Below, in pieces: positions 1 through 64,000 of a stretch of 64,000 bases of DNA. The stretch is taken from positions 1 to 64,000 of the forward strand of contig VXRD01000117.1 in NCBI GenBank assembly GCA_009838845.1, given 5' to 3'. The DNA comes from Gemmatimonadota bacterium (lineage in GTDB: Bacteria > Latescibacterota > UBA2968). Each line of letters starts with the position of its first letter. Position 1 is the first letter of the stretch. Made by a program: the position numbers and the translations under genes. The notes under the pieces were generated by a model. That model was not told the origin of the DNA. It worked only from the letters and a program-made list of their open reading frames with translations, and made no database searches.

Positions 1-56
1 CGTCTATTCGTCTATTCGTCTATTCGTCTATTCGTCTATTCGTCTATTCGTCTATC
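1..56. repeat. Octamer tandem repeat CGTCTATT
   Basis: Six perfect copies of the 8-bp unit CGTCTATT fill 1-48, followed by a copy with a single change (CGTCTATC) at 49-56. The array runs off the left edge, so its full length is unknown. The TAG stop of the minus-strand sulfatase lies inside the array at 44-46. The same octamer (AATAGACG on the plus strand) recurs at 31869-31884 across the stop codon of an unrelated gene. Confidence 0.95.
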
Positions 57-1537
57 CGTTCACATTTTTCATTGAGGCGCTGTTCGGCATCGGTGCCGCG
101 CATTTGATGGGTGTGTGGGGCTATGCGAGGGGCTACGGTGGTGTATCCCCGGGCGTTTGGTCCCCTGCTTTTTGTTGTGCCTTCCAGGACGGTTTTGAGG
201 TCGGCGATGTCGCCGCGCCAGGATAAGAGGGCGTGGCGCAGTTCGTTGCGGATTTCTCGATGGTCCGGTTGGTGGTAGAGGTCGTTTTGTTCCTGGGGGT
301 CGTTGATGCGGTCAAATAGACGGCCTTCGTCTTCTTCAAAGAAGTAGGCGAGTTTCCAGCGTTTGGTGGCGACGGCGCAGGATTTGTAGAGGGTGGCAAC
401 GGCGCAGCGGCGGGGGGATTGTTCGCCTCTGGCGAGTGGGGTGAAGAGGTCGAATCCCTGCATGGAGGGGCATTCGGTGCCGGCAGCCGCGAGGAGGGTT
501 GTGGTGATGTCGTTCCAGATGGCGAAGTCTCGCGTTTCTCCTTGCGGGAGGGTGCCGGGCATGCTCATGATAAAGGGGACGCGCCAGGATTCATCGTAGA
601 AGTTGTGTTTGTCGTTAAAGCCGTGGTCGAAGAATTGCTGCCCGTGATCGGATGTGAAGATGATCAGGGTGTTTTCTCGGAGGTTATTCTGGTCGAGGTA
701 GTCCAGGATGCGACCGAGGAGGGCGTCGCAATACGCGGCATACGCATAATAGGTTTTGCGGAGTTCCATGATGGTGTCGCGGTATTGCGGGTCGTAGATG
801 CGGCCAATGGCTTCTCGCCAGTATTTGATGGTGTTTGGGTCTTCACCCGGATGGCATTCGTTTTCGGGTTTGATGCCGAGCAGGCGTTTGGTGTGTGTGG
901 GCTGGTTTTGTTCTTCGCGGTGGGTGTAATTGAGGTCGGGCAGGTTGTCGCAGTTGTCGTAAAAGGTGAGCCAGTCGCCCGGTGGACATTCGGGTGGATG
1001 CGGCGCGGGTAATGAGCAGAAGGCAAAGAAGGGACCCGAATCGCGCTTGACGACCTGGTCGATTTGTTCGATGGTTTGTTTGGCGAAAAAGGTGTCGAGA
1101 AAGTGTTCTTCGGGTACGGGTGTGGGCTGTTTGTGGCAGTCCTGGGGTGTGAATCCGTGTTTTGGGATGTATTCTCTGTAGTCGTCCTGACCGATGATGA
1201 TGTCGAAGGTGTCTGGGGTTTGTCCAAAGTGTTGTTTGCCGACCATGATGTTGGTGTAGCCCTGTTCTTTGAGGAGGTCGGGTAGGGTTGGGAAGTGGGT
1301 GAGGCGGGTCATGCCGTTTTCCCATACGCCGTGTATGGGGGTGTGCAGACCGGTGATGAGGCTGCTGCGCGAGGGGTTGCATACGGGTGAGGGCGTGTGT
1401 CCCTGTGCGAACATGACGCCTTCGGCTGCGAGGCGATCTGCGTGTGGTGAATGGGCAAACGAACTGCCCATGCAGTTGAGGGTGTCCCAGCGCTGGGTGT
1501 CTGTTGTGATGAGTAAGAGGTTGGGGCGTTCGGTCAT
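44..1537 (-). CDS. Type I sulfatase (alkaline phosphatase superfamily)
   Basis: The 497-residue product is a full-length type I sulfatase that hydrolyses sulfate esters. The start of the signature is CNPSR with Cys53, the residue converted to formylglycine in this family; metal-site residues appear in TTDTQRWD near residues 11-18 and in the TSDHG stretch near residue 300. No signal peptide is visible, so the enzyme is probably cytoplasmic. It lies 20 bp downstream of a second sulfatase on the same strand, with a TAAAGGAAC ribosome site, so the two are probably cotranscribed. The stop codon falls within an octamer repeat, giving the tail ERIDE. Substrate is unknown; no maturase gene is in the window. 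Confidence 0.93.
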   Translation of the reverse strand: MTERPNLLLITTDTQRWDTLNCMGSSFAHSPHADRLAAEGVMFAQGHTPSPVCNPSRSSLITGLHTPIHGVWENGMTRLTHFPTLPDLLKEQGYTNIMVGKQHFGQTPDTFDIIIGQDDYREYIPKHGFTPQDCHKQPTPVPEEHFLDTFFAKQTIEQIDQVVKRDSGPFFAFCSLPAPHPPECPPGDWLTFYDNCDNLPDLNYTHREEQNQPTHTKRLLGIKPENECHPGEDPNTIKYWREAIGRIYDPQYRDTIMELRKTYYAYAAYCDALLGRILDYLDQNNLRENTLIIFTSDHGQQFFDHGFNDKHNFYDESWRVPFIMSMPGTLPQGETRDFAIWNDITTTLLAAAGTECPSMQGFDLFTPLARGEQSPRRCAVATLYKSCAVATKRWKLAYFFEEDEGRLFDRINDPQEQNDLYHQPDHREIRNELRHALLSWRGDIADLKTVLEGTTKSRGPNARGYTTVAPRIAPHTHQMRGTDAEQRLNEKCERIDE

Positions 1538-1557
1538 GTGTGTTCCTTTAATGGAAG

Positions 1558-2880
1558 TTAGTACTGGCCCGAGAGGTCTGGAACGGTGAATTCGAAGCGT
1601 TCTTGGGCGTCTGAAAGCCGTTTTTGCATGTCGGCTACGCGATGGGCATAAGAGGGGTCGGCGATGGCGTTGGTGTATTCGTCGGGGTCGTTGACGAGGT
1701 CGTAATATTCGTCGCCTTCGCCTTCGCGGATGTAGTGGATGAGTTTTTCGGTTTGGGTTCTCAAGCAGACCATTGTTGGGAAATACGGATAGGGCGGGTC
1801 TTCGAAGTATTCGAAGAAGAGGTCTTGTCGAGGTATTTCGCCTGTGTTGGTCAGAAGTGGCCGCAGGGAGTGGCCGTGGTAGTGGTCGGGTACGCCGAGA
1901 CCGGATACGTCCATGATGGTTGCCGGGATGTCGAGGCTGATTACGTCGGTTTGTTCTACGCGACCGGGGTTGGCGATGAGGTCGGGATAGCGCATGAGAT
2001 AGGGTACGCGGATGGATGGGTCATACATCCAGCGTTTGTCGCCGAGGCCAAATTCGCCGTGGAAGTAGCCGTGGTCGCTGGTGTGTACGACGAGTGTGTT
2101 GTTGGTTTGTCCAATGGCGTCAATTTTGTCGAGTACCCGGCCCAGGGCATCATCTACGCCGCGCACGGTGCGCACGTAGTTGCGCATAAAGGTGTCGTAG
2201 CGTTCGTTGTCTCCGTAATTATACGGGCGTTCGCGAAGGGTTCTGGCTTTGCCATCGCGAGATGCGCCCAGGGCATTGGGTTTGGGTAGTTCGTCATCGG
2301 AATAGGCATTGGCATGACGCGGCGGTGGGGTGAAGGGTCCGTGAGGGGCTTTGTACCACAGGCAGATTGCCCAGGGGCGGTCGTCGTTTTGGTCGAGAAA
2401 TTGTTCGACGTAGTCGGCGAGGAGGTCGGTGTTATATCCCTGATGTTTGACTTCTTCACCGTCGATGATAAAGATCGGGTCTTCGTAGTCTCCCTGGCCG
2501 CGAAAGCTGACCCAGCGCTCAAAGCCGGGTTTGGGGTCGCCGCCGGGCAGGTCAATGCCTTCGGTTCCGTAGTGTATTTTTCCAAAGAAGCCCGTGCGAT
2601 ATCCGGCTTTTTGTAATTGCTCGGGCCATGTTACGAGGTCGGGGCGAATCGGTGCGCGATTGTGTGCTGCCCGGTGGGTGTGAGGATAAACACCGGAAAG
2701 ATGGCTGGCTCGGCTGGGCGCGCATAGGGGTATGGCGGTAAAGCCATTGGCAAAGCGGATGCCTTCACGGGCGAGGCGGTCCATAGCAGGTGTGTCGATG
2801 AAGGGATGTCCCGCACATCCCATGCAGTCGTGTCGCTGGTCGTCGCACATGGAAAAGAGGATGTTGGGTTGTCTGGTCAT
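1558..2880 (-). CDS. Type I sulfatase
   Basis: The 440-residue product carries the sulfatase signature CAPSR with Cys53 as the predicted formylglycine, the N-terminal metal-binding stretch MCDDQRHD (residues 11-18) and a distal HTSDHG motif. No signal peptide is seen. The ATG at 2880 has GGAGAT as ribosome site 5 nt upstream. This start is only 24 bp from the start of the divergent PhyH gene at 2905, so the promoters must lie within each other's 5' regions. The next gene downstream is another sulfatase, suggesting a two-enzyme desulfation unit. The specific sulfate ester is unknown. Confidence 0.93.
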   Translation of the reverse strand: MTRQPNILFSMCDDQRHDCMGCAGHPFIDTPAMDRLAREGIRFANGFTAIPLCAPSRASHLSGVYPHTHRAAHNRAPIRPDLVTWPEQLQKAGYRTGFFGKIHYGTEGIDLPGGDPKPGFERWVSFRGQGDYEDPIFIIDGEEVKHQGYNTDLLADYVEQFLDQNDDRPWAICLWYKAPHGPFTPPPRHANAYSDDELPKPNALGASRDGKARTLRERPYNYGDNERYDTFMRNYVRTVRGVDDALGRVLDKIDAIGQTNNTLVVHTSDHGYFHGEFGLGDKRWMYDPSIRVPYLMRYPDLIANPGRVEQTDVISLDIPATIMDVSGLGVPDHYHGHSLRPLLTNTGEIPRQDLFFEYFEDPPYPYFPTMVCLRTQTEKLIHYIREGEGDEYYDLVNDPDEYTNAIADPSYAHRVADMQKRLSDAQERFEFTVPDLSGQY

Positions 2881-2904
2881 TATGAATCTCCGGAAGGGGT
2901 TGGT

Positions 2905-3645
2905 ATGTCACTTTTAACAGCTAAAGATAAAGCTTTTTTTCAAGAAAATGGCTATCTCATTCGATACAATATGTTGAGTGAGGGTCAAATTCAAGGGGCG
3001 GTCGATACGCTTTGGCATTATATTGAAGCAGATCGCTATGATCCACAGACCTGGGTGGATGCAGGTCCGCGGAGTCCAGATTGTTGGGATCATCCCGCGA
3101 TTCGCGCAACGCTTTACGAAACGGATTTGTTTGCGATGTGCAGGGAACTGGCTGGCGATTTGAGCGATGATGCAGATCCTTCGACCATTCTGGTGTATCC
3201 CAGTGGCAGCGATGAGTGGGCGATCAAGTTACCACATCTGGATGGTTATAATAAGAGCGAGCAGGCAACCGTGGGGTTTACGATTGGTGTGACGGTTTAT
3301 CTGAGTGATGTGGCGCCGCGTGGCGGAGGTTTTACACTGTGGCCCGGTAGTCATAAGGCTGTTGCTGAATTTTTCAAGTCGCATTCCCTGCTGGGTCTCA
3401 ATATGCATCATCCCGGCGGCATTGTCGAGCGCGATATGGGCCGCATTTTCGATCTGAATGAACCTGTTGAGCTGGTCGGGCAGGCGGGTACTGCGTGTAT
3501 CTGGCACGGGTATATGGTTCACAGCGGTACGTCGAATTGCAGCGATCAGATACGGATGGCTCTGGTGAGTCGCATGAGTACAAAAAATTGGGATCTGTTG
3601 CAGTTTGAGACGCCGGATGATATGTGGGAATATTGGGAAGTGTGA
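2905..3645 (+). CDS. Phytanoyl-CoA dioxygenase (PhyH) family protein
   Basis: This 246-residue protein belongs to the Fe(II)/2-oxoglutarate-dependent PhyH family, which hydroxylates diverse small molecules. The iron-binding HxD is PHLDGY (His111, Asp113), the distal His is 206 in MVHSG and the 2-oxoglutarate Arg is probably Arg217. The reading frame is open further upstream, but ATG 2905 is chosen because GGAAGGGG lies just before it and homology to the paralog at 8022-8783 begins there. Both paralogs end with QFETPDDMWEYWE, showing a close duplication. It starts a run of PhyH genes and is divergent from a sulfatase gene. Confidence 0.9.
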   Translation: MSLLTAKDKAFFQENGYLIRYNMLSEGQIQGAVDTLWHYIEADRYDPQTWVDAGPRSPDCWDHPAIRATLYETDLFAMCRELAGDLSDDADPSTILVYPSGSDEWAIKLPHLDGYNKSEQATVGFTIGVTVYLSDVAPRGGGFTLWPGSHKAVAEFFKSHSLLGLNMHHPGGIVERDMGRIFDLNEPVELVGQAGTACIWHGYMVHSGTSNCSDQIRMALVSRMSTKNWDLLQFETPDDMWEYWEV

Positions 3646-3720
3646 AGGATGAAGTGTGAAGTATGAAGTGGAAAGGAAGACCGTCATTGCGGCAGGGTGT
3701 AAGCCGCAATCCAGTGGGGG
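3638..3720. repeat. GAAG-rich degenerate repeat plus hairpin
   Basis: Immediately around the stop of the preceding gene are repeated seven- to eight-base units of the type GTGAAGG/ATGAAGT. They are followed by a hairpin with arms ATTGCGGC (3686-3693) and GCCGCAAT (3703-3710). Similar GTGAAG strings occur at 12329-12360 and 15628-15660, always at gene ends. No coding content is seen in the 111-base gap. Confidence 0.6.
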
Positions 3721-3756
3721 TTGGGTAGTTGGGGAAGTGTGAAGGAGAATATTATT

Positions 3757-4593
3757 ATGGATTTTGTAAAGTTGAGCGATGAGCAGCGGGAGTTTTTTGA
3801 TGCGGAAGGGTATCTGGTGGTGGAGGATGTTCTGGGGGCTGAGGAAATCGCGCGGTTGACGGATGCGTGTGATGCGATGATGGCGTTTTATGATGATAGG
3901 GGAAGGGCGTATAAGCAGTTTCGAGATGGGATAGTGGAGGAGCCTGTATTTCGTTCTTTGATTGCCCATTCGGGGACGGTGCCTCTGGTGATTCAGCTTT
4001 TGAGTCCAGATATTCATTTGCAGAATACGGCGATTATTTACAAGGATCCAGAGGATGCCGAGACGACGGAGCCGATGCGTTCCTGGCATCGGGATATTGG
4101 GATTACGCAGGAGATCGGGCATGCGTATCAGCCGCGTGTTGGGATTAAGGTGTGTTATTGTTTGACGGATTTTCCGGGACCGGATTCGGGGATTACGCGG
4201 TTTGCGAGGAGGAGTCATGTGCTCAATGAACCGCTGGGTATTCCGAGAGGTGAAGTGGATCCGCCCGAGGTGGTACAGCCGGTGTGTAAGGCGGGGGATG
4301 CGCTGTTTTTTGAGAATCGCATTTTTCACACCAAGTCGCCGAATTTGAGCCATCGCACGTCCAGGGTGGTTATTTTTGGGTATAGTTATAGCTGGATTCG
4401 GAATGGTTTTTATTTGGGGAATTTAGATGATGACGTGATCGCAGATTTGAGCGATATTGAGAAGCAACTTCTGGATGTGCAGTTGAGCGATAATCCCAAC
4501 TTGAGCGCGAGGCCAAATACGTATCCGCTTACCGATTGGGCAGAGGAGCACGGGGTGACGCCCGAGCAGGTTCCGTGGACGGTTGAAGTTTAG
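3757..4593 (+). CDS. Phytanoyl-CoA dioxygenase (PhyH) family protein
   Basis: The 278-residue product is a PhyH oxygenase with HxD at SWHRDIG (His111, Asp113), distal His191 in FHTKSPN and probable 2-oxoglutarate-binding Arg203. ATG 3757 is chosen over an upstream TTG because GAAGGAG lies 9 nt before it. The C-terminal motif FGYSYSWIR closely resembles FYGYSYRWLR in the PhyH at 6517-7371, so these two form a subfamily distinct from the 2905/8022 pair. It is followed after 15 bp by a secreted hydrolase, suggesting cotranscription. Substrate is unknown. Confidence 0.9.
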   Translation: MDFVKLSDEQREFFDAEGYLVVEDVLGAEEIARLTDACDAMMAFYDDRGRAYKQFRDGIVEEPVFRSLIAHSGTVPLVIQLLSPDIHLQNTAIIYKDPEDAETTEPMRSWHRDIGITQEIGHAYQPRVGIKVCYCLTDFPGPDSGITRFARRSHVLNEPLGIPRGEVDPPEVVQPVCKAGDALFFENRIFHTKSPNLSHRTSRVVIFGYSYSWIRNGFYLGNLDDDVIADLSDIEKQLLDVQLSDNPNLSARPNTYPLTDWAEEHGVTPEQVPWTVEV

Positions 4594-4608
4594 GAATAGG
4601 AGGAAGCA

Positions 4609-5529
4609 ATGCGCGTTGGGAGATGGATTTTATGCTTCATTTTAATCGGGGCAACAGGTGTATATGCTCAGGAGGCTGAGAGAAAAGGGACGCCGCCCAC
4701 GCTTGAGAATGTGGCGTATGGACCTTATGAGCGCAATGTGCTGGATTTTTGGAGGGCAGAGTCGGATGTACCAGCACCTGTTTTGATTTTTATTCACGGG
4801 GGTGGGTTTGTCGGTGGTAATAAAAGGGGTGTTCGCGGCAGTGTGGTTGTTGAGACTTGTTTGGAAAAGGGCGTTTCATTTGCGGCGATTAACTACAGGT
4901 TTAAAAATACTGCACCCATACAGGATATTTTGCGCGATGCGGCGCGGGCAGTGCAGTTTATCAGGTACAATGCCGAGGCGTGGCACGTCGATCCCAAACG
5001 CATCGCTTCTTATGGTGGCTCTGCCGGTGCGGGGACTTCGATGTGGCTGGCTTTTCACGATGATCTGGCCGATCCCGATAGTGAAGATCCCGTGCTTCGC
5101 CAGTCTTCGCGCATTGTGGCGGCGGGGTCTCGCAATGGTCAGTTTTCCTATGATATATTTCAATGGGAATCTGTGCTCGGTTTGCCTGCTGAGAATTTTT
5201 ATTCCAGGGATGTCTCGTTTTACGGCCTGGCTACGTTTGATGAAGCTGAGACCGAAAAGGGCAAACAGATTCGGGCGGATGTGGATATGCGCGGGTTGAT
5301 TACTAAAGACGATCCACCTGTGTTTTTGTTTTGTAGTCAAAGGGGTGGGGTGCCCCAAAATCGCGGTCATTATGTTCATCATCCCAAACATTCAATTGCG
5401 ATCAAAGAGCGGTGCGATGAAGCAGGTGTGGAGGTGGAGATGTATTTGCCGAAGATGGGATCGCCACCGCCGGGGAATGCGAATCAGGCGATGTTGGCGT
5501 TCTTTTTTAAGCATTTGAAGGTTGAGTAA
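4609..5529 (+). CDS. Secreted alpha/beta hydrolase (carboxylesterase-like)
   Basis: The 306-residue protein has an N-terminal signal peptide (about residues 1-20, ending VYAQ), so it is exported. The fold is alpha/beta hydrolase: an oxyanion-type HGGGF motif near residues 64-68 and the nucleophile elbow GGSAGAG. These features are typical of the BD-FAE/lipase-like esterase group. It sits between two PhyH genes with 15- and 11-bp gaps, so it is probably part of their operon and may release an acyl or ester group before oxidation. The catalytic His and acid are not assigned with certainty. Confidence 0.85.
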   Translation: MRVGRWILCFILIGATGVYAQEAERKGTPPTLENVAYGPYERNVLDFWRAESDVPAPVLIFIHGGGFVGGNKRGVRGSVVVETCLEKGVSFAAINYRFKNTAPIQDILRDAARAVQFIRYNAEAWHVDPKRIASYGGSAGAGTSMWLAFHDDLADPDSEDPVLRQSSRIVAAGSRNGQFSYDIFQWESVLGLPAENFYSRDVSFYGLATFDEAETEKGKQIRADVDMRGLITKDDPPVFLFCSQRGGVPQNRGHYVHHPKHSIAIKERCDEAGVEVEMYLPKMGSPPPGNANQAMLAFFFKHLKVE

Positions 5530-5540
5530 AGGAGGTTGAT

Positions 5541-6434
5541 GTGGCGTTCAAGGTATTGACAGACGCGCAGGTAGCGCATTTTGTGGAGAAGGGGTATGTG
5601 AAGTTAGAGGGGTGTTTTGAGAAGGCGGAGATTCAGGATTGGCTCGATCTGGCATATCTGCGTTTGGGGTATGACAGGGATGATCCCACGACCTGGGTCG
5701 AAGATCGCATTCACATGCCGTCGATGAATCGGCGGGCAGTTGCCGATCTCGCGCCAAAAGCATGGGATGGGATATGCGATGTGATGGGCGGGGCAGAGCG
5801 CATTGAGGGTGAGCCTTCGTGGGGGGATGGGTTTATTATTAATTTTCACAAAGATGCCGATGATCCCTATGTTCCGTCGGCAAAGCATGGGGGATGGCAC
5901 AAGGATGGCAATTTTTTTCGGCATTTTCTGGATAGTCCAGAGCAGGGTCTGTTGACGGTGGTGGTTTGGGATGATGTGTTGCCCAATAGCGGCGGTACGT
6001 ATCTCGCGCCGGATTCGATTCCAAAAGTTGCGCGGTTTTTGTACGATCATCCCGAGGGTCTGGAACCGACGGGTTCGTTTGGGAAGATGATTGAGGGATG
6101 TGAGGAGTTTGTCGAGGCGACGGGTAATGCAGGCGATGTGTATCTGATTCATCCGTATATGTTGCATTCTGCTGCGCCAAATCCTTCGGGGCGTCCGCGG
6201 TTTATTACGAATCCTCCGGTTGCGTTTAAAGAGCCTATGAATTTCAATCGCGAGGATCCCGATGATTTTTCACTGGTGGAGAGAGTGGTGTTGAGGGCGC
6301 TGGGTGTCGAGCGATTGGATTACCGCATTACGGGCAAGCGAGAGCGGTATTATACGGAGTTCCGCCGCGAACGAGAGCGCATGCTGGTGGAGCAGAAGGC
6401 GCGTTTGGCAGAGCTTGAAAAGGAGGTTGTATGA
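5541..6434 (+). CDS. Phytanoyl-CoA dioxygenase (PhyH) family protein
   Basis: The 297-residue product starts at a GTG preceded by AGGAGG. Iron ligands are visible in GGWHKDGN (His120, Asp122) and MLHSAAPN (His209); Arg220 probably binds 2-oxoglutarate. The C-terminus carries a basic/acidic helix (residues about 265-297) not present in the neighbouring paralogs. The gene lies 11 bp after the secreted hydrolase and 82 bp before another PhyH, in one orientation. Family membership is clear, the substrate is not. Confidence 0.9.
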   Translation: MAFKVLTDAQVAHFVEKGYVKLEGCFEKAEIQDWLDLAYLRLGYDRDDPTTWVEDRIHMPSMNRRAVADLAPKAWDGICDVMGGAERIEGEPSWGDGFIINFHKDADDPYVPSAKHGGWHKDGNFFRHFLDSPEQGLLTVVVWDDVLPNSGGTYLAPDSIPKVARFLYDHPEGLEPTGSFGKMIEGCEEFVEATGNAGDVYLIHPYMLHSAAPNPSGRPRFITNPPVAFKEPMNFNREDPDDFSLVERVVLRALGVERLDYRITGKRERYYTEFRRERERMLVEQKARLAELEKEVV

Positions 6435-6516
6435 GTTGATGCGCAGGTGTAGTATTCTGGTGATGGAATCGGGAGAGGGTTTTCCACTCACACGGAGTTT
6501 TGAAAAGAGGATTGTT

Positions 6517-7371
6517 ATGGACGCGAGATGTCTGGATTATTGCGTGACCGAAGAGGAGCGGTTGAAGTTTGAACGCGATGGGTTTTTTATTCTTGAGAGC
6601 GTGTTGCCAGAGGATCTGGTGGATGAGTTGGTGCCGGTTGTAGATCGGGTGGATGGCGCGTATCGAGAGCGAGAGGGCATGGGGCCAGATCAGCGGTCGA
6701 ATATGCTGGATTTTATTGGGCAGGATGATTTGTTTTTGGAATTGCTCGATTGGTATAAGACTTTTCCAAAGGTATGGGGGTTGCTGAATTGGAATATTCA
6801 GCTTTACCATTCCCACATGATTGTGACGCCTCCTGTTGGTCCTGGAAAGTCGCTTGAGAAAGATGGACCGGGGCTTGGGTTTCACCAGGATAGCGGGCGC
6901 CTCAATCTCGATATTGAGACGAATCCGCGTCCGAGGATTTCGCTGAAGGTGGCGTTCTTTTTGACGGATGCATCAGAGCCTGGTCGCGGAAATTTTGTTG
7001 TGGTTCCCGGTTCGCATCTGGGCAATGTGTTTCCGGGCGAGAGTCGCTCAGAAATGCCCGAGGGCGGTATGCAGGTGTGTGTGCCGAAAGGTAGTGCGGT
7101 TTTTTTTGATCGGCGTATCTGGCATTCGAGCAGTACCAATTATTGGAATTCGCCCAGGCGTACGCTGTTTTACGGCTATAGCTATCGCTGGTTGCGGCCC
7201 CGCGATAATATGACGGTGGATCACTTTATAGAGCGTAGTGATCCTATCCGCAGGCAGTTGTTGGGAGCGAGTCCTTCGGGTGGTTTTGGATATACGTCGC
7301 CCAAACCCGAAGATGTGCCTTTGAAGACGTGGATTGAGGAGCATTTGGGTGAGAAAGCCGTGGCGGCTTAG
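6517..7371 (+). CDS. Phytanoyl-CoA dioxygenase (PhyH) family protein
   Basis: This 284-residue protein is a PhyH oxygenase with HxD in GFHQDSG (His123, Asp125), distal His203 in IWHSSSTN and a nearby Arg (214 or 215). ATG 6517 is preferred because AAAAGAGG ends 6 nt upstream; in-frame ATGs at 6439 and 6463 are possible but give a poorly conserved extension. It shares the FYGYSYRWLR segment with the protein at 3757-4593. It ends 2 bp before the convergent antitoxin gene hicB, so transcription of the PhyH series runs into the toxin-antitoxin module. Confidence 0.9.
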   Translation: MDARCLDYCVTEEERLKFERDGFFILESVLPEDLVDELVPVVDRVDGAYREREGMGPDQRSNMLDFIGQDDLFLELLDWYKTFPKVWGLLNWNIQLYHSHMIVTPPVGPGKSLEKDGPGLGFHQDSGRLNLDIETNPRPRISLKVAFFLTDASEPGRGNFVVVPGSHLGNVFPGESRSEMPEGGMQVCVPKGSAVFFDRRIWHSSSTNYWNSPRRTLFYGYSYRWLRPRDNMTVDHFIERSDPIRRQLLGASPSGGFGYTSPKPEDVPLKTWIEEHLGEKAVAA

Positions 7372-7373
7372 TG

Positions 7374-7709
7374 TTAGTATGTCTGCAGGATATCAGCGAG
7401 TGTATCGGTTGTCCATTGATTGATGCTTTTGCCACTGACTTCGGCAGCTGTGGCAATTGCTGCGTGAACTTCTGGGGGAAGGCGCAACATTAGATTGCCA
7501 GAATAGGGCTTTTGTGGAGAGCGATTTAATTTTTCACAGGTTTCGAGATAATCTTCCACTGCTTCTTCAAATGCAGTACGCAGTTGTGCAACCGAATCGC
7601 CGTGAAAACCCACGATGTCGTTGATGCCCGCTATGTGACCAATAAAGCAACGGTCTTCGTCGCTGTATTCAATACGAGCAGCATATCCTTTATGTGTCAT
7701 TGTGTTCAT
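7374..7709 (-). CDS. hicB: HicB-family antitoxin
   Basis: The 111-residue product has the HicB partial RNase H-like domain (residues about 5-60, with YSDEDRCFIGHI and GINDIVGFHG) and a C-terminal ribbon-helix-helix-type segment (residues about 70-105, SGNLMLRLPPEVHAAIA). In this family the antitoxin neutralises HicA and represses its own operon. The start codon overlaps the hicA stop by ATGA, giving translational coupling. A second ATG at 7700 is possible. A doubled palindrome upstream of hicA is the likely binding site. Confidence 0.93.
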   Translation of the reverse strand: MNTMTHKGYAARIEYSDEDRCFIGHIAGINDIVGFHGDSVAQLRTAFEEAVEDYLETCEKLNRSPQKPYSGNLMLRLPPEVHAAIATAAEVSGKSINQWTTDTLADILQTY

Positions 7710-7960
7710 GGTGCTATTCCCGCTTGTTGTAAAAAATGTTTGGCATCACGCACTTGATACGGCTTTGCCTCTTTCTGGGGATGAGGGCGATGAAAAGTAG
7801 CGACAATTTGATTCAGTTCAAATCTCACGCGCGAACCTCTGCCTTCAATAGTTCTGGCTCCAAGTGCTTTGAAAAGGGATTCGATACGTCTCCATTCCAA
7901 TGTGGAGGGGACGGGCGTTCTGAAGATGTCGTTTAAGGTGTTCTGGTGTCGTCTGTTCAT
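7706..7960 (-). CDS. hicA: HicA-family mRNA interferase toxin
   Basis: The 84-residue product matches the HicA double-stranded-RNA-binding-like fold of the long subgroup: STLEWRRIESLF, GRGSRVRF, TFHRPHPQKE and QVRDAKHFLQQAGI in order. HicA toxins cleave mRNA and tmRNA. The ATG at 7960 (MNRRHQNT) is chosen because it begins the conserved domain, although the frame stays open upstream to 8065 and would then overlap the divergent PhyH start. The operator palindrome ends 8 nt upstream of this ATG. It is cotranscribed with hicB. Confidence 0.92.
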   Translation of the reverse strand: MNRRHQNTLNDIFRTPVPSTLEWRRIESLFKALGARTIEGRGSRVRFELNQIVATFHRPHPQKEAKPYQVRDAKHFLQQAGIAP

Positions 7961-7967
7961 TGTTTTT

Positions 7968-7990
7968 ATGATATCATAATATGATATCAT
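7968..7990. promoter_or_regulatory. Doubled palindrome, probable hicAB operator
   Basis: Two identical copies of ATGATATCAT, itself a perfect palindrome, are separated by AAT (7968-7977 and 7981-7990). The site lies 7 nt upstream of the hicA start codon and 31 nt upstream of the divergent PhyH start. It also contains TATCAT/TATGAT strings able to serve as -10 elements. Autorepression by the RHH part of HicB is the expected role; it could also affect the divergent PhyH gene. Confidence 0.75.
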
Positions 7991-8021
7991 TGGCAAGTGT
8001 TTTGTATAGAGGGAGTGTTTC

Positions 8022-8783
8022 ATGGGATTGCTCACCCGTGATGAGAAACAATTTTTTAAAGACAATGGGTATCTTGTTAAGCGGGATGTTTTGCCCAGGG
8101 CATTATTAGAACGCGCTGTGGATGGCCTCTGGCACGGTGTTTGGGCAGACCGCTGCGATCCTCAGACGTGGGTGAATGCGGAGCCGAAAAAGCCCGAGAG
8201 CAAGACTCCGGCTTTGCATCGGTCTATTGTGTACGATTACGGTGTGTTTGATATGGCCGAAGAGATGGCGGGCAAAGGGCGGCTGACCGAGTGGGCTGAG
8301 CCGACGCCGTTGTTTCGCTATCCCACGGGTATGGATAAGTGGCCAACGCCTTCGGGCGGACATGTGGATGGCTACGGGCAAAAGGATTTGACGGTGGCTG
8401 GTTTTACGATTGCCGCAACCGTTTATCTCTGTGATATCAAGCCTCGCTCGGGTGGATTTTGCGTGTGGCCCGGTACACATGCAAAGATGGCGGATTATTT
8501 TATGTCGCATTCTTTGCTGAGTGTGAATCGCCAGTTTTTAGATCACAGCGAGCCAGCCACCCAGATTCACATGGGGACGATTATTGATTTGCCCGATCCG
8601 ATGGAGATCACAGGTCCTGCAGGTACGGTGATTTTCTGGCACGGTTTGATGGTTCACAGCGCGAGTAAGAATTGCAGTCGCAATATCCGCATGGGGTTGT
8701 TTACGCGGTTTAAGTGGAAGAATTGGAATGAGTTGCAGTTTGAGACGCCGGACGATATGTGGGAGTATTGGGAGGGGATGTAG
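8022..8783 (+). CDS. Phytanoyl-CoA dioxygenase (PhyH) family protein
   Basis: The 253-residue product is a close paralog of the protein at 2905-3645. They share DPQTWV near residue 46, the iron motif HxDGY (here GGHVDGY, His114 and Asp116), MVHS with distal His212, the NIRMGLF Arg223 and the identical tail QFETPDDMWEYWE. ATG 8022 follows a GGGAG-type ribosome site. Its upstream region is shared with the hicAB operator, so its expression may respond to HicB. It is flanked by two toxin-antitoxin modules, which have apparently split the PhyH series. Confidence 0.9.
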   Translation: MGLLTRDEKQFFKDNGYLVKRDVLPRALLERAVDGLWHGVWADRCDPQTWVNAEPKKPESKTPALHRSIVYDYGVFDMAEEMAGKGRLTEWAEPTPLFRYPTGMDKWPTPSGGHVDGYGQKDLTVAGFTIAATVYLCDIKPRSGGFCVWPGTHAKMADYFMSHSLLSVNRQFLDHSEPATQIHMGTIIDLPDPMEITGPAGTVIFWHGLMVHSASKNCSRNIRMGLFTRFKWKNWNELQFETPDDMWEYWEGM

Positions 8784-8804
8784 TGGGTACATTGGATACA
8801 AAGT

Positions 8805-9170
8805 TCAGATGAATTTCTCGGGAGATACGTCAAAGATGACGGCTAATTTGCGCGCATTTTTCAGACTGATTGTGCGTAGGCCCCGTTCCATGTTGGAAAT
8901 ATGCTGACGGGGTATATTGCCCAATTTTCGGCCCAATTCGGCCTGAGTCATATTGTGATTTTGGCGATAGATTCTAAGGTTGTCACCAGGGATGATTTTA
9001 GACTTTATATCTCGATACCAGTTGGTTTCAAAAATATCGACGGTGTCATTGTCGTCATCGGAAATCTGAACGTCATTCCCAAATTCTTCTTCCAAAATTG
9101 AAAGAAGTCGATCTGGTATTTCGCCTTTGATATTGATTTCAATACGGGGCGTTTTCACGACTGCCTGCAT
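8805..9170 (-). CDS. Xre-family antitoxin (HTH)
   Basis: The 121-residue product has a C-terminal helix-turn-helix of the Xre/HTH_3 type (from about residue 64: LRIYRQNHNMTQAELG, then RQHISNMERG and LAVIFDVSPEKF). The N-terminal half is acidic and probably binds the toxin. ATG 9170 is chosen because GAGG lies 6 nt before it; a TTG at 9182 would add four residues. The gene overlaps the 3' end of the upstream toxin gene by 32 bp, giving toxin-first order as in HigBA-type modules. Confidence 0.88.
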   Translation of the reverse strand: MQAVVKTPRIEINIKGEIPDRLLSILEEEFGNDVQISDDDNDTVDIFETNWYRDIKSKIIPGDNLRIYRQNHNMTQAELGRKLGNIPRQHISNMERGLRTISLKNARKLAVIFDVSPEKFI

Positions 9171-9402
9171 AATATACCTCAATTGTTATTGTATCCTTTT
9201 CCCAATACCAGCACGCAACCCAATGATAGGCAATATGACAATGATATCTTTCTGCACCGAGTTTGCCATAGTTGGGCCAATCGTTTCTGATGGGCCCCTT
9301 GTCACGCAAATCTTCAACGAGATTGGCCATCTTTTTTTGAATTTGCTCAGGCATTTTTCGAATATTTCTGAGCAATTTTCTCTTGATGATGACGTTATAC
9401 AT
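9139..9402 (-). CDS. RelE/HigB-like toxin
   Basis: The 87-residue basic protein resembles RelE/ParE-fold translation-inhibiting RNases: an N-terminal helical part (KRKLLRNIRKMPEQIQKKM) followed by beta strands with KLGAERYHCHI and ITIEVYYAGSREN. In this family the C-terminal basic and aromatic residues contact mRNA on the ribosome. It is the first gene of a two-gene module with the Xre antitoxin and starts 6 nt downstream of a palindromic site. RelE versus HigB naming cannot be settled from sequence alone. Confidence 0.85.
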   Translation of the reverse strand: MYNVIIKRKLLRNIRKMPEQIQKKMANLVEDLRDKGPIRNDWPNYGKLGAERYHCHIAYHWVACWYWEKDTITIEVYYAGSRENAPY

Positions 9403-9408
9403 ATTAAA

Positions 9409-9431
9409 TTGTAACTATTTAATGGTTACAA
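9409..9431. promoter_or_regulatory. Palindrome, probable operator of the RelE/Xre module
   Basis: Inverted repeat TTGTAAC (9409-9415), nine-base spacer, GTTACAA (9425-9431). It lies just upstream of the toxin start codon at 9402 and 31 nt before the divergent sulfatase start at 9463. The position suits autorepression by the Xre antitoxin and possible co-regulation of the sulfatase operon. Confidence 0.65.
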
Positions 9432-9462
9432 GTCAAGTGGCAACCAATCCTGGAGCAATTTT

Positions 9463-10929
9463 ATGATAGATTCTCCTAATATTATTTTTATTTTGACTGA
9501 CCAGCATCGGCTGTCGGGCGTGGGAGCTTATGGCGAGACGCCTTGTCGTACGCCGAATATCGATCGCCTCGCAGCAGAGGGCATCTTGTTTGAGAATGCT
9601 TATACGGTTTATCCGGTGTGTAGTCCGGCTCGGGGGACGCTGCAAACGGGTGTGTATCCGCATACCCATGGCATTACGTCAAATATCCACGAGGTGGGGT
9701 GTAGTGTTCACGAGTTGGAGGATCGGCCCGAACTGTTGTCGCGGCGTTTGCAAGCGGTGGGGTATGGGACGGGATATACGGGAAAGTGGCATCTCGGCTC
9801 TGAGAAGACGCAGACATTTCAGGGGTCGAATAGGCCATCTTCACCTTCGCGTATCGGATATGAAGGGCAGGATTTTGCCGGGCACGGCGGGGCTGGTTCA
9901 AGTTATTCGGATTATCGGGCATGGGCGCGGGCTAAGGGTTATGAGCCGGGCGTGAAGCCCTGGGCTGAGGCGACTACGATGGTCCGCAATGGGGTGGGTG
10001 AGTTGACTGTACCAACTGAGGCGACGGTGCCAGCGTATCTGGTGGATAATGTGATTGAGATGAGCAGGTCGTTTCGGGAGCGCGATTTGCCGTATTTTAT
10101 CAGTTTGAATTTTTGGGGACCGCACGGGCCGTATCACGCGACGGGAGAGTTTGTGGATTGGTATCGGGATGTGGAGATTCCGCCGTGGGGAAATTACGAG
10201 TGGCCCTCGCGGGAGATTCCCGGTCCGCATCATTTGAAGATTCACTGGGATAAGGAGAATTTGACGTGGGAAGATTGGGCGATGGCGGTGCGCTATTATT
10301 ATGCGCGGGTGTCGATGATTGACAGTCAGATTGGTCGGTTGTACGATTATTTGAAGGCGAGTGGGGAATTGGACAATACGGTGCTGATTTTTACGGCGGA
10401 TCACGGCGAGACGCTGGGCAGTCACGGGGGGTTGCTGGATAAAGGGTGGCATCATTTTGAAGAGACGCATCATGTTCCGATGATTATCCGGCTGCCGGAT
10501 GGTTCGCATGCGGGAGCGCGCATTTCAGAGTTTGCTTCGCTGGCGGATATGTATCCCACGATTTTGGATCTAGCTGGTGGAGATTACGATGGGGATGCGA
10601 TTCACGGTGCGTCGCTTTTGCCGCTTGTTCGCGGTGAGGCGACGGACTGGCGCGATGCTGTGGTGACGGAGTTTTTGGGTTTGGGCAATGTGGCTACGTC
10701 GATGAAGATGCTGCGTATGGGGGATTTGAAATACGGGTGTAATTTGACGGGGCAGGACGAGTTGTACGATCTGAAGAACGATCCCCATGAGATGAATAAT
10801 GTGATTGATGATCCCGATTATGCCGATGATCTGGCGCGATTGAAGGCGCGGTTGCAGCAGTGGATGGTGGAGACCAGTGATCCGGCTTTGCGGATGTATC
10901 GCTGGCGCGAGCGTGAGGCGATTGGATAG
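9463..10929 (+). CDS. Type I sulfatase
   Basis: The 488-residue product is a type I sulfatase with the signature CSPARGTLQTG (Cys53 the predicted formylglycine), metal residues in LTDQHR (residues 11-16) and FTADHGE near residue 309, and the Gly-Lys-Trp-His stretch GKWHLG near residue 107. No signal peptide is present. It is the first gene of a compact seven-gene operon (9463-15626) that continues with a cupin, a dehydrogenase, three PhyH proteins and an SDR. Desulfation is probably the first step of that pathway. Its substrate is not known. Confidence 0.93.
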   Translation: MIDSPNIIFILTDQHRLSGVGAYGETPCRTPNIDRLAAEGILFENAYTVYPVCSPARGTLQTGVYPHTHGITSNIHEVGCSVHELEDRPELLSRRLQAVGYGTGYTGKWHLGSEKTQTFQGSNRPSSPSRIGYEGQDFAGHGGAGSSYSDYRAWARAKGYEPGVKPWAEATTMVRNGVGELTVPTEATVPAYLVDNVIEMSRSFRERDLPYFISLNFWGPHGPYHATGEFVDWYRDVEIPPWGNYEWPSREIPGPHHLKIHWDKENLTWEDWAMAVRYYYARVSMIDSQIGRLYDYLKASGELDNTVLIFTADHGETLGSHGGLLDKGWHHFEETHHVPMIIRLPDGSHAGARISEFASLADMYPTILDLAGGDYDGDAIHGASLLPLVRGEATDWRDAVVTEFLGLGNVATSMKMLRMGDLKYGCNLTGQDELYDLKNDPHEMNNVIDDPDYADDLARLKARLQQWMVETSDPALRMYRWREREAIG

Positions 10930-10949
10930 GCGCTCTGGATGGAGGTGTT

Positions 10950-11423
10950 ATGTCAGAAAATAAGGATTGGCGAAATCAGGGGGTGCGGGTAGTGACGGGC
11001 GATCAGTTGGATTTTAATACGCCACAGACACCGGGGATGACCCGGGCGGCGGCGATTAATCGCGCGAGTGCAGGTGCTGAGAAGCTGTGGGCGGGGACGG
11101 TTGAGATTCATCCGAATGCAAAGACTGGCGCGCACCACCACGGGGCGCTGGAGAGTGTGATTTATGTGGTGAGCGGGAGGGCGCGTATGCGGTGGGGCGA
11201 TCAGTTGGAGTATATGGCAGAAGCGGGTCCGGGTGATTTTATTTATGTGCCGCCTTATGTGCCGCACCAGGAGATCAATGCCAGTGTGGATGAGTCTCTG
11301 GAGTGCGTGCTGGTGCGCAGCGATCAGGAGCCTGTGGTTGTGAATCTGGATATTCCAGTTGTTGAAGAGCCTGAGAAGGTGTATTGGGTGGATCCGATCC
11401 ATCCGGCTCCGAGAGATGATTAA
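10950..11423 (+). CDS. Cupin-domain protein
   Basis: The 157-residue protein is a single-domain cupin. Metal-binding residues of cupin motif 1 are visible in HPNAKTGAHHHGALESVIYV (about residues 51-70) and motif 2 in GPGDFIYVPPYVPHQEIN (about 92-109). Such proteins bind a small organic acid or act as isomerases or regulators. It begins 20 bp after the sulfatase and ends 23 bp before a dehydrogenase gene, so it is part of the same operon. A mannose-6-phosphate-isomerase-like or sensing role cannot be excluded. Confidence 0.87.
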   Translation: MSENKDWRNQGVRVVTGDQLDFNTPQTPGMTRAAAINRASAGAEKLWAGTVEIHPNAKTGAHHHGALESVIYVVSGRARMRWGDQLEYMAEAGPGDFIYVPPYVPHQEINASVDESLECVLVRSDQEPVVVNLDIPVVEEPEKVYWVDPIHPAPRDD

Positions 11424-11446
11424 CATTTAGCATTTGAAGAGGTGAG

Positions 11447-12349
11447 ATGGTGAAACGAAAATTGGGATATGTGGGGCTTGGGATGATGGGTGGTGGGATG
11501 GCGAGTCATTTGGTTGCGAGTGGCTATGATGTTGCGGTTCACGATTTGCGCGATGAAGCGGTTCAGGTTTTGCAGGAGAAGGGGGCAACGGGGGTGAATA
11601 CGCCCCGGGCGGTTGCCGAGCAGTCGGAGGTTGTTATTTCTTCGCTGCCGACGCCACAGGCTGTTGAGCAAGTCGCTTTGGGACCGGATGGTATTGTTTC
11701 CGGGTTGTCGGAGGGGCAGGTTTATATTGATATGAGTTCGATTGACCCGGATACGACGCGCAAGGTTGGCAGGATTATAGCGGAAAAGGGCGGGTATATG
11801 CTGGATGTGCCCGTGGGCAAGGGGCCGGCAGATGCGGCACGGGGTGGATTGACGCTGATGATTGGCGGCGATGCCGATGTGGTGGCGTCCGTGCAAGATG
11901 TGCTGGATACTCTGGGCGATGAGCAGTTTTATTGTGGTGAGTTGGGCATGGGTGTGACGACTAAGCTGGTCAATAATCTGGTGTCGTGTTCGGTTGCTAC
12001 GCTGTTGGGTGAGGCTTTTGCGATGGGTGCTGCCGCGGGATTGGATGTGGGTGTGTTGTGGAATGTGATGTCGAATACGGCTGCAAATTCGTCGCATTTG
12101 CAGGGGAGTTTTAAGCGCCGCGCCCTGGTGCGAAATTTTGATCCCTATTTTAAGCTGAGATTGTCGCATAAGGATCTCGGGTTGGCTGCACAGATGGCCG
12201 CTTCACTGGGGGCGACAAATTTGATGGGCGCAGCTGCGTATCAGATTCAGACTATAGCGATGGGGATGGGGTTGGGCGATGAAGATCAGACAGCGTCGAT
12301 TAAGGTGGCGGAGAAGACTGCGGGGGCTGAAGTGAGAAGGGTGAAGTGA
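11447..12349 (+). CDS. 3-hydroxyisobutyrate dehydrogenase-family oxidoreductase
   Basis: The 300-residue product is a beta-hydroxyacid dehydrogenase. The N-terminal NAD(P)-binding Rossmann motif is GYVGLGMMGGGMA, followed by SSLPTPQAVE. The substrate motif appears as DVPVGKGPADAARGGLTLM (usual form DAPVSGG), and the catalytic-Lys region is GMGVTTKLVNNLV. The C-terminal helical domain is complete. It would oxidise a 2- or 3-hydroxyacid, possibly one made by the PhyH enzymes downstream. The ATG at 11447 follows GAAGAGG. The gene end carries a short GTGAGAAGG repeat. Confidence 0.9.
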   Translation: MVKRKLGYVGLGMMGGGMASHLVASGYDVAVHDLRDEAVQVLQEKGATGVNTPRAVAEQSEVVISSLPTPQAVEQVALGPDGIVSGLSEGQVYIDMSSIDPDTTRKVGRIIAEKGGYMLDVPVGKGPADAARGGLTLMIGGDADVVASVQDVLDTLGDEQFYCGELGMGVTTKLVNNLVSCSVATLLGEAFAMGAAAGLDVGVLWNVMSNTAANSSHLQGSFKRRALVRNFDPYFKLRLSHKDLGLAAQMAASLGATNLMGAAAYQIQTIAMGMGLGDEDQTASIKVAEKTAGAEVRRVK

Positions 12350-12362
12350 GAAGGGTGAAGGT
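12329..12362. repeat. GTGAGAAGG tandem-like repeat at gene end
   Basis: GAAGTGAGAAGGGTGAAG occurs twice in near tandem across the stop codon of the dehydrogenase gene. It is related in composition to GAAG-rich strings at 3640-3670 and 15628-15660. No function is assigned. Confidence 0.6.
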
Positions 12363-12395
12363 GCGGGGAGTACTTCAAAGAAAAGGAGAACAAAG

Positions 12396-13256
12396 ATGCC
12401 AGTTTTGAGCGAGAAGGATTGGGATTTTTGGCGGGAGAATGGGTATGTGGTGGTACACAATGCGGTGCCGCAGGAAAATTTGGATGCGATGGTGGATACG
12501 GTCTGGACATTTTTGGAGATGGATCGCGATAATCCGGAGGATTGGTACAAGTACAAACCCTATACGCGCGGGAATCCGTGTTCGATGATTGCGGCATCGG
12601 GGATGGTGGAGATTTACCAGCATCAGGCGTTGTGGGATAACCGGCAGTATCCCCGCTTGCATCAGGCGTTTTCCGAAATTTGGGGTACGGAGAAGTTGTG
12701 GGTGTCCCTGGATCGCGCGAATATGAAGCCGCCTTCGCGGGCGGATAAACCCGATTGGCAAAATGAGGGCATGATTCACTGGGATACGGATACGTCTGTG
12801 CCCAAAGTGCCTTTTGGGGTGCAGGGGGTGTTGTATTTGACGGATACTTCGGAGGATCAGGGCGGGTTTCAGTGTGTGCCTGGGTTTAATAATATTTTTG
12901 AGGAGTGGGTCAAGACGCAGCCAGAGGATCGCGATCCCAGGCGGCCCAATCTGGATGATCTGGAAGTGAAGTCGATTCCGGGCAGGGCGGGCGATCTTTT
13001 GATCTGGCATCGGTTGCTGGCACACGGCAATGGGCACAATCGCTCGGATAGGCCCCGTCTGGCGCAGTATATTACGATGTCGCCAGCAGAGGGTCGGGGA
13101 GAGGCAGAGCGGGAAGAGCGCATTCAGGCATGGCGAGCGTGCAGGCCCACGCCCCGCTGGCCGGGTGATCCGAGGGATTGGGAACACAAGACGCAGGAGC
13201 CAGCGAAGTTGACGGAATTGGGGAAGAAGTTGTTGGGTTTGACGTCGTGGAATTGA
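12396..13256 (+). CDS. Phytanoyl-CoA dioxygenase (PhyH) family protein
   Basis: The 286-residue product has iron ligands in MIHWDTDTS (His128, Asp130) and a distal His210 in LLAHGNGHN, with Arg221 probably binding 2-oxoglutarate. ATG 12396 is well supported by AAAGGAG 9 nt upstream. The extended C-terminus (residues about 229-286) is rich in Arg, Trp and Pro and differs from the other PhyH copies. It is the first of three consecutive PhyH genes in the operon, with 20- and 10-bp gaps. Family clear, substrate unknown. Confidence 0.9.
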   Translation: MPVLSEKDWDFWRENGYVVVHNAVPQENLDAMVDTVWTFLEMDRDNPEDWYKYKPYTRGNPCSMIAASGMVEIYQHQALWDNRQYPRLHQAFSEIWGTEKLWVSLDRANMKPPSRADKPDWQNEGMIHWDTDTSVPKVPFGVQGVLYLTDTSEDQGGFQCVPGFNNIFEEWVKTQPEDRDPRRPNLDDLEVKSIPGRAGDLLIWHRLLAHGNGHNRSDRPRLAQYITMSPAEGRGEAEREERIQAWRACRPTPRWPGDPRDWEHKTQEPAKLTELGKKLLGLTSWN

Positions 13257-13276
13257 ATGGCTAATGGAGGAATCCC

Positions 13277-14038
13277 ATGGGTGTTTTGACGGAGGCGCAA
13301 CGCGCGCAATACGAAAGAGATGGGTATCTTCTGGCGTCGGGTTTGATTCCAGAGGATGTGGCAGAACGAGCAGAAGCGGCGATGTGGCGGATTATGGGTA
13401 TGGTGCCAGATGATCCAGAGACCTGGCATCGAGAACCCGAAGGTGTTGCTGGTTTTCAGGTTGCGCGGGGATTGTCTGTATTTAACGGTCTTCGAGATCG
13501 GGATTTGATGGCCTGTGTAACGCCGCACTATTTGAAGGCGACGGCTGAGTTGGTCGGCGAAGATGACGTGCATCCACCTGAAGCGGTTCACACGCAGAAT
13601 AAAGTTCCGGTCAATGGGGAGTGGTCTTTGCCCAGGGCGCACGTTGATGGCATTCCCAGGGAACACATGCACGAGACGTTTCCCGGTCCTTATCGCATTG
13701 CGAGTCTGGTGTTTTTGAGCGATGTGAAACACAAGGGGGGTGGGACGGCGGTTTTTCCGGGATCGCATCGCAAGATTCTCGCGCTTGCAGAGTCGGATCG
13801 AGAAAAGTACAAATATCTGTTTCATCTGAACCGGGATATTCCCGGGCTGGAGTTGGGCGATCCGATTGAGTTGACGCCAAAACGCGGGGATGTGTTGTTT
13901 TTTACGTATTTATTTGGACACAATGGCACGGCAAATGTGGGTGGGCGTCCGCGCTGGATGATGCGGTATTTTTGCTCTTGCCAGGAATGTCAGACCCGCT
14001 GGAAGAAGACGGAAGATTGGGGTCTGTGGTCACCGTGA
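13277..14038 (+). CDS. Phytanoyl-CoA dioxygenase (PhyH) family protein
   Basis: This 253-residue PhyH protein has HxD in RAHVDGIP (His122, Asp124), distal His215 in FGHNGTAN and Arg226 in GGRPRW. ATG 13277 follows a GGAGG ribosome site. The C-terminus has two nearby Cys residues (FCSCQECQ), which could bind a metal or form a disulfide; this is unusual among the paralogs here. It is the second of three adjacent PhyH genes that are too different from one another to be recent duplicates, suggesting successive oxidations. Confidence 0.9.
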   Translation: MGVLTEAQRAQYERDGYLLASGLIPEDVAERAEAAMWRIMGMVPDDPETWHREPEGVAGFQVARGLSVFNGLRDRDLMACVTPHYLKATAELVGEDDVHPPEAVHTQNKVPVNGEWSLPRAHVDGIPREHMHETFPGPYRIASLVFLSDVKHKGGGTAVFPGSHRKILALAESDREKYKYLFHLNRDIPGLELGDPIELTPKRGDVLFFTYLFGHNGTANVGGRPRWMMRYFCSCQECQTRWKKTEDWGLWSP

Positions 14039-14048
14039 GGAGCATGTG

Positions 14049-14825
14049 ATGGAATTGACGAAGTCTCAGAAGTTGGAATTTTACAGCGAAGGGTTTTTGA
14101 AAATTGAAGGTGCTGTGCCAGGCGTGATGGTGGAGGCGGCGCGGCAGACGATTAATGCGGAGATTGGGAAGGGCGACAGGCGCTCTTTTGGAGATATTCG
14201 CGCGATGCCGGTGATTACGGATATGTTTAATGAGACGCCGGCGTTTCCATTGCTCGAATCGGCTTTGGGCAAGGGGAATTTGCAACGCCAGGGCCACGGT
14301 GCTGTGAAGCTGAATTTTCCCGCGCCGGTTGGGACGCCGCAACGGGATCCCCAACTCGCGACTGCGGGTCCGCCATTGCGAACGGGTGGGCATCTGGATG
14401 GGATTGCAAAGGCGCGCGATTTTTTGAGGGGGACGGCTGAAGAGAGCGGGTATAGTCGGGATTTTACGGCTTTTGCTGTGGTGTATCTGGATGATGTGCC
14501 CGCGTCGTATTGCGGCAATTTTACGGTTTGGCCAAAGTCACACCATGTGATGGAGGATGTGTTTCGAGAAAGAGGGCATGAGATTTTGTTGAATTATATG
14601 CCCGATGTGACGGTGCCCGAGGGGCCGGTGCAGTTGACCGGCGAGCCTGGCGATCTTATTCTGGCGCATCATCAGATTATTCACACGGCGGCGATTAATG
14701 CGTGTCCAGATATCCGGTATGCCGTGATTTTCAGAGCAAGGCATGTAGACATAAAAAAGAATGGCAAGGATGTGTTTATGGATATTTGGCGGGAGTGGGA
14801 TGGGATTAGAGCGGAGATTGGATAA
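14049..14825 (+). CDS. Phytanoyl-CoA dioxygenase (PhyH) family protein
   Basis: The 258-residue product has HxD in GGHLDGIA (His115, Asp117), distal His212 in IIHTAAIN and Arg223 in DIRYAV. ATG 14049 is chosen because the preceding gene's stop region supplies GAGG at 8 nt spacing; a GTG at 14046 is also possible. It lies 10 bp after the second PhyH and 12 bp before the SDR gene, so translational coupling along the operon is likely. Substrate unknown. Confidence 0.9.
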   Translation: MELTKSQKLEFYSEGFLKIEGAVPGVMVEAARQTINAEIGKGDRRSFGDIRAMPVITDMFNETPAFPLLESALGKGNLQRQGHGAVKLNFPAPVGTPQRDPQLATAGPPLRTGGHLDGIAKARDFLRGTAEESGYSRDFTAFAVVYLDDVPASYCGNFTVWPKSHHVMEDVFRERGHEILLNYMPDVTVPEGPVQLTGEPGDLILAHHQIIHTAAINACPDIRYAVIFRARHVDIKKNGKDVFMDIWREWDGIRAEIG

Positions 14826-14837
14826 ACGGAGTGTGAG

Positions 14838-15626
14838 ATGGATTTGGGATTGAGAGGAAAAAGGGCGGTTGTTACGGGTGGCAGTCAGGGGATTGGACGT
14901 TGCTGCGCGCTGGCGTTGGCGCGGGAAGGGGCGCGTGTGTGTATTGCGGCGCGCACACAGGAGACTTTGGATGCGGTGGTTGCCGAGATCGATGCAGCAG
15001 GTGGAGAAGGGCATGCGGTTGCGGTCGATTTGATGCGGGGAGAGAATTGCGAGGTGGTGGTGAATGAGGCTATAGGTGCGTTTGGGGGCGTGGATGTTCT
15101 GGTCAATAATGTGGGGGCTGCGCGCAATGCCGATATTTTGGATTTAGATGTGGCGCAGATTAGCGAGGCGTTGGAATTGAAGAGCTATAGTTATTTGCGG
15201 ATGGCGCAACTGGTGATTCCGCTGATGCGGGAAAGTGGATGGGGGCGCATTGTCAATGTCGCGGGTGGCGCGGGTACGAGTCCTACGCGGGGCAATATTC
15301 CGACGGGGGCGGCCAATGCGGTCATTTTGAATATGACGCGCGCGCTGTCCGATGCGGTGTCTGGCGATGGTATTCTGGTGAATGCGGTTTGCCCGGGGTT
15401 GACCAATACGCCTCGGGCACGTTCGCAACAAAGGGCGCGGGCAGACCGCGAGGGGCGAGATGTCGAGGCGGTGCTCAAAGACCTGGGTGCGGAGTTGCCC
15501 GCCGGACGCATGGCCGAGCCTGAAGAGATCGCCAGTGTGGTTGCTTTTTTAGCGTCTGAGGCGTGTTCTTATGTGTTTGGTAGTTCGATTTATATGGATG
15601 GTGGTGGGAGAAGAGGGATGCCGTAG
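14838..15626 (+). CDS. Short-chain dehydrogenase/reductase lacking the Tyr-Lys motif
   Basis: The 262-residue protein has a complete SDR Rossmann fold: TGGSQGIG (residues 13-20), NNVG (90-93) and the C-terminal PAGRMAEPEEIASVVAFLAS and YMDGGG. The catalytic region is altered. Where YxxxK is expected there is TGAAN (Thr156, Asn160), and the active-site Ser position reads VAGGAG. Cofactor binding looks intact. It may be a divergent SDR class with another mechanism or a non-catalytic partner. It is the last gene of the sulfatase-PhyH operon. Confidence 0.9.
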   Translation: MDLGLRGKRAVVTGGSQGIGRCCALALAREGARVCIAARTQETLDAVVAEIDAAGGEGHAVAVDLMRGENCEVVVNEAIGAFGGVDVLVNNVGAARNADILDLDVAQISEALELKSYSYLRMAQLVIPLMRESGWGRIVNVAGGAGTSPTRGNIPTGAANAVILNMTRALSDAVSGDGILVNAVCPGLTNTPRARSQQRARADREGRDVEAVLKDLGAELPAGRMAEPEEIASVVAFLASEACSYVFGSSIYMDGGGRRGMP

Positions 15627-15804
15627 AGAAGTAGGAAGTGTGAAGGATGAAGGGTGAAATGGCGGATGGCAAGCGAGTGCAATAAGCAAAATATCGCTGG
15701 ACAATGTAACCTTTATCGGGTAGTTTTTGCGAAGAGGCAATCAGATAGTCGAAGAGGTCACGCCTTAGAAGTGCTTAAATTTAAACTCGATCAAGAGGGT
15801 AAAA
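15627..15804. other. Intergenic region with GAAG-rich repeat
   Basis: The first 40 bases contain GTAGGAAGTGTGAAGGATGAAGG-like strings (about 15628-15660) matching those after the gene ending at 3645. The remainder has no coding signal and no clear terminator. It separates the sulfatase-PhyH operon from two small genes. Confidence 0.5.
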
Positions 15805-16122
15805 ATGGCGATTGAAGCAGTTGAAAAAGAACAAGCTGAACTCAAAGGGCAATTTGATCAATTTGATAAGCGCGTTGAACGTATGCAAACCGATGTTGAC
15901 AATACCAAAAGCGAATTGACACAAGCTATAAACCGCTTGTTTGACAAGATCGGCGACGTCAACAGTAGAATGGATGCGGGGTTTCGGGACTTACGGGATG
16001 AACTAAAACAAGAAATACAATCTGCAAAGCAAGAGTTTGGCAACACGCGCAATTGGCAAATTTCTTGTGTCATTGCTGCCGTTATTGCGGTCTGTGCTGT
16101 CGCCGGGCTGCTGATCAAATAA
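15805..16122 (+). CDS. Small coiled-coil protein with C-terminal membrane anchor
   Basis: The 105-residue product is predicted to be a coiled coil over residues about 5-75 (regular hydrophobic spacing, rich in Glu, Gln, Lys and Asp) and to carry one transmembrane helix at about residues 83-103 (ISCVIAAVIAVCAVAGLLI). This gives a tail-anchored topology. No enzymatic motif is seen. It precedes a small aspartyl-protease-like gene by about 20 bp; the two may be cotranscribed. I do not recognise a specific family beyond a hemolysin-XhlA/DUF1640-like architecture. Confidence 0.7.
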   Translation: MAIEAVEKEQAELKGQFDQFDKRVERMQTDVDNTKSELTQAINRLFDKIGDVNSRMDAGFRDLRDELKQEIQSAKQEFGNTRNWQISCVIAAVIAVCAVAGLLIK

Positions 16123-16143
16123 TACTTGACATTTCTTGAAAAC

Positions 16144-16521
16144 ATGGGACTCGTATTTCTGGACATTGATATCGCCAATCCCGCTCGTTCAGAAGATTTT
16201 CAGACCGAGCATTTTTTGATTGACTCAGGTGCCGTCTATTCTGTGGTTCAGCGATCTGTTCTTGAGGCATTGGGCATTCGACCGCATTCTCGTCGAACTT
16301 TTACGCTGGCAAATGGCGATCAAATTGAACGCGATTTGGGCGATGCGCTGTTTCGCTACAAAGAACACCGGGGTGCAGCACCTGTTATTTTTGGTGAACC
16401 CGGCGATAGCAATCTTCTGGGTGTTGTTACTCTTGAAGCCCTGGGCTATGTTCTGGATCCTCTGAAACGAGAACTTCGGTCTTTGCCGATGCTCCTGGCC
16501 AGGCTTGATTATTCGCGGTGA
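16144..16521 (+). CDS. Retropepsin-like aspartyl protease-fold protein
   Basis: The 125-residue protein has the retropepsin-like active-site motif FLIDSGA (Asp27-Ser-Gly) followed by the flap and a C-terminal LLGVVTLEALGYVLDP, the pattern of single-domain bacterial clan AA proteins. As in retropepsins, a homodimer would be needed to build the active site. ATG 16144 is used because the conserved beta strand begins soon after; TTG 16126 would add six residues. There is no signal peptide. Physiological substrate is unknown, and no dedicated toxin partner is obvious beyond the upstream coiled-coil gene. Confidence 0.75.
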   Translation: MGLVFLDIDIANPARSEDFQTEHFLIDSGAVYSVVQRSVLEALGIRPHSRRTFTLANGDQIERDLGDALFRYKEHRGAAPVIFGEPGDSNLLGVVTLEALGYVLDPLKRELRSLPMLLARLDYSR

Positions 16522-16570
16522 GGTTTGTGATCTGAGGTACAGGACATTAAAAATTATTTAGGAATTCTAC

Positions 16571-16594
16571 AATCCGCTTTGCGGATTTTTTTTT
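16571..16594 (+). terminator. Intrinsic terminator
   Basis: Perfect 7-bp stem AATCCGC/GCGGATT with a TTT loop (16571-16587) followed by a run of T to 16594. It ends the transcription unit containing the protease-like gene and isolates the RND gene downstream. Confidence 0.9.
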
Positions 16595-16675
16595 GCCCAA
16601 AAGAAAACCGGATGGTTCTGGGGTGTGTCTATATAGGTGAGAGGTGAGAGATGGGATACCATTCGGAGGATATAG

Positions 16676-19600
16676 ATGGTTGAGAAGAATGAGAAGAGAA
16701 CATCGCTTTTGCCCAGGATTTCGGTGACGAGGCCGGTGACCGTGACGATGTGTTTGGTGGGGTTGATGGTGATTGGGCTGGTGGCTTATTGGCGCATTCC
16801 CATTCAGGCATGGGCGTCGGGCAATGACTGGAATCGGTTTTGGGTGGATGTGGCCACAGAAAATGCGTCGGTTCAAGAGCGGTTTAACACCATTGCGCTG
16901 CCGATGGAACGACATATGCGTACGGTGAGAGAACTCAGCGATATTTACGCTTTTGCCGGCGATCCGTGGGCAGGGGTTGAGTTGAAATTTCACCGGGGCA
17001 CGGATATGCGCGAGGCGTATGTTCGCGTGGCAGATCGGCTCGAGCACGCCAGGCTTGATTTGCCCGAGGAAGTGCGCGATCAGATCAAGGTGTATTCGTG
17101 GAATCAGGAAACCGATTCCGAGGTGATCTGGACGGGTCTGTCCATTCCGGAGGATATTGTCGATAAGGAGCAATGGGTTCAAACCCATGTTCTCGATCCT
17201 ATTGAGCGGGTCGATGGTGTGGCAAAGACCAGCGTGTGGGGGTTTGAGAACAAGGAGGTTTTGATTCTGGTGGATCAAGAGCGGTTGCGGACGCACGGTA
17301 TTGAAACCCACGAGCTTGTGGCGTCGTTGCAGCAGGACAATTTTTCCCTGTCTGGCGGTCAGGTGCAGGAGGGTGGTAAGCGGTTTTACGTGCGGTCTCT
17401 GGCGCATTATCAAAGCCTGAAGGAGATCGAGGATATTGTTGTTCAGGGCCGTTATAGCAGTGCGCAGGTGCGTCTGAAGGATGTGGCTGATGTGGTGTAT
17501 GCTGCGCCGCCGAGAGACCGGGTGTGGCGCGTGGATGGGCAGCGCAATTTGGGTTTGGATGTGTATAAGGAGTCGGGTGAAAATATCGTCGATTTGTGCA
17601 AGCGCATTGTGGTCAAAATGGAGGAGATTGAGGCCAATACGCCTGCGGTGTTTCGCCTGTTTTACAGCGAGGGCAAGCTGATAGAAGATTCGATGGACAA
17701 TTTGAAAGTTACGGGCCTTTGGGGCGGATTGTTTGCGGCGCTGGTGTTGTTGTTTTTTCTGCGTGCTTTGCGTATGACGGCACTGATTACGCTGTCCATT
17801 CCGCTGTGTGTGATGATGACGATTACCGTGCTTTATTTTATGGGTTGGTCGCTCAATTTGTTGACGATGATGGGGTTGATGGTGGGGGTGGGTATGGTGG
17901 TGGATAATGCGATTGTGATTGTGGAGAATATTTATCGCTTGCGGGCAGAGGGGGAAGAGCCGCGCGGTGCATCTATACACGGGGCCAGCGAGGTGGGGCT
18001 GGCGATTACGATGGCGACGCTGACCACTGTGGTGGTGTTTTTGCCGATGATGCTGATGAATGACAGCTTTGATATGAAGTTTCTGCTGTCGAAAATTGGG
18101 ATGCCCGTGGTGTTTGCGCTGGTGGCTTCTCTGTTTGTGGCGCTGTTGTTTATTCCCCTGGCTGCCCAGCGCTTTGGCGATGCGGTTGTGCGGTCAGATC
18201 CAAAGTCCATCGCTTTTGTCCGCCGCATTTATCGGCGCGGTTTGAACTGGGTTATTCACCATCGACGAGATGCGTTTCTCGTGGTGCTGGTTTTGTTTGC
18301 CACCATTTATTTTCCATATCAGAATGTGAAGAAGACCGATCAGATGCGTTTTTCTTCGAATCGCGTGACCATTCGCATGTATGGTCCCAGAAATTTTTCG
18401 CTGGAAGAGATGGATAAAATTGCGAGCGATCTGGAAGTGTATGTAAATGAGCGTCGGGATAGGTATAAAATCAGAAATGTTATGACGTATTTTCGGCGTG
18501 GGTATATCAATTTGCGAATGAATCTCGAGGAGGATCCCCATCAAGAGTGGTGGTATGCTGTGTATCGCTGGGCAGGTGGAGTGATCGGCTTGCCTATTGA
18601 GCGGTGGATGACGCGACAAGAGATTATTGACGAACTGAATAAGGAGGTGCCGCGCTATGTGGGATTTCGGGTTGCTGTGGAATCCAGAAATTCGGGTGGG
18701 AGAGATCCCTATGTGGGCGTGTATTTGTACGGTCCTGATTTTGAAAAATTAGAAGATATGCTGGGGGAAGTGGAGCGGCGGTTGCAGCAGATTCCATCGG
18801 TGACGAGTTTGCAAAGCGATCTGGAGTTTGGCAAAGACGAGATTCGCATTCGCGTGAACCGCGCACAGGCGAAAAAGCACGGTATTCCGGCAGAGCGGAT
18901 CAGCCGCACGCTGGCATATCAACTGCGCGGTGCGACTTTGCCGCGGTTTCAGACGGATGATCACGAGGTGAATGTGCAACTGATTTTGGATGAATCCGAC
19001 CGGCAGTCGCTGGTGCAGTTGAAGAATTTTATGTTTGTGACCGATTCGGGTGAAAAGCTGCCTTTGTCGAGTTTTGCAACTTTTGAAGTGGCCAAAGGTC
19101 CAGGACATATTTTCAGGCATAATGGTCGCAATCGGTTGCGCGTGCGCGTTTATACGACCAAAGATGATGTGGAAGGGTTGTATCAGGAGGTCGATCGGGT
19201 GATGGAGGGGTTCACGCTGCCGAGGGGGTATGAGTGGAACAAAGGCGAGCGGCATTCGCAATACAGCCGGGAAAGTCAGGCGATGACATTTGCCGTGATT
19301 ATGGCGGTCGTGTTTGTGTTTTTGCTGATGGGGGTGTTGTTTGAGTCGGTTATTTTGCCTTTTGCCGTGATTTTTTCTATTCCATTTTCGTTTTTGGGGG
19401 TGTACTGGGGGTTGTGGTTGACAGGTACGACGATGGATTTTATGTCAAATGTGGGGGCGATTGTGCTGATTGGGGTGGTGGTCAACAATGCGATTGTATT
19501 GGTCGATATGATCAATCGGTTGCGCCAGACGGGTATGGATCGCGCGGCGGCAATTATGGCGGCGGGTCACAATCGCTTTCGCCCTATTTTGATGACGACC

Positions 19601-19846
19601 TGCACGACGGTGTTCGGGTTGTTTCCCATGGCGATTGGCAGCAGTACGATGATGGGAATGCCCTACGCGCCGCTGGGGATTACGATGATGGGTGGGCTGA
19701 TTGTGTCAACGGCGTTGACGCTATTTGTGGTTCCCCTGTTTTACGTTTTACTGGATGATTTGCGCGGGTCATTGAAACGGATTGCCGCGGTGAGTTTCCA
19801 GAGGTCTGAGCGATGGGGGGATGACCCGGCGCAGGCGGCGGATTAA
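16676..19846 (+). CDS. RND efflux transporter permease (HAE1/AcrB-like)
   Basis: The 1056-residue inner-membrane protein has the two-fold RND organisation: TM1 at about residues 21-39, a large periplasmic loop, then TM segments with GMVVDNAIVIVENIYR, a second loop and the C-terminal TM block with GVVVNNAIVLVDMINR. The proton-relay Asp pair of AcrB (407/408) corresponds to Asp410-Asn411 here, so only the first acid is kept, as in many RND proteins outside Proteobacteria. A CGGAGG ribosome site precedes ATG 16676. No membrane-fusion protein or TolC gene is adjacent, so the permease is an orphan locally. Transported compound unknown. Confidence 0.93.
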   Translation: MVEKNEKRTSLLPRISVTRPVTVTMCLVGLMVIGLVAYWRIPIQAWASGNDWNRFWVDVATENASVQERFNTIALPMERHMRTVRELSDIYAFAGDPWAGVELKFHRGTDMREAYVRVADRLEHARLDLPEEVRDQIKVYSWNQETDSEVIWTGLSIPEDIVDKEQWVQTHVLDPIERVDGVAKTSVWGFENKEVLILVDQERLRTHGIETHELVASLQQDNFSLSGGQVQEGGKRFYVRSLAHYQSLKEIEDIVVQGRYSSAQVRLKDVADVVYAAPPRDRVWRVDGQRNLGLDVYKESGENIVDLCKRIVVKMEEIEANTPAVFRLFYSEGKLIEDSMDNLKVTGLWGGLFAALVLLFFLRALRMTALITLSIPLCVMMTITVLYFMGWSLNLLTMMGLMVGVGMVVDNAIVIVENIYRLRAEGEEPRGASIHGASEVGLAITMATLTTVVVFLPMMLMNDSFDMKFLLSKIGMPVVFALVASLFVALLFIPLAAQRFGDAVVRSDPKSIAFVRRIYRRGLNWVIHHRRDAFLVVLVLFATIYFPYQNVKKTDQMRFSSNRVTIRMYGPRNFSLEEMDKIASDLEVYVNERRDRYKIRNVMTYFRRGYINLRMNLEEDPHQEWWYAVYRWAGGVIGLPIERWMTRQEIIDELNKEVPRYVGFRVAVESRNSGGRDPYVGVYLYGPDFEKLEDMLGEVERRLQQIPSVTSLQSDLEFGKDEIRIRVNRAQAKKHGIPAERISRTLAYQLRGATLPRFQTDDHEVNVQLILDESDRQSLVQLKNFMFVTDSGEKLPLSSFATFEVAKGPGHIFRHNGRNRLRVRVYTTKDDVEGLYQEVDRVMEGFTLPRGYEWNKGERHSQYSRESQAMTFAVIMAVVFVFLLMGVLFESVILPFAVIFSIPFSFLGVYWGLWLTGTTMDFMSNVGAIVLIGVVVNNAIVLVDMINRLRQTGMDRAAAIMAAGHNRFRPILMTTCTTVFGLFPMAIGSSTMMGMPYAPLGITMMGGLIVSTALTLFVVPLFYVLLDDLRGSLKRIAAVSFQRSERWGDDPAQAAD

Positions 19847-19873
19847 AACGGGTCATAGAACCACTTCTCTCCC

Positions 19874-19917
19874 AAACAGAGGGCTGTGCTATTTTGCGCG
19901 GCTCTCTGTTTTTGTTT
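19874..19917 (+). terminator. Intrinsic terminator after the RND gene
   Basis: Arms AAACAGAG (19874-19881) and CTCTGTTT (19904-19911) with an inner GC-rich extension, followed by TTGTTTT. It lies between the convergent RND and SusD-like genes and may serve the plus strand. Confidence 0.75.
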
Positions 19918-19927
19918 TGATGGGGAG

Positions 19928-21232
19928 CTAATTTGCGGGATCGGAAGGCGTATTGGGGTTGTTTAATCGCTCCTGGTCGGCATAGGGATAGAAATTTCGA
20001 TTTCGCTCAAAGGGGTCGGATGAGGGACCGGGTTGACCGAGACGTCGGCTGTCTTCCAATCCAGTACCGTTCAGGAATAATTCCGCTCTGCGCTGCCGAA
20101 AGATCTCTTCTGTCACGGCCTCGACGGTTTGTGGACCGCTGTAGGGTGGTAGCGATGCCCCAATGCCAAGGGGATCACGATCGGGTGTTTTTGTACGGAT
20201 GGCGTCTATTTCGGCGATCGCTCCTGTGATATTTCCCATCATTGCGTTTGCCTCTGCCCGTATCAGAGCCATTTCGCCGGGCAAATATGCCGGGATGGAC
20301 GATGTGGCGGTGTTCCAAAAGCCGGATAGCGTTTCAATAGGCAAGGTGTTGGGATTGCTCAGGCGGTCATTTGGCATGAGATAAAATGCAAGTCTCGCAT
20401 CGTTGCTGTCTGTGACCAGCGTTCCGAAATTATCTCTTGGCGCATAATCATCCGCAACAAAAACCTGGTTGTAAATGGGGTTCTGATTGTCGGCGTCATA
20501 AGTATAGACAGATGTTGCCGAGGGATCGATGGTATTGGCGGCTTCAAGTGCGGCTGGATAATTTCCCGCGAACAGGTTATAGCGCGCCCGGTAAGCGTGA
20601 ATCGTATTTAAGAGATCGAATCCCTGTCCCAGGATATCTGAGTTGAATTGAGCAGATGGTGGCGTAGCCGAGATGGTTTGGAGCGCGTTGTCCAGCAACC
20701 GAATCGCTTCGGCAAATACCTCAGACCGCGGCTGGAAAGTGGCCTGTCCATCGGCCTGTACATCTGTTGGTGCCTGTTCAAAAGCCTGTGCGACGAACCC
20801 CAGACACATCGCTTTGTAAAGTTGAGAGAGTGCAATAATGCCGCTGCGCGTACCTTCTGATAGTTGCACATTGGGCGCGCTGTCGATCAAATCATTGGCT
20901 ATTCCGATGACGCGGTATGATTCGAACCAGATCGCGCTGACACCGCTGTTTGCGCCAGACAATGCGTTGAGGCCATCTTCTAATTGTATGAGGTTGGCAA
21001 AGGTCGTGTTTGCCGCAAATTCGCGGCTTGTAATTGCCGGATGACGAATGTATGAATCGACATTCTGACTCGCGTAATCTCGTTGCATGCCAATGGCGAG
21101 TGCGATAATGCCGTCACTGGTGGTTAAAACGCGCTCTTCCACTGCCTGGTTTGGATTTGTTATGTTTAAATCGCAACCTTGTGTAAAAAAGAGCAGCAAT
21201 GCCAGGAGAATATACAGGCGACTCGATTTCAT
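19928..21232 (-). CDS. SusD/RagB-like outer-membrane lipoprotein
   Basis: The 434-residue product has a lipoprotein signal with lipobox FTQGC (Cys20) and the early motif LNITNPNQ typical of SusD-like proteins. The C-terminal part carries the family's EIFRQRRAELFLNGTGLEDSRRLG region. SusD proteins bind a substrate at the cell surface and cap the SusC channel. It follows the SusC-like gene by 10 bp on the same strand, the usual susC-susD order. No glycoside hydrolase or sulfatase lies next to it, so the ligand cannot be inferred; a shorter length than typical Bacteroidetes SusD is noted. Confidence 0.92.
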   Translation of the reverse strand: MKSSRLYILLALLLFFTQGCDLNITNPNQAVEERVLTTSDGIIALAIGMQRDYASQNVDSYIRHPAITSREFAANTTFANLIQLEDGLNALSGANSGVSAIWFESYRVIGIANDLIDSAPNVQLSEGTRSGIIALSQLYKAMCLGFVAQAFEQAPTDVQADGQATFQPRSEVFAEAIRLLDNALQTISATPPSAQFNSDILGQGFDLLNTIHAYRARYNLFAGNYPAALEAANTIDPSATSVYTYDADNQNPIYNQVFVADDYAPRDNFGTLVTDSNDARLAFYLMPNDRLSNPNTLPIETLSGFWNTATSSIPAYLPGEMALIRAEANAMMGNITGAIAEIDAIRTKTPDRDPLGIGASLPPYSGPQTVEAVTEEIFRQRRAELFLNGTGLEDSRRLGQPGPSSDPFERNRNFYPYADQERLNNPNTPSDPAN

Positions 21233-21242
21233 ATTTTTTCCC

Positions 21243-24155
21243 TTAGTAGTTCAAACTTATACGGAATGCAATACTGCGCGGGATGGGCACTTCTACGAAG
21301 TCAAATCCGCGCACTGCGGTGCGCTGTCCAGCGATGTTGGTTTCCGGATCGTAACCGCTGTAGTCGTCTATGGAAAGCAAATTGCGGCCAATGAGGCTCA
21401 ATTGAATGCTGCTCAATCCCAAAAATTGGGGCTGCCAGCGATAAGACGCGGATAGTTCGCGCAATTTCACAAAGGATCCATCTTCGATCCATTGTTCAAA
21501 AATTCGGAAAACCCGCGAATTATAACCAGAGGGGAGTTCGCCGTTTAATTCGCGTTCGTAGTCTGTTAAAACGCCGAATGCGCTCAATGCGGCCAGGCGT
21601 CTGGTAAAATTGAATAAATCGCCACCTATGATGGCGTCCCATTGCATGCGAAATGACCAGTTTTGCCCCAGGGCGACCTGATTGATCCATGAAGCGGTAA
21701 AGTCCGGGTTGGGATCGCCAATAATTTTGCGATCAGCCGCTTGTATCGGGAGATTGTTTTCGTCGTTTGCGATATTGCCCTGGGCATCGCGTTCAAAAGC
21801 CGTGCTGAAGAAAACTCCGAGGGGTTCGCCGTTGATGGCCGAGACCTGGGAAAACGAATTTGGGATGATCAATCGCCCGCCCTCAATGCCATCGACTTTG
21901 TTTTTGTTGGTCGAATACGTGAAGGTCGATTCCCAGCGGAGATTGGGGCGTGCGAGCGGAATCGCGCGCACGAGGAATTCCAACCCGGTATTGTCCATGG
22001 TGCCGACATTTTGCAGGGCACGCGAATGACCTGTGGAGGGGGATAATGTGCGGAATAGCAACAAGTCTTCGATGCGCTGATCGTAATAGGTCAGTTCTAT
22101 GCCCAGGCGATTGGACAGGAGACTAAAATCCGTCCCTATTTCAATTTCCCGCTGTCTTTCGGGTTTGATCGTTCCGCCGAGTTGCGTGCTGGGCACCAGG
22201 CCGGGGTTGCCGTCATAAGAGGATGCATTGTAATTGGTCAGGCGGTCATACGGCCCAATGGCTGTTTGACCTCCTGAAGTGCCTATGGAGGCTCGCAATT
22301 TGAAGTCTGAAAAGATGTTTTGAAGTGCGCTATTTTGCCAGAAGCCCGTATCTGAAATGAGATAGGAGGCACTCGCTTTTGGATAAAATTGCCAGCGATT
22401 ATCCGCGTCATAGACCGAGGAGGCGTCGATGCGGGCGGCAGCCGTGACAAAAAGACGGTTGGCGATCCCAAAGGTTTGCTGGATAAATCCGCCATAAATG
22501 ACCCTTTTGCTCCTGGTTTCGCCCGCGACGACATTTGCACCGCTCGATACGACTTCTGCAACGGGACTCAGATTTCTGCCTTCTGCGCTGAAGTTTTCCC
22601 CTTTTTCGTATTGCAGGGTTCCGCCGATTCGCGTGGTCGATTGCACATTGGGAAATATGTCCCGCTGGTATCTGAGGTTGATGTCATTGTTGAGTTGCAG
22701 AAAATCGAATACGGCTCTTCGAGAAAAGCCGTTTGCCAGGCCCGGCGCAGAGGTGCCGGTAGGGATAAATGCGATGGCCGTTTGATCGTAGGTATCAATG
22801 CCCAGAGTATAGTCAATGCTCAATCCAGATAGCGGGGTTGCATTTAGCTGGGCACTTCCAATATAGCGCGTGATTTCTTGCGTGAAATCATATTGATCAA
22901 TGACTTCGAGGGGGTTGGCGAGAATGCCGTCGTCCGGATAAGTACCGGTCTCGGGGTCGGGCGTGAGATTATAGGTATTGGGACCAAAAATAAAACCCGT
23001 CATCGCGCCGTAGTTCGAATTTAGCCCGCCGTTGGGGATGTCATTGCTTTTGCTAAATACGAAATTTCCTCCCACAGATAAGGCCAACCAGTTCGACAAA
23101 TTCTGGTCGATGCGCGTTCGGGCACTGATCCGCCGAAACAATGTGTTTTCAATCACGCCTTGATCGGCGAGATAGGACCCGGAGGCAAAATAACGGGTAT
23201 TGCCAGACCCTCCCGATATCGACGCATAGTGCTCCATTCCCGCGGCGCGTCTAAATATGAAGTCCTGATGGTCAAAGCGTTGCACATCGGAGCCATCGGG
23301 ATTTTTATTTCCCCTATTATCAACGGTTGCCCGATTTACAGGCAGTGTTTTGCGTATTTTTGACGTTGAGAGACCATAGGTATAGTTTATGCGGGGCTTG
23401 CCCTGAGTGCCGCGTTTTGTAAATATTTGCACGACGCCGTTGTTTGCACGCGATCCGTAAAGGGCTGCTGCTGCTGCGCCTTTTACAATTTCAATGCGTT
23501 CTACGTCGTTTGGGTTGAGATCGATGAGGCGGTTTTGCGACCCACCGCCGAGGCGGATGAGTTCTGGTGAGTCGTTGTTCACAATGACACCATCTACCAC
23601 ATAGAGGGGATCGGCATCGCCCAGGACGGTACCGGTTCCGCGCAATCGGATGGTTACGCCACCGCCGGGATTACCCGAATTTTGTTGAATGAGCGCACCG
23701 GCTAATTTACCGGTCAGCGCTTTGTCGAGGGATGTGGCACCAGTCGATTCCAATTGGCGAACGGTCAGGGTGGAGATGGCATTTCCCAGTTGTTTTTTGC
23801 TGGCTGCAACGGAAAGACCTGTGACGACGATTTCATCGAATTGCAAGACATCTACGGCGAGTTGAAAAGAGACTTCCGCAAGGCCGCTGTTTTGGCGAAT
23901 GGTTTGTCTGGCGGATTTATAGCCCACATAACGCGCTTCGATGGTGGTTTCCGCTTCTGGCTCTGACAAATACAGCGCGAAATTGCCCTGTCCATCGGTG
24001 TTCGTGCCAGTTGTTGTGCCGACAACAATGATATTGGCATTGGGCAAGCCCTCGCCTCGCTCGTCGGTGACTGTGCCTTTGATGGTGAGTTGGGCAAAGG
24101 CCGAAATGGGGATGCTGAGAGAGAGGCAAAGAACGAAAAATAGTCGAGATGACAT
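21243..24155 (-). CDS. SusC/RagA-like TonB-dependent outer-membrane transporter
   Basis: The 970-residue product has a signal peptide (to AFAQ, about residue 22), an N-terminal carboxypeptidase-regulatory-like domain (about 24-100; IKGTVTDERGEGLPNANI), a TonB-dependent plug (about 105-230; DEIVVTG near the TonB box and DPLYVVDGVIV) and a beta barrel ending in the aromatic FRISLNY. It imports a polymer or large ligand using TonB energy. ATG 24155 is preferred over 24161 because AAGGAGA then has 8 nt spacing. It forms an operon with the SusD-like gene. Confidence 0.94.
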   Translation of the reverse strand: MSSRLFFVLCLSLSIPISAFAQLTIKGTVTDERGEGLPNANIIVVGTTTGTNTDGQGNFALYLSEPEAETTIEARYVGYKSARQTIRQNSGLAEVSFQLAVDVLQFDEIVVTGLSVAASKKQLGNAISTLTVRQLESTGATSLDKALTGKLAGALIQQNSGNPGGGVTIRLRGTGTVLGDADPLYVVDGVIVNNDSPELIRLGGGSQNRLIDLNPNDVERIEIVKGAAAAALYGSRANNGVVQIFTKRGTQGKPRINYTYGLSTSKIRKTLPVNRATVDNRGNKNPDGSDVQRFDHQDFIFRRAAGMEHYASISGGSGNTRYFASGSYLADQGVIENTLFRRISARTRIDQNLSNWLALSVGGNFVFSKSNDIPNGGLNSNYGAMTGFIFGPNTYNLTPDPETGTYPDDGILANPLEVIDQYDFTQEITRYIGSAQLNATPLSGLSIDYTLGIDTYDQTAIAFIPTGTSAPGLANGFSRRAVFDFLQLNNDINLRYQRDIFPNVQSTTRIGGTLQYEKGENFSAEGRNLSPVAEVVSSGANVVAGETRSKRVIYGGFIQQTFGIANRLFVTAAARIDASSVYDADNRWQFYPKASASYLISDTGFWQNSALQNIFSDFKLRASIGTSGGQTAIGPYDRLTNYNASSYDGNPGLVPSTQLGGTIKPERQREIEIGTDFSLLSNRLGIELTYYDQRIEDLLLFRTLSPSTGHSRALQNVGTMDNTGLEFLVRAIPLARPNLRWESTFTYSTNKNKVDGIEGGRLIIPNSFSQVSAINGEPLGVFFSTAFERDAQGNIANDENNLPIQAADRKIIGDPNPDFTASWINQVALGQNWSFRMQWDAIIGGDLFNFTRRLAALSAFGVLTDYERELNGELPSGYNSRVFRIFEQWIEDGSFVKLRELSASYRWQPQFLGLSSIQLSLIGRNLLSIDDYSGYDPETNIAGQRTAVRGFDFVEVPIPRSIAFRISLNY

Positions 24156-24294
24156 GTGCATTTCTCCTTATATTTGGCTGAAAAGTAACTAATTGTTGGG
24201 TGGCTGTCACGGTGTTTTTTATTTGCTCAAAGTTGTAATTTTTTTGAAATTCAGAGGATGTCACAAAGAGAATATCACAAAAGGAGAAAGTACC

Positions 24295-25131
24295 ATGAGT
24301 GAGTCGAGTAGCGATCCGAGATATACGATGGGGCGCAGTGAGGGGGAGACGGAGCGTTTGATTCAGCAGTCACAACTCTACGAGGCTGTGACGCTGCGTT
24401 TTTTTCAGGAGGCGGGTCTGGTTAGCGGGATGCGGGTTCTCGATGTGGGTAGCGGTGCCGGAGATGTTGCGATGGCGGCAGCTGAGTTGGTCGGGGCAGA
24501 GGGGGAAGTCGTGGGTGTGGATGTCAATGCGGCGATTCTCGAGACAGCCCAGGCGAGGGTTAGCGAACTGGGTTTTGAAAATATTCAGTTCATAGCGGGG
24601 GATGCCCGAACTCTGGATGTGGGGGGAGACTTTGACGCGGTGGTCGGGCGCCTCGTTCTCATGTATATGTCTGATCCCGCGGATGCTTTGAAACAACTCA
24701 CAAGACACTTGCGCCCGGGGGGTATTGTCGCCTTTCAGGAGGTGGATTTTACGCCTTATGTATCGATTTCTCGTTCAGATACGCCGCTTATGAACAAGCT
24801 GGTTGAATGGGGAATTGCAGTGTTTCAACATTCAGGGGCGCATACTGAAATGGGCATGGATCTCCATCGCACGTTTTTGGATGCCGGTTTATCTGCGCCT
24901 ATTTTGCATTTTGTGGCGCCATTGGGGGGCGCGGAATCGTGGGCCGGGTACGATTTTATTGCCAACGCCTTTCGCAGTCTGGTCCCGCTTATGGAGGAGT
25001 TTGGAATTGCGACTGCTGAAGAGGTCGATGTGGATACACTATCAGATCGGATTCGGGAAGAGACCAGGGTGTCGAAACGCCCGCTTCTCTTGCCGCCGCA
25101 TGTGACTGCGTGGGCACGGCTTGAGACGTAG
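24295..25131 (+). CDS. Class I SAM-dependent methyltransferase
   Basis: The 278-residue protein has the SAM-binding motif I VLDVGSGAGDVAM, the acidic end of strand 2 (VVGVDVN) and FIAGDAR, followed by VGRLVLMYMSDP. These are signs of a UbiE/Methyltransf_11-type enzyme. ATG 24295 is chosen because AAAGGAGA precedes it and the upstream in-frame extension is not family-like. It is divergent from susC with a 139-bp gap and 17 bp before the lipoprotein gene at 25149, suggesting cotranscription with that gene. Acceptor molecule unknown. Confidence 0.9.
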   Translation: MSESSSDPRYTMGRSEGETERLIQQSQLYEAVTLRFFQEAGLVSGMRVLDVGSGAGDVAMAAAELVGAEGEVVGVDVNAAILETAQARVSELGFENIQFIAGDARTLDVGGDFDAVVGRLVLMYMSDPADALKQLTRHLRPGGIVAFQEVDFTPYVSISRSDTPLMNKLVEWGIAVFQHSGAHTEMGMDLHRTFLDAGLSAPILHFVAPLGGAESWAGYDFIANAFRSLVPLMEEFGIATAEEVDVDTLSDRIREETRVSKRPLLLPPHVTAWARLET

Positions 25132-25148
25132 AGTGTCAGGAGGTTTTT

Positions 25149-26690
25149 GTGTTGCGAGGTTTTTTTTGTGTGTTTGCGATGGGGTTGGTGTGGGGCTGTG
25201 GCGGCGAGCAGGTGATGCAGTCGCAGATGGTAGAGGGAGAGGAGCAGGTTGGACGTCCGCTGAGTAAGTTGGCTGTGCAGACGAGTGCGTCGCATGCTGT
25301 GGTGGCGGCGACTGTGCTTCGGGACGGCGCACCTGTGATTTGGGCGAAGGTGGATTTTTCGCGTTCTATTGCAGGGCAGGTGGCAGATTATCAGTGGTCG
25401 GGGGTGACGAATGAGAATGGTCGGGCGCGTGTGGAGATTGCATCGGGCGATGTGACGGGTTATTATCAAGCGCGTGCGTCGATAGATGGGAGAGAGATCG
25501 GTTCATGGTCGAGTATTCCGATCAATGGCGGGTATGAAGTGATGCTCAATTTGCCCATTGGTGGAAGGATGCGTGTGATGGGTTCCCCCATGCGGATACC
25601 GCAACCCGGGGATGCAATCAAAATCGGCTTTATATATGGCACATACCGAAAAAATAGTCTGGATGGGGCGACTCTGGCGGCTCTCCAATTCAACGAAGAG
25701 GGGGGTGTGCGCGGTGTGCCCATAGAACTCATCGATGGCGGTGTACCCATAGAACAACTCGCTGAAAAAAATATAAGTGAGACCGAATACGTTGCAGCAC
25801 TGGCAGAGAAATTGATTACTCAGGAGAAGGTATTGGCAATTGTTGGCCCTAACCGCTCGAGCCAGGCAGTTATTGTCGGGGAAATTGCACAACGCTATGG
25901 GATACCAATGATGACGACCAATGCGACCAATCCAATCGTCACTGCTGCGGGTGATTTTGTGTTTATGGCGGCTTTTACAGACGATTTTCAGGGCAAGGTG
26001 ATGGCTGAATTTGCCATTCAAGAGTTGGGTGCGGGTCGCGTTGCGGTGCTCACGGAGCGTGGAAGTATTTATTCGGAGGGCTTATCGCAGACCTTTGTGG
26101 ATAATTTTGGCGCGCTTGGGGGTCATGTTGCGGCGCATCAATTCTACATGTCGGGGGAGACCGATTTTGCCTCGCAACTGATCGCTGTCACCTCATCTAT
26201 GCCAGATGTGGTCTTTATTCCCGGTTCCGTTGTCGATATTCCATTGCTGGTTCAGCAGGCGAGACAAAATTTTGGCCTGACAGCGACTTTTCTCGGAGGC
26301 GATTCATGGCATAATGCAGAGTTGCTTACCACGAGTAGCGCGTTTATTGAGGGAAGTTTTTTTAGCGGTTTTTTTTCGTCTCAAGTCGCACCGGGCGATT
26401 TGAGTGAAGACGCCCACCGTTTTATTGATGCGTACACGGCGATGTTTGGCGTCGCGCCCGACGGATCGGCTGCACTGGGGTATGATGCCCTGAGGTTGGT
26501 AGTCCAAGCGATGCGTCGCACCGATGCGTTGACGCCAATGGCGATTCGCGATGAGATTGCGGCGACAAGGGACTACAGTGGGGCAACGTTTATCTCTGGC
26601 TATGACGAAAACCGACATACGACCAAGAGTGCGGTTATCAACCGCATTGTCAATGGGGCGATAGAGTTCTATAAGTTGATAGAGCCGTGA
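25149..26690 (+). CDS. ABC-type substrate-binding lipoprotein (Leu/Ile/Val-binding fold) with N-terminal Ig-like domain
   Basis: The 513-residue product starts at GTG with an AGGAGG-like site and has a lipobox LVWGC (Cys17). Residues about 35-140 look like a beta-rich Ig/carboxypeptidase-regulatory domain (VTNENGRARVEIASG). Residues about 155-510 are a type I periplasmic-binding fold of the branched-chain amino acid family (IKIGFIYGT, AIVGPNRSSQA, GYDALRLV). No permease or ATPase genes are nearby, so it may serve a distant transporter or act as a sensor. The extra N-terminal domain is unusual for a transport receptor. Confidence 0.87.
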   Translation: MLRGFFCVFAMGLVWGCGGEQVMQSQMVEGEEQVGRPLSKLAVQTSASHAVVAATVLRDGAPVIWAKVDFSRSIAGQVADYQWSGVTNENGRARVEIASGDVTGYYQARASIDGREIGSWSSIPINGGYEVMLNLPIGGRMRVMGSPMRIPQPGDAIKIGFIYGTYRKNSLDGATLAALQFNEEGGVRGVPIELIDGGVPIEQLAEKNISETEYVAALAEKLITQEKVLAIVGPNRSSQAVIVGEIAQRYGIPMMTTNATNPIVTAAGDFVFMAAFTDDFQGKVMAEFAIQELGAGRVAVLTERGSIYSEGLSQTFVDNFGALGGHVAAHQFYMSGETDFASQLIAVTSSMPDVVFIPGSVVDIPLLVQQARQNFGLTATFLGGDSWHNAELLTTSSAFIEGSFFSGFFSSQVAPGDLSEDAHRFIDAYTAMFGVAPDGSAALGYDALRLVVQAMRRTDALTPMAIRDEIAATRDYSGATFISGYDENRHTTKSAVINRIVNGAIEFYKLIEP

Positions 26691-26726
26691 TGTTTTAATT
26701 TTAAATGAAACACTGGAGGGATCACG

Positions 26727-27242
26727 ATGACCCGATCTGAACTCGCTCATCGCATTTATCAGACTTCTCATTTGACTGGACAATTTACGCTTCGCTCAGG
26801 TGCGATTGCGACAGAGTATTTCGACAAGTATCAGTTTGAAACCCGCCCCGAACTGCTCTGCGAACTCGCCGCGCATCTCCAGCCTCTGATTCCCAAGGAT
26901 ACAGATGTTCTCGCGGGTCTCGAACTCGGTGGCGTACCCCTTGCGACTATGCTTTCTCAGTTGTCCGGGTTGCCCACGTGTTTTGTGCGAAAAGAGGCCA
27001 AAACTTACGGTACTTGCAAACTGGCTGAAGGTGTTGACATATCTGGCAAGAATCTGCTGGTGGTTGAAGATGTGGTCACTTCTGGCGGGCAGGTTGTTCT
27101 TTCCACTCAGGATCTTCGCAACCTGGGCGCGCGCGTTTCACAGGCGATATGTGTGATTGACCGCGAGTCCGGTGGCACAGAGAATCTCGCCAAAGAGGGT
27201 ATTGAACTTTGCGCGCTGTTTCGGATGAGTGAACTGACGTGA
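26727..27242 (+). CDS. pyrE: Orotate phosphoribosyltransferase
   Basis: The 171-residue protein catalyses OMP formation from orotate and PRPP in pyrimidine synthesis. The PRPP loop LLVVEDVVTSGGQV (about residues 110-123), TGQFTLRSG near the N-terminus and FVRKEAKTYGT with the catalytic Lys region fit PyrE. Length is at the short end for the family. A GGAGGG site precedes ATG 26727. Its stop overlaps the Nudix gene's GTG start by GTGA, so the two are translationally coupled. Confidence 0.93.
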   Translation: MTRSELAHRIYQTSHLTGQFTLRSGAIATEYFDKYQFETRPELLCELAAHLQPLIPKDTDVLAGLELGGVPLATMLSQLSGLPTCFVRKEAKTYGTCKLAEGVDISGKNLLVVEDVVTSGGQVVLSTQDLRNLGARVSQAICVIDRESGGTENLAKEGIELCALFRMSELT

Positions 27243-27841
27243 CGGTGGGCGCGGAACTTATGAATACCTTTCAAAGGATTGCGGCAGCCCTATCGGCGTA
27301 TCAGCCCAGTATTCGTTCGGAGACGGATAAAACACAGGCGGCTGTTGCTGCGGTTTTTCATCCGCGGCGGGATGATCTCTATCTTCTCTTTATCGAGCGT
27401 GCCACACATCCGACAGACCCATGGTCGGGGCATATCGCTTTTCCCGGTGGGACAGCCGAACCCGATGATTCGGATCTCAAATACACGGCTGAACGCGAGA
27501 CCCGCGAGGAACTCGGTCTCGATCTGAGCAACGCGCAGTATCTCGGTCGTTTGGACGATGTCACGGGTGCGACGCTGCCCATCCAGGTGGCCTGTTTTGT
27601 TTATGCGATTTTTGAAGGCGTTGAAGTTGCGCCCAATGACGAGGTACGCGATGTTTTTTGGACGCCTTTTGCACATTTCGCCGATTCCACGCGGTGGCAG
27701 AGGCTCAATCTCGAAGGTTGGCACAATATGCCGGCTATTGATTTGCTCGGTGCCAATCGTCCCGTGCTTTGGGGGCTGACCTATCGCATGGTCGCGCAAA
27801 TGGCGGGGTTTGCGGGTGTTGATTTGCCCGAAAGGCTATAG
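27239..27841 (+). CDS. Nudix hydrolase, CoA pyrophosphatase-like (NudL type)
   Basis: The 200-residue product has the NudL-type sequence LLFIERATHPTDPWSGHIAF followed by PGG and the Nudix box ending RETREELGLDL. In this family the enzyme hydrolyses CoA or related pyrophosphates. The GTG start at 27239 overlaps pyrE; ATG 27260 (MNTFQRIA) is a plausible shorter start. It is followed after 49 bp by a DUF6807 gene. Substrate by homology only. Confidence 0.88.
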   Translation: MTVGAELMNTFQRIAAALSAYQPSIRSETDKTQAAVAAVFHPRRDDLYLLFIERATHPTDPWSGHIAFPGGTAEPDDSDLKYTAERETREELGLDLSNAQYLGRLDDVTGATLPIQVACFVYAIFEGVEVAPNDEVRDVFWTPFAHFADSTRWQRLNLEGWHNMPAIDLLGANRPVLWGLTYRMVAQMAGFAGVDLPERL

Positions 27842-27890
27842 AAGTTCGCGTTTTCCAAAATTTGAATTGTTCATTAAGCCGAGGAAAATA

Positions 27891-28730
27891 ATGACTGAAC
27901 TGAAACAAAGAGCAATACCAGATTGCGTTGAAATATTCCGCGGTGGACAAAAAGATCCCATTCTTGTTCAGCGCGCCAGAGCCGATACCCGCGCCTATAT
28001 TCATCCCATTGTGGCGCCCGACGGCAATGGCATTCTCACTGAAGATACCCCTTCGCACCATCCCTGGCAGCACGGTCTTTATGTGGGTCTCAACGAGGTC
28101 AACGGGGTTGGGTTCTGGACAGAGGGATTACAGGAGCGGCGCAAAGATCAGGATGGGACCTTTCACCCCGACCCGATTAGCAATGCAGGTGTGCATAATA
28201 ACACTGCTACCTGGACTGTTACCAGCGGATGGCGAGATCCCGATGGTGCGCCTATGCTCACCGAAATACAGGCCTGGTCTTTCAACGATCAGGGCGATAC
28301 GTACGATATCGATATCACATGGTCCCTTACCGCATCAATTGATCTTACCTTTGGAGAATACGCCTACGGTGGTCTCTTTCTTCGAATGCCTTATAAAAGA
28401 GATCTCGGTGGCGAGGCCATCAACAGTGAGGGTCAGACCAATCGCGACGCTGAAGGACAACGCGCACAATGGGTTTCTGTTTCCATTCCCATCGAAGGTC
28501 GCACTGACTGGGCAGGCATCGCGATGATGGATCATCCCACCAATCCCGAATACCCCAATCCCTGGCGCGTTGACGGGCAACTCGGCATTGTGCCCAGCCG
28601 CTGTATTGCTGGTCCCTGGATGCTGGCACAGGGAGAGACGACCGCAAGCAGGTATCGGTTGTTTATTTTTTGTGGTAGAACGGATACTTCGCGTGTTGAA
28701 GAGAATTGGGCCAGTTTTTCCGCGCAGTAA
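27891..28730 (+). CDS. DUF6807 (PmoA-like) family protein
   Basis: The 279-residue protein matches the DUF6807 pattern often labelled methane oxygenase PmoA in databases: an early HPIVAPDGNGILTEDTPSHH followed by PWQHGLYVGLNEVNGVGFW and a late RTDWAGIAMMDHPTNP. The family is soluble, with a galactose-mutarotase-like beta fold, and has nothing to do with membrane methane monooxygenase. ATG 27891 follows GAGGAAA. Function is unknown; similar genes accompany Gfo/Idh/MocA oxidoreductases and sugar catabolism in related bacteria. Confidence 0.85.
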   Translation: MTELKQRAIPDCVEIFRGGQKDPILVQRARADTRAYIHPIVAPDGNGILTEDTPSHHPWQHGLYVGLNEVNGVGFWTEGLQERRKDQDGTFHPDPISNAGVHNNTATWTVTSGWRDPDGAPMLTEIQAWSFNDQGDTYDIDITWSLTASIDLTFGEYAYGGLFLRMPYKRDLGGEAINSEGQTNRDAEGQRAQWVSVSIPIEGRTDWAGIAMMDHPTNPEYPNPWRVDGQLGIVPSRCIAGPWMLAQGETTASRYRLFIFCGRTDTSRVEENWASFSAQ

Positions 28731-28811
28731 ATGATGTGCGTTCTCATTCTACGATTCAGAGAGACTGTTTTAAAACTCATTTTGCCCCTTCTCGGCGATG
28801 CGCTATTGCCC

Positions 28812-28897
28812 TGTCATTCTGAGCGGAGCGCAGCGGAGTCGAAGAATCTGCTACTAAAATAGGTGGAAAAGATGCTTCGGCTACGCTCAGCATGACA
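28812..28897. repeat. Short inverted-repeat element (TGTCATTCTGAG type)
   Basis: An 86-bp palindromic element with ends TGTCATTCTGAG (28812-28823) and CTCAGCATGACA (28886-28897). The body contains GAGCGGAGCGCAGCGGAGTC-type sequence and GAAGAATC. A second element with the same ends lies at 52836-52960. Such elements are dispersed in many genomes; here it sits between convergent genes. Confidence 0.8.
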
Positions 28898-28918
28898 AAA
28901 CGCCGGACATGCCTAACA

Positions 28919-30922
28919 TCAGGTATTAATTTTAAAATAGCTTCTGAGTCTGTTTTCTGCGCCATACAAGCTATAGATTTTCTGTACCTGATCCAATTCT
29001 CTTTCTACAATTTTTACGGTGAGTGGCCGGGGGGCAAGGAGTGAGAGGAGTCCCGGTCGCCCGATATGTCGAGAGATGTAGGGTACGACGCCTTCCTGCC
29101 GGTAGCGCTGCTGGTGGTGTGGCTCAATTCCCCCTCTGGAACCGAGGATAATTTCGGATATTCGGTTGTCCAGGATCGCCGCGTACAGGGCGATGTCATC
29201 GATGTATCCATAGCACGCTGCCTGATGAATACCCCTCTGTTTCAGGAGGTCCAGTGCTTCGATTACGTGCTGTACGTTGGTTGTTGTCGATGGTTCTCCC
29301 AGTAGCATGCCGCTGTCGTCCATGCCGACGCTATCGAGGGCCAGGACGGTTGTGCCAGAAGCTATCAGGTGCCGCACTTCACCTGTTTGCAGAGCGCCCT
29401 GTTTGGTACGGCTCTGGTGGAGATAGAGGGCTGTATTTTTTGATGCATCCTTTGGCGTCAATAGAAAGGATGAGAGGCCGAGGGCGCCGTAGCGAATTTC
29501 TTCTCCAGTGAATTCATCTTCTTCGAATGTTCGGATGGTTTCGGGTGAGATGCGCGGTCTGTTTTCGGGTACTGCGAGGATTTTTGCCACTGTGTCCCGG
29601 AGGGCTATCTGCTCGCGTTTCCAATTTTCCAGTTCCTGCGGTATTTCCAACTCGGGCGGTAATCCTTTCAAGATGGATGCCATCCAGCCCCGCATCGCGA
29701 ACTCCGGTGCTTCATAGCCTTTCGGCGGCAAGCAGGCGAGTTCGTCGGTCGGTACTGGTGCCACATCTATATCGACGACCGCGGTTCCAGCATAGTGCTT
29801 GTGGCTCTTATAACCTGATTCAATATCGATTTCGTTTGTATCTGTCCAGTCTCCCAGATAGACTTCTGGCAGGCGTTGTACTGCTTCTGCGTCGAATTTC
29901 GGCATGCCCAGATGCTTTTCTACCCAGGCGAAGGCGGGTTTGTTGAGGAAGTAAGGCCGGTGGCCGCCTTTAGGGGTGATGTCGATGTCGAACCGGTCTG
30001 CAGCGTCGCAAATGTCATAGACCCGTTGTACTTGTTGGCAGGTTTCCAGTAGTCCACGATACGCATGGGGAGGATAGTCCCATTCTCCGGCGAGGATGAG
30101 TGTGGCACATCGGGGGGCACCCATCGCGATTTGTTCCGGCATATCGACATGGTGCTTGAGGCGATAGGGACGCCATTCGCAACTCAGGTCGCCGACGATG
30201 TAGTCAAAATGGGTTACCCAGGAGGCGGGCAGGCTGAGGGCCAGGCGGTCGTCCGTGCAGAGGACGTTCATGGTGATGGTGCAGCCGAGAGAGTGGCCCA
30301 CACAGCCGATTCGATCGGTATCTACTTCGGGACGGATGCAGAGGTAGTCGATGCCGCGGGTGATGTCGTAGGTCATTTTGCCGATGACGGAGCGGCCCAC
30401 TTCAAAGCACCGATCGATCCTGAAGTCCAGACGGTGACCGCGTATTCCCGGGCGGTTTTCTTCGTCCCGTTCTTCTTCGCCCACAGGGTCGGGGATCAGG
30501 CAGATGATGCCCGCTTTGGCGTAGATCTGGCCCGCGTAGTGGTTGTAGAACGCGCTTTTGCTTCCGCCGTGTCCGCTGGGAAAGATGAGGGCCGGGACCG
30601 GAAAGGTTACGCCTTTTGGCAGGAAGAGGTGGGCGGGTACAGAGGATCCCGGTTCGGCGTCGTAGATGACTTTTTCGATGGTGAAGTCGTCTCTTTCGAT
30701 TTTCCCGACTGTGCGGGGACAGAGGGGGCTGCTGGTTTCGGGGAAGTCGAAGATTGCGCGGAGGATGGGGCGCAGTTTGGCGGTGTGAGTTTCCCATTCT
30801 TCCCGGGTGCGGGGGAAGGCGTCGCTGATCCGCTGTTCGGGGAGTGCTGCGAGTTTTTCCCGCAGGTAGGTCACGTATTGAGCCTGTACTTTTGCGTGGT
30901 CGGGATGTCTTTGTATGTTCAT
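28919..30922 (-). CDS. Two-domain alpha/beta hydrolase (acetyl-xylan-esterase / dienelactone-hydrolase-like)
   Basis: The 667-residue protein has an N-terminal alpha/beta-hydrolase domain with FPSGHGGSKS (oxyanion region), the nucleophile elbow CVGHSLGC and a later GGHRPYF with the probable catalytic His. The C-terminal half (about residues 430-667) resembles a second, degenerate hydrolase domain (ALGLSSFLLTPKDA, VLALDSVGMDDSG) without a clear nucleophile elbow. ATG 30922 is preferred because AAAGGTG precedes it with good spacing; an open frame continues to 30985. No signal peptide is seen with this start. Divergent from the epimerase gene at 31102. Confidence 0.86.
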   Translation of the reverse strand: MNIQRHPDHAKVQAQYVTYLREKLAALPEQRISDAFPRTREEWETHTAKLRPILRAIFDFPETSSPLCPRTVGKIERDDFTIEKVIYDAEPGSSVPAHLFLPKGVTFPVPALIFPSGHGGSKSAFYNHYAGQIYAKAGIICLIPDPVGEEERDEENRPGIRGHRLDFRIDRCFEVGRSVIGKMTYDITRGIDYLCIRPEVDTDRIGCVGHSLGCTITMNVLCTDDRLALSLPASWVTHFDYIVGDLSCEWRPYRLKHHVDMPEQIAMGAPRCATLILAGEWDYPPHAYRGLLETCQQVQRVYDICDAADRFDIDITPKGGHRPYFLNKPAFAWVEKHLGMPKFDAEAVQRLPEVYLGDWTDTNEIDIESGYKSHKHYAGTAVVDIDVAPVPTDELACLPPKGYEAPEFAMRGWMASILKGLPPELEIPQELENWKREQIALRDTVAKILAVPENRPRISPETIRTFEEDEFTGEEIRYGALGLSSFLLTPKDASKNTALYLHQSRTKQGALQTGEVRHLIASGTTVLALDSVGMDDSGMLLGEPSTTTNVQHVIEALDLLKQRGIHQAACYGYIDDIALYAAILDNRISEIILGSRGGIEPHHQQRYRQEGVVPYISRHIGRPGLLSLLAPRPLTVKIVERELDQVQKIYSLYGAENRLRSYFKINT

Positions 30923-30981
30923 GGTGATCACCTTTCGAGGAAGAAGTTCCGGGAACAAGAAAGTGGGATGTAACCCCCGGG

Positions 30982-31000
30982 GCAATCAAAAAATGATTGC
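30982..31000. promoter_or_regulatory. Palindrome between divergent genes
   Basis: Perfect inverted repeat GCAATCA (30982-30988), AAAAA, TGATTGC (30994-31000), in the 179-bp gap between the divergent hydrolase (start 30922) and epimerase (start 31102). The position suits an operator shared by both. No regulator gene is adjacent. Confidence 0.45.
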
Positions 31001-31101
31001 TTCCGATTTGGTTTCTGCTTGATTTATTTTTCTGGGATCGCGACTTTAGGAGATGAGGGCGATACTGGTTTTTAATACTAATTTGAGAAGGATTATTCGA
31101 T

Positions 31102-31881
31102 ATGGCAGAACGCAAGAAGTTGTTGATTACAGGGGCAGCGGGCAAGATTGGGACGGCGCTGCGAAAACATCTGCGACACCGGTACGATTTTCGGTTGATG
31201 TTTCATTCTCAGATTCCGGACGATGTGGATGAGAAGGACGAGGTGGTGGTTTCGGATATTTCCAATTTTGAGGCTATGGTGGAGGCTACCGCCGGGGTGG
31301 ATGCAATTGCCCATTTGGCTCTTTTCAGAACCTGGCAGGGGATGCCGAATGCACAGAGGGCACAGGTGACGTTTGATGTGGATATGAAGGGGACGTACAA
31401 TATCTACGAGGCAGCGCGGATTAATCGGGTGCCAACGGTGGTCTATGCGAGTACGAATCATGTGACTGGTATGAACGAGAAGGAGGGCATTCGTTCGATG
31501 CCGGACAAACCCGTGCGTCCGGATGGGATTTACGGGGCTGGCAAGGCGTTTGGAGAGGCTCTGGGACGGTTTTACGCCGATCAGTACGGGATCCGGGTGT
31601 TCTGTTTGCGGATTGCCAATTTCAACGGGCTGGATGAACCGGGGCGGGATTATGAGCCGGGACAGTCCCGCTGGTTTAGTCCTCGGGATATCGCTCAGAT
31701 GACCTGGCGGTGTATTGAGGTAGAAGATTTGAAGTTTGAGATTTTCTACGGGGTGTCTCGAGGTGGTGAGGAGAAGTGGGATTTGTCCAATGCGCGGGAG
31801 TTGATAGGGTTCGAGCCAGAGGACGATGGTTCTTTGCCAGAATACCGGGCGAAGTATAAAAAAGCACGAATAGACGAATAG
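31102..31881 (+). CDS. NAD-dependent epimerase/dehydratase family protein
   Basis: The 259-residue protein is an extended SDR: GAAGKIG nucleotide-binding motif (residues about 11-17), VVYASTNHVTG at the catalytic Ser/Thr strand and YGAGK (YxxxK) as catalytic pair. The short length and the IRVFCLRIANFNG stretch recall uronate dehydrogenases and UDP-sugar epimerase-like enzymes. The C-terminus ends in ARIDE, where the stop codon falls in an octamer repeat. It precedes a PhyH gene by 69 bp. Substrate is uncertain. Confidence 0.9.
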   Translation: MAERKKLLITGAAGKIGTALRKHLRHRYDFRLMFHSQIPDDVDEKDEVVVSDISNFEAMVEATAGVDAIAHLALFRTWQGMPNAQRAQVTFDVDMKGTYNIYEAARINRVPTVVYASTNHVTGMNEKEGIRSMPDKPVRPDGIYGAGKAFGEALGRFYADQYGIRVFCLRIANFNGLDEPGRDYEPGQSRWFSPRDIAQMTWRCIEVEDLKFEIFYGVSRGGEEKWDLSNARELIGFEPEDDGSLPEYRAKYKKARIDE

Positions 31882-31886
31882 ACGAA
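31866..31886. repeat. AATAGACG repeat at gene end
   Basis: Two copies of AATAGACG (31869-31876, 31877-31884) plus flanking partial unit, spanning the stop codon TAG at 31879-31881. It is the same octamer (opposite strand) as the array at 1-56, and both genes consequently end with RIDE. Confidence 0.9.
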
Positions 31887-31950
31887 CCCCGCTCCCCTAC
31901 CCACAATCACTACAAGCTTCGATTAGTAGATTCGTAATAGGAGGAATCGA

Positions 31951-32724
31951 GTGACTGACGAAGAGAGATACTTGTTCGATTTGCAGGGCTATCTGGTGCT
32001 CCGCGGCGTGCTGACGCAGGAGGAGGTAGATGAACTGAACGAGGTTTCGGATCGGGTGTATCCCAGGGATTACTCGGATGGCAACGATTCCAAGGGGCGC
32101 CGCGGTATTCGCAATGTCCGCTATGTTTCTCGTTGGGATCCAGCTTGCCAGCGGTTGCTTGATCACTCGAGAATTGTGCCGATTCTGGCGGAGTTTCTCG
32201 GTCCCAAATTCCGCATTGACCACGATTATGCCATGTTTATGAACGCTGGTAGCGACAGCGGGAATCTGCACGGTCTGCCGGAACTGGGTACGCATCGGTA
32301 CTTCCACTATCTGGATGGGCAGGTGCGGACGGGTCTAACTGTCGTGACTTTTATGCTGGCTCCAGCCAGGGCAGGAGATGGTGGGTTTGTATGTATTCCG
32401 GGTAGCCACAAGGGCAATTTTCCTCAGAATTTGCCAGAGGATGTGCGTACGCTGAAGAGGGTGCCGCCCTATGTGGTACAGCCCGAGGTGGATGCAGGCG
32501 ATGCGGTCATTTTTACCGAGGCGTTGACCCACGGAACGAAGGGTTGGCGCGGTACCCACGAACGGCGTGCTTTTCTCTACAAATTCAATCCGGGACACAT
32601 GGCCAACCATCAGGCGTCCTACGACCCGGCGAACTATTTCGAACCCACGCCACAGCAACGACGGATTATGGGTGCCCCGGCGGTTGGCAGTCGGCCCAAT
32701 GTGATCGCTCCGGGCTCTACCTGA
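31951..32724 (+). CDS. Phytanoyl-CoA dioxygenase (PhyH) family protein, divergent iron site
   Basis: The 257-residue product starts at GTG behind AGGAGG. It has the PhyH core (GLTVVTFMLAPARAGDGG then FVCIPGSHKGNF, and DAGDAVIFTEALTHGTKG with distal His194). No standard HxD is found at the expected place; the region reads NLHGLPELGTHRYFHYLDG, offering His107, His115, His119 and Asp122. It therefore belongs to a subgroup with altered metal ligands, or binds iron with a shifted spacing. The 3' end overlaps the convergent transglutaminase-like gene by 8 bp. Confidence 0.83.
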   Translation: MTDEERYLFDLQGYLVLRGVLTQEEVDELNEVSDRVYPRDYSDGNDSKGRRGIRNVRYVSRWDPACQRLLDHSRIVPILAEFLGPKFRIDHDYAMFMNAGSDSGNLHGLPELGTHRYFHYLDGQVRTGLTVVTFMLAPARAGDGGFVCIPGSHKGNFPQNLPEDVRTLKRVPPYVVQPEVDAGDAVIFTEALTHGTKGWRGTHERRAFLYKFNPGHMANHQASYDPANYFEPTPQQRRIMGAPAVGSRPNVIAPGST

Positions 32725-33946
32725 CAGGTGCTGCGTTGAAATAGTCCTCATTTCCAAAATGGGGAAACATTCCGAATCCCGTTTCCCTGTCTCGCTGTTC
32801 CCACACCAGGCCGGTTTCGCAATAGCTCAGCGATCCGTGCGCTGGTGGTGAAAACTCGGGGTGTCCCAGTAAGTCGCTTCTGAACCAGACGCTCCGGTGT
32901 TGAAAACAAACTCCCTTTTCCAAATTTTCCCGCATAAATTCCACGATGTGAGGAAAGGTGCGCTGGAATTCTGTACCCCGCCCGTATTCGATATGTGTTT
33001 TTAGATTCTTCCCCGCGACCTGTATTTCTCCCATTGACATTGGTATCCAGTTTTCTATAAATAGCGCGTCGGTATTCGGATCTACCACTACCCACTTGCG
33101 TAGGTGATCGAACCAGACTTCCGCTACAAAATGTCCGTTGAAGCTGTTCACCGCTTCTGTCAAGACCGCACATCGGGCTGGAATGCCGATAGCTTGCGCG
33201 CAACTCACAAATGCCGCTGCGTAGTGTACACACATTGCCACTGGCCGTTTTCCATTGTGTCCAATCTGTCCCGGAGCCCAGGCCAACAGGGTTTCGGCAT
33301 CCCACGGCGCGTACTGTTCTGCTCTTGCCGAACTGGTGTGTTCCCAACTGGATGCCAGCCAGGCCGATAGTGCGCGTACTCGTTTGATTAGCGGTCCTTC
33401 ATCGCGTGCAGCAGGCGGCAGTATTTGTCTCAGGGATTCAAATCTGGGTGAATCCGCGTTTTCCCATATCATAGGGGGCGGTGGGGGATCTTCTCCTTCA
33501 GCCAATCTGACCCGAATGACGTATTCACCCAGGACTGCGTTCAAATATCCCATTCGCTCGCTGCGCCAGGTCTGCCCGCCATCATCGCTTACCGCGCTAT
33601 CCGGCGCGGGATGTCCCGCTTCCATTGCAAGTGACCAGCCTGCCATTGCCGTGTGGTCGGTCCACAGTTCAAAGGTGTTCTCGCCTTCTTTCAGTTCTGA
33701 CACCGATATTTCATACCATGAATAGGATCCGGGTCGCATTGGTTTTAGCGCGGCAACTTCCGTACCATTCACCGCCACCCGCAAGGGTGCGTTGTTTTCC
33801 GGATAGGGGCGGGCGAGAATATAAACCACCCCCGGCGCATTCGTCGTGGGCAAGATGAGCGTTTTGCGCGCCCGCCGAAAGATCGTTAATTCTTCGCAGA
33901 GAGACGGCATCACTCGTCCCTCTTCGCTGTAGTATAATCGGCTCAT
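32717..33946 (-). CDS. Transglutaminase-like cysteine-peptidase-fold protein
   Basis: The 409-residue protein has a C-terminal transglutaminase-like domain with a visible triad: Cys in MCVHYAAAF, His in NGHFVAEVWF and Asp in VVVDPNTD. The N-terminal half (residues about 30-170) looks like a beta-sandwich binding domain (WYEISVSELKEGENTFELW). No signal peptide is seen. Such proteins may cleave or cross-link peptides, or hydrolyse amide bonds. It lies 29 bp downstream of a large unrecognised gene on the same strand, so the two are probably one operon. Confidence 0.85.
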   Translation of the reverse strand: MSRLYYSEEGRVMPSLCEELTIFRRARKTLILPTTNAPGVVYILARPYPENNAPLRVAVNGTEVAALKPMRPGSYSWYEISVSELKEGENTFELWTDHTAMAGWSLAMEAGHPAPDSAVSDDGGQTWRSERMGYLNAVLGEYVIRVRLAEGEDPPPPPMIWENADSPRFESLRQILPPAARDEGPLIKRVRALSAWLASSWEHTSSARAEQYAPWDAETLLAWAPGQIGHNGKRPVAMCVHYAAAFVSCAQAIGIPARCAVLTEAVNSFNGHFVAEVWFDHLRKWVVVDPNTDALFIENWIPMSMGEIQVAGKNLKTHIEYGRGTEFQRTFPHIVEFMRENLEKGVCFQHRSVWFRSDLLGHPEFSPPAHGSLSYCETGLVWEQRDRETGFGMFPHFGNEDYFNAAPVR

Positions 33947-33975
33947 GTGAATATCTCAGAAAAACAGGCTGTAGA

Positions 33976-35853
33976 TCACTTAAAAGGCGGGAGAGCATAG
34001 GAGGGCTGGAAGGCAAAGCGCTTCAGTCCCAGGTGCAGGCGTGCCTGAGCACCTGCACCCAGATGTACCTGGAGATATTTGCCGTTCACTTCGACGGACT
34101 GGTCCGCGTCTTCACGGGTTTCGAGGCGGGCCTGGGTAAAGCAGTGCTCGCCAAAGGAACCGGCCTGGAGCAGTACGGCTCGGCTCTCCACCGGATCGGT
34201 ATTTACCAGCGATACACTGACCTGGTCGGCGCTGACCCGGTCAACCAGAGCCGCGATGTGTTCGGGCAGTCCCGGGCGGTGGCGTTGCGGGTCAAAATAG
34301 CGCAGGTGGGCCTGTAGCATGCCGCCGTTGTATATGGCCGCAGGCGTGCCCATGGCCATTTGGATGAGGGCTTCGGGTAGCACTGGATTGAGTTTCTGGA
34401 AGTGGTAGCATTCGCGCGTTTCCGGGTCGCTGTCATCGCTTTCCAAACGCTCCAGGCTGCGGCAGATGCTGGAATAGGTCGAGTCGAAGACCTGGTCGAG
34501 GTAGGCGGGATTTTTGCCTTCGGTAAAGGCGAACCAGGCTTTTGGGGGGCAGATACCGGCCTTGGCAGCGCCCCAGTCGGGTGGCAGGCCCACAAAGCCT
34601 TCGCGCCCCGGGAAGATCTCATCGAGACGGGCCAGGTCCTCGGCGCTCTGGCTCAGGTAGTACAGGTGGATGTACAAATGGGGATCGGGGGGGCGGAAGT
34701 CGAACCAGCCGCGGTCACCGCGCCGTGCCGGTACCCGGAATTGGCCGTTCTCTTCGCGCCGGTTTTCCCAGAGCATATCGAGTTGTGAGCGGGCCAGGTC
34801 CAGATGCGACATGTCGCCGGTCATGAGCAGGGCGCAACTGCCAGCCACGAGGGACGGCTCGACAATATTGCGCGCGCCATGCGGCCAGCGCCAGCCGTAG
34901 TACCCGCCCCACCACTTGCCGTCCATCAACTCGCCGATGATGCCGTTGGGACCGATATTGTCGGGCATGATGCCATCATTGGCGGCGCAGCGAGCTTCCC
35001 AGGCTTGCAAATAATCCAGTACCCACTGCCGGTACTTGTCTTCGCCTGTGTAGAGGTACGCGTTGGTAATCAGGCTGGTGGCACTCAGGTTGAGGGGCAC
35101 GTCGCCGCGGGTCATGCGTTGATTGATCTGGTCGAGTACCCGGGCGAAGACCCGGTCGTCGGTCCAATCGACTTTGAAGAGCGGGTCAGAACGGTCAGCA
35201 CCTTCTATGTCTTCATACGGAGCGAGGTACCCGGAGAGAATGGGGCGGTGGTATTCCCAATCGGTCCGGGTGGTTACAAAGCGAGGTCCTTTGCTGCCGT
35301 TGAGGGGCGAGCGGATCATGCAGTGCTGGGTATCCCAGTTGGGTGCCAGCGGATCCTCGCCAGTGTACATGGCGGCATAGCGCAGGGCGCGGGTGCGGTC
35401 AATGTGGTTTTTGGGGTCGGCCATGGCCAGATAGTAGATGTAGGTATAGCTCTCGGAGTGGTGGAACCAGTCGAAGCCTGTGACGAATTCCCGATCCACT
35501 GTGCCGTAGTTGGCGTATTGATAGGTGATGGCGTCCCACTCTTTGCGGGCGATCCTGTGGATGTGATCGCCACCGCCCAGCAGATAGAAGAGGGGGAATG
35601 AGAGGAAGGCCTCATAGCCGTTGTCTGTGCCGTCCATGCTCGTCCAAACCGTGCGCTGGATCAGGGTGCCGTCCGGGCGGGTGCTGTGTTCGACAAAAGG
35701 GTGGGCAGCGCGGTCCATTATCGCTATTAGTTGGCGCTGGCGCACAGCCCAGTCGGGTGGTTGTTGGCGCGTTTTTGCAGTGAGTATTGCACAGGTCATT
35801 TTACTGTCTTTCGGGGTAAAGTTTGATGCTTTCTGCTCGCGTGTCGTTGGCAT
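33976..35853 (-). CDS. Large protein of unrecognised family, probable alpha/alpha-barrel
   Basis: The 625-residue protein has no motif I can assign confidently. It is rich in Trp, Tyr and His, with repeated helical stretches (LNLSATSLITNAYLYTGEDK, EPSLVAGSCALLMTGD). This suggests an (alpha/alpha)6-barrel as in heparinase-type lyases or unsaturated-glucuronyl hydrolases. The C-terminus (QVSVSLVNTDPVESRAVLLQ) is beta-rich. No signal peptide. Starts at 35853 or 35799 (MTCAILTAK) are both without a strong ribosome site. It is upstream of the transglutaminase-like gene and divergent from the dehydratase at 35956. Confidence 0.75.
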   Translation of the reverse strand: MPTTREQKASNFTPKDSKMTCAILTAKTRQQPPDWAVRQRQLIAIMDRAAHPFVEHSTRPDGTLIQRTVWTSMDGTDNGYEAFLSFPLFYLLGGGDHIHRIARKEWDAITYQYANYGTVDREFVTGFDWFHHSESYTYIYYLAMADPKNHIDRTRALRYAAMYTGEDPLAPNWDTQHCMIRSPLNGSKGPRFVTTRTDWEYHRPILSGYLAPYEDIEGADRSDPLFKVDWTDDRVFARVLDQINQRMTRGDVPLNLSATSLITNAYLYTGEDKYRQWVLDYLQAWEARCAANDGIMPDNIGPNGIIGELMDGKWWGGYYGWRWPHGARNIVEPSLVAGSCALLMTGDMSHLDLARSQLDMLWENRREENGQFRVPARRGDRGWFDFRPPDPHLYIHLYYLSQSAEDLARLDEIFPGREGFVGLPPDWGAAKAGICPPKAWFAFTEGKNPAYLDQVFDSTYSSICRSLERLESDDSDPETRECYHFQKLNPVLPEALIQMAMGTPAAIYNGGMLQAHLRYFDPQRHRPGLPEHIAALVDRVSADQVSVSLVNTDPVESRAVLLQAGSFGEHCFTQARLETREDADQSVEVNGKYLQVHLGAGAQARLHLGLKRFAFQPSYALPPFK

Positions 35854-35955
35854 GGTAAAATAAAGATACCATATTTTTTATCAAACGCTAAATTACACTC
35901 TGTTTGGTCAAGCTGTTCGACCAGTATGTGCGTTACACTTCTACGGGAGGTATGT

Positions 35956-37056
35956 ATGAGCAATGATCACGAAGACAGAGCATCGCGTATTCGCGTTACG
36001 GGGTTGACTGCGATACCGATTGGCGTGAAGGGATATGTCAAGATCGAGACGAATGTCGGGATTACGGGTTGGGGTGAGATCAATAATATGGAGACAAGGG
36101 TGACCTGCGCGCTTGCAGAGTCGCTTTCCGAGTTGATTATTGGAGAGAATCCCACGCGTACGGAACATCTCTGGCAGCGGATGTTCCGCGCACATCGCAA
36201 TATCCGCAACGGCGGTTTGATGGTTCACACGATTTCCGCAATTGATATGGCGCTGTGGGATATCTGTGGCAAGCTGCACGGGGTTCCGGTGTATCGCCTG
36301 TTGGGTGGTCCGTGTCGGGATAAGATATGGATGTATCCAAGTCCAAAGGCGATTAAGACCGGGCCGGGTGGTGCCCAGTATTTTGCGGGTACGCCTGCCG
36401 AGATTGAGGCAATTGTTCAGAAGATTAAAGATGCGAGGGAGAAGGTGGGACACGACGGTGCCGTGATGTTCGATGCACATAGCTGTTTGCCACCACCTCT
36501 GGTCAGGCAGTTTGCGGGCTATTTGAAGTCCGATGATTTGCTGTTTTTGGAAGAGGCGTGGGTGCCGGGAAATATAGAGAATATGAAGAAGGTTCGCGAG
36601 ATGGTGCCGGTGCCCCTTGCGACGGGTGAGCGGGATCGAACGATCTGGGAGGTGCGGGAGATTTTGGAGGCGCAGGTGATTGATGTGCTTCAGCCGGATT
36701 GCGGTCACGGTGGGGGGATTACCCAGATGAAGAAGGTGGCTGCGCTCGCCGAAGCGCATTTTGTTCCCATTGCACCGCATTGCACGATGTCTCACCTGGG
36801 TTTGACGGCGAGCCTGCATGTGGCGGCGTCGGTGCCGATGTTTTTGATTCACGAGGGGTACGCGGGTGTGCTTCCCGAAGATGTGGCGATTAAGACCTGG
36901 GAAATGGATGACGAAGGTTATGTTTCTTTGCCCGAGGGACCCGGGCTGGGCGTTGAGGTCAATGAAGCGCGCGCAATTGAAGTGGGTAAGAGTCCAGCGC
37001 GTCCATTCGAGTGGCCGAATGCGAGGCTCCGGGATGGGGCGGTGTCAGATTATTGA
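35956..37056 (+). CDS. Enolase-superfamily acid-sugar dehydratase (mandelate racemase/muconate lactonizing group)
   Basis: The 366-residue protein has a two-domain enolase-superfamily layout. Metal ligands and bases can be read as VMFDAHS (Asp and the DxH of the galactonate-dehydratase-like group), FLEEAW (Glu), ATGERD (Glu) and the late catalytic-type His in IAPHCTMSH. This indicates dehydration of an aldonic or uronic acid. GGGAGG 5 nt before ATG 35956 decides the start; an upstream ATG gives an unconserved extension. It leads a cluster with M19-like, VOC and isomerase genes at 15-48 bp gaps. The exact sugar acid is unknown. Confidence 0.9.
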   Translation: MSNDHEDRASRIRVTGLTAIPIGVKGYVKIETNVGITGWGEINNMETRVTCALAESLSELIIGENPTRTEHLWQRMFRAHRNIRNGGLMVHTISAIDMALWDICGKLHGVPVYRLLGGPCRDKIWMYPSPKAIKTGPGGAQYFAGTPAEIEAIVQKIKDAREKVGHDGAVMFDAHSCLPPPLVRQFAGYLKSDDLLFLEEAWVPGNIENMKKVREMVPVPLATGERDRTIWEVREILEAQVIDVLQPDCGHGGGITQMKKVAALAEAHFVPIAPHCTMSHLGLTASLHVAASVPMFLIHEGYAGVLPEDVAIKTWEMDDEGYVSLPEGPGLGVEVNEARAIEVGKSPARPFEWPNARLRDGAVSDY

Positions 37057-37071
37057 TAGAGGAGCAGGCTG

Positions 37072-38079
37072 ATGAATACGGATGCGAGGAAGATCTACGA
37101 CGAGGCGATTGTGATAGATGGCCTGAGCATTAGCAACTGGGAGAGCGATGCGGTGTTCAGGCGTTTGCGAGCTGGCAATATCACCGCTATCAATGCCACG
37201 GTGGCTACGTGGGAAAATTTTTTGCAGACGATGGCGCATCTATCGGTGTGGATGCGGCGCTTTCGCGAGCGCGATGACATTTTGCAGGTGAAAGAGACGG
37301 CTGATATTTATGCCGCCAAAGAGCAGGGGAAGACTGGGATTATTCTCAGTTTTCAGAATGCCTCGCCCATAGAAAACGAACTGGATCGCCTGGGGCTGTT
37401 TCTCGCTCTCGGCGTGCGGGTGATTCAACTGACCTATCACGAGACCAATTTGCTGGGTAGCGGTTGCTGGGAGCGAACCGATGGCGGTCTGAGTAATTTT
37501 GGCGTGGATGCGGTGCGCGAAATGAACCGGCTCGGTATTGTTATTGACCTGTCGCATGTCGGTCCGAAAACGACGATGGACGCTATTGAGATGTCCGAGC
37601 AGCCAGTCGCCATTACCCATGCCAATGCGCGCAGTTTTTGCAATCATCCGCGGAATAAGGAAGAGGATGCGCTCAAGCTTCTGGCCGAAAAGGGGGGCGT
37701 TGTGGGTGCCACATCTTATGCCCATTTTCTTCCCAAAGGATTCGATTCGACTGTCGAGGATTTCGTCGATGCTATCGACGATATGGTGGAGCGGGTCGGT
37801 GTTGATCATGTGGCTATTGGGACGGATTCCACACACGATCAGCCGCTCGAGTTCTGGCATTATATCGGTTCGCAGCAGGGTACGAAGTTTCCCTCGACTT
37901 TTGCCGATGGCTCGGTGCCATATACCGAACTGAGCTTTCAACCAAAGGGGATTGATAGCCCGGCAGAGTTTCCCAATCTGGCTGAGGCACTCGTCAATCG
38001 CGGGTACAGTGCCGAGGATATCACCAAACTTTTGGGTGGAAATTGGATGAATCTGTTCGAGCGGGTGTGGAATGTTTGA
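37072..38079 (+). CDS. Membrane-dipeptidase-like (M19) protein with altered metal ligands
   Basis: The 335-residue product matches peptidase M19 across its length: IDLSHVG (His162), ITHANAR (His183), VDHVAIGTD and the C-terminal LLGGNWMNLFERVW. However, the first metal motif DGHxD is replaced by DGLSI (Leu18, Ile20), and the usual bridging Glu position reads SFQNAS (Gln95). A standard binuclear zinc site therefore cannot form. It may be a mononuclear hydrolase of another substrate or a non-catalytic homolog. It lies 15 bp after the dehydratase gene in the same operon. Confidence 0.88.
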   Translation: MNTDARKIYDEAIVIDGLSISNWESDAVFRRLRAGNITAINATVATWENFLQTMAHLSVWMRRFRERDDILQVKETADIYAAKEQGKTGIILSFQNASPIENELDRLGLFLALGVRVIQLTYHETNLLGSGCWERTDGGLSNFGVDAVREMNRLGIVIDLSHVGPKTTMDAIEMSEQPVAITHANARSFCNHPRNKEEDALKLLAEKGGVVGATSYAHFLPKGFDSTVEDFVDAIDDMVERVGVDHVAIGTDSTHDQPLEFWHYIGSQQGTKFPSTFADGSVPYTELSFQPKGIDSPAEFPNLAEALVNRGYSAEDITKLLGGNWMNLFERVWNV

Positions 38080-38127
38080 AGTAGCATAAGATCGAGGGTT
38101 TTTCGATTCTAATAACAGGAGAAGGAC

Positions 38128-38505
38128 ATGATCGACAATATCCACAAAATTGCCCTGGTCAGCGACGATATCGAAGGCGCCGTGCGATTTTATACCCGGA
38201 CTCTGGGCCTGGTGGAAATTGAGCGCTTTCACAACGAGGATGACGAGGATTTCGTCTTTTTGCAGGCCGGAGATATCATTCTGGAACTGATGCCCCAAAA
38301 GACCATGGACGCAGAAGTGGGCTTTCACCACATATCCTTTAAGGTCGATAGCGTTGACGACAGCGCCCGGGAACTCGAGGACAAGGGCGTGGATATTGCC
38401 GTGGAGCCTTTCGACGCCGAAGGAGCCGACATCCGGCTGAGTTTTTTCAAGGGGCCGAATGATGTGCTCCTGCAATTGTTTCGGCGCGAATCCGATCACA
38501 TCTGA
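38128..38505 (+). CDS. VOC-family (glyoxalase-like) protein
   Basis: The 125-residue protein has the paired beta-alpha-beta-beta-beta units of the vicinal oxygen chelate fold: IHKIALVSDDIEGAVRFYT at the N-terminus, HHISFKVDSVDDSARELE in the middle and a Glu-containing ILELMPQ strand. It resembles methylmalonyl-CoA epimerase and glyoxalase I-like proteins. A GGAGAAGG site precedes ATG 38128. It sits between the M19-like and isomerase genes, so it probably handles an intermediate of the same pathway as isomerase, lyase or dioxygenase. Confidence 0.88.
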   Translation: MIDNIHKIALVSDDIEGAVRFYTRTLGLVEIERFHNEDDEDFVFLQAGDIILELMPQKTMDAEVGFHHISFKVDSVDDSARELEDKGVDIAVEPFDAEGADIRLSFFKGPNDVLLQLFRRESDHI

Positions 38506-38520
38506 ATTGAGAGGTTTGCT

Positions 38521-39330
38521 ATGAAAGTGGGTGTGTATTCTTCGATGTTCGGGAATGATGATCCGCCGCGCCTGGAGAGTGTGGAAAGCTATATCCAACT
38601 GGCGTACCAATTGAAGCTGGATGTGATCGATTTCCACAGCGGGCGCGGATTCCAATCGAAGCAACCGGCGTACTTGCTCGAGGTGAAGATGCAATGTCTC
38701 CGGTACGGGCTGTCAATCGGGTACCTGGCTTCGGGTGGGCATTTTGTGGGGTCTGATGCGGATCTGGCTGAGAAACTGGTCCAGGCGAGAGCAGATGTGG
38801 ATACGGCGGCGTTTATAGGTGCGCCCATGATCCGGCTGTTTTGTGGGCCTCCGCTGGAAGATGCCGAAGCGCAGAGGCGGGAAATCCGGTGTTTTCAGGA
38901 TGCGGCCGATTATGCCGCAGAGAAGGGGATTGCTGTAGGGCTGCAGAACCATCCTTCTACAGGGGAAGATGTGCTGCGGATTCTGGAACAGACAGATCGG
39001 GACAATTTTACGCTTATTATGGATACTGGACAGTGGGTCGGATCGCCCGCGCGGAACCATGGAGTGCCGGATCCAGAGGTGGATATCTATGCGTTTATGG
39101 AACAGACGGCGCCATATACGTCCCACGTTCGGGCCAAGTTTTACAAGATCGATACGGGGGAGGAGGCGTGGCTGGATTATCCGCGGATTATTCAGATTCT
39201 GAAGAATGTGGACTTCAACGGCACGGTTTCGGTGGTCTTTGAAGGCAAGGATTTGAATGCGTGCGACGATACAGAGGTGATCCGACTGGCGGTTGCCCAC
39301 CTGCGGGCGGTGATTGCAGGTGGGGATTGA
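38521..39330 (+). CDS. Sugar phosphate isomerase/epimerase-like TIM-barrel protein
   Basis: The 269-residue protein belongs to the xylose-isomerase-like TIM-barrel family (AP_endonuc_2). Candidate metal ligands are in GVGLQNHPS (Asn/His instead of the usual Glu), LIMDTGQWVG (Asp), HVRAKFYKID (His, Lys) and VVFEGKD (Glu). Such enzymes isomerise ketoses or inosose and often work with enolase-superfamily dehydratases. It ends 8 bp from the convergent dehydratase gene at 39338. Its substrate is unknown. Confidence 0.87.
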   Translation: MKVGVYSSMFGNDDPPRLESVESYIQLAYQLKLDVIDFHSGRGFQSKQPAYLLEVKMQCLRYGLSIGYLASGGHFVGSDADLAEKLVQARADVDTAAFIGAPMIRLFCGPPLEDAEAQRREIRCFQDAADYAAEKGIAVGLQNHPSTGEDVLRILEQTDRDNFTLIMDTGQWVGSPARNHGVPDPEVDIYAFMEQTAPYTSHVRAKFYKIDTGEEAWLDYPRIIQILKNVDFNGTVSVVFEGKDLNACDDTEVIRLAVAHLRAVIAGGD

Positions 39331-39337
39331 ATATTCT

Positions 39338-40420
39338 TTAATACTTTTCTCCATATCTTTCGATCAGGTCTTCATTCCATTCAATGCCGAGGCCGGGCGC
39401 GTCGTTCATAATGACATGTCCGTCTTTAAATTCTAAATCGCCTACCATATCTGTGCTGAAGTTTCGCAGGTAATTTTCCACTACCAGTCCATTATCTACT
39501 GCGGCGACTAAGACGCAACCCAGGGCTCCCTGCCCATGCGGGGCCATTTGCAGGTGATGGGCGCTGGCCATGGCCGCAATTTTCATCCATTCACTGATTC
39601 CGCCACAGTTGTTTGGATCGGCCTGGACGATGCGTACACCGCCGCGTTCGATCAGGTCGCGAAATCCCCAGCGCGTGGCTTCGTTTTCTCCACTGGCAAC
39701 CGGATAGTCCAGTGCCTCGGCGACGAGTGCCGAGCCTTCGAGATCATCCGGGCGCACGGGTTCTTCATACCAGTAGGGGTCGTAGGCTTCGATCATGCGT
39801 CCAAATCGAATTGCGGTATGCGCGTCCCAGGCATTGTTCGCGTCGATCATCAGGGCGATGTCGTCGCCTATGGCTTTGCGTACGGCATGCACTCGTTCTG
39901 CGTCTTCTTTCAATGTGATGCCGGGCCATCCCACTTTCATTTTTACTGCTTGAAACCCCTGGCTTACATAGGTTGTCATTTCTTCGCAGAGTTCTGGTAT
40001 TCCTTTGCCCTCTTCGTAATATCCACCTGCGGCATAGGCCCACAGTTTGTTTTGTACGCCGCCGAGCAATTTCCACACGGGTTGATTGAATGCTTTGCCT
40101 TTTAAGTCCCAGAGGGCGTTGTCGGCTGCGCTGATTGCGTTGATGTATTCGCCTTTGGCTATGGGTTTGCGCGTGCCGCCCATGAATAGTTTTTCCCACA
40201 AATACGCGATTCGCATGGGATCTTCGCCGATCAATTTTTCTTTTAGGGTGTTCAGTTTTGTCCGCACGGATCCCGAACACATGGTCATGCCTGTGAGGTC
40301 CTCATTTGTATAGATCTCCAATCTGGCGCGGGACTTGGAGCGCGTGGTGACAATCGAGTTCCAGAATGGTTTCTCCAGGTGTTGTTTTACAACTGTCATT
40401 TTGATATCTGTGATTTTCAT
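39338..40420 (-). CDS. Enolase-superfamily protein (mandelate racemase/muconate lactonizing group)
   Basis: The 360-residue enzyme has the barrel motif VKMKVGW (KxK catalytic lysine), metal ligands LMIDANNAW (Asp), YEEPV (Glu) and ASGENE (Glu), and the His of MAPHGQG. It belongs to the mandelate racemase subgroup, which abstracts the alpha proton of carboxylates. It is a distant paralog of the protein at 35956-37056 and reads toward that cluster from the other strand. A divergent ThDP enzyme starts 183 bp away. Substrate is probably an aldonic acid. Confidence 0.91.
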   Translation of the reverse strand: MKITDIKMTVVKQHLEKPFWNSIVTTRSKSRARLEIYTNEDLTGMTMCSGSVRTKLNTLKEKLIGEDPMRIAYLWEKLFMGGTRKPIAKGEYINAISAADNALWDLKGKAFNQPVWKLLGGVQNKLWAYAAGGYYEEGKGIPELCEEMTTYVSQGFQAVKMKVGWPGITLKEDAERVHAVRKAIGDDIALMIDANNAWDAHTAIRFGRMIEAYDPYWYEEPVRPDDLEGSALVAEALDYPVASGENEATRWGFRDLIERGGVRIVQADPNNCGGISEWMKIAAMASAHHLQMAPHGQGALGCVLVAAVDNGLVVENYLRNFSTDMVGDLEFKDGHVIMNDAPGLGIEWNEDLIERYGEKY

Positions 40421-40603
40421 TGTGGTCTCCTGTTAATAAAACTCTGAAGATATGGTGGTTTTGCCGCAGCAATATAAAGTGCATCCCGAGCGCGACAATG
40501 GAAATCTCACCTGTTCTGGTATTGCTTGTGCTGTTCTGGGTGCGAGGTTATCATACTTCACAATGGATTTTTTTGAGGACAAATTGCCAAGGAGGTCAGG
40601 GGT

Positions 40604-42343
40604 ATGAAAAAGAGATCTATTACAGCAACCCCATCCGAAATTATCGTCGAGCAACTCGCCGCGCTGGGCGTGCAGTATGTGTTCAATAATTCTGGGTCTC
40701 GGGAGGCTCTCTTTTTTGACGCGCTCCACATAAATCCCAATGTTCACGGTATTCTGGCACTTCACGAGGGTAGTGTGGCCGCGATGGCAGGGGGATATAC
40801 GCAGGGGAATCTCGATCCGGCTGTGATGGTCGTCCATCTGGGTGCCGGGTTGGCACAGTGCTTGGGACAGTTGATCAATGTCTGGAGTGGAAGCCTGCCC
40901 GTGGTGGTGCTCACGTTTGCGGGGGATACGGGGAGTTATGGAGACAGGGTGGGTCTGGATTTGACGCATAATGTGGGGCCGACTTCGATTGCAGAGCCTT
41001 TTACCAAGGCGAGCTGGACGGTGATTGAATCGGATGGCTTGCCGCAGGCGATTGAGCGCGCACTGCGGGTTGCCAAAACACCGCCGGTCGGTCCGGTTCA
41101 TCTCGCTGTTTACGATCGGTTGCTCGGAAATGATATGGTGAGTACAGAGATTATTGAGGGGGAGATTCAGTCTGTGCGGGCGGGTTATCCGGCAGATGAG
41201 GATGTCGAAGCCGTTATTCGCGCGTTGTCCGATGCCCAACGGCCGCTGTTTTATGTTGGGGACGGTATTTGGAAGAGCGGGGCAGAGGCGCGGGTTATGG
41301 CGTTGGCCGAGCAGTATGGCTGCCCGATTGCGGGTACATGGACGGAGATGCGCAGGACTCCGCAAAGCCACAGCCTGCACTGCGGGCGGATCGCAGAGGC
41401 TATTGCCGAGGTGTCACCCGATCTGATTGTCTGCATTGGCGTGCGTCACAATGGTCGCGGAAAACTCCAGGATTTCGATGCGTTGTCGGGGGCGCAACGC
41501 CTGATTGGGATTGGGCCAGATGTCGAGAATTTTACGAATCTTCCGGGATTGGATCTCGCGATTTTGGCAGATGAGTTCAGGACGCTTGAATGTATTGAGC
41601 GCGCTTCGCCTCAGGTGTCTTTTGCCGAGCGTCTCGCCCGCGCCGAGATGCACGCTGCTTCACTCCACGCAAAGCGAAAAGCAGCGGCAAAGCGCGTGGC
41701 ACAGGAGGCCGGGCAAGTGAGACCCTATGTGCTGGTGGATGCAATTGATAGGGGGCTGGAGAGGTTGGGTGGTGGTTTGATGATGGTCGAGCAATACGCT
41801 TTGCCAATAGATAGTCGAGGAGATGCGTATGGCGCGGGGCGCAATGCCTATGTCCGGGCGGCTGGGGGATCGGAGGGTTATGGGATTGGTGGTACGATTG
41901 GGTTGAAACTGGCGGTGCCGCACAAGCCCGTGGTTGGGCTGGTGGGCGATGGGTCGATGTATTATGCCGATTCCGGGCTTTGGACTGCTGCCCACCACCA
42001 GATTCCAGTGCTTTTTGTGATTCCAAATAATCGGTCTTATGGGATTGTGGCGACTAATTTTGAGCGGGCGGGCGGTGTGATGAAGGAGACGGGAGAATAT
42101 CCGGGCGTGGTTCTGGATGGGATTGATCCGGTGAAAATTGCAGAGGGGTTTGGTGTGGAGGGGATGCAGGTCGGTGAAGAGTCGGATCTGGATGGTGCTA
42201 TTGCGCGGGGATTGGATGTGGTGGAGGGCGAAGAGCGACCCTTTTTGCTGGATGTGAAATTGCCCCTTGGGCTGCCCGAGGGCGGACGGGCGGCAACGCC
42301 TTTTCATCTCACAGAGATTCGGAGTAAGGCCAGCGCAGCGTAA
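40604..42343 (+). CDS. Thiamine-diphosphate-dependent enzyme (acetolactate synthase/benzoylformate decarboxylase-like)
   Basis: The 579-residue protein has the three-domain layout of ThDP decarboxylases. The cofactor-activating Glu is in LALHEGSVAAM (Glu55), and the ThDP/Mg motif begins GDGSMYY near residue 447 and ends at VIPNNRSYG. No FAD-related segment can be assigned, so a keto-acid decarboxylase or carboligase is as likely as acetolactate synthase. AAGGAGG precedes ATG 40604. It is divergent from the enolase-superfamily gene, whose product keto acid could be its substrate. The specific reaction is unknown. Confidence 0.9.
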   Translation: MKKRSITATPSEIIVEQLAALGVQYVFNNSGSREALFFDALHINPNVHGILALHEGSVAAMAGGYTQGNLDPAVMVVHLGAGLAQCLGQLINVWSGSLPVVVLTFAGDTGSYGDRVGLDLTHNVGPTSIAEPFTKASWTVIESDGLPQAIERALRVAKTPPVGPVHLAVYDRLLGNDMVSTEIIEGEIQSVRAGYPADEDVEAVIRALSDAQRPLFYVGDGIWKSGAEARVMALAEQYGCPIAGTWTEMRRTPQSHSLHCGRIAEAIAEVSPDLIVCIGVRHNGRGKLQDFDALSGAQRLIGIGPDVENFTNLPGLDLAILADEFRTLECIERASPQVSFAERLARAEMHAASLHAKRKAAAKRVAQEAGQVRPYVLVDAIDRGLERLGGGLMMVEQYALPIDSRGDAYGAGRNAYVRAAGGSEGYGIGGTIGLKLAVPHKPVVGLVGDGSMYYADSGLWTAAHHQIPVLFVIPNNRSYGIVATNFERAGGVMKETGEYPGVVLDGIDPVKIAEGFGVEGMQVGEESDLDGAIARGLDVVEGEERPFLLDVKLPLGLPEGGRAATPFHLTEIRSKASAA

Positions 42344-42409
42344 TGGGTAATGGGGTAAATTTGAAAGTTTAAGTTGCATATTGTCACATCGTCGGTTATT
42401 TTAGGTGCT

Positions 42410-43588
42410 ATGATTAAGCGCGAGATTACACCCTGTCTGGTCGAACTTTTCGAAAAATATCCGTTTGTCACTGTGACTGGACCCCGTCAGTCCGGCAAGA
42501 CGACCCTTTGTCGTGTAGCTTTTCCGCATCTGAAGTATGTCAACCTGGAAGCTCCCGATCAGCGGGAATTTGCCGAGTCCGATCCCAGAGGCTTTCTCTC
42601 TCATATCGGCGAGGGTGCCATTTTGGACGAGATCCAGCGCGTGCCAGAGCTTTTGTCCTATTTGCAGGTCTATGCCGACGAACAGCGCAGAAATAGCCTT
42701 TTCGTGCTCACGGGCAGCGAGCAGTTCAGGCTCTCCGATGCCATTAACCAGTCCCTGGCAGGGCGCACAGCACTGCTTCGCCTGTTGCCGTTCTCACTTG
42801 CAGAACGCCGAGGAACTGGCGCGAGCGAAAGCTTAGATGATATTTTGTACTCTGGTTTTTATCCCCGCATTCACGATCAGAAACTCGAGCCGCGTCAAGC
42901 TCTTGGCGACTATTTCGAGACTTACGTCGAGCGCGATGTGCGCCAGATTGGAGAGATTCGCAATCTTTCCAGTTTTCGTCGCTTCGTTCGCTTGTGTGCC
43001 GGGCGCGTGGGGCAATTGGCCAATCTCTCTGCGCTGGGTGCAGACGCTGGCGTTTCTCACACTACGGCGCGACACTGGCTGACGGTCCTGGAAGCGAGCT
43101 ATGTGGTTTTTCAACTTCCGCCGTTTTACGCCAATATTCGCAAGCGGCTGGTCAAGTCTCCCAAGCTGTACTTCTACGATGTTGGGTTGGCGAGCTATCT
43201 CATAGGTATTGAGCATGCCGGGCAGATTGCCACCCATCCGCTCCGCGGTGTGCTGTTCGAAAATGCGGTTGTTGTGGAGACCCTCAAGCACCGTTTCAAT
43301 CGGGGCTACCGGTCCAATCTGTCTTTTTTTCGGGATGCTCGGGGGTTGGAGTGCGATCTCTTGTATGAGAATGGTGATGGTATCTGTGCTATTGAGATCA
43401 AGTCCGGTGCTACGATTGCCTCCGACTATTTCAATGCACTCAACCGGATTACAAAGGTACTGCCGCAAATTTCCGGCAAAGTAGTCGTCTATGGAGGTGC
43501 AGACCGGGAATCTCGACGAGATGGTGAGGTGGTGCCGTTGTCCGGACTGGATGAAATGCTCGAACAGTTTGAGCTTCAGAGACTGTGA
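42410..43588 (+). CDS. AAA-type ATPase with DUF4143 domain
   Basis: The 392-residue protein has Walker A GPRQSGKTTL (Lys30), Walker B AILDEIQR and a C-terminal DUF4143 nuclease-like domain with CAIEIKSGATI. This family is common, mobile and of undefined role, probably DNA- or defence-associated. ATG 42410 is chosen at the conserved MIKREI start; an upstream in-frame codon at 42374 would extend it without support. There is no obvious partner gene. It probably arrived by transfer between the ThDP and Gfo/Idh/MocA genes. Confidence 0.9.
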   Translation: MIKREITPCLVELFEKYPFVTVTGPRQSGKTTLCRVAFPHLKYVNLEAPDQREFAESDPRGFLSHIGEGAILDEIQRVPELLSYLQVYADEQRRNSLFVLTGSEQFRLSDAINQSLAGRTALLRLLPFSLAERRGTGASESLDDILYSGFYPRIHDQKLEPRQALGDYFETYVERDVRQIGEIRNLSSFRRFVRLCAGRVGQLANLSALGADAGVSHTTARHWLTVLEASYVVFQLPPFYANIRKRLVKSPKLYFYDVGLASYLIGIEHAGQIATHPLRGVLFENAVVVETLKHRFNRGYRSNLSFFRDARGLECDLLYENGDGICAIEIKSGATIASDYFNALNRITKVLPQISGKVVVYGGADRESRRDGEVVPLSGLDEMLEQFELQRL

Positions 43589-43650
43589 TCGCGCAGTGCG
43601 CGATTGCGTTTTACTGTGAATCCCTTTTACTTCTTTTAGGAGATAGTTTT

Positions 43651-44763
43651 ATGTCACTTAAAGTTGGCGTTGTTGGTATGGGTGGTGTTGGCAATCGGCA
43701 TGCAGGCTGTCACGCAGAAGACGATCTTGCAGATCTCGTTGCTGTGTGCGATGTTGTCAAAGAGTCCGCGGATAAGGCTGCGGAAAGACACGGGGTCAGG
43801 GCTTATTATAGTCTCAAAGATATGTTGGAGAATGAAGACCTGGATATTGTCGATGTTACTACTGGGGGAAATGAGAACGGCAGTTGGCACTATGAACCGA
43901 CGATGGAGGCTCTCGCCGCTGGCAAACACGTTTTGTGTGAAAAACCCCTGTCCAACGATATTGATGAAGCCCGCGATATGGTCGCTTATGCCGCAGAACA
44001 AAATCAGTACCTCGGCTGCAATCTCAACCATTATTTTTCTCAACCTGCGGACAAGGCGCGAGAATATATCGCAGAAGGCAAAGTGGGCGAACAAATTTAC
44101 TGTATTCACAAGATGGGTTTTGCAGGTGGTGAAGCGACTTATAGACCAGGCAAAGGACCGAAATCGTGGGGGCATCCCTATTTTCATGTTAAGGCTTTTC
44201 TCACGCATCCTTTTAGCGTGATGCGAGATTTTTGCGGCAATATCACCCATGTGCAGGCATTTTTCGATCGTCCCAGTTTTCGCAAGCAGGCGGGCGATCT
44301 GATGATTTCCCTCAATAGTATTCACATGCGTTTTGAAAGCGGTGCTATGGGTTATTTGCTGAGCCAGCGCGGCGATGTCACTTTTGGTCTGGGCGGCTGG
44401 TGGAGCGTTGAAGTGGCGGGTACGCTCGGGACTTTTTGTATTGAGAACTGCGTTGAAAAAATCACTTTCTGGCCCGCGCCTGGCACAGCGCCTATGCCGG
44501 AGAATATGTCGCACGGTGCCGCGCCCGATCCCATTGTCGATGATACGGGGATTACTGACTTTGGCTCCACTTTTCCCAATCGCATCCACGCTTTTCTCGA
44601 GGATGTCACCAACGGTGTGCCCAGAGAAGAACTCCGCGCTTCAGGTCACGATGCGCTCGCTGCCCTCGAATACACATGGGCGGCGATTGAATCCTATGAA
44701 AATGGCGGTGTGCTCGTCACACCCAATCCCCTGCCTTTGCTCAAACGAGATCCGATGACTTAA
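43651..44763 (+). CDS. Gfo/Idh/MocA-family oxidoreductase
   Basis: The 370-residue protein has the N-terminal Rossmann motif VGVVGMGGVGNRHA and the EKP motif (CEKPLSNDI) of the Gfo/Idh/MocA family, with the alpha/beta C-terminal domain complete. It oxidises or epimerises sugars or inositols with NAD(P). ATG 43651 is chosen because TTTAGGAG precedes it; the frame is open to 43585 but overlaps the previous gene. A strong terminator follows. Substrate unknown, likely a sugar or polyol released in the sugar-acid pathways around it. Confidence 0.91.
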   Translation: MSLKVGVVGMGGVGNRHAGCHAEDDLADLVAVCDVVKESADKAAERHGVRAYYSLKDMLENEDLDIVDVTTGGNENGSWHYEPTMEALAAGKHVLCEKPLSNDIDEARDMVAYAAEQNQYLGCNLNHYFSQPADKAREYIAEGKVGEQIYCIHKMGFAGGEATYRPGKGPKSWGHPYFHVKAFLTHPFSVMRDFCGNITHVQAFFDRPSFRKQAGDLMISLNSIHMRFESGAMGYLLSQRGDVTFGLGGWWSVEVAGTLGTFCIENCVEKITFWPAPGTAPMPENMSHGAAPDPIVDDTGITDFGSTFPNRIHAFLEDVTNGVPREELRASGHDALAALEYTWAAIESYENGGVLVTPNPLPLLKRDPMT

Positions 44764-44768
44764 AAATC

Positions 44769-44801
44769 AAAAACGGGACCAGATTCAGGTGTCCCGTTTT
44801 T
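44769..44801 (+). terminator. Intrinsic terminator
   Basis: Stem AAAAACGGGAC (44769-44779) and GTCCCGTTTTT (44791-44801), 11-base loop, T-rich tail. It is symmetric enough to act on both strands between the Gfo/Idh/MocA gene and the convergent DUF2283 gene. Confidence 0.88.
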
Positions 44802-44864
44802 TGCGATAGTCTTTGTCAGTGGTGTATGAAGGCGAGTGAAGGGTTGTACTACTGCGGTAGCAGG

Positions 44865-45227
44865 TCAATGCTTCCTGTGTAACATCAGTGATGTAATTGG
44901 AATCGTTTCAATGGCAGATGGTGTATAGGCCGATAGCGGAAGGATTTCTTTGATGGGTGGGCGTTGAAGAATATCTACAACCATATCTCTCAGTGCATCG
45001 GATAGGTCGTTCAGGCCCGTCAAGGGGAAACTCCGAGGCCCTATATTCGTTTGTTGCGTCAAAATCGAATAGTCGAAAAATGTCAATCCAACAGCTTTGC
45101 GTTTGGCCTTATCAATCCGAAGTAGAATATGATCATTCAGCGCAATGCCTGTTGCTTTAACATTGGGTTCAAATGACACATACAGTGTATCACTTTCTCT
45201 ATCATAGTTGAAATTGGGTTCATTCAT
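44865..45227 (-). CDS. DUF2283-domain protein
   Basis: The 120-residue protein contains a DUF2283 domain in its N-terminal half (YDRESDTLYVSFEP, ILLRIDKAKRKAVGLTFFDY). The C-terminal extension (residues about 65-120) is hydrophobic and of unknown role. Its ATG overlaps the stop of the upstream gene by ATGA, so the two are translationally coupled. In toxin-antitoxin-like two-gene modules DUF2283 often sits as the second, antitoxin-like partner; that role is inferred here. Confidence 0.8.
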   Translation of the reverse strand: MNEPNFNYDRESDTLYVSFEPNVKATGIALNDHILLRIDKAKRKAVGLTFFDYSILTQQTNIGPRSFPLTGLNDLSDALRDMVVDILQRPPIKEILPLSAYTPSAIETIPITSLMLHRKH

Positions 45228-45556
45228 ATTGTCAGAATCTCTTTTTGGTACGCTGTGAGAATATAATTGTTCGCAATCTCATGGCCGTTTACTTCCCGAA
45301 ATTTAAAAAGGACAATGGCGACGATATGCGTATTGTCTCCGACCAGATCGTCAAAGGGTTTACTGTATCGGTATTTATGAAAATTCAAGGGTTCTTGTTT
45401 GCGTTGCCCTAGTCGAATTGTATCCCGAAGATGTGCTTCAAAATCCCGCATTTCAGGATGGTTCCAGGGATCAATAATGTGCTCCCATCTTTCATCGGTA
45501 AGATAGATGATGTTGCCGTGTCGATCTTTAACCGCCCATCGTCTGCCGATAGCCAT
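45224..45556 (-). CDS. Small protein coupled to DUF2283, possible BECR-type nuclease toxin
   Basis: The 110-residue protein carries AVKDRHGNIIYLTDERWEHI near the N-terminus and ends ILTAYQKEILTI. This pattern recalls small BECR/DUF4258-like nuclease domains where a late Thr-Ala-Tyr strand and an early His are conserved. It is the first gene of a coupled pair with DUF2283. A 15-bp palindrome lies 68 bp upstream. Toxin function is an inference from architecture, not shown by a recognised motif. Confidence 0.65.
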   Translation of the reverse strand: MAIGRRWAVKDRHGNIIYLTDERWEHIIDPWNHPEMRDFEAHLRDTIRLGQRKQEPLNFHKYRYSKPFDDLVGDNTHIVAIVLFKFREVNGHEIANNYILTAYQKEILTI

Positions 45557-45623
45557 GCAATTTCCTATTCACACAATGAAGAAAAATAGCTGAAAAGTCA
45601 AGCATGTTGCGTTCATTTCACGC

Positions 45624-45638
45624 TGTTCAACTTGAACA
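45624..45638. promoter_or_regulatory. 15-bp palindrome upstream of the DUF2283 module
   Basis: TGTTCAACTTGAACA is a perfect inverted repeat around a central C, followed by a further TGTTCAT half site at 45642-45648. It is 68 bp upstream of the two-gene module and within the divergent gap before the STAS gene. An autoregulatory operator is plausible. Confidence 0.5.
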
Positions 45639-45798
45639 TATTGTTCATTAATACCTGCAATTTCCGGGTTGTATTTTACTCTTGCAAATTCCATACCAGT
45701 CCCTTTTGTAGATTAAGAAATAGTTGTAAAATCGGTGCAAGGGGCTTATGTTATCACATTCAAAGAATATCCAATCTCTTTTAACAAAGGAAGTAGCT

Positions 45799-46143
45799 AT
45801 GAATCTAAGGGAAGAAATCAAAGACGATATCGCGATTATTACCCTTACAGGTGAACTGATGGACGGTCCTGATGTTATGCCGTTTCATGACCACATCAAG
45901 CAACTCGTTGCAAGTGGTACCAATCGCGTGATTGTCGATTTTTCTGCTGTCAGATGGTTTGGCAGTGCGATGCTCGGGGTTCTCACCGCATCTCTGGCGA
46001 CGGTTAAGGCTGCAGGTGGCGATTTGCGTCTGGTGGGTATTACCAGAAGAATCGAGAGCATTCTCATGGTTACGTCTCTGGCTTCGGCTTTTCAAACGTT
46101 CAGGACGGTGAACCGCGCTATGGTCAGTTTCAGGCATGAGTAA
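45799..46143 (+). CDS. STAS-domain protein (anti-sigma factor antagonist-like)
   Basis: The 114-residue protein is a single STAS domain with ITLTGELMDGPDV and VIVDFSAVRWFGSAMLG. Ser56 is at the position phosphorylated in SpoIIAA/RsbV-type antagonists. It would bind a switch kinase to release a sigma factor, but no anti-sigma kinase gene is adjacent. ATG 45799 follows AAAGGAAG; an upstream start at 45748 is less likely. A terminator follows immediately, so it is probably transcribed alone. Confidence 0.88.
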   Translation: MNLREEIKDDIAIITLTGELMDGPDVMPFHDHIKQLVASGTNRVIVDFSAVRWFGSAMLGVLTASLATVKAAGGDLRLVGITRRIESILMVTSLASAFQTFRTVNRAMVSFRHE

Positions 46144-46147
46144 ACGA

Positions 46148-46171
46148 CCATCCGCAGAGCGGATGGCTTTT
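46148..46171 (+). terminator. Intrinsic terminator
   Basis: Perfect 8-bp stem CCATCCGC/GCGGATGG with AGA loop (46148-46166), then CTTTT. It closes the STAS gene just before the MFS transporter gene begins. Confidence 0.8.
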
Positions 46172-46182
46172 GACAATTGACG

Positions 46183-47394
46183 ATGTCACATTCTGGCCTC
46201 ACCCGCAGTGTTCGATTGTATCCGATTTATGCCCCTCTCGCGCAGGCGTACTTCTGGTTGCCTGTCTTTTTTCTCTATTTCAACCAGCACATGCCCATTG
46301 AGCAGGTGCTGCGCCTCGAAGCTATTTACTATGTCGCCGTTGTTATTCTCGAAGTGCCTTCCGGGTATTTGTCCGATATCCTGGGTCGCCGTCTGACCCT
46401 TCTAATTTCTGCTGTTTCAGCAATTTTTGCGTACGCTCTCTTTTTTGCGGGTGGGTCTTTTGACGTTTTTGTGCTGGCGCAAATTGGTTTGGCTGCAAGT
46501 ATGGCCTTTCGATCTGGCACGGATACGTCGTTTCACTACGATCTGCTCAAATGTTTGGGGCGAGAAGACGCCTATCCCCAGCGCGAAGCGCGCATTACGC
46601 GGAATGTTTTTATTGCTTCAGCAGGTGCCGCGCTTCTTGGGGGTGTAGGCTCTATCTATGCTTTGCGCGTTGCTTATGGTTTTTCTTTTTTAACGGCGTG
46701 CGTGGCTTTTGTGCTGGTTTTGTTATTTGCCGAACCCGACCGGGAGCCCAGTTCTGAGCGACAGGCGTCGGGTTTTTTTCCCCAGATTCGCGCCTGTCTC
46801 GCGTATCTCAGCCAGCCCGTGCTCGGGTGGTTGATGTTGTTTTCCGTTTTTATGACGGTTGTCAATCATATCCCCTATGAATTTTATCAACCCTATATCC
46901 AGTTGCTCGGTGCCCAGGCTCCCACGCCGTTGCTTACGGGTTTACATACGGCGCTGACGATGGGTATTGCCGCGTGGTTTGCAAAACAGAGTATTCGCCT
47001 GCGCGATCATTTCGGTACCCGGTCAGCACTTATGCTCAGTGCAGGGGTGCAGGTTGTTCTCATTTCATTGATGGGGTTCTTTTTTCACCCTGTTGTTGCG
47101 CTTTTGTTGGCTTTCCGGTCTGTCCCTCGCGCGCTTATGATTGCGCCTCTCAATGCTGCGACTGTGCCGCGTTTGCAACAATACCATCGCGCGACATATC
47201 TTTCGATCCAGAGTCTGATTGGGCGTTTGTCATTTTCGCTTTGTCTTGCTCTTCTCGCTGGTGTTTCAGAAGGTTCGGATATTGGGCTGTCGCATACGCT
47301 TTTGCACTGCGCGGTCTTTGCCATTGCGGGGTGTGTCGTTCTCGCTGTTCTCGCTGTTGTGATTCCCAGGTCGCAGTGGCGATTGACGAATTAA
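46183..47394 (+). CDS. Major facilitator superfamily transporter
   Basis: The 403-residue product is a polytopic inner-membrane protein with roughly 12 hydrophobic segments. The MFS loop 2-3 motif reads GYLSDILGRRLTLL (about residues 58-71), the typical GxLsDrxGRR signature. ATG 46183 is chosen over an in-frame TTG at 46177. It follows a terminator and precedes a sulfatase operon by 82 bp, so it could import the sulfated substrate, but this is only positional. Substrate unknown. Confidence 0.88.
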   Translation: MSHSGLTRSVRLYPIYAPLAQAYFWLPVFFLYFNQHMPIEQVLRLEAIYYVAVVILEVPSGYLSDILGRRLTLLISAVSAIFAYALFFAGGSFDVFVLAQIGLAASMAFRSGTDTSFHYDLLKCLGREDAYPQREARITRNVFIASAGAALLGGVGSIYALRVAYGFSFLTACVAFVLVLLFAEPDREPSSERQASGFFPQIRACLAYLSQPVLGWLMLFSVFMTVVNHIPYEFYQPYIQLLGAQAPTPLLTGLHTALTMGIAAWFAKQSIRLRDHFGTRSALMLSAGVQVVLISLMGFFFHPVVALLLAFRSVPRALMIAPLNAATVPRLQQYHRATYLSIQSLIGRLSFSLCLALLAGVSEGSDIGLSHTLLHCAVFAIAGCVVLAVLAVVIPRSQWRLTN

Positions 47395-47476
47395 AAATTA
47401 AAAGTCAGGGTTTGGGAACTGAGAGATTGAGTGGTTAGGCGGACTGACCGCTGACTGCTGATTGCTGGAGGTTTTG

Positions 47477-48928
47477 ATGATGAACTCATTTCTTAGAAAA
47501 CCGAATTTGTTATTTATTTTTACCGATCAACAGCGCGCGGATACGATGCGGTGTTATGGCAATGATCATATTGATACGCCGCATCTCAATACGCTTGCGG
47601 ATAAGAGTTTTGTCTTTGAGAATGCCTATGTCAGCCAGCCCGTGTGCAGTCCCTCGCGTGCCACGATGTTGTGCGGTCTCTACCCGCATACCGCGCGCGT
47701 GCCAGCGTGCAATGTTCCGTTGCCTCGAGATGTGCAAACCATTGCGGAGATGGTGTCTTCGGATTATCGCTGTTGTTATAATGGCAAGTGGCATCTCGGC
47801 GATGAAATTTTTCCGCAGCACGGTTTTTCCGAGTGGGTTGGTACCGAGGATTCGTATCGTCGCTTTTTTTCGAGTTCTGAACGCCATGCATACCGCAGTA
47901 CCTACCATCATTTTCTCGTGGAAAATGGTTTTGATCCCAATTCCGAATCCGAAGGCCAGCGCGTTTTTTCCCGCCACGTTGAAGCGAGTATGGATGAACC
48001 GTTTACCAAGGCGTCTTTCCAGGGCGACCGCGCTGCCCAATTTATACGCGCCTGTGGCGATGATCCCTTTGTGCTGGCTGTTTCTTATCTGGAGCCGCAC
48101 CCACCGCATACCGGCCCATTAAACGATTATTACGATCCTTCAGAACTTCCCGTTGGTCCCGCGTTTCGCCAGAAGCCGCCGGCTAATGCGTCTCTTCTCA
48201 ATCGCGTTTTGTCCGCTTATTATATGGAGTCCGAAGAATACGGTTACGATCTTCGCACAGATGAGGGCTGGCGTGCTGTTCGCGCGCGCTATTATGGCAA
48301 TGTTACGTTGATTGATCGCTCTGTTGGCAAGATTCTCGCTGCGCTCGAGGAGAGCGGGCAGGCGGATAATACGATTATTGTGTTTACCAGTGATCACGGC
48401 GAGATGGTGGGTGATCACGGCATTTTGGGGAAGACTGTTTTGTACGAGGAGTCCGTCAAGGTTCCGCTTCTCATGCATGTGCCCTGGTTATCCGATCAGC
48501 AGCGTGTGATCGGGGGGAATATTTCACATATTGATCTCGTGCCTACGCTTCTGGATTTGATGGGTGAATCCATTCCCGATCATTTGCAGGGTGAGAGCCG
48601 CGTGTCCGCGCTGGATGGCGATGCGACACTATTGGAGAATGATGTTTTTATTCAGTGGAACCGCAATGATGGACATCCGCGTCCCGGTGAGGCTGAGGTC
48701 AATCCCGCTATGAGTACGCCCTGGCGATCTATCATCTCTGCCGAACGCTGGAAACTCAATCTCAGCGCGCACGATCAGTGCGAACTATACGATCTGAACG
48801 CCGATCCATACGAAACTGTCAATTATTTCGACGATCCCAAATGCAGAGATCGTATTCGAGACCTGACCGAGCGTATTCGTCAATGGCAGATGCAGACAGA
48901 TGATAGAGTTCTGTTGCCTGAGATTTAG
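47477..48928 (+). CDS. Type I sulfatase
   Basis: The 483-residue protein is a type I sulfatase with CSPSRATMLCG (Cys57 predicted as formylglycine), the metal stretch FTDQQRAD (about residues 15-22), GKWHLG and a distal FTSDHGE. GGAGG 5 nt before ATG 47477 decides the start over an in-frame TTG at 47462. No signal peptide. It leads a three-gene operon with a PhyH and a 2-hydroxyacid dehydrogenase (gaps 13 and 30 bp), paralleling the larger operon at 9463-15626. Confidence 0.93.
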   Translation: MMNSFLRKPNLLFIFTDQQRADTMRCYGNDHIDTPHLNTLADKSFVFENAYVSQPVCSPSRATMLCGLYPHTARVPACNVPLPRDVQTIAEMVSSDYRCCYNGKWHLGDEIFPQHGFSEWVGTEDSYRRFFSSSERHAYRSTYHHFLVENGFDPNSESEGQRVFSRHVEASMDEPFTKASFQGDRAAQFIRACGDDPFVLAVSYLEPHPPHTGPLNDYYDPSELPVGPAFRQKPPANASLLNRVLSAYYMESEEYGYDLRTDEGWRAVRARYYGNVTLIDRSVGKILAALEESGQADNTIIVFTSDHGEMVGDHGILGKTVLYEESVKVPLLMHVPWLSDQQRVIGGNISHIDLVPTLLDLMGESIPDHLQGESRVSALDGDATLLENDVFIQWNRNDGHPRPGEAEVNPAMSTPWRSIISAERWKLNLSAHDQCELYDLNADPYETVNYFDDPKCRDRIRDLTERIRQWQMQTDDRVLLPEI

Positions 48929-48941
48929 AAGGAGGTTTGTC

Positions 48942-49790
48942 TTGTTTACCAAGCGAGAACAATTTGCCCGTGATGGGTTCTATGTGTTCGAGGATATTCT
49001 CGATTCTTCTCTGGTGGATCGATTGCAGCGCCTTAGCGATGATGTACTCTCGGAACAGGAGCCGGAGCATTTTGAGATGCATCGCACGACCGGGAGTATG
49101 GTCATGATCGATTGGGCTATGGCTTATCAGTATCCGGTTATGGCTGCACTCATCGCCCATCCCAATGCGCTCAATGCGTTGAAACAGCTCGGGTTTGATG
49201 AACCAAAGTTTGGGCATGGACGCATTATCAGTAAGCCGCCGCATAGTCCACCGCTGTTCTGGCATGAAGATGGTCGTTTTTGGGATGATCCGGTAAGCTA
49301 TACGACGCAGCCCATTCAGTGCTTTTTGATGTATTATCTGACCGATACGATACCGCAAAATGGGTGTTTGCGCGTGGTCCCGGGATCGCATCTCAAGCGT
49401 CATTCATTACACGACGAGATTTCTCCGAGCCATACAGATGAGCTAAGAAAATTTGCCGATCCGGACGATCCGGGGTTTTCGCGGGTGGATGATGAGATCG
49501 ATGTTCCCGTTAAAGCCGGCGATCTCGTGATGGGTTATGGCAGTCTGTTGCACGCTTCGCATGCGAATCAGACAGATCAGCGCAGGACTGTGCTCACGAT
49601 GTGGTACTATCCGGACTTTGTCGCTTTGCCCGAGCGCACACAGGCTACGGTCGCTCTGGCAGAAGGCAATAACAGTGATGCTGTGTCATCGTCTGAGTTA
49701 CAGGCTCTGATGGAGCCGCTTAGAATCTCGTATGATGGCGAGGCAGAGCCGATAGAGATACAGTGGATACCGGGTGAGGGGTTGAAGTGA
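48942..49790 (+). CDS. Phytanoyl-CoA dioxygenase (PhyH) family protein
   Basis: The 282-residue product begins at TTG 48942, chosen because AAGGAGG lies 6 nt upstream and the start falls cleanly 13 bp after the sulfatase stop; an ATG-type frame from 48900 would overlap the sulfatase. Iron ligands are in FWHEDGRF (His108, Asp110) and LLHASHAN (His204), with Arg214/215 nearby. Product of the PhyH step would be a hydroxylated intermediate for the dehydrogenase that follows. Substrate unknown. Confidence 0.9.
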   Translation: MFTKREQFARDGFYVFEDILDSSLVDRLQRLSDDVLSEQEPEHFEMHRTTGSMVMIDWAMAYQYPVMAALIAHPNALNALKQLGFDEPKFGHGRIISKPPHSPPLFWHEDGRFWDDPVSYTTQPIQCFLMYYLTDTIPQNGCLRVVPGSHLKRHSLHDEISPSHTDELRKFADPDDPGFSRVDDEIDVPVKAGDLVMGYGSLLHASHANQTDQRRTVLTMWYYPDFVALPERTQATVALAEGNNSDAVSSSELQALMEPLRISYDGEAEPIEIQWIPGEGLK

Positions 49791-49820
49791 GAAGATGCCC
49801 AATTTGAAAAGAGGTTAGTT

Positions 49821-50858
49821 ATGCCAAAAGTCCTTCTCGCGTCTAATAAGCGCGTCCGAGATAGCTATTTTCCGCCGGCAGAACTCGCCCGTCTCGAGAC
49901 CTTTGCCACATGGGATTGGTTTGAGTGCGAGGGTGGCAATATTTATGAAGCCCATCGCGACCCCGGAATTATTGCGGGTTTAATTGATTGTATTGGGGAT
50001 GCGGATGCTGTTGTCGTGTGCTCCGGGTGCCCCAAGATCGATGCCGAGGTGCTGGATAATGCGCCAAATTTGAAGTTGGTTGGCGAATTGGAAGGCGACC
50101 GCTTTGCCGCGCGCATTGATCTCGATGCTGCCTGGGAACGCGGTATCCGCACGGTTGATACGACTCAGGGGTCGTCTTATCCAGTTGCCGAATGGGCGCT
50201 CGCGCTTATCCTGATCGCGTTGCGCAATGCAGGGGCGGCTTTTCGCCGCATTATCGCTGGCGATACCATTGGTGCTAAGAACCGCGATATGCGCGGTATG
50301 TTGACCGACAAGCGCGTGGGTCTTATTGGGTGTGGGCATATGGGCCGCCGTCTCATTTCTTTTTTGCGTCCTTTTAATACGGATATCTGGGTTTATGATC
50401 CGTATTTGTCCCGCGATATTGCCGAGATTGTGGGTTTTACGCAGACTTCGATGGATAAGATTTTTGCGGAATGCGATGTTATTGTCTGCGTTGCCCCGCT
50501 TACACCGCGCACCAGAGGTATGATTGGGAAACGCGAACTCGATCTCATCCAACCCGGGTCGGCTTTTGTCAATGTTTCGCGCGGCGCGATTGTCGATTCA
50601 AATGCTTTGATCGAACGCCTCAAGAGAGGAGATATTACCGCGGGTCTCGAGGTTTTTGATCCGGAACCTATTCCCCCCGATAGTGAGATTATTCACCTTC
50701 CCAATGTGTTTTTAAGTCCGCATTTTTCGGGCCATACGGGCGATGATTATCCCCACTTTTTCAAACTTATGGTCGATGAACTCGATCGCTTTTTTCAGGG
50801 CCATGAGACGTGGTTTGATCTCACGCCACAATCGCAGGCCAATCGCAGAGGCGACTGA
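49821..50858 (+). CDS. D-isomer-specific 2-hydroxyacid dehydrogenase
   Basis: The 345-residue protein has the NAD(P)-binding segment VGLIGCGHMGRRLISF, the Arg-containing NVSRGAIVDSNAL, the Glu region AGLEVFDPEPIP and the catalytic His in LSPHFSGHTGD. This order is standard for the family (phosphoglycerate or hydroxypyruvate reductase-like). It is the last gene of the sulfatase-PhyH operon, 30 bp after PhyH. It would interconvert a 2-hydroxyacid and 2-oxoacid. Exact substrate unknown. Confidence 0.92.
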   Translation: MPKVLLASNKRVRDSYFPPAELARLETFATWDWFECEGGNIYEAHRDPGIIAGLIDCIGDADAVVVCSGCPKIDAEVLDNAPNLKLVGELEGDRFAARIDLDAAWERGIRTVDTTQGSSYPVAEWALALILIALRNAGAAFRRIIAGDTIGAKNRDMRGMLTDKRVGLIGCGHMGRRLISFLRPFNTDIWVYDPYLSRDIAEIVGFTQTSMDKIFAECDVIVCVAPLTPRTRGMIGKRELDLIQPGSAFVNVSRGAIVDSNALIERLKRGDITAGLEVFDPEPIPPDSEIIHLPNVFLSPHFSGHTGDDYPHFFKLMVDELDRFFQGHETWFDLTPQSQANRRGD

Positions 50859-50916
50859 TTGCTTTTTCAAGTTTCGCGTTTTGGGTATATTTAAATCAAC
50901 TATATTGGGAGATGTT

Positions 50917-51306
50917 ATGTTTCGCCTCTTTCTCGCAACTGTCTGCGTCATTTTGATGGCTTGCCAGAATTCACCAGAACAGAAAGCCGAACCACCCCCT
51001 CAGCGCCCGCAATTTACCGCGGCAGATATTGAAAAGGGGAAGGCTCTGTACACAAAATACGGGTGCGCGGTTTGCCATGGTCGCAACGGTCATGGCAATG
51101 GTCAGATCGCGCGTACTCTGAATCCAAGGCCCCGCGATTTTCACGATCCAAAGGTTTATAAATACGGGCGTTCGGTTGAGGCTGTTTCGCGTACGATACT
51201 TAAGGGCGCGCTCAATGAACGGGGCATGGGTATGCCCGGCTATCCCCAAATCCCGGAGGAAGAACGCAGGGTTATTTCCATTTTTATTGTTTCGCTGCAG
51301 AAATGA
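50917..51306 (+). CDS. c-type cytochrome lipoprotein
   Basis: The 129-residue protein has a lipobox ILMAC (Cys16) and a single heme-binding motif CAVCH (Cys50, Cys53, His54), with the axial Met probably in GMGMPGY. It is a membrane-anchored monoheme class I cytochrome c. ATG 50917 is chosen because TTGGGAG precedes it and the signal peptide starts there. It overlaps the following PCuAC gene by ATGA, so it is the first of a copper and electron-transfer operon. Confidence 0.9.
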   Translation: MFRLFLATVCVILMACQNSPEQKAEPPPQRPQFTAADIEKGKALYTKYGCAVCHGRNGHGNGQIARTLNPRPRDFHDPKVYKYGRSVEAVSRTILKGALNERGMGMPGYPQIPEEERRVISIFIVSLQK

Positions 51307-51758
51307 GATTGTGTATAAAAAGTGGGATATTTTTTCTGACCCTGATTCTGCTTGGGATGGGATGCAGTGATCGGGATATTTCTTCTGTTTCCATTAAAAA
51401 CGCATGGGTGCGGCAGAATATTCCGCGTCAGACGATGACTGCGGCTTATTTGGCTATTCACAATCGCGGTGCTGCAACTGCGCTCATTTCTGCTTCTACG
51501 CCTGCGGCTGAGGTTGCCGAGATTCACGTTATGACGACGGATGGCAATATTATGCGTATGAAAAAAATTGACCGTTTGCCGATTCCAGAAGATGGTTCAG
51601 CGACTTTGCAGCCGGGGGGTAACCATCTCATGCTTATCGGTCTCAGACGCGATTTGGCTCCGGACGATTCTCTTGCGCTTACGCTCACTTTTGCAAATGG
51701 TCAGGTGGAGACAGTTCGAGCACCTGTTGTTTCTTTTCGGAGTGAAGGGCGCAGATGA
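51303..51758 (+). CDS. PCu(A)C-family copper chaperone lipoprotein
   Basis: The 151-residue protein has a lipobox LGMGC (Cys21) and the copper site EIHVMTTDGNIMRM followed by GGNHLMLIGL, the H-M-H-M pattern of PCu(A)C proteins that carry Cu(I) to cytochrome oxidase Cu(A). It overlaps both the upstream cytochrome gene and the downstream Sco gene by 4 bp. The oxidase itself is not in the window. Confidence 0.91.
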   Translation: MRLCIKSGIFFLTLILLGMGCSDRDISSVSIKNAWVRQNIPRQTMTAAYLAIHNRGAATALISASTPAAEVAEIHVMTTDGNIMRMKKIDRLPIPEDGSATLQPGGNHLMLIGLRRDLAPDDSLALTLTFANGQVETVRAPVVSFRSEGRR

Positions 51759-52348
51759 ATACGATCCGCAGTACAGGTTTAGCTACTTTGCTGTTGCTAT
51801 TTATGGCCTGTAAACCGCTTGAGCGCACGCCGCAGTCCGATCCCGATCTCACCCTTTCTGCCGATCCCTTTCCTTTTGGCGGCGATTTGACGCTTGTTGA
51901 TCACGATGGCAATTCTTTCCATTTGGCAGATCAACAGCGTCCGTTTCTTCTCTTTTTTGGCTATGCGAGTTGTCCCGATGCGTGTCCTCAAACGATGGCG
52001 CGGCTTGCGAGTGCTTATACGATTTTAGGCGAGGATGCACGCGATCTCAGGACGCTTTTTGTGAGTGTTGATCCCGGGCGCGATTCACCCGAAATGCTCA
52101 AATCTTATTTGTCGCATTTTGACGTGCCAGCTATTGGTCTTACAGGGGCGCGGGATAGTATTGATGCGGTGGTTAAGCGCTATGCCGCTCATTATGAGGT
52201 TGGCGAGCAGGGTTCTGCGGCGGGGTATCTTATCGACCATTCCCTCTATACCTATCTCATTGACCAGAACGGCGATTTGCGCTTCTTTTTTCGCTCGTCT
52301 CACACTGCCGAAGAAATCGCGACTGTGGTTCGTCAATTGTCCAAGTAG
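51755..52348 (+). CDS. Sco1/SenC-family copper delivery protein
   Basis: The 197-residue thioredoxin-fold protein has a lipobox FMAC (Cys19), the copper/redox motif CPDAC (Cys73, Cys77) and the conserved His162 in DHSLYTYLI. Sco proteins assemble the Cu(A) centre of cytochrome c oxidase or keep its thiols reduced. It is the last of three overlapping genes. A perfect 12-bp palindrome begins 58 bp after its stop. Confidence 0.93.
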   Translation: MNTIRSTGLATLLLLFMACKPLERTPQSDPDLTLSADPFPFGGDLTLVDHDGNSFHLADQQRPFLLFFGYASCPDACPQTMARLASAYTILGEDARDLRTLFVSVDPGRDSPEMLKSYLSHFDVPAIGLTGARDSIDAVVKRYAAHYEVGEQGSAAGYLIDHSLYTYLIDQNGDLRFFFRSSHTAEEIATVVRQLSK

Positions 52349-52406
52349 ATTCGCACCGAGACTGCGAAGCATCTGGAATAAGGAAATTGGAAACTGCTTG
52401 AGGGGA

Positions 52407-52433
52407 AATTCTCTCACAGGTTGTGAGAGAATT
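52407..52433. promoter_or_regulatory. Perfect 12-bp palindrome upstream of RHH-like gene
   Basis: AATTCTCTCACA (52407-52418), loop GGT, TGTGAGAGAATT (52422-52433). There is no T-run after it, so it is not a simple terminator. It lies 66 bp upstream of the small RHH antitoxin-like gene and could be its operator, or an RNA hairpin ending the Sco operon. Confidence 0.55.
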
Positions 52434-52499
52434 AGAACACAGTCCAATATAGCACAGGCTGTTGCCATATTGAGCAAGGTCGCACAGGGTTGAAAGTTA

Positions 52500-52739
52500 A
52501 TGACAACCATAAGTCTTACTATACCCGATTCACTTCACGCAACGGTCCGTGATATTATCGAGCGTGAAGGCATGTCGCTCGAACAGTTCATCATGTTGGC
52601 GATGGCTGAGAAGGCGTCGGCAATTGCGACAGAAACGTACCTTGAAGCGCGTGCAAAGCGAGGAAGCAGAGAGAAATTTTTGGCGGCAATGGCAAAGGTA
52701 GCGGACGTAGAACCGTCAACAGATCAGGATCGGATTTAG
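52500..52739 (+). CDS. Orphan RHH antitoxin-like protein
   Basis: The 79-residue protein has an N-terminal ribbon-helix-helix of the HicB/CopG type (TTISLTIPDSLHATVRDIIE then REGMSLEQFIMLAMAEKASA) and a charged C-terminal tail. Such proteins bind DNA as dimers and neutralise a partner toxin. No toxin gene follows; the next 275 bp hold only a palindromic repeat. It is therefore an orphan antitoxin or regulator, perhaps left after loss of the toxin. Confidence 0.8.
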   Translation: MTTISLTIPDSLHATVRDIIEREGMSLEQFIMLAMAEKASAIATETYLEARAKRGSREKFLAAMAKVADVEPSTDQDRI

Positions 52740-52835
52740 TTTGGGGTGAGAAGCCGATTGATCCTGGATTTAGTTTCAAAGCAATATGAAGACTACATGA
52801 TGTGTGGCTTCAAAAGTAAATGTGCTACTACACCA

Positions 52836-52960
52836 TGTCATGCTGAGGAAGCCGATAGGCTGACGACGCATCTGTGACCCATGCACACCGTTCAAGCAGC
52901 AGAGGAACTGCTATCGCAGTTGTATCCCGCTCCTTCGACTACGCTACGCTCAGAATGACA
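52836..52960. repeat. Inverted-repeat element (TGTCATGCTGAG type)
   Basis: A 125-bp element with ends TGTCATGCTGAG (52836-52847) and CTCAGAATGACA (52949-52960), matching the ends of the element at 28812-28897. The interior contains GAAGCCGATAGGC and CTTCGACTACGCTACG. It fills most of the 275-bp gap before the accessory island. Confidence 0.75.
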
Positions 52961-53014
52961 GGCGCATTATATTGTGCATAATGCGTAATATCAGTTACTC
53001 ACGAAAGACAATTA

Positions 53015-53860
53015 ATGAGACTCGAATTGTACCGACAACATTTAGGCTATGAACTCGCAAGTCTGCCCGATGTGCGATATCAAAATATCCAAAGCTATGC
53101 ACTGACAACGGGTGTCTTGGTGCGAAAAATTATTCAGCACTTTAAGATAAACAGCATCCGTATAGCGGATTTTTATGACCAAGGAAAATACCACCAACTA
53201 GAAAAAGTGCTCGGAGCATTAATACACTATGCCAGATTTGAGCCACATTATAGAAACAAAAATTATATGTCCCAAAACAACAATAATGACAAAGACAATA
53301 TTGTGCGGCTCAAATCTGACACAAAAGAACTCTCTATTAGCTTAAATGATTATTTCGATATCTTGTCTCGTTTTGCCCATGATGATTTATTTATTACTCA
53401 TCATTTTTTTTCTAGCTTGGTTACACTCTTGACCGAATGTGTTAAGTATCCACTCGGAAAGGTTAGTAGTGGCGAGTATCAAAATTTTATATGTGATTTT
53501 GCTGATGATGCTTTTGGGGTCGTATCAAAACTGGTTGAGTCAGGAACTATTCAAATCCCACAAAATCTGGAAATATTCTGTTACCAGGATGCTATTCTTG
53601 ATCCCAATGACCCTTTTAACAGTCAACAATTAGAGCCTGCCCACATGTCGTGTGCCTCTTTTATAAGAGGTTTCAATGATCTCGGTCATCGTTTTCTTAT
53701 AGGCCATGGGACAGAAAATTTTTATGGCATAACAGAATATGTATACCGGAGACATTGGAAAAGCGAAGAATTTCATACCCTTGTAATTCCATTTGAGGAT
53801 TTACTCAACATGTCCAGGGTGATAAAAGCCAAGGCAAGAGAGGGGGCTGTGTCGCCTTGA
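53015..53860 (+). CDS. Protein of unknown function in the accessory island
   Basis: The 281-residue protein has no motif I recognise. It is soluble, mixed-charge, with no signal peptide or membrane segment; the middle (residues about 75-110) is rich in Asn, Asp and Lys. Its DNA is clearly more AT-rich than that of the flanking catabolic genes. It is followed by a 94-residue unknown gene and then a restriction-modification pair, all on the same strand. A defence-related role is only positional. Confidence 0.75.
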   Translation: MRLELYRQHLGYELASLPDVRYQNIQSYALTTGVLVRKIIQHFKINSIRIADFYDQGKYHQLEKVLGALIHYARFEPHYRNKNYMSQNNNNDKDNIVRLKSDTKELSISLNDYFDILSRFAHDDLFITHHFFSSLVTLLTECVKYPLGKVSSGEYQNFICDFADDAFGVVSKLVESGTIQIPQNLEIFCYQDAILDPNDPFNSQQLEPAHMSCASFIRGFNDLGHRFLIGHGTENFYGITEYVYRRHWKSEEFHTLVIPFEDLLNMSRVIKAKAREGAVSP

Positions 53861-53900
53861 ACATGGTTCCTCCACCATACACACAGAAAGGATCAGCAAG

Positions 53901-54185
53901 ATGGGCGAAATAATAGGGCCGATCAAAATATCTGCTGACCGTGTAGGCATAACCTCCATAAGTTCTTTGCGAGGACTAGGAGACAGTAGTGTATCTGCTA
54001 TAGCTAAAAAAGGGGAGGCAGTGTTAGTGTCGTTCAAGGTCCACAAGGGCGGAAAGGATTTGGAGTGTGAAGAACTCATCAAAATTCTTTTGGATATGGT
54101 TGCTGCCGCATATCATCATCAACCAGAATCGAAGGAAGAATCAGCGAAATACGCCTATCTAAGGCAGGTAACACAAATTTCTTAG
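53901..54185 (+). CDS. Small protein of unknown function
   Basis: The 94-residue protein has no known motif. Its first half contains Ser/Gly-rich turns (ITSISSLRGLGDSSVS), the second half is helical and charged. It lies 40 bp after the preceding unknown gene and 228 bp before the restriction gene, in an AT-rich stretch. AGAAAGGA upstream of ATG 53901 supports it being expressed. Confidence 0.6.
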   Translation: MGEIIGPIKISADRVGITSISSLRGLGDSSVSAIAKKGEAVLVSFKVHKGGKDLECEELIKILLDMVAAAYHHQPESKEESAKYAYLRQVTQIS

Positions 54186-54205
54186 AAGGCCGTTTTAAAA
54201 ATCAT

Positions 54206-54240
54206 TCTGGGAGCGCAGGCTTCCAGCCTACATGCGCTGT
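54206..54240. repeat. Hairpin repeat (GGGAGCGCAGGCTTCCAGCC type)
   Basis: AGCGCAGGCT, loop TCC, AGCC with outer arm TGCGCT (54212-54239). This GGGAGCGCAGGC hairpin is of a kind dispersed in many bacterial genomes. It is in the gap between the unknown gene and the restriction gene. Confidence 0.5.
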
Positions 54241-54413
54241 TTTCGTCCATTTTGTTCGCATATTCGGTTCCAAATTGACGCTATAATGCTTTGTCTATGC
54301 AGGTCTCTGAAGGTTTTCAAACAGCTTCTAAATCTCAAACCAAGAAGTTTTCAGTCTCTCTCATCCATTTTATACATCTTCAGCCCTCAAAAGCGGAAAG
54401 GAATAGCATTTGT

Positions 54414-55262
54414 ATGAACACCTATAATCCGTACAAAGATTTTACTGATCGCCTGAAGTTGCTGAGTAGTAAACATCCAGATTTGATCACAACTACACTC
54501 AGTAATATCTTCACCATGCGCCTCATTGGGAACAAAACTCATGGTGATCTGGCAGAAATAGCAATCGCTGAATTTATCAATCAATACATGTACGACTTTC
54601 AATCAATTCACGTAGGTAAAGATCTCTACCGGGCAAAGTCAAAAGAGGAAGACATTAAGATCATCAACGAAATCACCAAAGATGAGTTTCCCGTCAGTCT
54701 TAAAGCCTACGGGGATGGCCCCCTTCAGCTCTCCACCGACAAGAATTTCCGCATGTTTCCAAGACTGGAACAAGAGGGTATCGAAGTTAAAGAACGAGTT
54801 GCTATTCAAAAAATTTTACAAGACCCTGCTTTCGTTGAATTTCGCAACATCAATGTGCTACCGCTGATCTATGACGAAAAGAATCAACGTTGCAATATAC
54901 TTGTTTTCGATTATAACCGTGCGATAAGTGAGACTGCCCGCATCACAAGAGAGGAAGGGACAAGAGGGAGAAAGCATCCTGTATACCGTTTTTATGATAT
55001 ATTTGAGAACTATATATGCGAGGTTCGTTATGGCGATGCTACTGCAAACGCGCTTCAACGGGGCCTGTGGACCCATACTAAGAACGGACTGAAATATTTT
55101 GATAGCATTACCGGTGGGTGGATCGACTATTCACACAATCAGTTCCTTGTCAAATTATTTTCTCATGCGTTGGTTTCATCAGAAGATGGACACATATCAG
55201 CACTTGAGAAAGTCCAAGAAGATATTGCACAATTAAAACAGAGATCGGGGGTAAGAATATAA
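54414..55262 (+). CDS. Probable type II restriction endonuclease
   Basis: The 282-residue protein is directly coupled to a DNA adenine methyltransferase gene; its stop TAA and the methylase ATG share one base. The middle region has THGDLAEIAIAEFI and FPVSLKAYGDGPLQLSTDK, which could supply a PD-(D/E)xK-like active site (Glu and Lys), as in type II enzymes. ATG 54414 has GGAAAGG upstream; the frame is open to 54291. Assignment as nuclease rests mostly on context; the recognition sequence is not predictable. Confidence 0.75.
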   Translation: MNTYNPYKDFTDRLKLLSSKHPDLITTTLSNIFTMRLIGNKTHGDLAEIAIAEFINQYMYDFQSIHVGKDLYRAKSKEEDIKIINEITKDEFPVSLKAYGDGPLQLSTDKNFRMFPRLEQEGIEVKERVAIQKILQDPAFVEFRNINVLPLIYDEKNQRCNILVFDYNRAISETARITREEGTRGRKHPVYRFYDIFENYICEVRYGDATANALQRGLWTHTKNGLKYFDSITGGWIDYSHNQFLVKLFSHALVSSEDGHISALEKVQEDIAQLKQRSGVRI

Positions 55263-56398
55263 TGCTAACTTCTCTCTTTGACGATCTCGTGCTTGATGCA
55301 CCTCCCACAGAGGGAATCAAATACGCGGGGTCTAAGTTGAAACTTCTTCCGCGTATTCTGCAATTGGTGAAAAAAGTTGATGCAAGGACGGTTTTGGATG
55401 GGTTTTCGGGTACGACGAGGGTGTCGCAGGCACTTGCAAGGCTGGGTTATACGGTTGTTTGCAATGATGTTGCGGTGTGGTCGAAGGTTTTTGGGACGTG
55501 CTATTTGCTGAATGAAAAGAGGCGAGAGGATTACCAACCACTGATCGATCATCTCAATGCGCTTCCGCATGTGGATGGGTGGTTCACGGAGCACTATGGG
55601 GGCTATGCCAATGACGGATGTGCGATACAGAGGGATGGGCGCAAGAAGCCGTGGCAAATACACAATACCCGTAAATTAGACGCGATTCGAGAGGAGATCG
55701 ACGCGCTGAAGCTCGATCCGGTTGATGAGGCTGTGGCGCTTACGAGTCTGATTTTGGCGCTGGATCGCGTGGATAGCAGTTTGGGGCATTTTGTTTCTTA
55801 TCTGAAGGATTGGTCGCCGCGTTCTTATAAGGAGCTTGTGCTGAAGGTGCCGAATATTTTTTGTTCATCAGGGGAACATCAGGTATGCCAGAGGGATATT
55901 TTTGATCTCGTTCCCGATATATCTGTTGATCTGGCGTATTTCGATCCCCCTTATGGATCAAATAACGAGAAGATGCCACCGTCGCGGGTGCGGTACGCTT
56001 CGTATTACCATGTGTGGACGAGTGTGATTTGTGCCGATAAACCGGCTCTTTTCGGGAAGGCCAATCGCCGTAGGGATACATCGGATACTGTGGCGGCGTC
56101 TGTTTTTGAGGCGTTTCGGCGGAATGATGAGGGGCGTTTTATTGCTGTTGAGGCGATTGAGAATCTGATTGAGGCGACGCGCGCGCGATGGATTATTCTA
56201 TCGTACAGTTCTGGCGGGCGGGCGACTGCGAGAGCGTTGAACGATGTGTTGCGGCGCAATGGCGAGATAGTGGATGTGGTTGCGCTCAATTACAAGAAGA
56301 ATGTGATGGCGGGGATGAAGTGGACGAATGAATGGTTGAGGGATGCAGAGGAACCGAACCGGGAGTTTTTGTTTTTGCTCGAGAAAAAGGCGGTCTGA
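55262..56398 (+). CDS. DNA adenine methyltransferase, D12 class (restriction-modification)
   Basis: The 378-residue protein has the alpha-class (Dam/D12) motif order: motif X KYAGSKLKLLP, motif I VLDGFSGTTRVS, then motif IV DPPYG. It methylates the exocyclic amino group of adenine. With the gene before it, it forms a type II restriction-modification module. The coding sequence is more like the flanking genome in GC content than the upstream gene. It ends 8 bp before the Lgt-like gene. Confidence 0.92.
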   Translation: MLTSLFDDLVLDAPPTEGIKYAGSKLKLLPRILQLVKKVDARTVLDGFSGTTRVSQALARLGYTVVCNDVAVWSKVFGTCYLLNEKRREDYQPLIDHLNALPHVDGWFTEHYGGYANDGCAIQRDGRKKPWQIHNTRKLDAIREEIDALKLDPVDEAVALTSLILALDRVDSSLGHFVSYLKDWSPRSYKELVLKVPNIFCSSGEHQVCQRDIFDLVPDISVDLAYFDPPYGSNNEKMPPSRVRYASYYHVWTSVICADKPALFGKANRRRDTSDTVAASVFEAFRRNDEGRFIAVEAIENLIEATRARWIILSYSSGGRATARALNDVLRRNGEIVDVVALNYKKNVMAGMKWTNEWLRDAEEPNREFLFLLEKKAV

Positions 56399-56406
56399 TA
56401 AATACG

Positions 56407-57153
56407 ATGTCTCCAATTCTCTTTGAATACGGGCCGATTCGCATCGGCGTTTATGGCGTGATGCTCGCGGTTGGTTTGATTTGTGCGTCGTGGGTACTCA
56501 AACGCGAGTTTCGGCGTCGGGGGCTTGATCCCTCGTTGTCAGATCGCATTGCATTTGTCGCCGTGATCGGCGGTATTGTGGGGAGTAAAATTTTTCACGT
56601 TCTTGAGTATCCCCACGCGTTTGTGGCCGATCCTTTTGGCACGATTTTTTCCTCGGTGGGTTGGGCCTGGTACGGCGGGCTTTTGGGTGGGGCTGCGACT
56701 GTGCTCCTTTGGCTTCGCCGGTATAATGCGCTCGATTGGCCCGCTGTGGATGCGATTGCACCTGCTCTTGTGGTGGGGTACTTTTTTGGGCGGGGGGGAT
56801 GTGAGCTTTCGGGCGATGGATGCTATGGGATTCCTACGGATTTGCCCTGGGGTATGGCTTATCCCAACGGTCTTGTGCCCACGCTCGATTTTGTGCATCC
56901 GACGCCGATTTACGAGATGATTCAGATGGTTTGTATTTTCGGGATTTTGTTGGCTCTGCGCGATCGTCTCAGACCCGGCATGGTTTTTGGTCTTTATCTC
57001 GTTTTAATGGCTGTTGCCCGCTTTTTTGTCGAGTTTGTGCGTCTCACACCCGAGGTTTTTATGGGGCTTACGGTGCATCAGTGGGTTAGCATTGGTCTCG
57101 TGGTTACGGGGATTTATCTCATTAATTTGCGTCGAACAAGACCTCAGAATTGA
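56407..57153 (+). CDS. Lgt-family protein (prolipoprotein diacylglyceryl transferase-like)
   Basis: The 248-residue polytopic membrane protein aligns with Lgt over its whole length (FEYGPIRIGVYGVMLAVGL, GRGGCELSGDGCYG, HPTPIYE). Some residues important in E. coli Lgt differ: the His of the HGG motif is Tyr89 (WAWYGGLLGG), and the GNFxNxE segment reads GCELSGD (Cys132, Asp137), while Arg129 is kept. It may be a true Lgt of a divergent clade or a Lgt-like paralog. ATG 56407 is chosen at the family start. It leads to cysS and hemB. Confidence 0.82.
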   Translation: MSPILFEYGPIRIGVYGVMLAVGLICASWVLKREFRRRGLDPSLSDRIAFVAVIGGIVGSKIFHVLEYPHAFVADPFGTIFSSVGWAWYGGLLGGAATVLLWLRRYNALDWPAVDAIAPALVVGYFFGRGGCELSGDGCYGIPTDLPWGMAYPNGLVPTLDFVHPTPIYEMIQMVCIFGILLALRDRLRPGMVFGLYLVLMAVARFFVEFVRLTPEVFMGLTVHQWVSIGLVVTGIYLINLRRTRPQN

Positions 57154-57187
57154 CAAAATTATGACCTCGGTTTATTTTTGAACTCAC

Positions 57188-58696
57188 ATGGATATTCGAT
57201 TTTACAATACGCTGACGAATCGCGAAGAAATTTTTGAGCCGCTCGATCCTCCAAATGTGGCGATGTATTCCTGTGGTCCAACGGTGTACGATTTTGCCCA
57301 TATCGGCAATTTTAAGTCTTTTTTGTTTTCCGATGTACTCCGTCGATTTCTCGATTTGGCCGGTTATAATGTTACCCATGTGATGAATATTACCGATGTG
57401 GGGCATATGACGGACGACGATGTGGCCGATGCGACTGGCGAGGACAAGATCGCGGTGGCTGCGCGCAAGCTCAAGGAGGAAAAGAAATTGGGCATGTTGC
57501 CCGATGATGCGGTTTCCAATCCCGATGATCCGTTTGAGGTGGCGCAATATTTTACGGATGCATTTGTCGAAGATGCGCGTTTGCTGGGGATTAAAGTGGC
57601 GCACGACTATCCGCGCAATATGCCGCGTCCCACGGAACATATCGATGCCATACAGGTGATGATTCAGAAGCTGTTGGACAAGGGCCACGCTTATGTTGCC
57701 GATGATGGTGTGGTTTATTTTAGTGTTGAATCTTTTCCCGAATACGGTCGTCTGTCGGGCAACGATCTCGATCAACTTGTCGCGGGTTCGGGTGGGCGCG
57801 TGCTTGAGGAACACCAGGCGATCAAGCGCAATCCCGCTGATTTCTTTTTGTGGAAACCCGATCCGTCGCATATTATGAAATGGCCTTCTCCCTGGGGTGA
57901 GGGGTATCCGGGCTGGCATATCGAGTGTTCGGCTATGGCGATGAAGATGCTGCGCAGAGAAGTTATCGATATTCACACGGGGGGCGAGGATAATATTTTT
58001 CCGCACCACGAATGCGAGATTGCCCAGTCGTGTTGTGCGACGGGGCATTCGCATTTTGCCAGGTACTGGATTCACCCGCGCTATTTAATGGTTGAAGGTG
58101 AGAAGATGTCCAAGAGCAAGGGCAATTTTTTTACGGTGCGGGATGTGCTGGAAGGCAAGGTGACCGGGCGTCCCGTTCATCCTTCGGTTTTGCGTTACGA
58201 ACTCATTAAGACGCATTATCGCACGCAGACCAATTTTACGAAAAAAGGTGTTCGTGATTCGGCCAATGCCGTGCGAAGATTTCACGAGTTTGGACAGGGG
58301 CTTATCCATGCGGCGAATGGCGATGCGACGGAGGTCGGCAGAGATCATCCCGTTGTTGCCGATTTTCTCAGTGCTCTGTCCAGTGATCTCAATATTAGTG
58401 CAGCGCTTGCCGTGGTGCATAACTGGATGGGGCAAGAGGTAGATGACCCGTCCGAAGCATTGGATGTGTTTGACAAGATCAATAGCGTGCTCGGCATTGC
58501 CGATCTTTCGGGATTGGTCAAGGCTGAATCAGCGGATGATACAGATACCAGCGAGGCGATTTGCAAACAGATTGACGAGGCCCGCGCGTCCAGAGATTAC
58601 GATACTGCCGATCATCTGCGGCAGGAACTCATCGATGCGGGCTATGAGGTTCGCACTGCGCCGGAAGGTACGATAGCTGTGAAGCAGTTGGCGTAG
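57188..58696 (+). CDS. cysS: Cysteinyl-tRNA synthetase
   Basis: The 502-residue enzyme charges tRNA-Cys. The HIGH-type motif is HIGN (residues 38-41), the KMSKS loop is at residues 306-310, and zinc ligands are in [10 protein letters not shown] (Cys29), WHIECSAM and PHHECEIA. The C-terminal DALR/anticodon part is complete. It stands in a housekeeping row: Lgt-like, cysS, hemB, sufE. Confidence 0.97.
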
Positions 58697-58718
58697 AAGA
58701 AGACGGAAGAAGGTTTTT

Positions 58719-59690
58719 ATGACTTTTCCAATTACCCGCATGCGCCGTTTGCGCCAGAGTGAGACGACGCGCCGAATGGTGCGCGAAAATCACGTGCGCG
58801 TTGACGATTTGATTATGCCCCTGTTTGTGTGTCCGGGCAGAGGTGTGAAGAAAGAAATTGGGTCTATGCCGGGCAACCATCAGATGTCGATAGATGTCGT
58901 GGTTGAGGCGTGTAGAGAAATTGCCGATCTGGGCATTCCAGCGGTGATTCTTTTTGGGATTCCCGATCACAAAGACGCGCGGGGTAGTGGGGCTTATTGC
59001 GATGATGGTATTATTCAGCGCGCGATATCCGCGATTAAAGAACATACGCCTGATCTCTATGTGATTACGGATGTGTGTTTGTGCGAATATACGGATCACG
59101 GGCATTGCGGTGTGATTCTGGATAAAGATGTGCATAATGATGAAACGGTTGACCTTCTCGTCGCGGAGTCCCTTTCCCATGTTCGCGCGGGCGCAGATGT
59201 GGTCGCGCCTTCCGATATGATGGATGGCCGCGTTGGCGCTATTCGCTCTGCTCTGGATGCCCAGGGGTTTGACCATATACCGATTATGGCATATTCGGCC
59301 AAATATTGCTCGGGTTTTTACGGTCCATTTCGCGAAGCGGCAGAGTCCGCGCCGCAATTTGGCGATCGCCGGTCCTATCAGATGGATCCGGCAAATGGCG
59401 ACGAGGCCATGCGCGAGGTGGCTCTGGATATTGAGGAGGGCGCAGATATCGTTATGATCAAGCCCGCATTGCCCTATCTGGATATTATTTACCGGGTGAA
59501 AACAGAGTTTGGCGTGCCGGTTGCCGCGTACAATGTCAGCGGCGAGTTTGCGATGCTAAAAGCTGCTTTCGCAAATGGCTGGCTGGATGAAGACCGGGTG
59601 CGAGACGAGGTTCTGGTGAGTATTAAACGCGCGGGCGCAGATCTTATTCTGACCTATTTTGCGCGCGATATTGCGCGGGTGGTGAGGTGA
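58719..59690 (+). CDS. hemB: Porphobilinogen synthase (delta-aminolevulinic acid dehydratase)
   Basis: The 323-residue enzyme condenses two 5-aminolevulinate molecules in tetrapyrrole synthesis. Schiff-base lysines are in [14 protein letters not shown] (Lys195) and VMIKPALPY (Lys248). The metal site [14 protein letters not shown] has Cys120, Cys122 and Cys130, marking the zinc-dependent type. GAAGAAGG precedes ATG 58719. It is 22 bp after cysS and 9 bp before sufE. Confidence 0.97.
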
Positions 59691-59699
59691 GAGGTTTTT

Positions 59700-60119
59700 A
59701 TGGATATTACGATTGATCGCATTATGCAAAATTTTGATGTTCTCACGGATTGGGAAGATCGCTACCGGTATATTATTGAACTCGGTCGCAAGTTGCCGCC
59801 TTTTGATGAGGAATACAAAGTTGATGACAATCTGGTGCGGGGATGTGTGAGCCAGGTGTGGCTCGTGACCGATGTTCGAGATGGCGATCCCCCTGTGATC
59901 GAATTTCGCGCAGATAGCGATGCGCAAATTGTCAAGGGTCTGGTCGCTATTTTGTTGTCGCTGTATTCGGGTAAGACCGCTCGGGAGATTCTCACGGCTG
60001 ACATTCGCAGCATTTTTCAACAGCTTGAGCTCGCCAAACACCTCAGTATTAACCGCGCCAATGGCTTTGCTTCTATGGTCAAGCGCATTCACGAACTCGC
60101 GCTTGCCACAGCGGCATAG
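59700..60119 (+). CDS. sufE: SufE-family sulfur acceptor protein
   Basis: The 139-residue protein has the SufE active-site motif VRGCVSQVW with Cys49. SufE accepts sulfur from the SufS desulfurase for iron-sulfur cluster assembly. No suf operon genes are adjacent. It follows hemB by 9 bp and converges with the mannonate dehydratase gene with a 6-bp gap. Confidence 0.94.
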   Translation: MDITIDRIMQNFDVLTDWEDRYRYIIELGRKLPPFDEEYKVDDNLVRGCVSQVWLVTDVRDGDPPVIEFRADSDAQIVKGLVAILLSLYSGKTAREILTADIRSIFQQLELAKHLSINRANGFASMVKRIHELALATAA

Positions 60120-60125
60120 AAGGAT

Positions 60126-61133
60126 CTATCCCACTGACGCATTGGCCTGGCGCAGCAGGGCTCTCATGTAGGAGATGCAGTATGCCAGTCCTGCCCGGCG
60201 GTTCTCATCGTTTACCAGTTTGGGAATGTGGTCGGGCATCAAGGGCCCGTTGAAACCGACCCTGCGCAGGGCCTTCATCACCTGCGCCATGTCCATATAA
60301 CCGTCGTCTGGAAAGGTTTCTTCAAAATAGGGCATTGATGAACTCACATTTCGGAAATGCACTGCGGCGATTTTGCCCCTGTCTCCAAAATCCTGGATCA
60401 TCTCAAATACATCTTTGCCCATCTGGTCTCCGCCTTCCGACCACGTTCCCACGCAGAAGAGTAACCCCCAGTTCTCGCTTCTGTCAGTAATTTCCTCTGC
60501 TCGCCGGTACCCCTCATAGTGCGTGATCAATTTGCCCACTCCGTTCATCATTTCGACTGGCGGATCGTCGGGGTGAAGTGCGAGGGTGATGTTTAGCTCT
60601 TCTGCTACGGGCAATACTGCCTTGATGAAATAGGTGTAATTATCCCAGATTTCCTCAGTTGTGTAGGTTCTCTCGAACCGGCTCTTTTCCACTTGTGTCC
60701 TGAATATGTCGAGGTCAAATGCTCGCGCTGTGTATCCTCGACGTTCTACATGGTGGGTGGTATAGGTGTTGGCCGGATGAAAAGAGTGAAGGCACAGGGG
60801 TATGCCGAGGGTTGCAAGTGCGCGGATAAAGGTGCAGTACGTCTCGATATCTTCATCCCGTCCCGGCTGTCCCAACTGGATTTTGAGAGAGCGACCAGCA
60901 CTGTGTCCGGCGCTGCAGATTCGGAGGTCGTATTGTGCCAGCCGTTTCTGGACGTCTCTCATCTGATCCACGTCTGGGATTTGCGTTCGCCAGTGTACCT
61001 GCACCCAGCGCACGCCGATCTGTTTGAGAAAGAGCAAATCGTCGTCGGGTGCATTCCACGAGATCTGATGCGCCAGCTTGATATTGTCTGGATGGTATTC
61101 ATCTACAAATGTGACACCTGTCTCATCTGCCAT
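60126..61133 (-). CDS. Mannonate dehydratase-family protein (UxuA-like)
   Basis: The 335-residue TIM-barrel protein has the UxuA motifs LALHPDDPP, CVGTWSEGGD, VHFRNVSS and PDDGYMDM in order. The family dehydrates D-mannonate to 2-keto-3-deoxygluconate in hexuronate breakdown. No ribosome site stands out upstream of ATG 61133. It fits the abundance of sugar-acid enzymes in this genome, although it stands alone here. Since UxuA homologs in related bacteria can have altered substrates, no gene symbol is given. Confidence 0.88.
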   Translation of the reverse strand: MADETGVTFVDEYHPDNIKLAHQISWNAPDDDLLFLKQIGVRWVQVHWRTQIPDVDQMRDVQKRLAQYDLRICSAGHSAGRSLKIQLGQPGRDEDIETYCTFIRALATLGIPLCLHSFHPANTYTTHHVERRGYTARAFDLDIFRTQVEKSRFERTYTTEEIWDNYTYFIKAVLPVAEELNITLALHPDDPPVEMMNGVGKLITHYEGYRRAEEITDRSENWGLLFCVGTWSEGGDQMGKDVFEMIQDFGDRGKIAAVHFRNVSSSMPYFEETFPDDGYMDMAQVMKALRRVGFNGPLMPDHIPKLVNDENRRAGLAYCISYMRALLRQANASVG

Positions 61134-61168
61134 TTGACTATCCTTGCAAGCGCATAATTTATATGTTG

Positions 61169-62014
61169 TTAGACCATCAACGCGTTTTCCGCTTCTTTGC
61201 GGTGTGTCAATAGCGGACCGCGCACGCCGCGCTCAATTTTGGCATAAGCATCGTGGTTGTGGATGCTTTCGTAGTTGTTGCTCGATACGTAAAACCACGC
61301 GATGCGCTCTTCGTCCATCATTGCCAGCAGGTCTGTCGCCACATCGCGCACGATGTCTTCGACAAATTTGGGGTTGTTATATGCGCGCTCGGTTACGTAT
61401 TTTTCATCTGTTCGTTTCAAAATGGGATAGAGTTGACACGACGCATGGTATTCGCCAATGTCGATCAAATCTTCAAACCAGATAAATTCATCCTCATAAG
61501 GCCGCACATCCATTGTGATTTCGGAACGTTGATTGTGCGCGCCGTAGTCGCTGATTTCTTTGCTACACGGGCAGAGGCTTGCCACGTTGGCACGCACGCC
61601 GATCAGTTTGTCTTGCATGCCTTCATTTGTCAACATTGCTCTGAATTCACAGTTGTAGTCCAGCATGCCTTCAATGCCCGTGATAGGTGCTTTGCGCGTT
61701 AAAAAGATGGGAAATGCCATGCTGAGAAATGCTTCTTCGGCTTCCAATAATTCGAGTATTTCTTCGAGTACGATGTGTACGCTATCAGGCGTAAAGTGTT
61801 TGTGTTGCTCATTCAGCGCAATCATAAACCGCGACATGTGGGTTCCCTTTTGATGGTGGGGCAAGCTCACGGTCATGGATAGATTGGCCACTGTGTGAAA
61901 TTCGCCGTTATCGCGTAGCGGCAAGGTCAAGGGATAGCGCACATTGGATACACCGACCTGGTCGATTTCAATGCCGCGTTTGTCGTGTGAGTTTTGTATG
62001 TCGGGTAGTTCCAT
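61169..62014 (-). CDS. folE2: GTP cyclohydrolase FolE2 (type IB)
   Basis: The 281-residue protein matches the type IB GTP cyclohydrolase, which begins folate or 7-deazaguanine synthesis and can work without zinc. The active-site Cys is in SLCPCSKEISDYGAHNQRS, and RISN-type segments ANLSMTVSLP and GTHMSRF are in place. It is divergent from yidD with a 52-bp gap. Confidence 0.95.
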   Translation of the reverse strand: MELPDIQNSHDKRGIEIDQVGVSNVRYPLTLPLRDNGEFHTVANLSMTVSLPHHQKGTHMSRFMIALNEQHKHFTPDSVHIVLEEILELLEAEEAFLSMAFPIFLTRKAPITGIEGMLDYNCEFRAMLTNEGMQDKLIGVRANVASLCPCSKEISDYGAHNQRSEITMDVRPYEDEFIWFEDLIDIGEYHASCQLYPILKRTDEKYVTERAYNNPKFVEDIVRDVATDLLAMMDEERIAWFYVSSNNYESIHNHDAYAKIERGVRGPLLTHRKEAENALMV

Positions 62015-62066
62015 TCTGTTCTCCGTAGTTTGAAAAAGTTCGGCTTAATATACCTCAAAATGCAAA

Positions 62067-62342
62067 ATGGTCAATCCTATAAAAATTGTCGATAGAATGT
62101 TTTCCACCACCGCGTGTGTGTTCATTAAAGGCTATCAATATGTGCTGTCGCCCCTGATGCGCTTTTTTGCCATTGCGCCCAGTCCATGCCGCTATCATCC
62201 CACATGTTCGCACTACGCGCTTGAAGCTTTTCGCCAGCATTCCTTCCCGTATGCTCTTTCTCTTGCGATACGACGTATTTTGCGCTGTCGTCCGTTTGCC
62301 AGAGGTGGGTACGATCCGGTTCCTCCGCCTTCTGATCAATGA
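62067..62342 (+). CDS. yidD: YidD-family membrane protein insertion factor
   Basis: The 91-residue protein has the YidD pattern KGYQYVLSPL, CRYHPTCSHYALEAFR and RCRPFARGGYDPVP. YidD assists YidC-mediated insertion and usually sits with rpmH and rnpA; here it stands alone next to folE2. The frame starts at ATG 62067; ATG 62097 is an alternative start. The convergent HIT gene ends 4 bp away. Confidence 0.93.
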   Translation: MVNPIKIVDRMFSTTACVFIKGYQYVLSPLMRFFAIAPSPCRYHPTCSHYALEAFRQHSFPYALSLAIRRILRCRPFARGGYDPVPPPSDQ

Positions 62343-62346
62343 CCTT

Positions 62347-62697
62347 CTATCTCGCCAACATCCTGCCCAGAGGTCGTCCTCCGACCAAATGCATGTGGAT
62401 GTGATATACTTCCTGGCCTCCGTCGCGATTGCAATTGATGATGAGGCGATACCCGTTTTCTGAAATGCCCTCGTCTGCGGCGATTTTTGCCGCGACAGTT
62501 ATCATGCGCCCGAGTGCGGGTTCGTCTTCTTTTGTAACGTCGTTGATTGTGGGGATCAATTTATTCGGTACGATCAATACGTGGGTGGGTGCCTGGGGAT
62601 TGATGTCCCGAAAAGCGGTTACCAGGTCGTCTTGATAAACGATGTCTGCATTGATTTCGCGTCGAATAATTTTGCTAAAGATCGTTTCTTCGGCCAT
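62347..62697 (-). CDS. HIT-family nucleotide-binding protein (HINT-like)
   Basis: The 116-residue protein carries the histidine triad HIHMH (His99, His101, His103; [13 protein letters not shown]) and the N-terminal helix [14 protein letters not shown] proteins hydrolyse adenosine phosphoramidates. GGAGAGAA precedes ATG 62697. Confidence 0.95.
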
Positions 62698-62800
62698 TGT
62701 TCTCTCCTTTGATCGGTGTTGGTGAACGCAAAACTGTATGATAGGGAATGGGATTTGTTTTTGCCAACTGGATTTTGACTGTGTAATACAAAATTCTTGA

Positions 62801-62816
62801 TGTTATAGAGGTAACA
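62801..62816. promoter_or_regulatory. Imperfect palindrome upstream of rpmG
   Basis: TGTTAT (62801-62806), AGAG, GTAACA (62811-62816), one mismatch between arms. A TTGACT -35-like string lies at 62775-62780. The site is 69 nt before the L33 start and recalls Zur-type TGTTATnnnnATAACA boxes, but it is short and unconfirmed. Confidence 0.35.
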
Positions 62817-62884
62817 CTGTATATTTCAACTTCTTGCCCGCCGCGTGTTGGCGGTCTGATAACAAAAGATACTGGGGGTACGCT

Positions 62885-63049
62885 ATGGCTAAGCGACAGG
62901 GTAGCCGCATGCTCATTAGAATGAAAAGTACAGAGAGTTCGCACTATTATCATACGGAAAAAAATCGACAGAATCATCCCGATCGTCTCGAATTAAAAAA
63001 GTTCGATCCCATATTGCGGAAGCGCGTGCTCTATCGGGAAGAGCGATAG
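62885..63049 (+). CDS. rpmG: 50S ribosomal protein L33
   Basis: The 54-residue protein matches bacterial L33 (SHYYHTEKNRQ, LELKKFDPILRKRVLYRE). It lacks the CxxC zinc-ribbon cysteines, so it is the zinc-free form. ATG 62885 is chosen after GGGGGTACGCT at the family start; the frame is open upstream to 62834. L28 follows after 22 bp. Confidence 0.95.
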   Translation: MAKRQGSRMLIRMKSTESSHYYHTEKNRQNHPDRLELKKFDPILRKRVLYREER

Positions 63050-63071
63050 ATATTGACAAGGGGATTTTTCC

Positions 63072-63314
63072 ATGGCCAGACGTTGTAGTATTACGGGGAT
63101 AGGACCGCTGAGCGGTCATCATGTGTCCCACTCCAAACGAAGAGTCAAGCGGGTGCAGAAACCCAATTTGAAGAGCAAGCGCATTTACGTTCCAGAACTG
63201 GGGCGCTTTGTGCGTATCAAACTCTCAGCCCGCGCACTGCGAACGGTGAATAAAAAAGGTCTTTTGCCGTATCTCAAAGATCGCGGTCTTTCAGTGGAGG
63301 AAGTTGCGCTTTAA
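63072..63314 (+). CDS. rpmB: 50S ribosomal protein L28
   Basis: The 80-residue protein has the L28 pattern: RCSITGIGPLSG at the start, KPNLKSKRIYVPELGRFVR in the middle and LSARALRTVNKKG. Only one Cys is present, so it is also a zinc-free form. It forms a pair with rpmG. A cobalamin riboswitch begins 22 bp after its stop. Confidence 0.96.
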   Translation: MARRCSITGIGPLSGHHVSHSKRRVKRVQKPNLKSKRIYVPELGRFVRIKLSARALRTVNKKGLLPYLKDRGLSVEEVAL

Positions 63315-63335
63315 ATAAAATGTCATAAAACGATG

Positions 63336-63485
63336 GATTCGGGTTGCAGTATAGGGAAAACGGTGAGAATCCGTTGCGGTCCCGCCGCTGTAACTGGGGA
63401 TGTTTCTCGCACTATATGCCACTGGTGAAAAACCGGGAAGGCGCGAGGCGCACGAGACCCAGAAGCCAGAAGACCTGCCCGAATC
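63336..63485 (+). ncRNA. Cobalamin riboswitch
   Basis: The closing stem pairs GATTCGGG (63336-63343) with CCCGAATC (63478-63485). Inside are AGGGAA, the B12-box-type GCGGTCCCGCCGCTGTAA, GCCACTG, GGGAAGG and AGCCAGAAGACCTGCC. These match the conserved core of cobalamin riboswitches. It is followed by an intrinsic terminator and then the substrate-binding protein gene, so B12 binding probably stops transcription. Confidence 0.95.
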
Positions 63486-63567
63486 TCAGGCCTTATTGAT
63501 TTCCTCGTGGATTGGGAAAAAGGTGAGATAATGCGTGCGCTATGTGGTTTTGTCGCGTTTAGCTATG

Positions 63568-63602
63568 TCCCTGATTTCTACAAGGAAGTCAGGGATTTTT
63601 TT
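63568..63602 (+). terminator. Intrinsic terminator of the riboswitch expression platform
   Basis: Stem TCCCTGA (63568-63574) with TCAGGGA (63589-63595), extended by TTTC/GGAA, then seven T. It lies 83 nt after the riboswitch core and just before the ribosome site of the last gene. The arrangement fits cobalamin-induced termination. Confidence 0.9.
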
Positions 63603-63613
63603 GTGCGAGGTGT

Positions 63614-64000
63614 GTGTTGAATCTAAGAATATGGATGCAGATGATATGTTGTATCTCGGTTTGGACCATGTCTGTTCAGGCACAGTTGTCTTTGCAATAT
63701 GCACAGGGTTTTCGCGTTGATTATTTCGATGATTACAGGGTTGTAACAGTGCTTGCGCCCGGGAGTGGAGAGCGGGAAAAGGTTCAGTATGTCCTGGTGC
63801 AGCGCGGGCACGAGTCGCCCGATGGCTATGAAGGTGTGCCGAGAATAGAAGTTCCCGTGCGGACTTTGATTACGACATCTACGACGCATTTGCCACATGT
63901 CGAAAAGCTCGGTGAGGTTCATAGCCTGATTGGGATTGATAATATCAAATTTGTCAATTCAGAGGCTGTCAAACAGCGCTTTGCGGCGGGTGAGTTGGTC
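63614..64000 (+). CDS. Corrinoid/metal-chelate ABC transporter substrate-binding protein (partial)
   Basis: The reading frame runs without stop from GTG 63614 (TTG 63617 and ATG 63635 are alternatives; GAGG at 63607-63610) to the right edge, so only about 129 residues are seen. It has a signal peptide with cleavage after about SVQA, then the start of a BtuF/FecB-type binding domain: DYFDDYRVVTVLAPG, VQYVLVQRG and RTLITTSTTHLPHVEKLGEV. The riboswitch upstream argues for cobalamin or a cobinamide precursor as ligand. It is missing its C-terminal half here. Confidence 0.85.
   Translation, partial: MLNLRIWMQMICCISVWTMSVQAQLSLQYAQGFRVDYFDDYRVVTVLAPGSGEREKVQYVLVQRGHESPDGYEGVPRIEVPVRTLITTSTTHLPHVEKLGEVHSLIGIDNIKFVNSEAVKQRFAAGELV

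What the first reader, a model, noticed from the sequence alone, without database searches (positions are those of the whole stretch)
47477..50858. Second sulfatase-PhyH-dehydrogenase operon with the same functional order
A sulfatase, PhyH and D-2-hydroxyacid dehydrogenase lie within 13 and 30 bp of one another. A further sulfatase pair faces a PhyH at 44-3645. The same three activities recur at three sites with non-orthologous members, arguing for a general strategy rather than chance.
Basis: partly seen in the sequence, partly recalled or inferred. Interest (0 to 1): 0.62.

Follow-up and report, generated by a model that had tools for sequence, protein, structure and literature searches.

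The report
Conserved sulfatase-dehydrogenase pair, swappable middle gene
In a group of uncultured marine Latescibacterota, a sulfate-removing enzyme and an NAD-linked dehydrogenase stay side by side across genera, while the gene between them (here a PhyH oxygenase) comes and goes, so the oxygenase looks like an optional add-on and not the heart of a three-step pathway.

Summary
In detail: sulfatase (47477-48928), PhyH (48942-49790) and D-2-hydroxyacid dehydrogenase (49821-50858) lie in one direction, 13 and 30 bp apart. The claim that the same three activities recur at three sites in the window is wrong in detail: 44-3645 has no dehydrogenase, and 9463-13256 has a 3-hydroxyisobutyrate-type one. 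In a closed congener genome, 28 of 150 sulfatases have a PhyH within 700 bp, against 9.3 expected from abundance and 13.1 regionally. A sulfatase/Gfo-Idh control shows no excess, and neither does a closed genome from another family. The excess is real but limited to some lineages, and sulfatase-adjacent PhyHs are scattered over the PhyH tree. At this locus the PhyH is not the core. The sulfatase-dehydrogenase pair is adjacent and same-strand in 22 of 25 genomes that carry both, in either order. The slot between them holds PhyH, a signal peptidase, both, or nothing, with at least 3 changes each within one genus. The PhyH looks horizontally shared. Best reading: a cytosolic "unmask a hydroxyl by desulfation, then oxidise it" pair, analogous to BetC/BetA, with PhyH as an interchangeable accessory. 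Substrate unknown.

The parts
46177..47394 (+). MFS transporter, first gene of the conserved block in the genus
   Evidence: Pfam MFS_1 8e-14; a 77-98% identical neighbour was found upstream of the sulfatase in all ten congeners examined
47477..48928 (+). S1-type (formylglycine) sulfatase with SGSH_C domain, no obvious signal peptide
   Evidence: Pfam, ncbifam below choline-sulfatase cut-off, N-terminus MMNSFLRKPNLLFIF begins at the catalytic core
47645..47659 (+). C-S-P-S-R formylglycine (catalytic) motif of the sulfatase
   Evidence: read from the translation
48929..48935 (+). AAGGAGG ribosome-binding site before the TTG start of PhyH
   Evidence: sequence printed
48942..49790 (+). PhyH-family Fe(II)/2-oxoglutarate dioxygenase; variable insert in the slot between sulfatase and dehydrogenase
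   Evidence: Pfam 2.6e-22; H108, D110, H204, R215 invariant in 12 homologues; slot polymorphism
49821..50858 (+). D-isomer-specific 2-hydroxyacid dehydrogenase, partner of the sulfatase; SRG, DPEP, SPHFSG motifs present
   Evidence: Pfam 3.8e-45, motifs, adjacency to sulfatase in 22 of 25 genomes
44..3645 (.). two sulfatases (minus) facing a PhyH (plus); no dehydrogenase

Best explanation
The functional core at 46177-50858 is a cytosolic two-enzyme module, sulfatase plus NAD-dependent D-2-hydroxyacid dehydrogenase, fed in this genus by a neighbouring MFS transporter. Proposed mechanism: a small sulfated metabolite is imported, the formylglycine sulfatase removes the sulfate and frees a hydroxyl, and the dehydrogenase oxidises the resulting D-2-hydroxy acid to a 2-keto acid for central metabolism, as BetC and BetA do for choline-O-sulfate. 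The PhyH dioxygenase is an optional cassette in the slot between the two genes, probably acquired horizontally. It would hydroxylate or O-demethylate substrate variants so that they enter the same route. Shown: gene families, catalytic motifs, conserved pair, variable slot, absence of an obvious signal peptide on the sulfatase, phylogenetic discordance of PhyH. Inferred: import by the MFS protein, order of reactions, substrate class, role of PhyH.
For: Sulfatase (>=60% identical) and DH (>=57%) are adjacent and same-strand in 22 of 25 relatives that carry both, in SULF-DH order in 14 and DH-SULF order in 8. Gaps are mostly 11-64 bp where the slot is empty (counted by hand). Exceptions are G011, G028 and G035. 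The slot in 11 congeners: PhyH in 4, signal peptidase S26 + PhyH in 1, S26 alone in 2, empty in 4, with at least 3 parsimony changes each for PhyH and S26 on the tree of the flanking genes. G010's empty slot looks like a deletion across a TTGCC/TGCC microhomology. PhyH is 84-85% identical to homologues in G037/G042/G046 of another family, whose SULF and DH are only 62-69% identical, and the PhyH tree groups them (99%) to the exclusion of same-family G011/G012. Their PhyH neighbourhoods contain no sulfatase. FGly motif and DH motifs intact. Nearly all sulfatases sampled start at the catalytic core without a signal peptide. In PMC12442346 the bet genes for choline-O-sulfate and choline catabolism are clustered, and the R. 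pomeroyi cluster is split by inserted unrelated genes.
Against: No substrate is known and no biochemistry was done. Related DHs in other genera sit beside Gfo/Idh, M24 or other genes and not a sulfatase, so the DH may be a generalist. Genome-wide, the D-2-HADH-to-sulfatase excess is weak: 7/18 within 4 kb against 3.1, P=0.03. The MFS match is to a broad superfamily, with its best ncbifam hit an efflux-type family below cut-off, so import is not shown. Signal peptides were judged by eye and simple rules, not by a trained predictor.
Confidence: 0.55

Rival explanations
1. One reading: a fixed three-step sulfatase-PhyH-dehydrogenase strategy, repeatedly assembled from non-orthologous parts.
For: Sulfatase-PhyH adjacency is 3.0-fold over abundance and 2.1-fold over a local null in G007. 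Other SULF-PhyH-(ThuA)-DH sets with 22-29% identical members occur at C105 and G007:4129904. Adjacent PhyHs are polyphyletic.
Against: Triads with D-2-HADH are not significantly enriched (P=0.24; same-strand P=0.066). PhyH is absent from the slot in 17 of 22 conserved pairs. The DH is missing from the own-genome orthologue of the G007 triad (L125 vs L126). No excess in G046.
Confidence: 0.2
2. Only abundance and general catabolic islands: so many sulfatases and PhyHs (over 150 each in 5.75 Mb) that neighbours arise by chance or by regional clustering.
For: Window-only test is not significant. PhyH and sulfatase densities are very high. In G046 adjacency equals expectation.
Against: In G007 adjacency beats both the rotation null and the local-jitter null (P<=0.001), and an equally catabolic family (Gfo/Idh) shows no excess with sulfatases within 700 bp. 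The SULF-DH pair is conserved across genera.
Confidence: 0.15
3. The slot is a neutral insertion site and neither PhyH nor signal peptidase has anything to do with the flanking enzymes; the PhyH is a passenger.
For: A signal peptidase, metabolically unrelated, occupies the same slot in three congeners. PhyH orthologues elsewhere have other neighbours (molybdopterin oxidoreductase, nucleoside transporter, PALP enzyme, creatininase-like). Horizontal signature.
Against: The PhyH reading frame is intact, with its own Shine-Dalgarno and conserved iron ligands in five species. Genome-wide, PhyHs do sit next to sulfatases more than expected.
Confidence: 0.3

Closest known systems
bet cluster, choline-O-sulfate catabolism (BetC sulfatase, BetA choline dehydrogenase, BetT transporter)
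   Same: Sulfatase that exposes a hydroxyl, dehydrogenase that oxidises the product, transporter nearby; cluster reported to be split by unrelated inserted genes in Ruegeria pomeroyi (PMC12442346).
   Different: Sulfatase scores 216 bits against a choline-sulfatase cut-off of 433. Dehydrogenase is a D-2-hydroxyacid dehydrogenase, not a GMC choline dehydrogenase; no betI or betB here.
PhyH (PF05721) expansion of Poribacteria
   Same: PhyH genes are a remarkably large share of the genome (over 1.9% of genes in Poribacteria, PMC3909097); members highly diverse and mostly of unknown function.
   Different: The section of that paper read here does not discuss sulfatase neighbours, and 'sulfatase' does not occur in its main text. 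This is Latescibacterota.
PHYHD1-like 2'-O-methyl nucleoside demethylases
   Same: Same PF05721 fold; PHYHD1 is among the best structural matches of the PhyH model (3obz); a Poribacteria member is active (PMC12709175).
   Different: Only 16-17% identity to PHYHD1 in the structural alignment, and the fold does not tell substrates apart.
Marine sulfatase-rich polysaccharide degraders (PAUC34f, Poribacteria, Latescibacteria, Kiritimatiellae)
   Same: Large sulfatase repertoires; PAUC34f and Poribacteria are enriched relative to Latescibacteria (PMC7081726).
   Different: The sulfatases sampled here nearly all lack signal peptides, and no glycoside hydrolase or lyase was recognised beside this pair.

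Membership tests
Formylglycine (S1) sulfatase | C/S-x-P-x-R maturation motif in an alkaline-phosphatase-superfamily fold | tested here: met
   CSPSR at 47645-47659; PF00884 3.1e-51
Choline-sulfatase (BetC, TIGR03417) | score over the curated cut-off of 433 bits | tested here: not met
   215.7 bits
PhyH Fe(II)/2OG dioxygenase | HxD...H iron ligands and 2OG-binding Arg | tested here: met
   H108, D110, H204, R215 invariant in 12 homologues; matches to solved Fe/2OG dioxygenases
D-2-hydroxyacid dehydrogenase | GxGxxG nucleotide motif plus catalytic Arg, Glu, His | tested here: met
   GCGHMG at residue 170, SRG at 253, DPEP at 280, SPHFSG at 299; PF02826 3.8e-45
Phosphoglycerate dehydrogenase / glyoxylate reductase equivalogs | score over the ncbifam cut-off | tested here: not met
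   PGDH 165 of 454, glyoxylate reductase 140 of 455 bits
   met in G007 (28 vs 9.3 and 13.1), not met in G046 (3 vs 2.0 and 3.2)
Sulfatase-PhyH-D-2-HADH triad as a recurrent unit | triads more frequent than expected | tested here: not met
   2 vs 0.94, P=0.24; same-strand P=0.066
Sulfate-ester unmask-and-oxidise pathway | sulfatase product is the substrate of the dehydrogenase | not testable with these tools
   needs enzyme assay

The most novel reading that the evidence does not exclude
The lineage carries a modular intracellular economy for sulfated small molecules: conserved sulfatase-dehydrogenase cores with an interchangeable middle cassette into which oxygenase genes from a large, horizontally shared PhyH pool are plugged, so that each species tailors which decorated substrates it can use.
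Probability: 0.2. Interest if true: 0.65.

Novelty: new variant of a known kind. Interest (0 to 1): 0.42.

Why it matters
PhyH genes are extraordinarily abundant in these uncultured marine lineages and almost all lack a known role. This work puts a number on one partner preference (sulfatases, in one genus) and shows that at the locus studied the stable unit is sulfatase plus dehydrogenase, with PhyH optional. The congeners with and without PhyH form a ready natural comparison for finding the substrate. The apparent lack of export signals argues that many sulfatases in such genomes handle imported small molecules and not external polysaccharides, which would change how sulfatase counts are read.

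Tried and rejected
Literal repetition of three activities in the window: rejected after Pfam/ncbifam. Chance alone: rejected for sulfatase-PhyH in G007, retained for G046 and for triads. Co-duplication of ancestral sulfatase-PhyH pairs: disfavoured, because adjacent PhyHs are scattered on the tree; L153/L161 may be one exception. Structure of the PhyH (mean pLDDT 79) and Foldseek: only generic 2OG-dioxygenase matches (SnoN, PHYHD1, HygX, SptF, H11), no substrate hint. Literature searches for sulfatase together with PhyH or D-2-HADH clusters found no paper in the held library. First DH/SULF tree had a frame error in the outgroup and was redone without it.

Full report
OBSERVATION. Pfam identifies a sulfatase with an SGSH_C domain, a PhyH and a D-isomer-specific 2-hydroxyacid dehydrogenase. 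The sulfatase stop at 48928 is followed after 13 bp by the TTG start of PhyH, which has AAGGAGG six bases upstream; PhyH ends at 49790, 30 bp before the dehydrogenase ATG. The comparison sites do not hold up as stated. At 44-3645 there are two sulfatases and a PhyH but no dehydrogenase. At 9463-13256 the order is sulfatase, cupin, 3-hydroxyisobutyrate-type dehydrogenase, PhyH, with a further PhyH following. The window holds 4 sulfatases and 9 clear PhyHs among about 50 genes. All four sulfatases have a PhyH within three genes, which is not surprising (2.8 expected, P=0.26).

WHERE IT COMES FROM. The window is contig C117 of a 5.75-Mb assembly. Near-identical loci carry the names Latescibacteria/Latescibacterota in public records. 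The genome holds more than 150 sulfatases and more than 150 PhyHs, both lists being capped. High PhyH counts are known from Poribacteria (PMC3909097), and sulfatase enrichment from PAUC34f and Poribacteria (PMC7081726).

I used the closed congener G007 (6.53 Mb). Of 150 sulfatases, 28 have a PhyH within 700 bp: 9.3 expected when PhyH positions are rotated round the genome, and 13.1 expected when they are jittered 6-20 kb locally (both P=0.0005). Of 32 pairs, 29 are on one strand, with either gene first about equally often. As a control, sulfatase to Gfo/Idh gives 6 against 6.3. In G046, a closed genome of another family in the class, the value is 3 of 36 against 2.0. Triads that include a strong D-2-hydroxyacid dehydrogenase number 2 against 0.94 expected (P=0.24; same strand P=0.066). 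Hand annotation adds a third, more spread-out set at C105. Sulfatase-adjacent PhyHs are scattered over the PhyH tree (21 changes, shuffled mean 23.6, 86 of 500 shuffles as low). So the association is real in this genus, recurrent and not one ancient pair, but not shown to be general, and it does not extend firmly to the dehydrogenase.

THE LOCUS ITSELF. Orthologues tell a different story from the title. The block MFS-sulfatase-dehydrogenase is kept in all congeners examined. The slot between sulfatase and dehydrogenase holds PhyH in G000, G001, G004 and G007; signal peptidase S26 plus PhyH in G003; S26 alone in G002 and G009; and nothing in G005, G006, G008 and G010. PhyH and S26 each need at least three changes on the tree of the flanking genes. 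G010's junction fits a deletion between TTGCC/TGCC repeats. Beyond the genus, sulfatase and dehydrogenase homologues are neighbours on one strand in 22 of 25 genomes with both (congeners included), 14 in SULF-DH and 8 in DH-SULF order (counted by hand; in G009 the two lie on a short contig read in L059). Conservation of linkage through a reversal of order is strong evidence of a working pair.

THE PHYH HAS ITS OWN HISTORY. It is 84-85% identical to homologues in three genomes of another family, whose sulfatase and dehydrogenase are only 62-69% identical to those here. The PhyH tree groups them (99%) to the exclusion of same-family genomes. None of the eight PhyH homologue neighbourhoods inspected outside the genus contains a sulfatase (some are cut short by contig ends); their neighbours include a molybdopterin oxidoreductase, a nucleoside transporter and a PALP-type enzyme. 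The simplest reading is horizontal transfer into, or within, this group.

MECHANISM. Shown: the formylglycine motif CSPSR, the dehydrogenase signature residues and the PhyH iron ligands are intact, and the sulfatase begins directly at its catalytic core with no obvious signal peptide. The same holds for nearly all of the 46 sulfatase sequences sampled from the own genome and G007, one clear exception being a Tat-like leader in L144 (judged by eye and simple rules). Inferred: a small sulfated compound is imported, desulfated, and the freed hydroxy acid oxidised to a keto acid. The choline-O-sulfate bet pathway works this way and its cluster too can be split by inserted genes (PMC12442346), but this sulfatase is not a choline sulfatase by its curated cut-off. 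PhyH may pre-process variants, by hydroxylation or O-demethylation as shown for PHYHD1-like enzymes (PMC12709175), or may be a passenger. The structure model does not decide between these.

LIMITS. Family lists were capped near 150 scored hits, so counts are lower bounds. Nulls used base-pair distance and not a full gene table. G000 and G007 are congeners and not independent. Assemblies other than G007, G008, G037 and G046 are fragmented. No enzyme activity has been shown.

Noticed in passing
window 1-15626: A dense cluster of 3 sulfatases, 7 clear PhyHs plus one weak PhyH-like gene (14046-14825), an alpha/beta hydrolase, cupin, 3-HIBDH-type enzyme and SDR.
   Followed up: partly
L058:7087-7986, L059:214-1158, L130:1862-2761: A type I signal peptidase (S26) gene sits inside a metabolic gene block of some congeners, next to or instead of PhyH.
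   Followed up: partly
L125 vs L126: A second SULF-PhyH pair has a D-2-hydroxyacid dehydrogenase downstream in G007, followed by a GH4-family gene, but in the window's own genome the dehydrogenase is absent while its neighbours remain.
   Followed up: partly
own genome and G007, 46 sulfatases in sampled loci: Nearly all sulfatases lack a recognisable signal peptide; L144 has a Tat-like leader.
   Followed up: partly
G046: PhyH-rich (126) but sulfatase-poor (about 36) genome: PhyH expansion is not tied to sulfatase number.
   Followed up: no
L121:5578-8392, L122:5355-7210: PhyH genes directly beside a D-2-hydroxyacid dehydrogenase without a sulfatase.
   Followed up: no
window 50743-52348: Next to the dehydrogenase on the same strand lie three ORFs (50743-51306 overlaps the dehydrogenase end, 51303-51758, 51755-52348) that read like a c-type cytochrome, a copper chaperone and a SCO1-like protein; identified from the translation only. 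The first is conserved in congeners.
   Followed up: no

What the first reader, a model, noticed from the sequence alone, without database searches (positions are those of the whole stretch)
52740..55262. AT-rich accessory island with two unknown genes next to restriction-modification
The stretch from about 52.98 to 55.26 kb is visibly richer in A and T than its surroundings. It has repeats at its left side and within it, and it holds two unrecognised genes plus a restriction endonuclease candidate coupled by one base to a D12 adenine methylase. The unknown genes may be extra defence parts.
Basis: partly seen in the sequence, partly recalled or inferred. Interest (0 to 1): 0.55.

Follow-up and report, generated by a model that had tools for sequence, protein, structure and literature searches.

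The report
Orphan methylase re-armed with restriction enzyme
A stretch of foreign, AT-rich DNA in a Latescibacterota genome brings a DNA-cutting enzyme to a methylase that close relatives keep without the cutter, plus two genes of unknown function; the enzyme pair is of an ordinary kind, its history is the interesting part.

Summary
In detail: 52,980-55,262 has 40% G+C (window median 52%), and A (281 aa), B (94 aa) and the endonuclease score below 39 long ORFs in codon use. The last two genes are a Type II restriction-modification pair overlapping by one base. Two corrections. First, the methylase is native: it lies upstream of lgt in 10 of 10 same-genus relatives, 9 of which have no match to the endonuclease. 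Trees place the window genome among these methylase-only relatives (one test does not reject the alternative), yet its methylase starts with ~15 codons of the endonuclease-linked type. Best reading: recombination gave a long-orphaned methylase its cutter back, with a junction at 55,292-55,306. Second, A and B are not a regular part of this system: 80 of 80 related endonucleases have the methylase next door, 0 of 80 show A or B (5 have under 1 kb upstream), and no relative of either was found. The slot holds nuclease-type or toxin-antitoxin-type genes in some relatives, so a defence role is possible, not shown. Mixed-strain assembly is a rival.

The parts
52346..52499 (.). native spacer after SCO1 with an inverted repeat (52407-52433)
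   Evidence: 88-90% identical in G002, G007, G009
52500..52739 (+). small ribbon-helix-helix-like ORF (79 aa), native to the genus
   Evidence: 94% identical copies in the same slot in G002 and G009; only weak, sub-cutoff matches to families
52775..55305 (.). segment foreign to the relatives: left edge where similarity to G002 ends (52774), right edge 55292-55306 inside the methylase gene
52830..52990 (.). patchwork of dispersed repeat pieces
   Evidence: 10 places in the own genome including itself
53015..53860 (+). gene A, 281 aa, no relative found
   Evidence: open frame far beyond chance
53901..54185 (+). gene B, 94 aa, no relative found; coding status likely but less sure
54414..55262 (+). 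Type II restriction endonuclease, 282 aa, PD-(D/E)XK-like fold
   Evidence: PADLOC PDLC03568 E 9.4e-137, profile positions 5-280 of 281; model pLDDT 84, Z 10.3 to 3ndh, 9.3 to NaeI; dN 0.067, dS 1.215 against G008
55262..56398 (+). D12-class N6-adenine methyltransferase; first ~15 codons of the endonuclease-linked type, rest of the native orphan type
   Evidence: PF02086 E 2.8e-21, PDLC03342 E 6.8e-171

Best explanation
It is a Type II restriction-modification pair made by re-arming an orphan methylase. In an ancestor of the genus an endonuclease-methylase pair sat between SCO1 and lgt (still seen in G008, there with a stop codon inside the endonuclease). In the main clade the endonuclease was deleted, the methylase got a new, shorter start and was kept alone under selection. 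In the window genome, homologous exchange with a relative that still had the pair replaced the slot from about 52,775 to about 55,300, restoring the endonuclease and the old methylase start and bringing cargo genes A and B along. The methylase marks adenines at its site; the endonuclease cuts DNA that lacks the mark, such as incoming phage DNA. Because the cell was already methylated, a cutter could arrive without killing it. A and B are passengers of the same slot and are probably not needed for restriction. Shown: gene identities, presence/absence in relatives, the mixed methylase start, nesting in most of the trees. Inferred: direction and mechanism of the exchange, enzyme activity and site, the harmless arrival, any role of A and B.
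For: Methylase upstream of lgt in 10 of 10 same-genus genomes (in G005 only its last 225 codons are assembled); endonuclease matched in 1 of these 10 (G008, internal TAA). In 5 of the 8 methylase-only relatives whose methylase start is assembled (G001, G003, G004, G006, G010) only 17-18 bases separate the SCO1 stop from the methylase start, so the absence is no assembly gap. All 8 have a short start that looks homologous (MMRVACDVP, MMRNDLNVP, MTRDGLDSP, MMPDGLDVP); the window and 4 of 4 relatives with an endonuclease or its remains (G008, G034, G044, G046) have the longer type. From 55,306 on the window methylase is 94.9% identical to G003 and 76.7% to G008. Holding the methylase-only genomes together, apart from G000 and G008, is rejected on 7,833 columns of upstream flank (6 such genomes; p-AU 1.6e-5), on flank plus lgt and cysS (p 1.6e-4) and on the methylase (8 such genomes; p 0.008). 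Codon use: A, B and endonuclease below 39 background ORFs, methylase 19th of 40. Methylase dN/dS 0.10-0.17 in six pairs of methylase-only genomes. 80 of 80 related endonuclease loci have a methylase match just downstream on the same strand. The endonuclease groups with the three other Latescibacterota copies (SH-aLRT 92, quick tree), so the donor was probably a relative within the phylum.
Against: The four nearest genes (PCuAC, SCO1, lgt, cysS; 3,266 columns) do not reject the methylase-only genomes as one clade (p-AU 0.171). G008, the only outgroup, is a long branch of odd composition, and I had seen a first tree before naming the tested group, which flatters the p-values. The nearest kin of G000 differs by region (G003, G001), a sign of exchange in this region. 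No donor carrying A or B was found. Repeated loss, or spread of a deleted allele by exchange, is not excluded: G006's start is nearly that of G001, G003 and G010 although flank trees put it with G002 and G004. The native short RHH ORF also scores lowest in codon use, so that measure is weak for short genes. The genome is in 172 contigs and no reads were seen. No activity is shown.
Confidence: 0.68

Rival explanations
1. The pair was never lost in the window's lineage; the other genomes lost the endonuclease several times or took a deleted allele from each other, so the window shows the ancestral state plus two inserted genes.
For: G008, the most distant same-genus genome, has the pair in the same slot; the slot is evidently exchanged among relatives; the four nearest genes do not reject it (p-AU 0.171).
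Against: It needs the same type of short start in the nearest kin G001, G003 and G010 and in the rest; methylase and flank trees reject it; the endonuclease has odd codon use while the methylase has not.
Confidence: 0.18
2. Assembly or binning chimera: reads of a co-occurring strain with a complete pair were joined to this strain's methylase.
For: Draft genome of 172 contigs, 3.12% contamination estimate; the junction lies where the two alleles become alike.
Against: Native DNA lies on both sides of the island within one 75-kb contig; the left side holds the genus-type RHH gene; the methylase frame runs intact across the junction. Even then the allele would exist in a close strain.
Confidence: 0.1
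3. A and B with the endonuclease and methylase form one four-gene defence system.
For: Same strand, close spacing, similarly odd codon use.
Against: 0 of 80 related endonuclease loci show A or B (75 of the 80 have more than 1.7 kb upstream); G008 has the pair with neither gene between SCO1 and endonuclease.
Confidence: 0.07
4. A and B are an independent two-gene defence or toxin-antitoxin cassette that shares the slot (compatible with the best explanation).
For: Same slot in relatives: Mrr-type nuclease protein, CN-hydrolase protein and RHH/ParE pair in G002; PIN and RHH genes in G009; RHH-type genes in G007 and G008.
Against: No family hit for A; for B only a sub-cutoff plant DUF868 hit; B's coding status is only modestly above chance; no usable fold for A; 5 relatives have an empty slot.
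Confidence: 0.3

Closest known systems
PADLOC REase_II PDLC03568 with MTase_II PDLC03342 (Type II R-M pair)
   Same: Both proteins match nearly the whole profile; gene order as in 80 of 80 related loci
   Different: Here the pair sits at a locus where most close relatives keep only the methylase; site specificity unknown
Decay of R-M systems to retained orphan methylases, as discussed for Halobacteria (PMC6471742; passages seen)
   Same: Methylases outnumber endonucleases; loss of the endonuclease leaves a methylase
   Different: Here the reverse step, regain of an endonuclease beside the orphan, is inferred at one locus with a visible junction
Solved Type II endonucleases 3ndh, NaeI (1ev7), BglI (1dmu)
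   Same: Shared fold by VIA-align: Z 10.3, 9.3, 7.7; rmsd 4.4-4.5 over 180-187 residues
   Different: Sequence identity 10-13%; no convincing sequence match in the PDB

Membership tests
Type II restriction-modification system | endonuclease with a restriction-nuclease fold | tested here: met
   PDLC03568 E 9.4e-137; model pLDDT 84, pTM 0.76; 48 of the 50 structural rows shown are nucleases, best Z 10.3, though Foldseek alone gave no E below 0.001; E48, D80 and K97 invariant in 53 sequences, their catalytic role is my inference
Type II restriction-modification system | adjacent DNA methyltransferase | tested here: met
   PF02086 E 2.8e-21, above cutoff; one-base overlap; methylase match beside 80 of 80 related endonucleases
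Type II restriction-modification system | cleavage and methylation at the same site | not testable with these tools
   needs purified enzymes or methylome data
Orphan (solitary) methyltransferase, in the relatives | conserved without endonuclease and under purifying selection | tested here: met
   9 of 10 same-genus relatives have no endonuclease match at E <= 0.001 in the genome and keep the methylase; dN/dS 0.10-0.17 in six pairs of them
R-M controller (C) protein, for A or B | recognisable helix-turn-helix profile | tested here: not met
   no such Pfam or NCBIfam match at E <= 1; a highly divergent one would be missed
Known defence gene family, for A or B | match to a PADLOC model | tested here: not met
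   0 families at E <= 1 for either
Defence hotspot (SCO1-methylase slot) | varied defence cargo at one conserved position in relatives | tested here: inconclusive
   of 9 same-genus relatives with the slot assembled, G002 and G009 hold nuclease- or toxin-antitoxin-type genes, G007 an RHH-type gene, G008 an RHH-type gene and the broken endonuclease, 5 are empty

The most novel reading that the evidence does not exclude
A conserved orphan methylase serves as the homology anchor of a small defence slot: because its host is already methylated, endonucleases and new defence genes can be swapped in by recombination without self-damage, and A and B are a new orphan defence cassette carried by such a swap.
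Probability: 0.2. Interest if true: 0.62.

Novelty: new member of a known kind. Interest (0 to 1): 0.42.

Why it matters
That endonucleases are lost and methylases stay is in print (PMC6471742, passages). Regain of a cutter beside a long-kept orphan did not appear in the listings of four paper searches, which is a thin look. If right, orphan methylases are standing permissions for restriction to return, which can be tested in laboratory bacteria with this pair. A and B are two genes without known relatives in a slot that some relatives fill with nuclease and toxin-antitoxin genes.

Tried and rejected
Relatives of A: none in 59 other genomes of the phylum, IMG/VR, genome contigs (52 pattern stretches, none confirmed), plasmids, phages, PDB sequences. 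Relatives of B: none in the same 59 genomes, plasmids, IMG/VR, phages. The pattern scans find close relatives only. B was not searched in genome contigs or the PDB; both genome-contig scans went to A and to the endonuclease.

Structure of A without an alignment: mean pLDDT 46, pTM 0.48; the PDB search with it gave nothing (best E 4.8) and is not used.

Endonuclease in plasmids, phages and IMG/VR: none. Methylase in PDB sequences: none. Rfam on 52,300-56,400: none. Promoter- and terminator-like sites: 11 against 6.3 (sd 2.7) and 3 against 2.1 (sd 1.3) in shuffles, not pursued. No tRNA in the window as an integration site. A stretch at 54,209-54,231 that I took for a dispersed repeat is single in the genome. 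A further gene shared by the related endonuclease loci: of the 15 largest clusters printed, 14 come from one group of six Chloroflexota loci (one of them also with L124) and one is an ATPase-like family in 4 loci.

Rows dropped: of 87 related endonucleases the tool kept 80; 5 of these 80 have stops or split matches (L070, L089, L138, L147, L148); 52 loci plus the window went into the alignment, 54 loci plus the window into the tree. G005 was left out of the trees, as its contig starts inside the methylase. On the downstream flank G008 had too little alignable sequence and was dropped, and the clade test then stopped with an error; the tree itself put G000 with G001 and G003 at 100/100. The upstream flank was used instead, without G003, G005 and G009.

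Full report
What is there. The stretch is as described: 40.3% G+C, lower than any other stretch of its length in the window (0 of 1,235 at 50-base steps as low; median 51.8%). From left to right: a native 79-aa ribbon-helix-helix-like ORF (52,500-52,739), a spacer with pieces of dispersed repeats, gene A (281 aa), gene B (94 aa), a restriction endonuclease (54,414-55,262) and a D12 methylase (55,262-56,398). Endonuclease and methylase overlap by one base. A, B and the endonuclease score below all 39 background ORFs in codon use; the methylase, itself among the 39, is 19th of 40. The background consists of mechanical ORFs of 200 aa or more and may include false ones; the short native RHH ORF also scores lowest, so the measure is noisy for short genes such as B.

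The restriction pair. The endonuclease matches PADLOC PDLC03568 over nearly the whole profile (E 9.4e-137) and the methylase PDLC03342 (E 6.8e-171) and Pfam PF02086 (E 2.8e-21). A genome scan gave 87 relatives of the endonuclease among 155 candidate stretches; of the 80 kept, from many phyla, 80 have a methylase match just downstream on the same strand (distance between matches -53 to 86 bases). This set was chosen by the endonuclease and so says nothing about orphan methylases. The model of the endonuclease on 53 sequences is good (pLDDT 84, pTM 0.76). Its best structural matches are Type II endonucleases (3ndh Z 10.3, NaeI 9.3, BglI 7.7) and 48 of the 50 rows shown are nucleases, though Foldseek alone gave no E below 0.001. 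The endonuclease is under purifying selection (dN 0.067, dS 1.215 against G008; 0.091 and 2.28 against G034; dS near saturation).

The methylase is native and mostly alone. It lies upstream of lgt in 10 of 10 same-genus relatives, with SCO1 on the other side in 9; in G005 the contig ends inside the methylase. In 64 genomes of the phylum, the window's included, it is found in 14 and any trace of the endonuclease in 5: the window, G034 (no stop), G008 (internal TAA at codon 119), G046 (split by a DDE transposase gene) and G044 (fragments). In 5 of the 8 methylase-only relatives with an assembled start, 17-18 bases separate SCO1 from the methylase. Methylase-only genomes keep the gene under selection (dN/dS 0.10-0.17 in six pairs).

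The junction. The 8 methylase-only relatives share a short start; the window (MLTSLFDDLVLDAPPTEG) and 4 of 4 relatives with an endonuclease or its remains (for example G008, MTQLPLFGDLVLAAPPTEG) have a longer one. From 55,306 on the window's methylase is native (94.9% to G003, 76.7% to G008). So the window's methylase joins an endonuclease-linked start to an orphan-type body. The window genome also lies among the methylase-only genomes: on the upstream flank it joins G001 (100/100) and then G010 (98/98), and holding the 6 methylase-only genomes present together is rejected (p-AU 1.6e-5; with lgt and cysS added 1.6e-4); the methylase itself gives p 0.008 with 8 such genomes. The four nearest genes alone do not reject it (p 0.171). 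G008 is a long, compositionally odd outgroup, I had seen a first tree before the tests, and the nearest kin of G000 differs by region (G003 or G001); all this counts against certainty. The likeliest history is loss of the endonuclease in the main clade and regain by exchange in the window's lineage, probably from a donor in the same phylum (Latescibacterota group SH-aLRT 92 in a quick tree, below the tool's star level).

A and B. No relatives were found in anything searched (listed under Tried and rejected), no profile match above cutoff, no usable fold. They were not seen in 80 of 80 related R-M loci by tblastn (E up to 1) or by phmmer on nearby ORFs; 5 of the 80 (L071, L073, L079, L093, L111) have under 1 kb upstream and could hide them. 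They are therefore not a regular part of this restriction system. Their slot is variable: G002 carries an Mrr-type nuclease domain protein (PF04471, score equal to its cutoff of 21), a 772-aa protein with a carbon-nitrogen hydrolase domain, and an RHH/ParE pair; G009 a PIN protein and the RHH-like gene; G007 and G008 a gene like G002's RHH gene (by eye); 5 relatives nothing. That makes a defence or toxin-antitoxin role for A and B plausible (I say 0.3) and no more.

Verdict. An ordinary kind of R-M pair with an instructive history, and two orphan genes. Papers: passages of PMC6471742 speak of decaying R-M systems through loss of the endonuclease in Halobacteria; passages of PMC12707154 mention orphan methylases kept in lineages. 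Of the other searches I saw listings only: Latescibacter with restriction-modification, 4 papers; orphan methylase searches, 84 and 52 papers of which 15 and 12 were listed; with 'regain', 3 papers that look unrelated by title.

Noticed in passing
L025:4753-8629: In G002 the same slot holds an Mrr_cat protein (315 aa), a 772-aa protein with a CN_hydrolase domain and no other Pfam match, and an RHH/ParE pair; looks like an unlisted defence cassette.
   Followed up: partly
L113, L119, L121, L126, L127, L129 around 6001-8000: In six Chloroflexota records the same R-M pair sits inside what looks like a cytochrome c oxidase operon (named by eye, no profile run); in the window it sits beside SCO1 and PCuAC, also oxidase assembly genes.
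   Followed up: no
L118, L123, L128: The endonuclease also occurs in Candidatus Synechococcus spongiarum (two records) and another cyanobacterial record.
   Followed up: no
L029 against L024, L026, L033: G006 shares a nearly identical methylase start with G001, G003 and G010 although flank trees place it with G002 and G004: exchange at this slot in other directions too.
   Followed up: partly
window 9001-9500 and 44751-46000: Two other AT-rich dips (37% and 41-43% G+C).
   Followed up: no
window 52830-52990: Patchwork of dispersed repeats: 52830-52903 matches a second place in the genome at 91%, the right part (52935-52988) seven others at 84-90%.
   Followed up: partly
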